Source: a virus
DNA length: 32,071 nucleotides
Strand: one strand, 5' to 3'
IMG/VR virus record: IMGVR_UViG_3300031566_000229
Span: 1 to 32,071 of that record
The translations under genes and the position numbers were made by a program. Shown one piece after another: positions 1 through 32,071 of this stretch (its first letter is position 1; the number at the start of each line of letters is the position of its first letter). The notes under the pieces are model-generated. The model did no database searches and was not told the origin of the DNA. It saw nothing but the letters and a program-made list of their open reading frames with translations.

Positions 1-520
1 AGCGCACCTCGTGGGCGACGCCGGGATACCGAACAAAGTCATCGAAGACGAGCGGGCTGTCGGAGTCGGCACCACCGAAGAACGTCGCCTCGGTGACGGT
101 TCCCTGCGCTTCGTCGGTCGTGAGGGTGAGCGCGTTTCCGCCGGTCCCGGCCGAGAGCGCGTGGAACGTGATCGTCCCGCCCGACCCGGCGGTGTCGATG
201 GCAGCACGGACGCGCGGATGCGCCGCGCCCGCTGCGGGCATGTAGTCCGCTCCGGCACCAGCAGTGCCGCCGCTGTTGTTGACCGCCTGAACGAGACTCG
301 TCCAAGTGTCGTCAGCGGTGCCGCTCACCTTCACGTCGCCTGCGGCGGCGACGGTGGCGATGAACGTGTAGGTCACACCATCAACGACAACCACCTTCGA
401 CGCAGTGGGATCGGTGGCGGTGAAGACGAGGGTGTTGCTCGCAGCCAGATCCGAGCCACGGGGGATGTACCGAGACTTGGGGCCGCCTTTGCCGACAGGG
501 TACAGAGTGCTAGGAAGCAT
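1..520 (-). CDS. Capsid-proximal structural protein, C-terminus beyond window (partial)
   Basis: Reading leftward from ATG at 520, the frame is open to the window edge (173 codons seen). The translation starts MLPSTLYPVGKGGPKSRYI and continues with beta-rich text such as DGVTYTFIATVAAAGDV, LSAGTGGNALTLTTDEAQG and ATFFGGADSD. This Gly/Ala/Thr-rich style is typical of phage virion surface or head-tail structural proteins. It follows the 161-residue gene by 28 bases in the same direction, downstream of the coat gene. Its N-terminal motif YPVGKGGPKSRYI resembles the start of that neighbour (YPVGRGAVKPKYI). A purine-rich AGGAGGAACAAGGAG stretch lies just before the ATG. The structural role is inferred from composition and position; the exact family is not recognised. 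Confidence 0.6.
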   Translation of the reverse strand, partial: MLPSTLYPVGKGGPKSRYIPRGSDLAASNTLVFTATDPTASKVVVVDGVTYTFIATVAAAGDVKVSGTADDTWTSLVQAVNNSGGTAGAGADYMPAAGAAHPRVRAAIDTAGSGGTITFHALSAGTGGNALTLTTDEAQGTVTEATFFGGADSDSPLVFDDFVRYPGVAHEVR

Positions 521-548
521 GGCTCCTTGTTCCTCCTTATCCGTTCGC

Positions 549-1034
549 TCAGGCGGCTTCGATGGTGAAGTCGAGGAGAACGTCGATGTGGGTGGCCGTG
601 GCGAGCGCGCTGCCGGCGGACTGCTTCGTCACGGACACGGACGTGTTCGCATCCAGCGCGGTGAAGCTCGCGCCGTCGGCCAGCACGGTAGAGTTCGAGG
701 CACCAGCGCGGAGAACCGCGCTCCGTGTGAGCCCCGCCACCCCGTTGACGATGGGCCGGACGGCGGACCCGGCCCGCGTCCCGAGGATGTCCACGCTGGT
801 CGCCGTGGCGGCGTTGCCGCCGATGGCGATCATCTTGCAGTCCACCAGCCGGTACTTGAAGCCGGGGATCGCGGCCAAGAGAACCTTGCCCGCGTTCACC
901 TCCGCCGCCGTCGCCCGATTGCGGAGTGTGTGCGTCACGCCGGGGATCAGAGGCCCCGCGTCGAAGACCAGCGTCCCGTTGATGTACTTCGGCTTGACCG
1001 CGCCCCGTCCGACGGGGTAGCCCTTCGCGTCCAT
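549..1034 (-). CDS. Capsid-proximal structural protein (possible head decoration protein)
   Basis: This gene encodes 161 residues. The start chosen is the ATG at 1034 (MDAKGYPVGRGAVKPKYI), which has AAGGAG seven bases upstream; the longer frame to 1175 is low-quality Arg/Ser-rich text that overlaps the hairpin region. The protein is Ala/Val/Thr-rich and predicted beta-rich (GTLVFDAGPLIPGV, AAIPGFKYRLVDCKMIAIGG, HIDVLLDFTIEAA). It has no membrane segment or catalytic motif. In P22-type head modules the gene after the coat gene often encodes a head accessory or decoration protein, which is the inference made here. An HNH gene in the opposite direction separates it from the coat gene. The N-terminal YPVG motif is shared with the next gene downstream. 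Confidence 0.65.
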   Translation of the reverse strand: MDAKGYPVGRGAVKPKYINGTLVFDAGPLIPGVTHTLRNRATAAEVNAGKVLLAAIPGFKYRLVDCKMIAIGGNAATATSVDILGTRAGSAVRPIVNGVAGLTRSAVLRAGASNSTVLADGASFTALDANTSVSVTKQSAGSALATATHIDVLLDFTIEAA

Positions 1035-1156
1035 TGCTTGCTCCTTCGCTCGTCGGGATTGCCGATCAGAGCGCGGGAGGAGCATCCCGACGACCTCGCC
1101 CCCTCCGCGAAAGTGATGCGGGGAGCCTACATGGCGCGAGCCCCTGTACAATGAAC

Positions 1157-1191
1157 GGGACCGGGAGTGGCACAAACCACCCTCCGGTCCC
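1157..1191. other. Strong imperfect hairpin between coat-module gene and HNH gene
   Basis: GGGACCGG at 1157-1164 pairs with CCGGTCCC at 1184-1191. An inner stem GTGG (1167-1170) pairs with CCAC (1177-1180) around a CACAAA loop. No T-run follows on either strand, so it is not a canonical rho-independent terminator. It lies in the 182-base gap upstream of the HNH start and upstream of the 161-residue gene. It could be an RNA structure controlling either transcript, an mRNA-processing site or a remnant of HNH insertion. Confidence 0.5.
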
Positions 1192-1207
1192 TCACCAGCG
1201 ACCCCGA

Positions 1208-1212
1208 GGAGG
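1208..1212 (+). promoter_or_regulatory. Ribosome binding site of the HNH gene
   Basis: GGAGG lies four bases before ATG 1217. It supports this start over the upstream in-frame ATG at 1034, which would add 61 residues of Arg/Ser-rich text with no domain character. Confidence 0.7.
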
Positions 1213-1216
1213 TCAC

Positions 1217-1786
1217 ATGGCTGACACAGAGCTTACCGCCTTCCAGCCCACGCAGCGAACGAAGTCCTACGCGGACCTCGTCGCTCGCTTCTGGTCGAAA
1301 GTCGGCCCTCCAGATGAGAACGGCTGCCGACCGTGGCTCGCAGGCAAGAACGGAATGACGGCTGGCGGTTACGGGTACTTCGCGCTCAGCCACAACCGCC
1401 TTACCCGCGCCCACGCCTTCGCTTGGGTGCTGACCTACGGACCGGCCACGCCGGGCGCTGTGTTCCGGCACTCGTGCGACCACCCGTGGTGTTGCGAGCC
1501 AACTCACGTCACGCCCGGAACGCAGGCCGAGAACATCGCTGAGAGAGACACCAGAGGACGAACGGCGAAGGGCGACAGGAGCGGACTGCGCGTCCATCCA
1601 GAACGCGCAGCCCGGGGAGAGCGGAACGGGAGCGCCACGCTGACCACCGAGAAGGTGATCGCCATCCGCAAGGCGCTCGCGTCGGGAGCCTCCCAACGAA
1701 GCATCGCCAACGACTTCAACGTGGTCCAGCCGACAGTCTCCCGCATCAAGCGGAGAGCGAAGGGCGGCTGGGGTTGGCTGGATTGA
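1217..1786 (+). CDS. HNH homing endonuclease with C-terminal helix-turn-helix
   Basis: This 189-residue protein is probably a DNA-cutting enzyme of the HNH_3 type. After SYADLVARFWSKV, the core shows GYGYFALSH, then RAHAFAWVLTYGP and RHSCDHPWCCEPTHVTPGTQ followed by ENIAERDTRGR. This is the usual H / C-x-x-C / P-x-H / GT-x-x-EN order, with His and Cys as metal and catalytic ligands. The C-terminal part (TTEKVIAIRKALASGASQRS then IANDFNVVQPTVSRIKRR) reads as a helix-turn-helix that probably contacts the target site. It is the only plus-strand gene and its 3' end lies 33 bases from the coat gene 3' end. That suggests a mobile free-standing homing endonuclease invading the head module. It could be domesticated for packaging-related nicking, but that role is usually next to terminase. 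Confidence 0.85.
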   Translation: MADTELTAFQPTQRTKSYADLVARFWSKVGPPDENGCRPWLAGKNGMTAGGYGYFALSHNRLTRAHAFAWVLTYGPATPGAVFRHSCDHPWCCEPTHVTPGTQAENIAERDTRGRTAKGDRSGLRVHPERAARGERNGSATLTTEKVIAIRKALASGASQRSIANDFNVVQPTVSRIKRRAKGGWGWLD

Positions 1787-1819
1787 CATCCGTAACCTCA
1801 CGCTAAGTCGTTGAAAACA

Positions 1820-2959
1820 CTACTCCCCCAAAATCCTGCACGCCAACTCGGGCCGGACGCACTTGACGCCATAGAGTATGTCATAGCTGAAGCGGGTCCG
1901 CTTGTGCTGGCGGGAGACCTCCAGCCGGAGCGCGAGCCCGGAGACCGGGTCGATGGCCGACTGGTAGGTGCCGAGCCCCATCGGGTCGGCGGCGGCGAAC
2001 GGGCGGGACACCAGCGCGAAGGCGTCGCGGTGGAAGTTGAGGTTGACGCGGTAGGTGTCGCTCGCGCCGAGCAGGGTGACGACCTCGGTGGCCGACTTCG
2101 CCGAGGCGAGGTTGGGGGAGACGGTGATCGCGGTGGTCGGCCCGGTCCCGGTGACGGCGCTGGCGACGTACTGCTGCTCGTCGCCCGCGAAGGTGACGAT
2201 GTCGCCCACGAGGATCGAGCCGGTGCCACCGGTCAGGTTGACGACGCCCTGCCCTGCCGCGTTGGTCCCGGTGGTGGTGCCGGTCCCGTTCCACGTTCCG
2301 GCGGTGTGGGACGGGATGTTCTGGTCCATGAACCAGAACGCGCCGAGCTTCTCGCCGATGTCGCCGCGCAGGATGCCGGCCTGATCGCCCCGGAAGCTCG
2401 CGTCCTGAAACGCGCGCAGGGACATCGCTGCGGCCTTGGCCTTCGCGTTGATCGCGACGTAGCGGTTGTCGGGCGGGGCCAGCTGGTTGTTCAGCTTCTC
2501 GTCCGCGTCGAGGAACGGAGCGAGGTCGGTCTGGAACGGGGTGGCGCCCACGGTGCCGACGGCGCTGTAGACCTGCGCGTACAGCGCGAGCAGGTGTCCG
2601 TCCACCTTGTTCGCGAGGGACTTCACGGCCTCGGACGCCTGCATGGGGATCGTGCCCCCGATGACTTCCAGCATCTCCTTGTCGTTGAGGAAGAAGGGCG
2701 CCTCCCACCACTGGTCGAGGGTGATGCTGACCTTCGTCGGCACCACGCCGGCATCGTCGGGAGCGACGTAGCTGGGGGAGACGGCCTGCGCGGTGATCGC
2801 GCTGGGGATGTTGATGTCGATGGTGGACATCTTCTCGCCGGACATGGTCTCGTACGCCCGGTTCACGAAGCGCGGCATCACGGCCATCTGACGGAGAGCC
2901 ATCAGCCCCTGCGCGAGCAGCTGCTGGACGGCTTGAGTCAGAGTGTTGGTGTTCGCCAT
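1820..2959 (-). CDS. Major capsid protein, P22 coat-protein type
   Basis: This 379-residue protein starts at ATG 2959 (MANTNTLTQAVQQLLAQGLM). GGAGG is five bases upstream, and the apparent longer start at 2971 is a TTG that lies across that ribosome site. Features recalling P22-like coat proteins are RFVNRAYETMSGEKMSTIDI near the N-terminus and a domain with DQWWEAPFFLNDKEMLEV. Further features are AVKSLANKVDGHLLALYAQV, a Gly/Thr-rich inserted region (TGTNAAGQGVVNLTGGTGS, a beta-rich I-domain-like part) and a C-terminal DTYRVNLNFHRDAFALVSRP. It would form the HK97-fold icosahedral shell. The scaffold gene lies upstream with one gene between. Assignment rests on order, length and sequence style. 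Confidence 0.82.
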   Translation of the reverse strand: MANTNTLTQAVQQLLAQGLMALRQMAVMPRFVNRAYETMSGEKMSTIDINIPSAITAQAVSPSYVAPDDAGVVPTKVSITLDQWWEAPFFLNDKEMLEVIGGTIPMQASEAVKSLANKVDGHLLALYAQVYSAVGTVGATPFQTDLAPFLDADEKLNNQLAPPDNRYVAINAKAKAAAMSLRAFQDASFRGDQAGILRGDIGEKLGAFWFMDQNIPSHTAGTWNGTGTTTGTNAAGQGVVNLTGGTGSILVGDIVTFAGDEQQYVASAVTGTGPTTAITVSPNLASAKSATEVVTLLGASDTYRVNLNFHRDAFALVSRPFAAADPMGLGTYQSAIDPVSGLALRLEVSRQHKRTRFSYDILYGVKCVRPELACRILGE

Positions 2960-2964
2960 TGCGG

Positions 2965-2969
2965 CCTCC
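2965..2969 (-). promoter_or_regulatory. Ribosome binding site of the coat gene
   Basis: GGAGG on the minus strand lies five bases before ATG 2959 and fixes the coat protein start. It fits a highly translated gene. Confidence 0.7.
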
Positions 2970-2992
2970 AAGAGAAACGGCTAGTTGCTTGG

Positions 2993-3030
2993 GGGCCACC
3001 GGCCCGCGTCTTGGAGAGCCCTCCGGGCTC
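2993..3030. other. Two small GC-rich hairpins in the coat gene leader
   Basis: GGGCC-ACC-GGCCC (2993-3005) and GAGCCC-TCC-GGGCTC (3016-3030) lie side by side in the 92-base gap before the coat gene. Neither is followed by a T-run. They could stabilise the coat mRNA 5' end or attenuate read-through, but function is unknown. Confidence 0.4.
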
Positions 3031-3051
3031 ACCGCAGCGCAGAGAAAGGCG

Positions 3052-3645
3052 TCAGGCTACAGCGATGCGTCGGCTCTGTCGATTCTCCTGAATCTCCAAG
3101 AGACGATGCTTCCGCCGTGGCACAGCAGCCAGCCTGCATGAGCTACAGACCGGCAATCCGTCGTACACCAGCGCCCAGACCTGCTCTTCGCAGTGGGCGC
3201 ACAGTCCTTTGTAGAAGGCGACGACCTCGACCCACTCCGCCGTCTGGCGGGCGTTCCAGCGTCGTCGTCTCGACTCCTCGATGGCGAGTTGAAGTCCGGC
3301 CCACGCGCCAGCCAGCGCCGAGCGGCTGACGCCGGGGCCAATGGCCCGCACGACCTCCGTCAGAGCGACGGTCAGCGCCTCGGGCACGGCGCGAGCGGGC
3401 GAGTTCCACAGCTTGCGCTGGAAGAACTGGAGCCGTCGCTTGGCTTGCCGATCTACGGGATCGGCCCCAGCGACACCAACGTGCGCCTTGGCGACACGCC
3501 GGCTGAGTAGGTCGAGGTGGCCCGAACAGAACGGAGTCTGTGCGTTGAGACCGCGAATGCTCAGGCTGGAAAAGTCGAATGGGGCCGGAGAGACGGCGGC
3601 GCCGCCGCAGAACAGGTAGCCGCAAGTGGCGCCGCTCGTTGTCAC
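3052..3645 (-). CDS. Unknown protein with C-terminal two-CxxC zinc-binding motif
   Basis: This 197-residue protein starts with GTG at 3645, overlapping the scaffold stop as GTGA. A longer ATG frame to 3819 runs through the scaffold gene and is rejected. The C-terminal region shows CAHCEEQVWALVYDGLPVC followed by SSC, a C-x2-C-x15-C-x2-C pattern expected to bind one zinc ion. Two further cysteines occur near the N-terminus (ATCGYLFCGG). The middle is helical and Arg/Ala-rich (AEWVEVVAFYKGL). It lies between scaffold and coat genes and is presumably translated coupled to the scaffold. I do not recognise a family. It could be a head-assembly accessory or a DNA-binding protein. Confidence 0.55.
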   Translation of the reverse strand: MTTSGATCGYLFCGGAAVSPAPFDFSSLSIRGLNAQTPFCSGHLDLLSRRVAKAHVGVAGADPVDRQAKRRLQFFQRKLWNSPARAVPEALTVALTEVVRAIGPGVSRSALAGAWAGLQLAIEESRRRRWNARQTAEWVEVVAFYKGLCAHCEEQVWALVYDGLPVCSSCRLAAVPRRKHRLLEIQENRQSRRIAVA

Positions 3646-4466
3646 TGCTGAACGATGACCTCTCCGCGAGCGATCGCCTCGATGTTCCGCCCGAACTCCA
3701 GCGGATCGTTCTGGATGGTCTTCCTCGGGGGCGGGGGCGTGTTGTCGCTGGCGGCCGCTCCGCCACCACCGGAGCCCTTGAACAGATGGGGCGCGGTCTC
3801 GATCAGGCTTTCCGCCCACTCGTCGGGCGTCAGGGGCATCGTCGGGTTCGACGGCGAGTAGACCGGCGTATCGCCGTTCTTCGCGACGATCTGGCCGTCC
3901 TCGTACCGGAAAATTTCCAGCCCGCGTGCGACGTAGTCGGGGATCGCCGGCTCCGAGACGCCCAGCGAAAGGCCGAGACTCGTCAGCTCGCTCTCCATCG
4001 TCTTCCGGGCGAGCATCGCGGCGGACTTCTGCTCTCGGGCCTCGGCTTCCTTCTCTCGGGCGGTGACCTCGTCCAGACGCTTCTGGAGAGGAGTCACTGC
4101 GGCGGAGACTGCGCGCTGCACGACCAGCGTCACATCGTCGGCGCCGGCCACACCGGTCTTCTGGAGATCGGCCACGCGCGCCTTGAGCTTGCCGTACTCC
4201 TCCGGGTCCACGCCATCGAACCGCGAGAGCTGCGCCTTCAGGGCCTCCAGCTTGGTCTCGCGCTCTGCGGCGCTGCCCTTCAGGGTGACGTTGTTGTCCC
4301 GGAACTCCGCGAGCTTCGCGTTCGCTTCGGCGAGCTGCGTCGAAGGCACCAGACCGGGGACGTCGCCTTCGAGCCGGAGGACGTACTTGCCGTTCTTCTC
4401 TTCGTACTCGTCCCGAAACGCCTCGGGAATGCCGTCGAGGTCATCGACCTGCGTCTTCAAAGCCAT
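3642..4466 (-). CDS. Capsid scaffolding protein, phage GP20-like
   Basis: This 274-residue protein begins MALKTQVDDLDGIPEAFRDE followed by EEKNGKYVLRLEG, the typical N-terminus of phage minor structural GP20/scaffold proteins. A long charged coiled-coil-like helical stretch follows (roughly residues 45-160: LAEANAKLAEFRDNNVTL, KLEALKAQLSRFD, RLDEVTAREKEAEAREQKSA). A C-terminal region with a Gly/Pro-rich linker (KGSGGGGAAASDNTPPPPRK) and a short end EFGRNIEAIARGEVIVQQ probably contacts the coat protein. It should act inside the procapsid, guiding coat assembly and then leaving or being cleaved. GGAGG precedes the ATG by a few bases. Its place between portal/MuF genes and coat gene fits. Confidence 0.82.
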   Translation of the reverse strand: MALKTQVDDLDGIPEAFRDEYEEKNGKYVLRLEGDVPGLVPSTQLAEANAKLAEFRDNNVTLKGSAAERETKLEALKAQLSRFDGVDPEEYGKLKARVADLQKTGVAGADDVTLVVQRAVSAAVTPLQKRLDEVTAREKEAEAREQKSAAMLARKTMESELTSLGLSLGVSEPAIPDYVARGLEIFRYEDGQIVAKNGDTPVYSPSNPTMPLTPDEWAESLIETAPHLFKGSGGGGAAASDNTPPPPRKTIQNDPLEFGRNIEAIARGEVIVQQ

Positions 4467-4505
4467 TGCGCCTCCGTGGGTGTGGCCCTTTACGCCCTTT
4501 GGCGT

Positions 4506-4721
4506 CTAGAGCTTACTCCGGGTCTGGGTCTGAACATCATGATTGACACGGAAACTAGCATCTTCAAATAGATGGCGCAAGCCCAAACGGAGGAACTCGG
4601 ACGTGGAGAGCCCGCAACGGAGAGAGCCCGTGTAGATTAGGTCGGCCTCGTCCCTCGTCACGCGGAGGTGGAGCGTCTCTGTCAACCGGGACTCCTCGGG
4701 CTTGCGCGGGCGACCCACCAA
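4506..4721 (-). CDS. Ribbon-helix-helix DNA-binding protein
   Basis: About 71 residues. The start is either TTG at 4721 or, one codon on, GTG at 4718 (VGRPRKPEESR), immediately after the TGA stop of the preceding gene. After a basic arm (GRPRKPEESR) comes a single strand LTETLHLRVTRDEADLIYTG and then two helices (LRCGLSTSEFLRLGLRHLFE), the layout of Arc/CopG-type ribbon-helix-helix proteins that bind DNA as dimers. It sits inside the head gene run, so it may regulate late genes, act at packaging, or be a lone antitoxin-like gene. No partner toxin is adjacent. Confidence 0.6.
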   Translation of the reverse strand: MVGRPRKPEESRLTETLHLRVTRDEADLIYTGSLRCGLSTSEFLRLGLRHLFEDASFRVNHDVQTQTRSKL

Positions 4722-4925
4722 TCACCCCGCAGACTGGTCGTCGTCGGACAGGTCGTAGCTGATGCCGTGGTCGCCCTCGATCGGCTTCCGGTGGTCGGCC
4801 TTCCACGTCAGGATGGCTCGCGGGATGCCGTCCGGGAACGCCAAGCACGCCTCGATGGTGTACTCCTCATGGCTAAAATGACGGCACGTCGCGCACAGCG
4901 GCAGGCGGTCGATGATTTTCACCAT
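4722..4925 (-). CDS. Small Cys-rich phage protein next to MuF gene
   Basis: This 67-residue protein starts at ATG 4925, four bases after the stop of the MuF gene; the longer frame to 5084 overlaps MuF coding sequence and is rejected. It begins MVKIIDRLPLCATCRHFSHE and then EACLAFPDGIPRAILTWKAD, ending in EGDHGISYDLSDDDQSAG. CATCRH plus a later Cys and His could bind zinc. Small proteins with a C-x-AFPDGIP core and a GDHGI end are frequent neighbours of phage portal and head genes, from general knowledge. Their function is unknown. Confidence 0.7.
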   Translation of the reverse strand: MVKIIDRLPLCATCRHFSHEEYTIEACLAFPDGIPRAILTWKADHRKPIEGDHGISYDLSDDDQSAG

Positions 4926-4929
4926 TGCC

Positions 4930-6255
4930 TCACTCCAGCAAGCCGGGGATGGACGGCCCGCCCAGCCGTCGGTAAAGGGACAACACGTCGTCTCCGTAGT
5001 CGGTCCCGCGAATGGTGCCGGCGAAGACCTCCGCGACGAATTCGGCGCTGTCGGTGACGGCATAGCGCGACACCTGTCGTGCAATCGCCTGCTCGATCGT
5101 GGTCAGTGGATGCACGAGGAGATCGTTAAGCGCGCCCAGCGACGCCTTCGGGTGCAGGGACACGAGCCTCTTCCAGTGCTGTTGGTGACCGAACTCGTGG
5201 ATCACCACGCCTTCCGCTCCTGCCGCCGACGCCATCCACGGCCTGTCCTTCGCAAGATTGGGGCCGATCATAATGTCGATGCGCCCGCTGCTCCACCCGG
5301 CCCGTGACGCGCCCATCGAGCCCCTGAAGGCCCCAAGCTCGGCGTTCGGGCTGGCTTTCAGGTACGAGACCTTGGTGCCGGACACGTCCACCCCAAGGGC
5401 CGTCAGCGTCTTCAGGGCCGATTTCAGCCCTTCGTCCGCAATCCCCACCTTCTCGATAGCGTCCGACTTGCCGTACACCCAGCCGGTCGGATTAAACAGA
5501 ACCTCGTGCTCGATCCCGGCCGCGACGTACTCGGGCACGGGCTCTGGCGGGGGAGGGGGAGGTGCCGGCTTCGGCGGGGGCGGGGCACCAGCGGCGGCGT
5601 CCTCGGGGGTCTGCTCCTCAGCGAAGACGATGGTACACCGGCACCTCGGATGCCGGGGCGGCCCCTCGATCGGCCCCTGCGGCGACACGAAGTAGGTCGT
5701 CTCGTGCCCCACGGGGATCGGCTTGGTCCGGTTGTGCATCGGCCGGCAGAAGTCACAGAGCCGCTCGTCCGGGGTCGTGATCCAGCGCAAGCGCCCGCCG
5801 CTCGGAAGGAAACCGTGCCTAACTGCCTCGGAATACTGGGCTTCCGCCCCTTTTACGAGACTCCACATTGTTTCCGTCCGAGCAATGGTGGTGGCGCGCT
5901 CCCTGAGCTTCCGCTTCACGTACTTGCCGAACAGCTTCTCCACCATCCCGAGCGTGTGGCCCATGTCGATGAGCGTCTTCCGGTAGTTCATCGCCGAAAC
6001 GACCTGAACGTGGTTCAGCCCTTCCATTCCAACGGACTCGTTCGTTGTTGCTCCCGGCTCTCCGATGATTCCCAGCACCATTCGCGCAGCGTCGAGCGGC
6101 GGAACCCCGTCACGAATGACCTTCTCGATGAGCGTCCTGATCGCCAGCAGCGCCTCGTCGGTGATGTCGGTGATGAGCTTTCCCGCTGCCGCCTTCGCGA
6201 GACGGTACGCACGCTTGTTCTTCGCGTCGAACCCGAAGCTAACGCTGGCGGGCAT
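4930..6255 (-). CDS. MuF head morphogenesis protein fused to HExxH metallopeptidase domain
   Basis: This 441-residue protein has two parts. Residues about 1-210 match the Mu gpF / SPP1 gp7 head morphogenesis domain. They show ATTIARTETMWS (residues 121-132), a CDFC pair at 167-170 within TPDERLCDFCRPMHN, and EGPPRHPRCRC ending at residue 207. A Pro-rich linker (about 215-245) follows. The C-terminal part carries VVIHEFGHQQHW, with zinc-ligand HExxH at 353-357 and another His at 360. About 45 residues later comes SAEFVAEVFAG, giving a candidate third ligand Glu (405 or 409). This is the gluzincin-like layout seen in lethal-factor-type peptidases. MuF proteins are minor capsid proteins that can be injected, and MuF fusions to toxin-like domains are known. 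The protease may be a virion-delivered effector or an assembly protease. Confidence 0.8.
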   Translation of the reverse strand: MPASVSFGFDAKNKRAYRLAKAAAGKLITDITDEALLAIRTLIEKVIRDGVPPLDAARMVLGIIGEPGATTNESVGMEGLNHVQVVSAMNYRKTLIDMGHTLGMVEKLFGKYVKRKLRERATTIARTETMWSLVKGAEAQYSEAVRHGFLPSGGRLRWITTPDERLCDFCRPMHNRTKPIPVGHETTYFVSPQGPIEGPPRHPRCRCTIVFAEEQTPEDAAAGAPPPPKPAPPPPPPEPVPEYVAAGIEHEVLFNPTGWVYGKSDAIEKVGIADEGLKSALKTLTALGVDVSGTKVSYLKASPNAELGAFRGSMGASRAGWSSGRIDIMIGPNLAKDRPWMASAAGAEGVVIHEFGHQQHWKRLVSLHPKASLGALNDLLVHPLTTIEQAIARQVSRYAVTDSAEFVAEVFAGTIRGTDYGDDVLSLYRRLGGPSIPGLLE

Positions 6256-6520
6256 CCATGATCCTCCTGATGTCCTTCGCCGCGATCTTGCCGCCCCTCA
6301 TCGCCGCATCCTCAACAATGCGGGCCGACGGCACGAGCGCATCCTGAATCTTTCCCTTCGGGAACAACGCCATGGCACGCTTTACGTCCTTGGCCTGAAT
6401 CGCCATCATCAGCTCAAAGATGGAGACGGACGCACCAAGCTTGGGCAGCGCCCGCAGAAGGGCACGGACGAGCCGCCGTTCGATCTTGATGCCTTCCGTC
6501 TCCAGAGCGGTGCGCTTCAT
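6239..6520 (-). CDS. Short helical protein, apparent split N-terminal piece of MuF head morphogenesis protein
   Basis: This 93-residue basic helical protein reads IERRLVRALLRALPKLG, IFELMMAIQAKDVKRAMALF and ARIVEDAAMRGGKIAAKDIR. Many single-chain MuF proteins start with a helical region of this style before the FGFDAKNKRAYRLA-like segment, which here begins the next frame. The two frames overlap by 17 bases (6239-6255) within ATGGATGCC, so the downstream gene restarts in another frame. It may therefore be a gene split by a frameshift or a naturally separate subunit. It begins three bases after the portal stop. Confidence 0.6.
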   Translation of the reverse strand: MKRTALETEGIKIERRLVRALLRALPKLGASVSIFELMMAIQAKDVKRAMALFPKGKIQDALVPSARIVEDAAMRGGKIAAKDIRRIMDARQR

Positions 6521-6523
6521 TCG

Positions 6524-8065
6524 TTAGCCTTTGGGCGGCTTGGGCGGCTTGCCCGGTCCGGGCGGCTTGCCCGGGGCCGGGTCGGCTTCCGGGTCGGCTT
6601 CCGGGTCGGGCTCGCCCGAGTCCGCCGGGGGCTGTGCGTTGGGACCAAGACCGAACGCCTCTTGCGCCTCCTTGCCCGCCTCCAGATTGGCCTCGCGGTC
6701 GATGTCGATGTCCGACTGCTCCTTCTTGTAGTCCACGCCCTCTCGGGTCCAGCCGCCTTCGCTGAGGATGTTGTAGAAGGTCGGGTAGCTGATCTTCTCG
6801 GCCTGAAGTGCCGCAAGCGCCGCCTGCACCTCTCCGGGACTGGCCTTGATCGCGAAGAACTCCTTATTCAGAATGATCTGGGACTTCACCTTCTCCGGCG
6901 TCGCCTCCGTGCCCATCCACCAGTCGATCCACTGGAGGGTCTTCGATAGCCCCTGCTCCAGAACAGCGGCGATCGTGCGGAGCGTCGCGTGCTCGCCGCT
7001 GTGGCGCATCCCGACGGCGGTCGCTGTCTCGGCGCCGCCCACGTCTTCGAGAAGGCGCGCGCCGAGGGTCGCCATCATCTTCCGCTTCTCCGTGTCGGCG
7101 GTGACGAGGGAGCCGAGTCCGGCGCCGGAGAACTCAAGCATCCCAGCACTGCCGCCTTGATCGAGCATCCACGCGACGCCGGAACCGATCGACAGCTTCT
7201 CGTTCTCCTCGTCGCCCTGAATGGAGCCCGCGATCCACGGCGTCGGGAGGGCCGTGTAGTGCCGACCGTGCTCAAGGTCGGCCATCGTGCGGTAGTGGCT
7301 CAGGTTCACGTCCACCAGATCAATGAGTGGCGGCTTCTCGATGGTGGGCTCGATGGTCGTGGCGGACATGAAGACGAAGGGGAGGAAGCTCAACGGCACC
7401 CCCCGCCGCTTGGGCTTGATCGACTCGGACAGCTCGTAGTCTTCCTTTCCGGGCGGCTTCCGCCAGACCTCCTGAACGTACTGGCCCTTGTCGAGACGCA
7501 GCACGCGGAACCGCTCCTCTCGCTCCGGCACGAACTCGTCCTTCGGGTCTTCGATCTGGTCCTGCTCGCGCAGCACGATGAGGTGGGTCTGCTGGTCGCC
7601 GCCCACGGACCTCGTCCTCCAGCTGTAGATGTCCTCGGCTCGATAGCCGACGACGTAGGGCCGCGACGGGGAGCCCTTCGTTTCCTTCGCCATGTCCACG
7701 AGGATTCCCCAGCGACCAGACGCGAGGACGTTGCGGGTCGTGCGGAGCGCGAACATCTCCGCCGTCACGCCAGACAGGGTGATATCGCGAAGGTACTCCT
7801 CCGCCGCCTTGGACACTTCCCAGCGTGGGGGCTTCTGGAAGATCGAGCCGGCCAGACCCTCCACGGTCCGGCCCGTCGCGTTGTAGTAGAGGGCTCGGAG
7901 CCTGTAGGCGTCGTAGCCTTTCGAGTTTTCTTGATGGCTGTCCAAGGGCGGCAGGTACGCCGGGCCTTCAGCCTTCACGGAATCGCTGCCTTCGTAGCAG
8001 TGCCGGCAGCGGCTCCAGATGTCGATGTACGCCGCGTACTCCGGGCTCGGGGTATTAACCGGCAT
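6524..8065 (-). CDS. Portal protein, DUF4055 type
   Basis: This 513-residue protein starts MPVNTPSPEYAAYIDIWSRC at ATG 8065. The longer start at 8080 is a TTG that falls across the ribosome site GGAGGA. Family-like stretches are YRLRALYYNATGRTVEGLAG, SIFQKPPRWE, GRWGILVDMAKE, the region PFVFMSATTIEP with LIDLVDVNLSHYRTMADLEH, and AATGM-like ETATAVGMRHSGEHATLRTI. The last part is an acidic-then-basic Pro-rich tail (GEPDPEADPEADPAPGKPPG). Portal subunits form the dodecameric ring at the capsid vertex through which DNA passes. The start codon overlaps the previous stop as TAATG. Position ahead of MuF and scaffold genes fits a head module. Confidence 0.85.
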   Translation of the reverse strand: MPVNTPSPEYAAYIDIWSRCRHCYEGSDSVKAEGPAYLPPLDSHQENSKGYDAYRLRALYYNATGRTVEGLAGSIFQKPPRWEVSKAAEEYLRDITLSGVTAEMFALRTTRNVLASGRWGILVDMAKETKGSPSRPYVVGYRAEDIYSWRTRSVGGDQQTHLIVLREQDQIEDPKDEFVPEREERFRVLRLDKGQYVQEVWRKPPGKEDYELSESIKPKRRGVPLSFLPFVFMSATTIEPTIEKPPLIDLVDVNLSHYRTMADLEHGRHYTALPTPWIAGSIQGDEENEKLSIGSGVAWMLDQGGSAGMLEFSGAGLGSLVTADTEKRKMMATLGARLLEDVGGAETATAVGMRHSGEHATLRTIAAVLEQGLSKTLQWIDWWMGTEATPEKVKSQIILNKEFFAIKASPGEVQAALAALQAEKISYPTFYNILSEGGWTREGVDYKKEQSDIDIDREANLEAGKEAQEAFGLGPNAQPPADSGEPDPEADPEADPAPGKPPGPGKPPKPPKG

Positions 8066-8889
8066 TATCTTCTCCTCCAATCGCGACGGGCCACTTGCTG
8101 AATCTCGACCTCGGCGCGGGCCGTCACGGGCTTCGGCTGCGGCAACACCACGGGCTCCGGCTTCGGCTCACTGGCCGGAGACGCATGATCCCAGCCCAGA
8201 ACTGTCGCGTCGGCGACCTCGGGCCGGACGGGTGTGGCCGGCGTCCACGGGACCGTCTGCATCACGGGCGGCGGCGGATCGCGCCGGTACGTCGGCTGGA
8301 CGAAGTCCCTGCTGAGGGTGACCGACCCGTCGTGATGGCTCGCCGCACTTCGAGCCTCGACTACTGGCGCAATCGCCGGGCGTGGCGCTGGCGGCGTGGG
8401 CGCCGGAGGCGGCGGGGGCGCGAAGTCGTCCCGCCGATCCACCGCTCCGTCATGGTGGCTCGCCGCACTTCGAGCCTCGACTACGGGCGCAATCACCGGG
8501 GGAGGCGCTGGCCGGGGCAGCGGAGGAGGTGGCGGCGGAACGTAGTCGCCACGCACGGTCACTCCTCCGTCTTTCGCCCACTCGTCTGGACGCGCTGGGA
8601 CGACGGGCGCGGGCCGGGGCGGCGCGAGCGGGGGCGGAGGCAGCGGCCGACGCGGCGGAACGTAGTCGCCTCGGGCGCTCACCGCCGAGTCCCGGCCCAC
8701 GGCGGCGCCCGCCTTTTGCCAGACGTCATGACGAGACGGCTCTGGCGCTGGGCGGCGCACTGGCGCGTGCGCGGGCGGCGAGAAGTCGCCCGTGCTCGCC
8801 GTTGTCGTTCTCGCGGGCGTAGCGGACTGCGGCTTCGGAAGACGCCGCTGGTCTTCTGCCGTCCACGGAGCCCGATCCTTCTCTGCCAT
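8065..8889 (-). CDS. Proline-rich tandem-repeat protein with RGD motifs
   Basis: This 274-residue protein starts at ATG 8889 (MAEKDRAPWTAEDQRRLPK), with GGAGG six bases upstream overlapping the previous stop; the upstream extension to 9027 lies in the neighbour's frame shadow. It is made of about five diverged units, each with a short polar part, a (R)GD/RD-Tyr/Phe-x-Pro-Pro box and a Pro/Ala-rich stretch. Boxes are GDFSPPAHAP, RGDYVPPRRP, RGDYVPPPPP, RDDFAPPPPP and SRDFVQP. Two units are 40 residues apart with EARSAASHHDG conserved. It is likely extended and disordered. Between fibre and portal genes it may be a virion linker or internal protein. The family is not recognised. Confidence 0.6.
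   Translation of the reverse strand: MAEKDRAPWTAEDQRRLPKPQSATPARTTTASTGDFSPPAHAPVRRPAPEPSRHDVWQKAGAAVGRDSAVSARGDYVPPRRPLPPPPLAPPRPAPVVPARPDEWAKDGGVTVRGDYVPPPPPPLPRPAPPPVIAPVVEARSAASHHDGAVDRRDDFAPPPPPAPTPPAPRPAIAPVVEARSAASHHDGSVTLSRDFVQPTYRRDPPPPVMQTVPWTPATPVRPEVADATVLGWDHASPASEPKPEPVVLPQPKPVTARAEVEIQQVARRDWRRR
8074..8078 (-). promoter_or_regulatory. Ribosome binding site of the portal gene
   Basis: GGAGG on the minus strand lies eight bases before ATG 8065 and inside the 3' end of the upstream gene. Together with the TAATG overlap it supports 8065, not the TTG at 8080, as the start. Confidence 0.6.
8281..8520 (-). repeat. Two tandem 120-base units in the proline-rich gene
   Basis: Bases 8336-8364 and 8456-8484 are identical and exactly 120 bases apart, with flanks still similar. 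The unit codes for 40 residues including APVVEARSAASHHDG, an acidic RDDF/SRDF box and a Pro-rich run. This is a recent duplication compared with the more diverged neighbouring units. Confidence 0.8.
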
Positions 8890-8899
8890 CTCTCTCCTC

Positions 8900-9307
8900 C
8901 TACCTGACCGGCGACACCAGAACCTCAACGACACCGTGACTGAGCACGGCCTCGATCCCGGCGTCGGTGCGCTTGAGGGAGCACACGTAGCGTCCCCCCG
9001 CGAGATTCTCCGTGTCCGTGTCCGCAATGGTCACGATGACCCGTTGCGTGTTCGATGCTCGCACCGAGTCGTAGGCCCCGGTCACCGTGATGCCGCTGCC
9101 GCCGGTCTCCTTCGTCACCACGACGGACCCCTGTGCTCGGTAGGGCTGCTTCGAGGTGAGGCTCTTCCGTAGCGTCCACTCCATCGCGAACGCGGCGACG
9201 TTCTCCATCGCGACCCCGTCTTCCGCGAAGACCTCGTAGCTTAGCGTCTTGTCTTCTCCTGCGAAGAAGTGGTCCGTCGCTTCAATGCTCGATTCGTAAC
9301 TCATCAT
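8900..9307 (-). CDS. Phage protein with BppU-like N-terminal beta domain
   Basis: This 135-residue protein starts MMSYESSIEATDHFFAGEDK and reads as a single beta-sandwich: TLSYEVFAEDGVAMENVAAF, AMEWTLRKSLTSKQP, VVVTKETGGSGITVTG, VIVTIADTDTENLAGGRYVC, SLKRTDAGIEAVLSHG. The DTDTENL-x-x-G-x-Y-x-x-x-L-x-R-x-D-x-G pattern is common in small phage proteins near fibre genes and in the N-terminal domain of baseplate/receptor-binding BppU-like proteins. Its role could be to attach a fibre or close a neck. It begins eight bases after the stop of the giant Ser-repeat gene. Confidence 0.65.
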   Translation of the reverse strand: MMSYESSIEATDHFFAGEDKTLSYEVFAEDGVAMENVAAFAMEWTLRKSLTSKQPYRAQGSVVVTKETGGSGITVTGAYDSVRASNTQRVIVTIADTDTENLAGGRYVCSLKRTDAGIEAVLSHGVVEVLVSPVR

Positions 9308-9315
9308 TCCTCCAA

Positions 9316-12300
9316 CTAAGGGCTCGGGCTCGGGCTCGGGCTCGCCGACGGACTGGCCGAAGGCGACGCGCTCGGCGAATAGGACGCGCTCGTCACGGGG
9401 GTGGCCCTTCCGAGCATCTGCACGGCGGGCTGGGATTGGCCGACGTGCGCGAGGGTCGGGTCATCGAGCTGTCCGAGCATGCCTGTGGTCGTCTGGACGC
9501 GGCCGAGCAGCACCAGCGTCGGGCCGTCGAGCTGCCCAAGCAAGCCGACGGTCGGGCTCAGCTTGCCGAGAAGGTCGATCTCGTCTGGTCGCGGAGGGAA
9601 CGACGGCGAGGCGCTTGGCGAGACGGATGCCGACGAGCTGACCGATGGGGAGATGCTGGGCGATGCGCTGGGCGAGGCGCTGGGCGAGGCGCTGGGGCTG
9701 ACCGAAGGGCTGGCGCTGGGGCTGTACGACGCGCTCTCGCTGACGCTCGGACTGACGCTCGGCGAGGCGCTCGGGGAACGCGACGGGCTGATCGAGGCAG
9801 AGGGCGAAACGCTTGGGCTCGCGCTGGGACTCGCGCTGGGACTGACCGACGGCGAACCAGAGGGGCTGACCGACGGGCTGATGCTCGGAGACAGGCTTGG
9901 CGAGACGCTCGGCGATGCCGATGGCGACACGCTCGCGCTTGGCGACAGCGAGGGCGAGACGGACGGACTGCGGCTCTCGCTGACGCTCGGGCTCGCGCTG
10001 GGGCTGACCGAGGGGGACACCGACGGGCTAGCGGACGGACTCGCGCTCGGACTGACGCTCGCCGAGGGCGAAACCGACGGGCTAGCGGACGGACTGACCG
10101 AGGGCGAAACGCTCGGCGAGGCGCTGGGGCTGGCAGACGGACTTGCCGAGGGCGAGATCGAAGCCGAAGGTGAGACGCTCGGCGAGGCGCTGGGGCTGAC
10201 CGAGGGCGAGACGCTCGGGGAGCCAGACGGGGAGATCGAGGCGGACGCGCTGGGACTCGCCGACGGGCTGATCGACGCCGACTCGCTGACGGACGGGCTT
10301 GCCGACGGGGACTCGCTCGGGCTGGCGCTCGGGGAACCAGACGGACTCGCCGAGGGCGAAACCGACGCCGACGGGCTCGCGGACGGGGTCGCGGACGGGC
10401 TGACCGAGGGCGAGGCGGAGGGCGAACCGCTCGGGGAACCAGACGGGGACTCGCTCGGGCTGACCGAGGGGCTGTAGGACGCGGACTCGCTCGCCGACGG
10501 GCTCGCCGAGGGACTCGCGGAAGGGCTGACCGAGGGGCTTGCGCTCGGCGATACCGACGCGCTCGGGCTGACGCTCGGGCTTGCGCTGGGAGAACCAGAG
10601 GGCGACAGGGACGCGCTCTCGCTGACCGAGGGCGAGGCGGACGGACTGACGGACGGAGACCCGGACGGAGACCGCGAGGGACTGATCGACGCGCTGGGCG
10701 ACGCGCTGGGGCTCTCGCTGCCAGCCGACGGGCTCGCGGACGGGCTGACCGACGGCGAACCAGACGGGCTGGCGCTGGGACTGACCGAAGCGGAAGGCGA
10801 CCTCGACGGGCTGATGCTCGGGCTCGCGGACGGGCTGACCGAGGGGGACAGGCTGGGGCTGGCCGACGGGCTGATCGAGGCGGACGCCGAGACCGATGGC
10901 GAACCGGAAGGGCTAGCCGATGGGCTTGCGGACGGGGAAATCGAGGGGGACGCGCTGGGCGAAACGCTCGCCGACGGCGACACCGAGGGCGACAGCGACG
11001 GGGACTCGCTCGGGCTGACCGACGGACTCGCGGATGGGGAGGCGCTCGGGCTGGCGCTCTCCGAGGGCGACACGCTCGGGCTTGCGGAAGGAGACCCGCT
11101 CGGGGAGACCGAGGGGCTTGCGCTGGGCGAACCAGACGGGCTGATCGAAGCCGACGGGCTGACGGATGGACTCGCGCTCGGGCTCGCGCTCGGCGAGACG
11201 CTGGCGCTGGGCGAAACGGACGGCGAGGCGCTGGGGCTGATGCTCGGGCTGGCCGAAGGCGAAACGCTTGGAGAGAGGCTCGCCGACGGGGACACCGACG
11301 GGGACACCGACGGGGACGCGCTCGGGCTGGCCGACTGACTCGCGGAAGGACTGGCGCTGGGACTGACCGAAGGCGAACCAGACGGGGAGATACTCGCGGA
11401 TGGCGAGACGCTCGGCGATGCGCTCGGGCTCGCCGACGGCGACCTCGACGGGCTGAGCGAGGCGGACGGGGAGGCGCTCGGCGATGCGCTTCCGGGCGAC
11501 GGGCTGGAGGATGGCGAGGCCGAGGGCGAAGCCGATGGGCTGACCGACGGCGAAGCCGAGGGCGATGCGCTGGGGCTGATCGACGCGGACGGGCTGACGC
11601 TCGGGGAACCAGACGGGCTGATCGACGCGCTCGCGCTGGGCGACGCGCTCGGTGAAACGCTGGCGCTGGGAGAGACCGACGGCGACACGCTCGGGCTGGC
11701 GCTCGGAGAGGCGGATGGCGAGATCGAGACCGACGGACTGACCGACGGGCTGACGCTGGGCGACGCGGAGGGGCTGACCGACGGTGAGAGCGACGGGCTG
11801 ACCGAGGGCGATGCGCTGGGGCTCAGGGACGGCGAGGCGCTGGGAGAAGCCGAGGGCGACGCTGAGGGGCTGACCGAAGCCGAGGGGCTGACGCTCGGGC
11901 TGACAGACGGACTGACGGATGGCGAGAGACTGGGGCTGATCGACGCCGACGGCGATGCCGATGGCGACGCGCTGGGAGACAGGCTCGGACTGATGCTCGG
12001 GGAACCAGACGGCGACCGGCTCGGGCTCTCGCTGGGCGATGCACTTGGTGAGATTGACGCGCTTGGCGAGACTGAAGGACTTGCGCTGGGGGACAGGGAC
12101 GGCGACGCCGAGGCCGAAACGGAGGGACTCGCGGAAGGCGACGCGCTTGGCGACGCCGAAGGACTGACCGACGCGGACGGAGAGACAGACGGGCTCGCGC
12201 TCGGACTCAGGCTCGGGCTGACCGAGGGCGACGCGGAGGGCGAGACCGACGCGCTGGGCGAGACGCTCGGGCTGACAGACGGGCTCGCCGAGGGTGAGAC

Positions 12301-15300
12301 GCTCGGCGATGCGGATGGGCTGGGCGATGCGCTCGCGGATGGCGAGACGCTCGGTGAGTAGGACGCGCTCTCGGACGCGCTGGGCGACAGGCTCGGGGAG
12401 GCTGACGGGGACCAGCTTGGGCTGACCGAAGGCGAAACGGAGGCCGAAGCCGAAGGCGAACGGCTGGGGCTGTAGGATGCGCTCTCGCTGACCGATGGGC
12501 TGATTGACGGGCTGATGCTGGGCGACAGGCTCGGACTCGCCGATGGGCTGACCGAGGGCGACGCGGAGGGCGACCGACTCGGGCTGTAGGACGGGCTCTC
12601 GGAGACGCTGGGCGAGACGCTGGGCGAGACCGAGGGTGAGACAGATGGACTTGCGGAAGGCGACGCCGATGGGCTGACCGACGCGCTCGGGCTGACCGAG
12701 GGACTGACGCTCGGGGACGCGCTTGGCGACGCGGACGGGGACGCGGAAGGCGACCGGCTGGGCGAGTAGGACGGGCTCTCGCTGACCGAGGCCGACTCGC
12801 TGGGGCTGACGGACGGGCTCAGGCTCGGGGAAACGCTGGGCGACGCGCTCGGGGAACCAGAGGGCGAGACCGAGGGCGAGATGCTAGCCGAGGGCGAAGC
12901 CGAGGGACTGACACTGGGGCTTGCCGATGGCGACGCGGATGGGCTCGCGCTGGGGCTGACGCTCGCGCTCGGAGAAACAGACGGGCTTGCCGAAGGCGAC
13001 CGGGACGCGCTGACCGAGGGACTGACCGACGGCGAGGCGCTCGGGGAACCAGACGGCGAGACGCTGGGCGAGATGGACGCCGAAGGACTGACCGAGGCCG
13101 ACGCGCTGGGGCTGGCCGACGGTGAGGCGGAGGGCGAGATCGACGCGCTGGGCGACACCGACGGCGAGGCGGACGGGCTGGCGCTGGCCGAGACGCTGCC
13201 CGAAACGCTGGGGCTGACGCTCGGGCTCGCACTGGGGGACCGGCTGGGCGAGTAGGACGCCGACTCGCTGACGCTGGGCGAAACCGACGGGCTGGCGGAC
13301 GGGCTTGCGGACGGGCTGACCGAAGGACTTGCGCTCGGCGACCGGGAGGGCGAGTAGGACGCGCTCTCGCTCGCGGACGGGGACGCGGACGGGCTCGCAG
13401 AAGGCGAGACACTGGGGCTCGCCGAGGGACTGATCGAGGCCGACTCGCTGACCGAGGGGGAGACGCTCGGGCTGACGCTCGGGGATGCGCTCGGCGACGC
13501 TGAGGGACTGATCGACGCCGAAGGCGACACGGACGGGCTCGCACTGGGCGAACCAGAGGGCGAGACGCTCGGGGAGCGCGACGGGCTGATGCTTGCCGAC
13601 GGGCTGACCGAAGGGCTCGCGGAAGGGCTCTCGGACGGGGAGACGCTCGGGCTCGCCGAGGGAGACGCTGAGGGGCTGATACTCGCGCTGGGAGAGACGC
13701 TCGGCGAGACGCTCGGGCTTGCGCTGGGGCTGACCGACGGGCTGGCCGAGGGGCTGATGCTTGCACTCGGGGAGACGGACGGTGACGCCGACGGCGACCG
13801 CGACGGCGAGACAGACGGACTGACCGACGGCGACGCGCTGGGCGAACCAGAGGGACTGACACTCGGCGAGAGCGAGGCGGACGGCGAGACGCTCGGGCTG
13901 ATGCTCGGACTGGCCGACGGTGACGCGGAGGGCGAGACCGACGCGCTGGGGGAGACGCTCGGCGACGCGCTGGGCGAAGCCGAAGGACTGATCGAGGCGC
14001 TGGGAGAGACACTCGGACTCGCGCTCGGCGACGCACTCGGACTCGCGGACGGTGAACCAGACGGGCTGATCGAGGCTGACGGGGACGCTGAGGGACTGAC
14101 CGACGGGCTCGCGCTCGGGCTCGCACTGGGCGATCGGCTGGGCGAGTAGGACGCCGACTCGCTTGCGCTGGGGCTCGCACTCGGGCTCGCCGAGGGACTC
14201 GCGCTCGGCGAACCAGAAGGCGAGATCGACGCGCTTGGGGACACCGACGGGCTGGCGCTGGGACTCGCGCTCGGGCTCGCACTAGGCGACGCGCTCGGCG
14301 ACTTCGACGGGCTGACCGAGGGCGAGATCGAGGCCGACGGCGAGACGCTCGGACTCGCGGACGGGCTGACGCTGGGCGATGCGGAGGGCGACTCCGAGGG
14401 GCTGATGCTGACGCTCGGGCTGACCGACGGGCTCGCGCTGGGGCTTGCGCTCGGAGACGCGGAGGGGCTGACGCTCGGAGACGCGCTCGGCGAACCAGAA
14501 GGCGAGACCGACGGCGAGATCGAGGCGCTGGGCGAGGCCGAGGGACTGATGCTGGGCGATGCGCTCGGGGAGGCACTCGGGCTGATCGACGCCGAAGGCG
14601 AGACACTCGGGCTCGCGGAAGGCGATCGGCTGGGCGAGACGGACGCCGAAGCCGACGGGGACACGCTGGGGCTCGCACTGGGCGAACCAGAGGGGCTGAC
14701 CGAAGGGCTCGCGCTGGGCGACAGCGACGGACTGATGCTCGCCGAAGGACTGACGCTCGGCGATGCGCTCGGCGACGCGGAGGGCGAGATCGAGGCCGAC
14801 GGCGAGACAGAGGGACTGGCGCTGGGCGAAGCACTCGGGCTGACGCTCGCGCTCGGGGACACGCTGGGGCTCGCACTGGGCGAACCAGAGGGCGAGACGC
14901 TCGGGGAGCGCGACGGGCTGATCGACGCGGACGGGCTGACCGAGGGGCTTGCGGACGGGGACCGGGACGGGCTGTACGAGGCCGACTCGCTCGCGCTGGG
15001 CGACGCCGACGGGCTCGCCGACGGGGAGGCGGACGGGCTCGCCGAGGGACTGATCGACGCGCTGGCGCTGACGCTCGGGGAAGCCGAGGGGCTGACGGAC
15101 GGGCTCGCGCTCGGCGAGGCACTCGGCGACACCGACGCGGAAGGCGAAACGGACGGGCTGGCAGATGGCGAACCAGAGGGCGACACCGAAGGCGACACCG
15201 ACGGGCTGGCGCTGGGGCTCGCACTGGGCGATGCGCTCGGGGAGATCGAAACGCTCGGACTGACCGAAGGGCTCGCGCTGGGGCTTGCCGACGGGCTAGC

Positions 15301-18300
15301 CGAGGGCGAGATCGAGGCTGAGGGGCTGACCGAGGGGGACGCTGAGGGGCTCGCGGAGGGCGAAACGCTGGGACTCGCGCTGGGGCTGACCGAGGGCGAG
15401 GCTGAGGGGCTGACGCTCGGCGAGGCAGACGGCGACCGGGAGGGCGAAATCGAGGCCGAGGGCGAGATGCTGGGGCTCGCCGATGGGCTGACAGAAGGAC
15501 TTGCGCTCGGAGACGCGCTCGGAGAGACGCTCGCAGAGGGGCTGACGCTCGGCGAGAAGGACGCGGTGGCCGAAGGCGATGCGCTGGGGCTCCGGCTCGC
15601 GGAGACGCTTGGCGAGGCCGAGGGGGACGCTGACGGGCTGATCGAGACGCTCGGAGAGACGCTCGGGCTCGCTGACGGGCTCTCGGAGGGCGACCGGGAC
15701 GGCGAAATCGACGCCGAGGGCGAAACCGACGGGCTCGCGCTGGGCGAAACCGACGGGCTGGCGGACGCGGAACCAGAAGGCGAGACGCTGGGACTCGCGC
15801 TTGGTGATGCGCTTGGTGAGATTGACGCACTTGGAGAGACTGACGGGCTGGCGCTCGGGGAGGCGCTCGGGCTGGCCGATGGTGAGGCCGAGGGGCTGAT
15901 CGACGCGGACGGGGAGACCGACGGGCTCGCGGAGGCGGAACCAGAAGGACTGACCGAAGGCGACGCGGACCCGGAGGCCGACGGCGACGCGCTCGGGCTC
16001 GCGCTGGGGCTGACTGATGCCGAGGGCGAGACGCTGGGTGACGCCGACGGGCTTGCACTCGGCGAACCAGAGGGCGAGATCGACGCGCTCGGGCTGACCG
16101 AAGGGCTCGCGGAGGGCGACGCGCTCGGGGAGACGCTCGGGCTGGCGCTCGGCGACCGGCTGGCGCTGACACTCGGGCTTGCGGACGGCGATGCGCTCGG
16201 AGAAATCGAAACCGAGGGCGACACGGACGGGCTGACGCTGGGGGAGGCCGACCCGGAGGCGCTTGGGGAACCAGAGGGGCTGACCGAGGGCGACAGGCTC
16301 GCCGACGGGCTGGCGCTCGGAGAGACGCTGGGCGATGCGCTCGGCGACGCGCTCGGGCTCGCCGAAGGACTGGCCGAAGGCGAGATGCTGACCGACGGGC
16401 TGACGCTAGGCGATGCGCTCGGGGACGCGCTGGGCGATGCGGACGGCGACGCCGAAGGACTCGCTGACGGGCTGACCGATGCGCTGGGGCTGACCGAGGG
16501 TGACGCGCTCGGACTCGCGCTCGGGGATGCGGATGGGCTCTCGCTCGGGGACCGGGACGGGCTGTAGGACGCGGACTCGCTCGCGCTTGGAGAAACAGAC
16601 GGACTTGCGCTGGGCGAGACCGAGGGCGAGACCGAGGGCGAGGCACTGGGCGAACCAGAAGGCGACGCGGACGGCGACCGGGACGGCGAGTAGGATGCCG
16701 ACTCGCTGGCCGAAGGGCTGGCGCTGGGCGACGCGCACGGGCTGACGGATGGGCTCGCCGAGGGCGACGCACTCGGGGAGATCGACGCCGATGGCGAAAC
16801 GCTCGGACTTGCGGACGGGCTGACACTCGGACTCGCCGACGGACTCGCCGATGGGCTGGCCGACGGGCTGATCGAGACTGAGGGCGATGCCGACGGGGAC
16901 GCCGAAGGCGACGCGCTGGGCGATGCGCTCGGAGAGGTGCTGCCGGCACCAGTCCACCGCAGGACGACATCGTCAATGTCCTCCGGCGGCGCATCGGACG
17001 GGCTTGCGCTCGCGCTCTCGCTGACGCTCGGAGAAACAGACGGACTCGCGCTGGGCGACGCCGAGGGGCTGATCGACGCCGAGGGACTGACGCTCGGACT
17101 CGCCGAAGGACTCGCCGAGGGGCTGGACGAGGGCGAGGAGCTTGGGCTGACGCTCGGGCTTACCGAAGGACTGATTGACGCGCTCGGGCTGGCGCTGGGC
17201 GAGACGCTCGGGCTCACCGACGGCGACGCGCTGGGGCTGATCGACGCTGAGGGACTCGCGCTCGGGCTGATGCTCGCACTCGGGGAGACTGACGGACTAC
17301 CAGAGGGGCTGACCGACGCCGACGGACTGATCGAGGGAGACGCGCTCGGGCTGACAGAGGGCGAGGCGCTCGGGCTGATCGAGGGCGAAACGCTCGGGCT
17401 CGCCGAAGGACTGACCGAAGGGCTACCCGAGGGGCTGATCGAGACGCTGGGCGAGACCGAGGGGGACGCGCTCGGGGACTCAGACGGGGAGATCGACGCG
17501 CTCGGACTGACGCTGGGCGAAACCGACGGTGACGCCGACGGCGACCGGGACGGGCTGTACGACGCAGACTCGCTGACGCTCGGGGACTCGCTCGGGGAGA
17601 CCGACGGGCTGGCCGAAGGCGAGACGCTGGGCGAAGCCGAAGGGCTGATCGACGGCGACGCTGACGGCGACGCCGACGAGCTGATGCTCGCGCTCGGCGA
17701 GACGGACGGACTGACCGAAGGTGAGACGCTCGGGCTGATCGACGGGCTGATCGACGGCGAGGCGCTCGGCGAGACGGACGGGCTAGCCGAAGGCGAGGCG
17801 CTCGGGCTCGTCGATTCGACAGCGAATGTCCACGGGGCCACGACCTCGGCGTCGGTCGTGTTGACTCCGATGGTCGCCTCTTGGGCGTTTTTGGAGTCCG
17901 CGTTGCGAACGTCGAAGACGAGGCGAAGGCGGTCCCCGGCGGCCCACGTCCCGAGGTTGACACTCGACAGGTTGAACGTCTTGATGCCGGACGTGAGCTG
18001 CTGCTCTGATGTCGAGGAGCTGGTGGACTGGGTGACGCCGAGGGAGTTCACCCGCTCCAGATAGAGCGCGGCGTACAGGAGACTATTGGCGACCGTGACG
18101 TTGAGTTCGACCGAGTAGTCGCCCGTCGTTCCGTCTACTCCGGGGACGCCGACGGGCGCATCGAAGTGGCCGTCCTCCGTCTTTCCCTTCTTGACAGAGA
18201 AGACGACGGTGCCCGCTCCGGCGGTGGACTCGCGGAGGAGCCACTGGCCGATGGCCCCCGGCAAGTCGGACGCTTGATCGCCGAGATAGTAGGTGGTGGG

Positions 18301-18303
18301 CAC
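9316..18303 (-). CDS. Giant 2995-residue serine-alternating repeat fibre-like protein
   Basis: The start is GTG at 18303, sharing one base with the preceding TAG (TAGTG); the product is [20 protein letters not shown]. Residues about 1-165 form a beta-rich domain ([38 protein letters not shown]). Then follow about 2,700 residues in which every second residue is Ser, mostly SPSX with X = A, V, I, G, R, L or E. Cassettes such as [17 protein letters not shown] recur about a dozen times. One short interruption, [17 protein letters not shown], lies near 16940-17000. Near the C-terminus are six [10 protein letters not shown]-like units, then a final [12 protein letters not shown] tail. Tyr, Cys, Lys and Trp are rare. 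No signal peptide or membrane segment is visible. It probably forms a long extended virion appendage or surface coat; the Ser array would suit O-glycosylation. Collapse or expansion of repeats in assembly cannot be excluded. Confidence 0.75.
9398..9585 (-). repeat. Six 10-11 residue LGQLDxPTL-type repeats at the giant protein C-terminus
   Basis: The units read [52 protein letters not shown] and MLGRATPVT. The pattern of hydrophobic-LG-polar-hydrophobic-turn suggests a short beta-helical or trimerisation segment capping the Ser-repeat stalk. Confidence 0.7.
13535..13590 (-). repeat. 56-base exact direct repeat, copy 1
   Basis: This block is identical to 14867-14922, 1,332 bases apart, and diverges on both sides. 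It marks recent segmental duplication inside the Ser-repeat tract. Confidence 0.85.
14867..14922 (-). repeat. 56-base exact direct repeat, copy 2
   Basis: This is the second copy of the block at 13535-13590. The downstream base context differs between copies, which fixes the repeat edge. Confidence 0.85.
16936..17003 (-). other. Non-repeat insert module DDxxLxWTxxGS in the giant protein
   Basis: The insert [17 protein letters not shown] breaks the Ser tract. A related insert, [17 protein letters not shown], occurs in the 1620-residue protein near 22627-22690. Both are flanked by SPSASPS, so the insert looks like a portable short strand module. Confidence 0.6.
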
Positions 18304-18614
18304 TAGAGCCCCGCCCCCTTGATCTCACGCCACACGCGGAAGTCGATCCACTTGCCACGCTTCGGGTTCGCCACGTCGCACTCTCGCCATACCCCGCGCT
18401 TGAGGGACGACGCTCGTCCCTGCAAGATGGTCAGCCCGTCGAAGCCGTACCAGTCAGACCCGTAGGCCACCTGACCGAGAGGGCGACCGTGCCCGTCGAA
18501 GCCGTACAGCGCCGTCACGATCTGCACGCCTTCGTCGGGCGCAGCGAGCCACTCCGGCAAACTGGTGCCGTCCACCACGCTCCCGTCTCCGTAGTAGATG
18601 CGCCACTTCACCAT
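18303..18614 (-). CDS. Small phage protein with [12 protein letters not shown] start, near fibre genes
   Basis: This 103-residue protein starts at ATG 18614 ([20 protein letters not shown]) and continues [40 protein letters not shown] and [15 protein letters not shown]. Small proteins with a KWR-x-YY-x-DGS start, a G-V-Q-x-I segment and a later DWY box are common beside phage tail fibre genes, from general knowledge, with no settled function. It sits between the two giant Ser-repeat genes. Its TAG stop shares a base with the GTG start of the 2995-residue gene, indicating coupling. A shorter frame upstream encodes a partial copy of its first residues. Confidence 0.7.
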
Positions 18615-18621
18615 TTGCTAT

Positions 18622-18657
18622 TCACCGGCCTCCTTCGTACAGAACCCGCCACTTCAT
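18622..18657 (-). pseudogene. 11-codon relic or leader peptide resembling the start of the 103-residue protein
   Basis: ATG 18657 opens MKWRVLYEGGR and stops with TGA at 18622-18624. It aligns with [12 protein letters not shown] of the next gene. GGGAG lies six bases upstream, so it may be translated. The next ATG is seven bases after its stop. It is most simply the 5' remnant of a duplicated gene, now possibly acting as a coupling leader. Confidence 0.5.
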
Positions 18658-18675
18658 GACTTTCTCCCTGCTTGC

Positions 18676-21600
18676 TTAGACGGCCGACCCCTTGAAGCGG
18701 ATCTGAACGTAGCGCCACGACTGCGACGACACCAGCGGGTAGGCTTCCCACGCCGGAGCCCCAGCGAACCGCGTGAACGTCGTCACGCTGCCACGGATCT
18801 CCACGGTCGGCGTGTCTCCGGCCCCGTACGAGTTCTGCTCTACCGTGAAGAACCGCTCCGACGCATCACCAAGGTCCACGACATCAGCCCACACGATCGC
18901 GGACGAGATGACCCGGAGCTTGCCCCAATCGCCGTCGCCGATCACCGTCGGCGCGGTGTCCCCGGTCCCCCGCCAGTATTGCCACGACTTCCCCTCCTCG
19001 GGAGTCGGCGTCTCCTCGCCCCACACGAAGCCGTCAGGCGGCGCGATGGACGGGGACGGGGACGGGCTTGCGCTCGCGGACTCGCTGACTGATGGGCTGA
19101 CGCTCGGAGACGCGGAGGGCGAGGCGCTGGGACTGACCGACGCCGAAGGGCTCGCGCTTGGAGATGCGCTCGGGCTGACCGAGGGCGATGCGCTGGGCGA
19201 CGCCGAGGGCGAGGCACTCGGGCTGATCGACGCGGAGGGACTTGCGCTGGGGCTGACCGAGGGTGATGCGCTGGGCGACGCAGACGGCGAGGCGCTCGGG
19301 CTGATCGACGCGGAGGGACTTGCGCTCGGGCTGGCCGAGGGTGATGCCGAAGGGCTGACGCTGGGCGAGACGGACGGGCTGTAGGACGCGCTCTCGCTGA
19401 CCGAGGGCGAGGCGCTCGGGCTAACAGATGGACTGGCGCTGGGAGACGCAGACGGCGAGACCGAGGCCGAAGGGGAAACGCTCGGACTGCCGCTCGGGCT
19501 GACGGACGGGGAGACGGATGGGCTCGCGGACGGGCTGACCGAAGCTGACGGTGAAACGCTGGGCGAAACCGAGGGGCTGGCAGACGGGCTGGCAGACGGG
19601 CTGGCAGACGGGCTGATCGACGCGGAGGGCGAGACGCTCGGGCTCGCGCTAGGGCTGACGCTGGGGCTCGCGCTGGGCGAACCAGACGGGCTGATGCTCG
19701 CGCTGGGGCTCGCGCTGGGCGATGCGGAAGGGCTGGCCGACGGCGAAATCGAGGCGCTCGGGCTCGCGGAGGGGGATGCGGACGGGCTGATCGAGGCCGA
19801 CGGACTGATGCTCGGGGATGCGGACGGGCTCGCGCTGGGGCTGGCCGATGGGGAGGCGCTGGGAGACGCGCTGGGGCTTGCGGACGGACTCGCGGAGGGC
19901 GAAATCGACGCGGAAGGCGAGACGGAGGGCGACGCGCTGGGCGACGCGCTGGGCGACGCGCTAGGCGACGCCGACGGGCTGATGCTCGCGGAAGGCGAGA
20001 CGCTCGGAGAACCGGACGGCGATGCGCTCGGGCTGATCGAGACCGACGGGGACGCGCTCGGGGAAACGGACGGCGAACCAGATGGGGAAATGCTGGGCGA
20101 GGCACTCGGGGAGATGCTCGCGGAAGGGCTGGCCGAGGGCGATGCGCTGGGGCTCGCCGATGGCGAAACGCTCGGGCTGGCCGACGGGCTCGCGCTACCG
20201 GCGCTTGGGCTCGATGACGGACTCGCGGACGGACTCGCGGACGGTGAACCAGAAGGCGAGATCGACGCGCTGGGGGACACCGACGGGCTGGCGCTGGGAC
20301 TCGCGCTGGCGCTCGCGGAGGGCGAAGCCGACGGGCTGATCGAAGCAGACGGGCTGGCGCTGGGCGACGCCGACGGGGAACCAGAGGGCGAGACACTCGG
20401 AGATGCCGAGGGGCTGATGCTGGCGCTCTCGCTGACACTGGGCGACGCGCTGGGAGACGCGCTCGGTGAACCAGAAGGGCTCGCGGAGGGCGAGATCGAG
20501 GCCGAAGGGGAGACGCTGGGACTCGCCGACGGCGAGACACTCGGGGAGGCGCTCGGACTCGCGCTCCCGGCAGCGACCCCGTAGACGACCCCGGTCATCG
20601 CCGCGGGGCTGTCGTTCGGGTAGTACCATTCGGGGTTGTCGGTCAGGCCGTCCGAGTCGCAGATCCGGTAGATCGAGGACCCGGACGCCCCCGTCCCTCC
20701 GGTCGCCTCGCGCTCGGCCGTTACCGTCCAAGCACCATCCTCGGTGATCGTCCCCGTGGACATCGCGGTGGCGAACATCCCGACCAGCAGGCCCTCGCCC
20801 GCCGCCGTGATGTCGCCCGCACCGACGGTCTGGGGCGTGCTCGCAGCCGCGATTGTGGCGCTGCTCGTATCCTCGACGCGGGAGGCCGACGTATCCGTGC
20901 CGCTGAACTCGTGGAACGTGACGAACCAGCCGAGGGTCAGCGCGGTGCCGGGATCGGCCACCGCGAGCGTCAAAGACCCGGACCCGGTGACGGGAACCGA
21001 GAACACCACCGACTGCGTCGCGGTGCCGCCGACGATCTTGATCTGCTCGTCTACGAGGACGGTGCCGATGGTCGCGGTGCCGGCCGTCTTCGTCAGGTCG
21101 CCGGCCACGAAGTCGTCGGGGGTACCAAGGAAGCTCGAACAGGAGACGGTGACGACGATCAGGTTCCCGACCGTGACGTCGGACGGTGCCGAGATCGTGG
21201 GGTTGCTGGCGGGCGCGACGCTGGTGTTCTGGCCCGACACCGCCTCGATGGTGGTGGTCGGGCTGGGACTGGCCGAAGGCGACGACGACGGCGAAACGCT
21301 CTCGCTGACCGATGGGCTGACGCTCGGCGATGCGCTCGGACTGGCGCTGGGAGACGCAGAGGGCGAGACCGAAGGCGAAACGGACGGCGAGACCGACGGC
21401 GATGCGCTGGGCGAACGGCTGGGAGAGTAGGATGCGGACTCGCTCGCGGACGGGCTGACCGACGGGCTCGCCGACGGGCTCAGGCTCGGGGAAACACTGG
21501 GCGACGCACTCGGCGAACCAGAAGGACTGACCGACGGCGAGATCGACGCCGACGGACTCGCGGAAGGCGACACGCTCGGGGAGGCGGACGGGCTGGCCGA

Positions 21601-23538
21601 TGGGGACCGGCTGGGCGAGTACGATGCGCTCTCGCTGACAGAGGGCGAAACCGAGGGACTGACCGACGGCGAGACCGACGGCGAGGCGGACGGCGATGCG
21701 CTGGGAGACAGTGACGCCGATGCGCTGCCCGCCGACGCAATAGCGTATACCGCCACCGTGGCCGCTGCGCCATAGGTTCCGTCCCATGACCACGCCGCCT
21801 CGTCAGTCGTTGCTCCGGTGACAATCCGGTCGATACCGGACCCGGACATCCCGGTTTCCCAGTTTGCCTCCTCTCCGATGAGGGTGAAGTTGCTATCTTC
21901 AGTGATGGAGGAGACGTTGCCGCAAGAGAGCATCCCAACGAAGAGCCCTGCGCCAGCACTGGAAGCGTCCCCAGACCCCGCGCTGCCCGAAAAGTCCTCG
22001 GCGCTGCTGGAGTCCTCGACGCGACTCGCCGATACGTCTACACCGCTATACTCATTGAAGACAGCGAACCAAAACGGCACGCTGTTGTTCCCCGGCTCGC
22101 TGACACGCATCGTGAGCGAGCCGCTGCCGGTTATCGGGACCGAGAAGATGGCAGCGGTTGTCCAGTGTTGAGAGAAGTAATTCGTTTGGCGCTGCACATC
22201 GACCGAAACGGTGCCAACAGTCGCGGTGCCGGACTGCTTGACGCAGTCGCCGGCCACGAAGGCGTCGGCGTCGGATTCGGAATAGAACGACACCCCCACA
22301 ACGACGAGGTCCCCAGACGTGACGCTGGCGGGCGCAGCTATATCGACGTAAGTCTGCTCCGAGCCCGTCTCTGCGGTGTTTGTCTGACCTGATACGCGAG
22401 CAATCGCCGGACTGGCGCTCGGGCTTGCCGACGGGGACGCGCTGGGGCTAATGCTCGCGCTCTCGCTGACCGACGGGCTGATCGAGGGCGATGCGGACGG
22501 CGACGCCGAAGGCGAGATCGACGCGCTCGGACTGACCGACGGCGAGACCGACGGCGAGGCGGACGGCGAGGCGCTGGAGCTGATCGACGCCGAGGGCGAG
22601 ACGCTCGGACTTGCGGACGGACTGACCGATCCAACGTAGGTCCACGCGAGGAGGATGTCGTCCGTGAAGGTCGGGGCGGAAGACGGCGAGGGGGAGCCGC
22701 TCGGACTGACGGACGGGCTTGGCGAGGGACTGACGCTCGGGCTCGCCGAAGGACTGGCCGAAGGCGAGATCGAGACGCTCGGGCTGACGCTCGGGCTGAC
22801 GCTCGGAGACGCCGACGGGCTAGCGGAGCCTGCTCCGCCCGCCTCTTTCGGTTGCACAATGATCGGCTCCGCGCCCCACGATACGGGCGGGCCGTCAGCC
22901 TGCGCTGGGTCCGTTGTCCTCTTGGCGAAGTGTCGTCCGTTGCCGCTGTGGTCTCGGTAGCGTTCTGTGGCCGTGCCGCCCGTAAGCGGATGCCATGACC
23001 ATAGGCCTGCGAACCGCCGGGGCGCAGCGGAGAACATCTCCTGCCGCATCTCGGCTTCCGTCAACGCAACGTCCTTCCATACCTTTAGGTGGGCAACGGT
23101 TCCGTCGAAGTCGTAGTCGTCCTGAAAGTCCGATCCAAGAAACAACTCGTCTGCGAGGGGGGCTAGCGAGTTCCAGTCGCCGTGCTCTACCGCTTCCCAA
23201 GTGCCATCTACCTCGCCTCGGTACGTGCACCATTTGTTCGCCGAGTTAGACTTCGTGGCCCCGAAGAAATACCAAGTGTCCGCAGTGGTCGCGGAGGTCG
23301 TATAGTATGGGTCGCCGGCCTGACCTGCGCCGAACGGATCGCCCGCTTCATTGCCAACCCACAGCCCTTGCGTCTTCCAACCTGCGTCAGAGCTATGGAA
23401 TTGGACAATCGCGGCCTCTTGGGCTGTCGGCAGCGTTGCGACATTCACCCATATGGCATACGAAACCGCGAGGAGCGTGCCCGGACCAGTGCCATCGTAG
23501 ACTAGGCCCGTCTCTTGGCTTGTGATTCGGACGGCCAT
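18676..23538 (-). CDS. 1620-residue multidomain fibre-like protein: LamG, Ser repeats, twin beta domains, shared C-domain
   Basis: ATG 23538 directly follows the TAG of the previous gene. Residues about 1-235 read as a LamG/concanavalin-like sandwich ([51 protein letters not shown], then a [11 protein letters not shown] end). Ser-alternating tracts follow, broken by a short DDILLAWT insert. Then come two homologous beta-rich domains of about 230 residues (about 21730-22409 and 20570-21260). Both contain SGQ near the start, FVAGD, SVPxTGSGSLT, SGxDxSASRVED and a Gly-rich LFVGM/LLVGM core. A further 500-residue Ser tract leads to a C-terminal domain of about 120 residues ([20 protein letters not shown] ... 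[11 protein letters not shown]). That domain is homologous to the end of the 642-residue protein. It is probably a receptor-binding or decoration appendage; LamG domains often bind glycans. Confidence 0.75.
19048..20570 (-). repeat. Ser-dipeptide tract 3 of the 1620-residue protein
   Basis: About 500 residues of SPSX text, uninterrupted, link the second beta domain to the C-terminal domain. The pattern and cassettes ([18 protein letters not shown]) match the 2995-residue protein. Confidence 0.85.
21260..21730 (-). repeat. Ser-dipeptide tract 2 of the 1620-residue protein
   Basis: This tract of about 155 residues links the two beta domains. It contains two [17 protein letters not shown] cassettes identical in peptide to those in the 2995-residue protein. 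Confidence 0.85.
22409..22828 (-). repeat. Ser-dipeptide tract 1 of the 1620-residue protein, with short insert
   Basis: The tract follows the LamG-like domain. It is interrupted once by an insert of about 20 residues ([12 protein letters not shown]) near 22627-22690. Confidence 0.8.
22562..22602 (-). repeat. 41-base exact repeat shared between two fibre genes, copy 1
   Basis: This is identical to 25356-25396 in the 642-residue gene and codes for [13 protein letters not shown]-type sequence. Identity at DNA level between two genes with variable codon use points to recent recombination or gene conversion. Confidence 0.8.
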
Positions 23539-23967
23539 CTACCCGCACACCTCCACAGCCAGCAACAGCGCGTTGCCCGTGGCCGAGTCGAGCATTGCGT
23601 GTCGCGTGACGCGGATGCGAACCTGATCGCCCGCCGTCATCGAGTCGTCGTTGTTCAGCGCAATGCGGACCTTGCCGAGGTACCCCGCCGTTCCCTTAAC
23701 GGTCGTCAACGCTGCAAGATTCTGTGTATCAAAGCCCTCAACCGCATCGAGATCCGTCGCGTCGGCGTCGGTAATTGCTTCAACCGCCGCCGAGAACTGC
23801 ACCGTGCCACTCGTCGCGGACGCCATGATGTAGTAGAGAACGATGGAGTCGGGAATGGTTGGCTCGGTTGCGATGAAGCTCCAGTCGTATGAGGAATCAA
23901 GCGTGGCCCCAAACGCAACAGCGGGGCGCTGATTGACCGACGTTAGTCCCAAGCGAGTAGCCGCCAC
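23539..23967 (-). CDS. Small beta-rich structural protein, second copy of a tandem pair
   Basis: This 142-residue protein starts with GTG at 23967 (VAATRLGLTSVNQRP), 25 bases inside the preceding relic frame. It aligns along its length with the 159-residue protein at 24116-24595. Shared stretches are ATSGT, AAVEAxTDADAxDLD, GxDTxN, ALxNDDS and GDxVRIxVxR with a DSA...ALL-x-VEV end. The fold is probably a beta-sandwich, and the pairing with LamG/fibre genes suggests a virion surface or fibre-attachment protein. Its TAG stop is directly followed by the ATG of the 1620-residue gene. Confidence 0.65.
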   Translation of the reverse strand: MAATRLGLTSVNQRPAVAFGATLDSSYDWSFIATEPTIPDSIVLYYIMASATSGTVQFSAAVEAITDADATDLDAVEGFDTQNLAALTTVKGTAGYLGKVRIALNNDDSMTAGDQVRIRVTRHAMLDSATGNALLLAVEVCG

Positions 23968-24116
23968 GAAGTGTCTTCATCGTAGATTCCAGCGAGAGAT
24001 TGGGCCGCTCCCGTTCTGGTTGTTCCCGTTGCCCATCCGCACATAGAAAACGACTCTTCGTCTGGCACGTTGGCCGTACGGTCAAGGTGCTCATTGGTGC
24101 CCAAGCGAATCGCCAT
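23943..24116 (-). pseudogene. Truncated LamG-domain gene start (57 codons), relic of tandem duplication
   Basis: ATG 24116 overlaps the preceding TGA (TGATG) and opens MAIRLGTNEHLDRTANVPDE followed by ESFSMCGWATG and SLAGIYDEDTSWRLLAWD, then TAA. It aligns with the first 60 or so residues of the 1620-residue protein ([46 protein letters not shown]). The rest of the LamG domain is absent; the next gene begins inside it. It may still be translated, but it is too short to fold as a LamG domain. Confidence 0.6.
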
Positions 24117-24595
24117 CAGGCTTCCCGGAGTTCCACACACAGCAGCGCGAGATCGTTCGCCACGCTGTCCGCGCTGATGTCGCGGTTCACGGCAATGCGC
24201 ACGAGGTCGCCCGGAGCGATGCTGTCGTCGTTGGTCAGGGCCACGGTGATCTCGTCCTTATAGCCGTTCGTCCCCGGCACGGTGCCGGTGCCCGCCGTGT
24301 TGTTGGTGTCCCAGCCGGTGGCCGAGTCCAGATCGAGCGCGTCCGCGTCGGTGACCGCTTCCACCGCTGCCTGCCATGCTGCGGTGCCGCTGGTCGCGTT
24401 CGCGCAGATGTAGTGGACGATGGCGGTCAACGCACCGGACAAGCCCTGCGGTCCAACCACAGTCCAATGCGCTGTCTCATCCGTAGCGGCGTCAAACAAG
24501 AGAACGGGCCTCCCATTGATCATTGACAATGCAGGATAGTTGGTCGAGGGGAAGTGCGCCGACTCCGGCGTCAGAATGAATCGTGTAGTTGCCAT
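24116..24595 (-). CDS. Small beta-rich structural protein, first copy of a tandem pair
   Basis: This 159-residue protein starts MATTRFILTPESAHFPSTNY at ATG 24595, directly after the stop of the 97-residue gene. Key text is MINGRPVLLFDAATDETAHW, VHYICANATSGTAAWQAAVE, DADALDLDSATGWDTNN and VALTNDDSIAPGDLVRIAVN. It is a paralogue of the 142-residue protein and differs by a longer N-terminal part. No catalytic motif is seen. It is probably a virion decoration or fibre-associated protein. Confidence 0.65.
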   Translation of the reverse strand: MATTRFILTPESAHFPSTNYPALSMINGRPVLLFDAATDETAHWTVVGPQGLSGALTAIVHYICANATSGTAAWQAAVEAVTDADALDLDSATGWDTNNTAGTGTVPGTNGYKDEITVALTNDDSIAPGDLVRIAVNRDISADSVANDLALLCVELREA

Positions 24596-24596
24596 C

Positions 24597-24890
24597 TCAG
24601 TCCACCTCTCCGAACACGACGCGCAGGAGCGCCACGTTCACTCGCAGCAGGGCCACCGCGCAGAAGACCAGCGTCTTCAGCCCCGCGCCCGACTGGGCCT
24701 TGAACGGCTCGGGCAGCGCCGCGACATATGACGCCTGATTGGTTTCGATCCAGTCGTCAGCCGCGTCGATGGCGTCTCTCAGGTCCGCCTTCGCGAACCC
24801 GTCGCACGGATAGTCCGCGCTCCGCGACGACAGCCAGCGCATCAGCCCCCGGTGTATCCGTGCCCGACTCGTCTCGTCAAGAACTGCCAT
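24597..24890 (-). CDS. Small helical phage protein of unknown function
   Basis: This 97-residue protein starts at ATG 24890 with TGGAGG a few bases upstream. It reads ETSRARIHRGLMRWLSSRSA, AKADLRDAIDAADDWIETNQ and FKAQSGAGLKTLVFCAVALL. It is largely helical with a moderately hydrophobic C-terminal helix, perhaps amphipathic and not clearly transmembrane. Comparable small helical proteins occur among phage neck and fibre genes. A function is not assigned. It leads the run of paired small structural genes. Confidence 0.6.
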   Translation of the reverse strand: MAVLDETSRARIHRGLMRWLSSRSADYPCDGFAKADLRDAIDAADDWIETNQASYVAALPEPFKAQSGAGLKTLVFCAVALLRVNVALLRVVFGEVD

Positions 24891-24949
24891 CTCGCGCCTC
24901 CATCAAGAAAACGGCGTCTACTGCTTTCGTTCGCGTGGGACTCAGAGTC

Positions 24950-26878
24950 TTACTCCACGCCGGTCATGAGGAGCTGGACGTAGCGCCACGACCGGGTGAT
25001 CGGCGCCGCGTACTCCTCGTACGTCGGCGTGATCGGATTGTCCGGGTCGAACGATGTCGCCGACCCCCTGATCCAGACCTCCACAGAACCAGAACCGGTG
25101 CCGTACTTGTCGCGCGTCACGGCGAAGCTCTTGGGCGACGTGTCGCCCGTGTCCTCGACGAGACCGTAGATGCTGTCCGGGTAGGTCACGGTGACGCGAC
25201 CCCATTCGTCCGTCTCCAGCTCCGCGTACGCACCACCCGGCTTCCGCCAGTACGTCCACGGCTTCGACTCTTCCCCCGCGTCCGGCGTCTCTTCGCCCCA
25301 GCAGATCGCGTCGAGCGGGGCAACAGAGGGCGACGGGGACGCCGACGGCGACGCCGACGGCGAGGCGCTGGAGCTGATCGACGCCGAGGGCGAGACCGAA
25401 GGCGAAATGGACGAGCTGGGCGATGAGGAGGGCGAGACGCTGGGCGATGCCGACGCTGCGGCCTCCTTCAGCGTGTCGAGATTGATTCCCCAGAGGCCGA
25501 CCGTGCCGGGCTGCGTCGTGTCCGCCCCGCCACCCTCCGTGCCGCTGATCTCTTGCACAGAGACACCAACGTCGTCCCCGCTCGACAGGGCGATCAGTCC
25601 GCCCGGTTGCGCCCCCCACCCGAAGCAGTCCTGACTCGAATCCTCGGTGTTGCCTCTGGAAAAGTTGACATCCCGCGTCGCCGCGTCCTCGGTCCCGTTG
25701 ACCGTGATGTGCGCCCGGGCTGTCCACCGCTCCGTCGCCGTGATGGTCTCGCGTGCCGTGAAAGCGTTGGCGCCGACGAGGGCGTCCATCGCGACTTCGG
25801 CGTTCATCGCCGTGTCGCTGGCCCGCGTCCACGACGCCGAGTCATTGTGCTCGATGTCCCCAGTGCGGCAGACGTTCAGGTCCACCGGCCCGGTGACGGC
25901 GCAGTCCTGTTCGCCAGTCCCGTCTTCCGTGTAGAAGACATCGGTGATAAGCGGAAGCGTGATGATGAGCAGGTCGTTCTTCGCGACCGACGGGGTCGCC
26001 CCGTCCACGTCTCCACCGCCGTCGCCCGCCGCTACGCCGGGGCCACGAAAACACTCCAGCTTGATGTCGTCGCCCGCAGACGGCGAGTCCCGGTTGTGGG
26101 TGACGCCCCAGACCATCGCGCCGTTGAGGTCGTTCGCCGCGTCCCGGGCGTAGAAATAGGACCGCTTGGACAGGTCCGACGTGGCGGGGTAGCCGTGCGA
26201 GAGCTGGACGACCCGCTGCGTCCGGTCGCCTGCGGAGAACCCGTCGCCCCATACCGACCCGATGACGAGGTAGCGGGAGAGGCCGTTGCTGAAGTAGGCG
26301 ACGTTCCCGACGCGCCCGCCGGCGGACGGGGCGAGGACCGTCGTCCCGATGTCAACCGTTGTCGGTGTCGTCCCGCCGAGTAGCGCGGGAGTTGTTCCCG
26401 TATAGATGGCGATGTCGTCGTAATAGAACGGGATGACCTCGATGTAGCTCTGGACCGTCCCGTCCGTTGCGTTCGGGGCGTCCGAGTCGCGAATCCACTC
26501 GAACTGGAGCGTCGCGCTCGCGCTTGGCGACGCGATGAACCCGACGACGTTGAGCCCGGACCGGTCCTCGCTCGTGTCTCGACTGTAGCCAGAGACGTGC
26601 GGCGAGAACATCGACCCGGTGCCGCTGGCCTTGACGATCCGGCCGCTGATGTTCACGCTGCCGTTGGACGTGTCCTCGAATTCGAGCGAGGCGCGCACCA
26701 TGTAGCCGTCCGCGAGACCGCTCGATGGGAGGGTCAGGGTCGAGGTGCTGCTCGTCCATGTGTACGTCGAGCCGTCGTTCCGGGACTGGGTCGGGAATAG
26801 GCCGTTGGGCGCAGCCCAAGACGTACTGGGCTGCATCGTCCCGATCACGTCGCCGTACCATTTCCCGATCAGGGCCAT
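24950..26878 (-). CDS. 642-residue fibre-like protein with short Ser tract and shared C-terminal domain
   Basis: ATG 26878 begins MALIGKWYGDVIGTMQPSTS, three bases after the stop of the two-domain glycosyltransferase gene. Residues about 1-480 are beta-rich with no recognised family (YMVRASLEFEDTSNGSVNIS, ATLQFEWIRDSDAPNATDG, IEVIPFYYDDIAIYTGTT, TARAHITVNGTEDAATRDV). A Ser-alternating tract of about 45 residues (25322-25460) follows. The last 120 or so residues (ICWGEETPDAGEESKPWTYW ... RSWRYVQLLMTGVE) match the C-terminal domain of the 1620-residue protein. That suggests both are assembled onto, or anchored by, the same partner through this domain. The role as appendage protein is inferred. 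Confidence 0.7.
   Translation of the reverse strand: MALIGKWYGDVIGTMQPSTSWAAPNGLFPTQSRNDGSTYTWTSSTSTLTLPSSGLADGYMVRASLEFEDTSNGSVNISGRIVKASGTGSMFSPHVSGYSRDTSEDRSGLNVVGFIASPSASATLQFEWIRDSDAPNATDGTVQSYIEVIPFYYDDIAIYTGTTPALLGGTTPTTVDIGTTVLAPSAGGRVGNVAYFSNGLSRYLVIGSVWGDGFSAGDRTQRVVQLSHGYPATSDLSKRSYFYARDAANDLNGAMVWGVTHNRDSPSAGDDIKLECFRGPGVAAGDGGGDVDGATPSVAKNDLLIITLPLITDVFYTEDGTGEQDCAVTGPVDLNVCRTGDIEHNDSASWTRASDTAMNAEVAMDALVGANAFTARETITATERWTARAHITVNGTEDAATRDVNFSRGNTEDSSQDCFGWGAQPGGLIALSSGDDVGVSVQEISGTEGGGADTTQPGTVGLWGINLDTLKEAAASASPSVSPSSSPSSSISPSVSPSASISSSASPSASPSASPSPSVAPLDAICWGEETPDAGEESKPWTYWRKPGGAYAELETDEWGRVTVTYPDSIYGLVEDTGDTSPKSFAVTRDKYGTGSGSVEVWIRGSATSFDPDNPITPTYEEYAAPITRSWRYVQLLMTGVE
25322..25460 (-). 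repeat. Short Ser-dipeptide tract in the 642-residue protein
   Basis: About 45 residues of [10 protein letters not shown] / [10 protein letters not shown] text link the N-terminal region to the shared C-terminal domain. Relative to the two giant tracts this is the minimal version of the same linker. Confidence 0.8.
25356..25396 (-). repeat. 41-base exact repeat shared between two fibre genes, copy 2
   Basis: This is the second copy of the block at 22562-22602. It codes for the [13 protein letters not shown] segment in the 642-residue protein. Confidence 0.8.
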
Positions 26879-26881
26879 CGG

Positions 26882-28693
26882 CTATCCGCTCTCTCCTTCA
26901 AGATCCGCGAGGAACTCCGCGAACCGTCCCTTCGTCACGCCCCAGCCCGGGACCTCGTTCGCTTCGGTCCATCCCAGACAGGTGTTCTTGTCGCGGAATT
27001 GCGACTGCTTCCAGCGGTTGCGCGTGAGGTTCGCTCCGTGCCGGATGTCCACGTTCGGGTAGTGCGACATCCACTTCTCGGCGGAGAAGTCGTCAACACC
27101 ACGAGGGGTCCGGTGGCATCCCGGCTCGTAGCCCATCGAGCGCGGGTAGCCTTCGGCCTCGACCCGCGCGACCCGCTTCCGGTAGTGCTCGACCAGCAGC
27201 TCGCGGTAGGCGCACAGCCCGGAGGTCTGCTTCGTGTAGTAGAAGAGGGCGTGCCCGCTGACAGCATCGACCTTCCACGTATTCTCGTTGTAGTAGTACA
27301 CGTCACGGCGCGGCGGCACGAACTCGAAGTGGGAAGGGTGGTACGCCACGTCGTGCTCGCACATGAAGACCACGTCGGCGGTGCTCGCCTCCAGACCCGC
27401 GAGGATCTGCTTGAACATGGTCAGGACGCCGCTCTCCAAGTCGAGCACCAGCGCCTTGTCGAACCGGTCCGCGTCGGGGAGCGGTTGGAGCGTCACCGCG
27501 ATGGCTTCGTGCCCGTTGCGGGCGCGGTGGAGCTGCCTCTTCACCGCGCCGAGGATCGCCGGGTCTCCGACGCAGTTGGAGTAGTAGAGCATCCCCTTCG
27601 ACGGCGAGCCCGTAGCCGCAGAGATGGCTACGGGCTCGCTTGCACGAAGTTCGGGGCCGCTGTTCCCGGCTCCACTAGCATCACCCCCCTTCACGTCGAG
27701 GTCCCCCCCGCCTTCGCCAGCGGAGGGGACCTCGGTCACGATCACGTCGTCAATCGGTTTGCTCCCATTCGCCTCCTTCCCCCATCCGGGCACAGGGCCG
27801 AAGTGGTCGAGCAGCCACGAAAACTCGCGCACTTGGCCGTCCCACTTGTTGCCGAGCCAGAGAGCTTGACTGTGCTTCCGGGCTCGGCGAACGTCCTTTC
27901 CGCTCAGCGGGTAGGGGAAGCCGAAGTCGCCGCCCTGCGTTCGGAACATATGCGCGTACCACGTCCGCTTGTTCGTCACCATCCGCCCGCCGCTGAGCCA
28001 GCTCTTGCAGCCGACCTCGGTGCCCATCTGGCCCCACGAGCCGTGATCCTCGTCCATCCCGCCGAGCTGCCAGTAGCGTTCCCGCTCCATGAAGAAGCAC
28101 GCGCCGAGGCACGACAGCGTCTCCGCGATCTCCTTCTTGCCCTCGGGCGTCTTCTCGAACTCGGCCCAATACTGGAAGTGAAGCTCCGCGTCGAACCGCC
28201 ACGCGGTCGTGAGCCGGTTCCGGCGACGCTTCCAGACGATGTCCTTCTTCACCGCTCCGCCGCACTTCCCGCACTCGGCCGGAGTCGGACCCTGATACTT
28301 GTCCCAGTCGCACGCCGGGTCCTCGCAGATCCAGTTGAAGGCGTGGAGGTTGTACTGCTTCGGGACCTGCGTCACGGACGAGCCCAGCCGCAACGCCGTA
28401 GAGATCAGCTCTGCGTCGAAGCCTTTCGCCACCATGCAGTGTGCGTCCAGCTTCATCACGTATTTCGCGTTGCTCAGGCGGGCAGCCTCGTTTGTCGCTG
28501 CGCGCTGGCCGTGGCTCTCCGAGTGGTGGATCACCGTGAGCCTCGGATGGTCCGGCAACGGCTCGGTGGGCCACGCGCCGTCGAGCACGACGATGATCTC
28601 CGTGTCCGCTCGGATGTGAGCCAGCACGTCCGTGACGGTATTGTTCAGGAACTGCTCGTTGCGGGCCGGGATGAGCACTGACAGGTCGGGCAT
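26882..28693 (-). CDS. Two-domain glycosyltransferase: GT2-type with DxH motif plus second GT-A-like domain
   Basis: This 603-residue protein begins LSVLIPARNEQFLNNTV, the usual GT2 N-terminus, followed by TEIIVVLDG. KLDAHC places a DxH metal/nucleotide motif at residues 83-85. GACFFMERERYWQLGGMDED, then GSWGQMGTEVGCKSWLSGG and WYAHMFR (to residue 251), resembles the acceptor half of GT2/GT27 transferases, including polypeptide GalNAc-transferases, which also use DxH. A Cys insert (CEDPAC 123-128, CGKC 141-144) may bind zinc. After a Gly/Ser linker (about 310-365), a second domain shows DVVFMCEHDVAYHP (EHD 446-448), TWKVDAVSGHALFYYTKQ and a His/Trp-rich end; it looks like another GT-A domain. 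Donor and acceptor are unknown. It is directly upstream of a fibre gene, three bases apart. Confidence 0.78.
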   Translation of the reverse strand: MPDLSVLIPARNEQFLNNTVTDVLAHIRADTEIIVVLDGAWPTEPLPDHPRLTVIHHSESHGQRAATNEAARLSNAKYVMKLDAHCMVAKGFDAELISTALRLGSSVTQVPKQYNLHAFNWICEDPACDWDKYQGPTPAECGKCGGAVKKDIVWKRRRNRLTTAWRFDAELHFQYWAEFEKTPEGKKEIAETLSCLGACFFMERERYWQLGGMDEDHGSWGQMGTEVGCKSWLSGGRMVTNKRTWYAHMFRTQGGDFGFPYPLSGKDVRRARKHSQALWLGNKWDGQVREFSWLLDHFGPVPGWGKEANGSKPIDDVIVTEVPSAGEGGGDLDVKGGDASGAGNSGPELRASEPVAISAATGSPSKGMLYYSNCVGDPAILGAVKRQLHRARNGHEAIAVTLQPLPDADRFDKALVLDLESGVLTMFKQILAGLEASTADVVFMCEHDVAYHPSHFEFVPPRRDVYYYNENTWKVDAVSGHALFYYTKQTSGLCAYRELLVEHYRKRVARVEAEGYPRSMGYEPGCHRTPRGVDDFSAEKWMSHYPNVDIRHGANLTRNRWKQSQFRDKNTCLGWTEANEVPGWGVTKGRFAEFLADLEGESG

Positions 28694-28703
28694 TCGCTCC
28701 TCA

Positions 28704-28937
28704 CTACCTCAACAGGTTGATGATCCATTGCGTGAGCCACGAGCGCCCCCTCTTCGGACGCTCCTGCGCGTTCTTCTTCTCCTCGACGTTGCTGCACTTC
28801 TGGCAGAATGGCCCTTGGTCGTGTACGAAGATGCGGGGACCAGCTACCGGCACGCCGCAGCGCACGCAGTTGCTCATGTCCGGCGGCTCGGTCGTCTCGG
28901 GCCGCGTCGGCGGCATCGTCTCGTTCGGTCCGGTCAT
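28704..28937 (-). CDS. Small zinc-ribbon-like protein between glycosyltransferase genes
   Basis: This 77-residue protein starts at ATG 28937, overlapping the preceding stop as ATGA; the longer frame to 28997 is a shadow. CVRCGVPVAG and PFCQKCSNVEE give two CxxC pairs about 20 residues apart, typical of one zinc site. A basic linker (KKNAQERPKRGRS) and a short amphipathic end (WLTQWIINLLR) follow. The role is unknown; it may be an adaptor that holds the transferases together or to a membrane. Confidence 0.6.
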   Translation of the reverse strand: MTGPNETMPPTRPETTEPPDMSNCVRCGVPVAGPRIFVHDQGPFCQKCSNVEEKKNAQERPKRGRSWLTQWIINLLR

Positions 28938-29890
28938 GTGGTGGCTCCCTCCCAAGTCTGGACGGCGTCCCAAAACCCCTTCGCGATCGGCTCCCACGCG
29001 AACCGCTCTCTCGCCTCGGCGTACTCCTCGGCCGTGACAGGGCGAGGCCCCTCAGCGAACAGCTCGCGGAGCCACTGCACCATCAGGTCCGTCGTGTCCT
29101 CGGGGATGTACTCGGCGAGGTCGCCGAACCAGTCGCGGTGGTGCTTCCGGTCGAAGAGGATCGGGCGCGCGCCGCACATCAGGCCCTCGGCGGCGCACAT
29201 CTCGAACCCCTCCACGGTACGGAGCCCGGTGACCCACTGGGCTTGGTTGTAGAGCGCAACCAGCTCCTCGTCGGTGACGTTCGTTCGCCACTCGACACGG
29301 TTCGCCCGGGCGGGGCCTTCAAGGCGGAACGGCCCGAGGTGGATCATGCGGCCGTTCTCGCGGCGCACGGCCCGATGGATCTGCGTCAGGCTGTCCCGCT
29401 CCGGGTTGTCGCCCTCGGCGAACGCGAGATAGTGGCGGACCCCGCTCGGCGCGCTCGGGGCGAACGCCGGGTCCACGCCGAGAGGCGAGCGGTAGAAGGT
29501 CACCCCGTCGGGGTCGTGACCGTCCTCGCGCACCATGCTTTCGAGATCGTAGTAGCTCCACACGAACGCGGCGCCGCGCCAGAGGTCGAGCCAGTCTGCG
29601 GTGTCGGGGTGCTGCGTGCCGCGAATGACCAGCTGGAGCACGGCGTAGGGGATGCCCGCGTCGTTCAGCCGCCTCACGCGATTCATCACCTGTGTCCAGC
29701 GTCCACCGACATGAAGAAGGACGAGGTCGGACCGGCGCTCGGCCTCGGTCACCTCGAACTGGTAGCCCACCGTGCCAGCCGGAACGATCTCGACGTTCGG
29801 CGGCGCGTTCTGCGGCGCGTTCTGCGCCAGCGCACGCTCGATGCGGCGCGACGAGTGGCACGGGTGGCACGACTCAAGCAGGATTCGCAT
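28934..29890 (-). CDS. GT-B glycosyltransferase, GT4-like
   Basis: This 318-residue protein starts MRILLESCHPCHSSRRIERA at ATG 29890, overlapping the previous gene by 17 bases. SPLGVDPAFAPSAP corresponds to the GT4 linker motif PxGVDxxxFxP, and VEGFEMCAAEGLMCGARPIL carries the E-x7-E pair (Glu227, Glu235) of retaining GT-B enzymes. The N-terminal acceptor half is shorter than usual (family members are often 350-400 residues). It would transfer a sugar from a nucleotide donor to a glycan or protein, probably in the host cytoplasm. Neighbours support a glycan-building operon. The acceptor is unknown. Confidence 0.8.
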   Translation of the reverse strand: MRILLESCHPCHSSRRIERALAQNAPQNAPPNVEIVPAGTVGYQFEVTEAERRSDLVLLHVGGRWTQVMNRVRRLNDAGIPYAVLQLVIRGTQHPDTADWLDLWRGAAFVWSYYDLESMVREDGHDPDGVTFYRSPLGVDPAFAPSAPSGVRHYLAFAEGDNPERDSLTQIHRAVRRENGRMIHLGPFRLEGPARANRVEWRTNVTDEELVALYNQAQWVTGLRTVEGFEMCAAEGLMCGARPILFDRKHHRDWFGDLAEYIPEDTTDLMVQWLRELFAEGPRPVTAEEYAEARERFAWEPIAKGFWDAVQTWEGATT

Positions 29891-30542
29891 TGGCCTTCTT
29901 CCATGCGCGGTTCTGCGTGTGAACGAAATACGGGTTCGAGTAGATGTTCCCTTCGACCGCAGCCACGCGGAGCCGGTGCTTCCATAGGAGGTGGGGCAAC
30001 GAGAGCTGACAGTTCAGGTGGTAGCGGGTCTGGTGGACCCACCATTCCGTGAGCATCTGCCGCATCACTGGAGTGTCCCGGTAGGCGAAGACGCCGGTGG
30101 CGTAGAGCTTGTCGTCCGTGTAGCCGGCGGGGATCGCCTCCAGCGCCGCATCGAGATCCTCGTTTTCGTAGCGGCTGCGGAGGTAGCGGTCGTCGCCATG
30201 CTCGCGGAGGTACGTCGCCTCCGCCGCGATCGTGCTTCGGATCGGGTGCGAGAACGCGGCGAAGTCGTCCAGCCGGTAGAGCAGCCACGCGAGCGCGTCG
30301 GGTCGCACGATCGTGAAGCTGGCGTCTACGTAGACGTAGACGTCGTGGTCGGGGGCCATCTCCCACGCGAAGCACTTGGGAATGCGCGCCTGCATTCGCG
30401 GCCTCAACGTACAGACGCGGGGAGGGAAGGTGCGGTCGTCCCAGCGATGGAAGCTCACCTCTGCGCCGTACAGCTCTTGTACGGCCCACGGATGCGTCTC
30501 GTGGAAGTCCGAGCACATCACAGAGACGACAGCGACTCTCAC
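29874..30542 (-). CDS. GT-A-like glycosyltransferase, DUF616/TOD1-like
   Basis: This 222-residue protein starts with GTG at 30542, forming a GTGA overlap with the upstream stop; the longer ATG frame to 30773 is a shadow of two neighbours. It reads VRVAVVSVMCSDFHETHPWA, then YVYVDASFTIVRPD (residues 70-83, Asp73 in a DxD-like position), FSHPIRSTIAAEATYLREHG, TGVFAYRDTP and WWVHQTRYHLNCQLSLPHLL. This strand-DxS-helix layout with a late QLSLP-x-x-LWK box resembles small GT-A transferases of the DUF616/TOD1 group. Substrate is unknown. It is one of three transferase genes in this operon. Confidence 0.65.
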   Translation of the reverse strand: MRVAVVSVMCSDFHETHPWAVQELYGAEVSFHRWDDRTFPPRVCTLRPRMQARIPKCFAWEMAPDHDVYVYVDASFTIVRPDALAWLLYRLDDFAAFSHPIRSTIAAEATYLREHGDDRYLRSRYENEDLDAALEAIPAGYTDDKLYATGVFAYRDTPVMRQMLTEWWVHQTRYHLNCQLSLPHLLWKHRLRVAAVEGNIYSNPYFVHTQNRAWKKANANPA

Positions 30543-30727
30543 CACTCGTCCTCGACCAAGAACCGCCCGCATCGACTGTTCCCGCACATCGCGCCCAGAA
30601 TCGACTTGAGGTCGTAGGCATCGACCCGGAAGCACATGAGGGTGCCGCACAGGGGGCACGCGTCGGAGCGAGTCACGGTGCCGCTCGTCGCGAGTCGGAC
30701 GTAGTCGTTCGTGGCGTTCGTCGTCAT
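30539..30727 (-). CDS. Tiny zinc-ribbon-like protein
   Basis: This 62-residue protein starts MTTNATNDYVRLATSGTVTR at ATG 30727 (ATGA overlap with the epimerase stop). CPLCGTLMC and MCGNSRCGRF form a Cys4-type zinc ribbon. It ends GTGA into the next transferase. Function is unknown. The zinc motif and cassette position match the 77- and 87-residue neighbours. Confidence 0.65.
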   Translation of the reverse strand: MTTNATNDYVRLATSGTVTRSDACPLCGTLMCFRVDAYDLKSILGAMCGNSRCGRFLVEDEW

Positions 30728-31560
30728 GGCTTGCCTCCGTACTGGGAGCGATACCAGTCCACGGTGTCCTCAAGGTCCGAGAGTCGGAACTCGGGGCACC
30801 AGCCGAGGAACTGCCACCCGTCGCCTCGGGCGATCAGCTTGGTCGGGCGCTCGCCGCGACGCATCGGGCGGAAGTCGAACAGGGGCTCGACTCCCACGAT
30901 CTCCGCGATCATCCGGGCCACGTCCAGCACGGAGAACGCAACACCGGTCCCGCCGTCGAACACCGTGTCGTCTCCGTACTCGATCGCGTCCACCAGCATC
31001 CGAGCGAGGTCGCTGTGGTGGATCAGGTCCACCGTCTGGTGCCCGTTGCCCCAGATCGGGACAGGCTCGCCCCGGAGCAGCGCGACCGCGAAGGTCGGGA
31101 CGATCTTCTGCGGGTGCCCGGCGCCATGCTTCTGCCCCGGCCCGAACGCGTTGAAGGCACGGACGTGCGACACGGGGATTTCGTAGGCTTGATGGTAGGC
31201 GGAGGCCAGCCGTGTCGCGGCCATCTTCGTCGCCGTGTAGACGGACGGGAAGACCTGCGGCATCGTGATCCCGACGTACCGAGTCCGGGACTCGCGGCAG
31301 GCGTCCAGCACGTTCACGGTGCCCTTGATGTTCGTGTCGATCGCGAGGTCTACCGTGTCGAACAGCTCGTGCGTTCCGAGCACACCAGCCATGTGGATGA
31401 CGGCGTAGGCTTCGGACGCGTAGTCCATCACCTGCTTGCGGTTGCGGATGTCGAACTCGGGGCGGTCGAACCGGTCCGCCGTGAATCCGCGCTCCGTCAG
31501 CGCCGCGCACACCTCGGCGCCGAGGAACCCGTTGCCGCCCGTGACCACGACCCTGTTCAT
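30724..31560 (-). CDS. NAD-dependent sugar epimerase/dehydratase (extended SDR)
   Basis: This 278-residue protein starts MNRVVVTGGNGFLGAEVCAA at ATG 31560, overlapping the upstream stop as ATGA. The Rossmann motif TGGNGFLG is at residues 7-14, HMAG at 56-59 and the catalytic YTATK (Y108, K112) follows PQVFPSV. RAFNAFGPGQ, IWGNGHQTVDLIHHSDLARM and a C-terminal substrate-binding part match nucleotide-sugar epimerases/dehydratases of the GalE/RfbB class. It would convert an NDP-sugar, supplying a donor for the transferases next to it. The exact product sugar cannot be read from the sequence. It is slightly short for the family (about 300-330). Confidence 0.85.
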   Translation of the reverse strand: MNRVVVTGGNGFLGAEVCAALTERGFTADRFDRPEFDIRNRKQVMDYASEAYAVIHMAGVLGTHELFDTVDLAIDTNIKGTVNVLDACRESRTRYVGITMPQVFPSVYTATKMAATRLASAYHQAYEIPVSHVRAFNAFGPGQKHGAGHPQKIVPTFAVALLRGEPVPIWGNGHQTVDLIHHSDLARMLVDAIEYGDDTVFDGGTGVAFSVLDVARMIAEIVGVEPLFDFRPMRRGERPTKLIARGDGWQFLGWCPEFRLSDLEDTVDWYRSQYGGKP

Positions 31561-31820
31561 CGCGGCCCCCACGTCTGCCCCACGTACTCGCATCGAATCC
31601 CGCCGCAGAGCGGGCAGCTGTCGCCGTCCCAGCACCGGAGAGGCTTGGTCTGGTCGTCGCTGAACTGGCCGCAGTCCGCGCACCAGTAGGTCGCGACCTT
31701 CGGGTCGGGCGGGTAGCTGTTCGGCCGGAAGTGCCGAATCGGGTTGAAGATCAGGCCGGTCTCTGCGCTCAGCAGCCGAGCCGTCTCGTCCGGCCCATTC
31801 GCGGCGTCAGGGTTCCTCAT
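31557..31820 (-). CDS. Small zinc-ribbon-like protein
   Basis: This 87-residue protein starts MRNPDAANGPDETARLLSAE at ATG 31820, with an ATGA overlap to the methyltransferase stop. YWCADCGQFSDDQ and SCPLCGGIRCEY give two Cys clusters separated by about 18 residues (C-x2-C ... C-x2-C). It is a likely single-zinc protein. No known role; one of three such genes in the glycan operon. Confidence 0.6.
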   Translation of the reverse strand: MRNPDAANGPDETARLLSAETGLIFNPIRHFRPNSYPPDPKVATYWCADCGQFSDDQTKPLRCWDGDSCPLCGGIRCEYVGQTWGPR

Positions 31821-32071
31821 GGCTTCACCCACATCCATGTGCGGCAGAAATCGTCGTGGCGACGTCGCCCGACGACGAACCACGGGCTGATGCTGTACGC
31901 GCCGGTCCACGCGTGCGTCGCCTCAACGATGTGGACGTGGGGCCAGCGCGCCCGCTTCACGTAGTCGTGCCCTGAGACGATCCCGCCAGAGCGCACCTTG
32001 GGGCTCCAGTAGTGGATGTCCTCCAGCGCGTGCAGCAGCGTGTGGTTCGCGTCGATGTAGACGAAGTCGAG
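31817..32071 (-). CDS. SAM-dependent methyltransferase, C-terminal part (5' end beyond window)
   Basis: The frame is open from the window edge to TGA at 31817-31819 (84 codons seen). LDFVYIDANHTLLHALEDIH, YWSPKVRSGGIVSGHDYVKR and a Trp/His-rich end match the last third of class I methyltransferases of the Methyltransf_24/FkbM-like kind. In these, DFVxIDGxH is the motif after the SAM site and PKVRxGGxIxGHDY is the next strand-turn. In this operon it probably methylates a sugar or a glycan end. The SAM-binding glycine loop lies outside the window. Confidence 0.75.
   Translation of the reverse strand, partial: LDFVYIDANHTLLHALEDIHYWSPKVRSGGIVSGHDYVKRARWPHVHIVEATHAWTGAYSISPWFVVGRRRHDDFCRTWMWVKP

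Follow-up and report, generated by a model that had tools for sequence, protein, structure and literature searches.

A GT27-like glycosyltransferase accompanies long Ser-dipeptide tracts in environmental phages

Long Ser-dipeptide tracts and a glycosyltransferase resembling the enzymes that start mucin O-glycosylation are paired reciprocally, and on the same strand, across many unrelated environmental phages. Both are encoded in the window analyzed here, the whole 32,071-nucleotide stretch of virus DNA (Table 1), where the tract fills most of gene P1 and the enzyme lies in the same gene cluster. The computed evidence consists of the sequence pattern of the tract, the fold and metal site of the enzyme, and this linkage. 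The recurrence of the pair in phages and bacteria makes a sugar-coated, mucin-like stalk the likeliest reading of the repeat, and it is probable that the phage encodes an O-glycosylation system that decorates long Ser-Pro virion stalks, with the tract as a mucin-like glycoprotein backbone.

Table 1. Features of the window, in order of position
Feature	Position	Strand	Remarks
Major capsid protein	1820..2971	-	P22 coat-like, phrog_283
Portal protein	6524..8080	-	phrog_145, DUF4055; downstream, head module marker
Gene P1, 2995 aa	9316..18303	-	GTG-start ORF; residues 1-163 all-beta N-terminal domain, 164-2902 Ser-dipeptide tract, 2903-2971 non-repeat, 2972-2995 short terminal Ser tract
P1 main Ser-dipeptide tract, 2739 aa	9598..17814	-	residues 164-2902; S-P-S-[A/V/I/L/G], period 4 residues
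Only long interruption of P1 tract	16942..16992	-	residues 438-454, non-Ser
P1 N-terminal domain	17815..18303	-	jelly-roll-like beta sandwich (predicted); also in L023, L186, L259, before other stalks or Ser tracts
103-aa gene coupled to P1	18303..18614	-	homologs directly before P1-type gene in L023, L259; one in L261
Gene P2, 1620 aa	18676..23538	-	N-terminal beta domain, two related beta domains, C-terminal domain
P2 Ser-dipeptide tracts	19045-20565, 21259-21726, 22408-22827	-	link the P2 domains
Gene P3, 642 aa	24950..26878	-	short Ser-dipeptide stretch 25322-25453; begins 3 bases past glycosyltransferase gene end
Two-domain glycosyltransferase, 603 aa	26882..28693	-	residues 1-306 ppGalNAc-T (GT27)-like; 361-600 second domain (GTdom2)
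Probable further glycosyltransferase	28934..29890	-	weak match, phrog_2170 glycosyltransferase; no Pfam match
Neighboring gene	29874-30773		no Pfam match
NAD-dependent sugar epimerase/dehydratase	30724..31683	-	relatives in several other tract contigs

The P1 tract and its gene neighborhood

A sequence-only reading of this DNA had described a Ser-dipeptide tract of about 8.2 kb with a 6- and 12-base coding period and synonymous codon variation. The tract is real and belongs to a single minus-strand gene, P1, whose GTG start codon overlaps the stop codon of the preceding gene. Ser alternates almost perfectly with other residues (1362 of the 2739 residues are Ser, followed by 598 Pro, 358 Ala, and 208 Val), with a few single-residue register breaks and one long interruption of 17 residues; a similar 12-residue segment breaks P2, and VDDVVLEW and VDDVILAW occur in locus L189. 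At 50% Ser and 22% Pro, this is a long Ser/Thr/Pro-rich repeat domain of the kind that characterizes mucin-like glycoproteins, in keeping with the long, uniform, stalk-like region proposed earlier. Autocorrelation of the tract DNA is strongest at 12 bases (0.50), followed by 24 (0.47) and 18 (0.42), and is 0.37 at 6 bases and 0.22–0.34 at most other lags, and that of the protein is higher at lag 4 (0.73) than at lag 2 (0.50). The Ser codons are a mixture of 773 TCN and 589 AGY, and codon identity at lags of 2–100 residues equals the random expectation (both ∼0.30), so that the codons are fully randomized and synonymous sites are saturated. The Ser alternation is held by selection while its synonymous codons are saturated. 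Codon anti-repetition, in which scrambling would be selected against recombination, was considered and set aside, as the effect is weak and not significant (352 identical consecutive Ser codons versus 376 expected).

P1 lies within the virion structural module, on the same strand as and upstream of the portal, head morphogenesis, scaffold, and capsid genes. Its predicted N-terminal fold (the first structure model was made from a 4-sequence alignment, and the other four models are of lower confidence) is also present in proteins of uncultured Caudovirales that have collagen repeats, pectin lyase, or S74 fiber-type/chaperone domains. The LamG-like N-terminus of P2 had no match in a direct IMG/VR search, and a profile search of the fetched loci matched it in L038 (where a relative is a stand-alone gene), L189, and L195-L198. 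From this gene neighborhood and these domain resemblances, P1, P2, and P3 are probably virion proteins. P1 ends in SPSPSP, with no LPXTG anchor, and a simple hydropathy test detected a signal-like N-terminus or C-terminal membrane segment in 0 of 66 viral and 0 of 24 cellular tract proteins, which would fit glycosylation in the cytoplasm followed by virion assembly.

The GT27-like enzyme and its linkage to Ser tracts

In eukaryotes, the polypeptide GalNAc transferases (ppGalNAc-Ts, CAZy family GT27) start mucin O-glycosylation. The first domain of the phage glycosyltransferase closely resembles them and is, judging from its profile, modeled fold, and metal site, a likely relative, with an overall identity of ∼20%. 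When a 12-sequence profile of the domain was compared with PDB sequences, the first 14 matches were ppGalNAc-Ts (best E 1e-15); the top 49 Foldseek matches of an AlphaFold2 model (pLDDT 84.5) were likewise ppGalNAc-Ts, and VIA Z was 23.9–27.6 over 29 ppGalNAc-T entries versus at most 20.3 for any other. By all three measures this GT-A catalytic domain is nearest to the solved ppGalNAc-Ts. Residues D83, H85, and H248 align with the ppGalNAc-T motifs LDxHC and GHxFR and so supply the Asp-x-His and second His that are the Mn2+ ligands of GT27; they are kept in 153/153, 149/153, and 150/150 aligned viral copies, respectively, and are near-invariant in cellular copies as well. A C-terminal ricin-type lectin domain, which is usual but not universal in GT27, is missing, and residues 361-600 of the predicted model form a second alpha/beta domain (GTdom2) with no beta trefoil, for which a sequence search of the PDB returned nothing. 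NCBIfam gave only sub-threshold GT2 matches for the enzyme. In tblastn searches of 50,697 INPHARED phage records, no match was found for the glycosyltransferase domain, and no INPHARED phage has the enzyme at E 1e-5; P1 and P2 had no match there either, in a search where BLAST low-complexity filtering hides the tracts themselves. The sequence-only reading had passed over this glycosyltransferase of the mucin-initiating type, the main clue, which lies in the same gene cluster outside the tract that it described.

When IMG/VR was queried with the enzyme alone, at least 581 GT27-like loci were found. Counting Ser-dipeptide runs of at least 50 aa, a tract is present near the enzyme at 62 of 80 viral loci (53 of 68 after dereplication) and at 21 of the 22 dereplicated loci of 20 kb or more. 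No tract was found at 15 control loci around other phage GT2 genes (Fisher p 9e-9) or at 22 capsid-relative and other loci (p 9e-12). Tract and enzyme have the same strand at all 61 loci where both were called, with a median gap of 286 bases.

The linkage also holds in the other direction. A protein search with a repeated cassette of the tract (see below) hit only one locus because of the low-complexity filter, so a degenerate DNA pattern was used instead. GT2 genes are carried by 13 of 17 tract contigs, with GT27-like members among them in every case, and the four without the enzyme are fragments shorter than 14 kb. GT2 genes are present in 8 of 41 control contigs, two of which carry mixed S/T tracts; Thr-Pro (TATP) tracts caught by the same DNA pattern, which served as controls, are mostly without GT2 genes. 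GTdom2 tracks the tracts too, being near 12 tract contigs versus 0 matches in 122 control loci (1.07 Mb). The portal family of the window was found in none of the 19 other tract contigs examined, and the linkage is therefore not confined to one phage lineage. In the window the enzyme abuts P3 and is several genes away from P1; its closest relative (L163) has no tract in the sequence present, which covers only 3.6 kb upstream of the enzyme. The pair is found in some tiny bacteria as well (Patescibacteria loci). A prophage origin was considered for these, and terminase profile matches in 4 of 13 genomes, a weak test, suggest that most are not recognizable prophages.

A GT27-like fold is by itself no proof that the acceptor is a peptide; it is the linkage to Ser tracts that suggests a Ser/Thr-peptide acceptor, and the linked enzyme that suggests dense O-glycosylation of the repeat. 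Phages commonly have clusters of glycosyltransferase genes beside variable structural genes, which counts against such a modification, and the tract could instead be an unmodified, entropic, disordered linker between beta domains, with the nearby glycosyltransferases acting elsewhere, on host envelope sugars or phage DNA. Ser/Pro linkers of low complexity are frequent, a minority of the control contigs have GT2 genes too, and relatives of this phage carry other repeats in this position (ATVSGQ-type in L038, and LTPA-type in L023, where they form the stalk of a P1 relative), so that some stalk, of whatever chemistry, may be required. However, it is to the GT27-like family specifically that the tracts are linked, on the same strand at all loci where both were called, and a generic linker should not require a Ser pattern as strict as this one, which is register-perfect over saturated synonymous sites. 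An unmodified spacer is thus unlikely.

The Tyr cassette and the integrity of the tract

The earlier reading had also singled out a 17-residue cassette, returning about a dozen times and present in another gene, as a possible functional node for folding, cleavage, or binding in an otherwise uniform stalk. The copy number was borne out, with 6 exact copies in P1 (12 allowing small changes) and 2 in P2; a wider motif gives 13 and 3, respectively. All 13 Tyr residues of the tract are inside the cassette as claimed, but most Arg are not (10 of 25 inside, 15 outside). Among 16 cassettes compared, the peptides are on average 87% identical and the DNA only 66%. The equal identities that would have refuted the earlier claim are thus not seen, and the peptide is indeed more conserved than the DNA, although this is true of the whole tract and not special to the cassette. 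The DNA is slightly more alike than random synonymous codons would make it (60% expected), which could speak for a node but equally fits recent internal duplication. Since the cassettes are irregularly spaced (intervals of 34 to 628 residues), hold under half of the Arg, and have few counterparts in other phages' Ser tracts (SxSY motifs occur as one copy each in three contigs, among the tract contigs listed), they are not read as functional nodes, and such a role seems very improbable.

Repeats are well known to cause assembly errors, and this record is a contig from a metagenome. There is nevertheless hardly any chance that the tract was inflated by short-read mis-assembly across the repeat or by recent slippage, as exact repeats in the window reach 56 bases at most, with no 61-mer occurring twice (so that collapse or expansion during short-read assembly is not expected), short-lag codon identity carries no duplication signal, and similar tracts are present in dozens of other contigs and a Woesebacteria chromosome.

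A predicted glycosylated stalk and its known counterparts

In the favored reading, that of a glycosylated stalk, three structural proteins (P1, P2, and P3) would consist of beta-rich domains joined by Ser-Pro-Ser-X linkers, P1 being the extreme case. The first domain of the phage glycosyltransferase would place the first sugar on tract serines in the cytoplasm, and GTdom2 and the neighboring sugar genes may prepare or extend the glycan. Dense glycosylation could then turn the tract into a bottlebrush, stiff and extended, which would serve to display or space domains on the virion. The broader proposal has about an even chance of being right: that prokaryotic viruses have true mucin-type O-glycosylation, in which a GT27-like peptide:sugar transferase, with a second transferase fused to it, is devoted to giant Ser-dipeptide stalks, is widespread in uncultivated tailed phages, and has been exchanged with Patescibacteria.

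If this is correct, many environmental phages carry mucin-like glycoproteins made by their own enzyme, which would bear on phage adhesion to cells, mucus, and particles and on self-shielding, and would assign a function to a large set of proteins that are rich in Ser and have no family match here. Mucin-type initiation would no longer be a eukaryotic speciality, and the question arises whether the eukaryotic system has relatives in prokaryotes or viruses. The enzyme would also be a candidate tool, soluble and genetically portable, with which bacteria could be made to produce dense O-glycosylated repeats. In the literature covered, which takes in a minority of subscription journals and no bioRxiv preprints, no description was found of GT27-like enzymes from phages or bacteria that are linked to Ser tracts.

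The closest parallel is that of mucins and GT27 enzymes in animals and Toxoplasma. As in the phage system, a low-complexity backbone rich in Ser and Pro is accompanied there by an enzyme of the GT27 type, with the D-x-H metal motif and third His, and these enzymes are the best structural matches by a clear margin. The phage system differs in being prokaryotic, with no secretory pathway, in having a second glycosyltransferase-like domain in place of the lectin domain, and in its strictly Ser-alternating tract with little Thr. The serine-rich repeat glycoproteins (SRRPs) of Gram-positive bacteria have long Ser-rich repeats that are O-glycosylated by glycosyltransferases of the same cluster (PMC6973325), an arrangement like that of the phage, where the modification is predicted. 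Priming there is by a GtfA/GtfB complex with DUF1975, whereas the nearest solved relatives of the phage candidate are ppGalNAc-Ts, and SRRPs use accessory Sec (SecA2/SecY2) export and an LPXTG anchor, unlike the phage tract proteins with no signal-like N-terminus or membrane anchor. In mycobacteriophages Che8, Corndog, and Myrna, virion proteins are reported to be modified by glycosyltransferases that the phages themselves encode (PMC12363180, citing Freeman et al. 2023), but the targets given in the available excerpts of that account are capsid and tail-tube proteins, and those excerpts mention neither a giant Ser-dipeptide stalk nor a GT27-like enzyme. Finally, phage fiber-type proteins with collagen-like or other repeat stalks share the P1 N-terminal fold, and P1 differs from them in that its stalk is a Ser-dipeptide repeat tied to a dedicated glycosyltransferase.

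The Ser-dipeptide genes and their surroundings

The window is a tailed phage fragment (a complete IMG/VR record of 32,071 bases) in which the minus strand carries sugar genes, then structural genes including the three Ser-dipeptide genes P3, P2 and P1, and then the portal, head morphogenesis, scaffold and capsid protein genes. In the P1 tract, Ser lies at almost every second position, Pro at every fourth and A, V, I, L or G in the intervening places, and the pattern is broken by one 17-residue segment; the Ser-dipeptide runs of P1, P2 and P3 together contain 1796 Ser residues. The Ser pattern of the P1 tract greatly exceeds chance expectation, and no DNA repeat underlies it. TCN and AGY Ser codons, which cannot be interconverted by a single substitution without leaving Ser, are used there to a similar extent, and synonymous codon agreement at lags of 2–100 residues is no higher than in random draws; the Ser register is nonetheless retained, and thus selection holds the peptide pattern on DNA that is saturated. 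No exact repeat in the window reaches 61 bases, so short-read assembly across the tract is credible. The long antisense ORF across the tract is probably no gene but a reflection of how the repeat is composed.

Features of the window and repeats at the corresponding position in related phages
Feature	Position	Strand	Remarks
Portal gene		minus	phrog_145/DUF4055
Capsid protein gene		minus	P22-type; end of the gene order
Pro-rich protein gene	8065–9027		just before the portal gene
P1	9316–18303	minus	2995 aa
P1 Ser-dipeptide tract	9598–17814	minus	residues 164–2902
Antisense ORF	14405–16567	plus	720 aa
P2	18676–23538	minus	five Ser-dipeptide runs separating beta-rich domains
Adjoining paralogues	23539–23967, 24116–24595		one family
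P3	24950–26878	minus	one short Ser-dipeptide run
Glycosyltransferase gene	26882–28693		two domains
Repeat in L038	2133–3824		ATVSGQAALTT-type
Repeat in L023	8828–10678		LTPAxxxLxAVALDPxPG-type

The sequence-only reading had a longer, 17-residue cassette in the tract returning about a dozen times and present in another gene, and we find 12–13 copies in P1 and 2–3 in P2. It also held the peptide to be more conserved than the DNA; among cassettes, peptide identity is indeed 87% and DNA identity 66%, compared with 60% for random synonymous codons. That reading placed Tyr and most Arg mainly inside the cassette; all Tyr of the P1 tract do lie there, but only 10 of 25 Arg. The suggestion that the cassette is a functional node is weak given this Arg distribution, its irregular spacing in P1 and its near absence from other tract contigs; the sequence observation itself stands.

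In L002/L036, comparison loci whose capsid protein is 96% identical to that of the window, the last protein in the contig part upstream of the portal is another one, of non-Ser type. L038, with a portal 55% identical to that of the window, retains the neighbours of P2; its P2 N-terminal domain is a stand-alone protein, followed by a gene for a different regular repeat. L023 has the P1 N-terminal domain, at 43% identity, at the head of an LTPA-type repeat. Stalks are exchanged at this position, as they are in surface-exposed proteins.

Two related beta-rich domains of P2 (residues 378–604 and 761–991) have relatives in none of the fetched loci. The C-terminal domains of P2 and P3 are alike (P3: WGEETPDAGEESKPWTYW), and domains of this kind also terminate Ser-tract genes in L161, L147, L189 and L213. 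Members of the family of the adjoining paralogues lie next to Ser-tract or relative loci in L038, L189, L195–L198 and L237. The Pro-rich protein contains repeated blocks RGDYVPPP and VVEARSAASHHDG; L036 encodes a relative, and the protein matches no family.

Linkage of Ser tracts and the glycosyltransferase

Ser tracts are linked to a two-domain glycosyltransferase, whose gene in the window ends 3 bases ahead of the P3 start. A degenerate DNA pattern gave 102 stretches, and 17 contigs were accepted as true Ser-dipeptide contigs (L118 and L123 appear to be near-copies; L040 was obtained by a separate protein search with the cassette). GT2 genes are present in 13 of the 17, versus 8 of 41 contigs that matched the same pattern but have no pure Ser tract (one-sided p 7e-5); the four tract contigs without them are all <14 kb, and one of these, L040, has the second domain of the enzyme. 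All 13 GT2-bearing tract contigs have GT27-like members. In 122 control loci (1.07 Mb) there were two GT27 hits, both weak, and none for the second domain; this direction of search is partly circular since both profiles were trained on tract loci.

The search from the enzyme side did not use the Ser tract and gave at least 581 loci, of which the best 80 were taken. Tracts of at least 50 aa are present in 57, 61 or 62 of these 80 (non-overlapping ORFs, start-to-stop ORFs and stop-to-stop frames, respectively), and after dereplication in 53 of 68, or in 21 of 22 when loci of at least 20 kb are counted. Because the query alignment (A2) was drawn from tract contigs, the relatives closest to it may over-represent the pairing. 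Tract and enzyme lie on the same strand in 61 of 61 cases, with a median gap of 286 bases. No tract occurs in any of the 15 loci surrounding two other phage GT2 genes or of the 22 in the capsid-relative set. Mixed Ser/Thr tracts in L048 and L093/L161 (SVTPSATP, SATPSATP) are also accompanied by GT27-like genes, which suggests that Thr is tolerated.

The pairing is not confined to one phage lineage: the 19 other tract contigs searched all lack the portal family of the window, although the control genomes lack it too. At E 1e-5 the enzyme was found in no isolated phage of INPHARED. Among GTDB genomes it occurs at 52 loci, nearly all in Patescibacteria, and at 24 of the loci a Ser tract of 50 aa or more is present; one example, on a Woesebacteria chromosome, adjoins genes that we take, from reading their sequences, to be tatC- and comM-like. 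On a tree of 120 sequences, 10 viral/cellular label changes are required, at least five of them on well supported branches. In the many Patescibacteria genomes with the enzyme (L243–L294), Ser tracts are frequent companions, the tract proteins likewise have no signal peptides, and most of the genomes show no terminase near the enzyme locus.

The enzyme and possible glycosylation of the tract

Pfam finds only a GT2 domain in the enzyme. In a direct PDB sequence search the 14 best of 16 matches are ppGalNAc-Ts (counting 8uhv, Toxoplasma GalNAc-T3), and a 12-homologue profile of the GT27-like domain matches ppGalNAc-Ts to E 1e-15. The top 49 Foldseek matches of its AlphaFold2 model (mean pLDDT 84.5) are ppGalNAc-Ts, and upon VIA re-alignment of the model 29 ppGalNAc-T entries have Z values of 23.9–27.6, the first other entry having 20.3. 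The metal-binding residues (Asp, His and His) hardly vary among viral and cellular copies. In sequence and predicted fold, then, the enzyme resembles the GT27 family. A Cys-rich insert in this domain (residues ~123–148, CEDPACDW...CGKCGG), conserved in several homologues, may be a zinc-binding element for a substrate or partner. The second domain (residues 361–600) has no relative in Pfam or by PDB sequence search; it is a recurrent partner, encoded either by a separate gene or in a fusion, depending on the contig (a fused gene is present at 63 of the best 80 among at least 581 viral loci).

ppGalNAc-Ts favour Pro close to the acceptor, and the GT27-like domain would put the first sugar on Ser in an S-P-S-X context; the glycan would then be extended or supplied by the second domain together with the sugar genes nearby. 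Neither a signal-like N-terminus nor a C-terminal membrane segment is present in any of the tract proteins tested, so the modification would take place in the cytoplasm, as the virion is assembled or earlier. A densely glycosylated tract would be stiffer and would presumably lie on the virion; mucins measure ~0.25 nm per residue, and at that value the 2739 residues would reach several hundred nanometres, many capsid diameters. The P1 N-terminal domain may be the attachment or display end, because its fold resembles domains of phage fibre-type proteins with collagen repeats.

The GT27 ppGalNAc-Ts usually have a lectin domain, whereas the window enzyme has none; because of this, and because its activity is predicted, we do not file it as a GT27 member, but on present evidence the putative transferase works like one.
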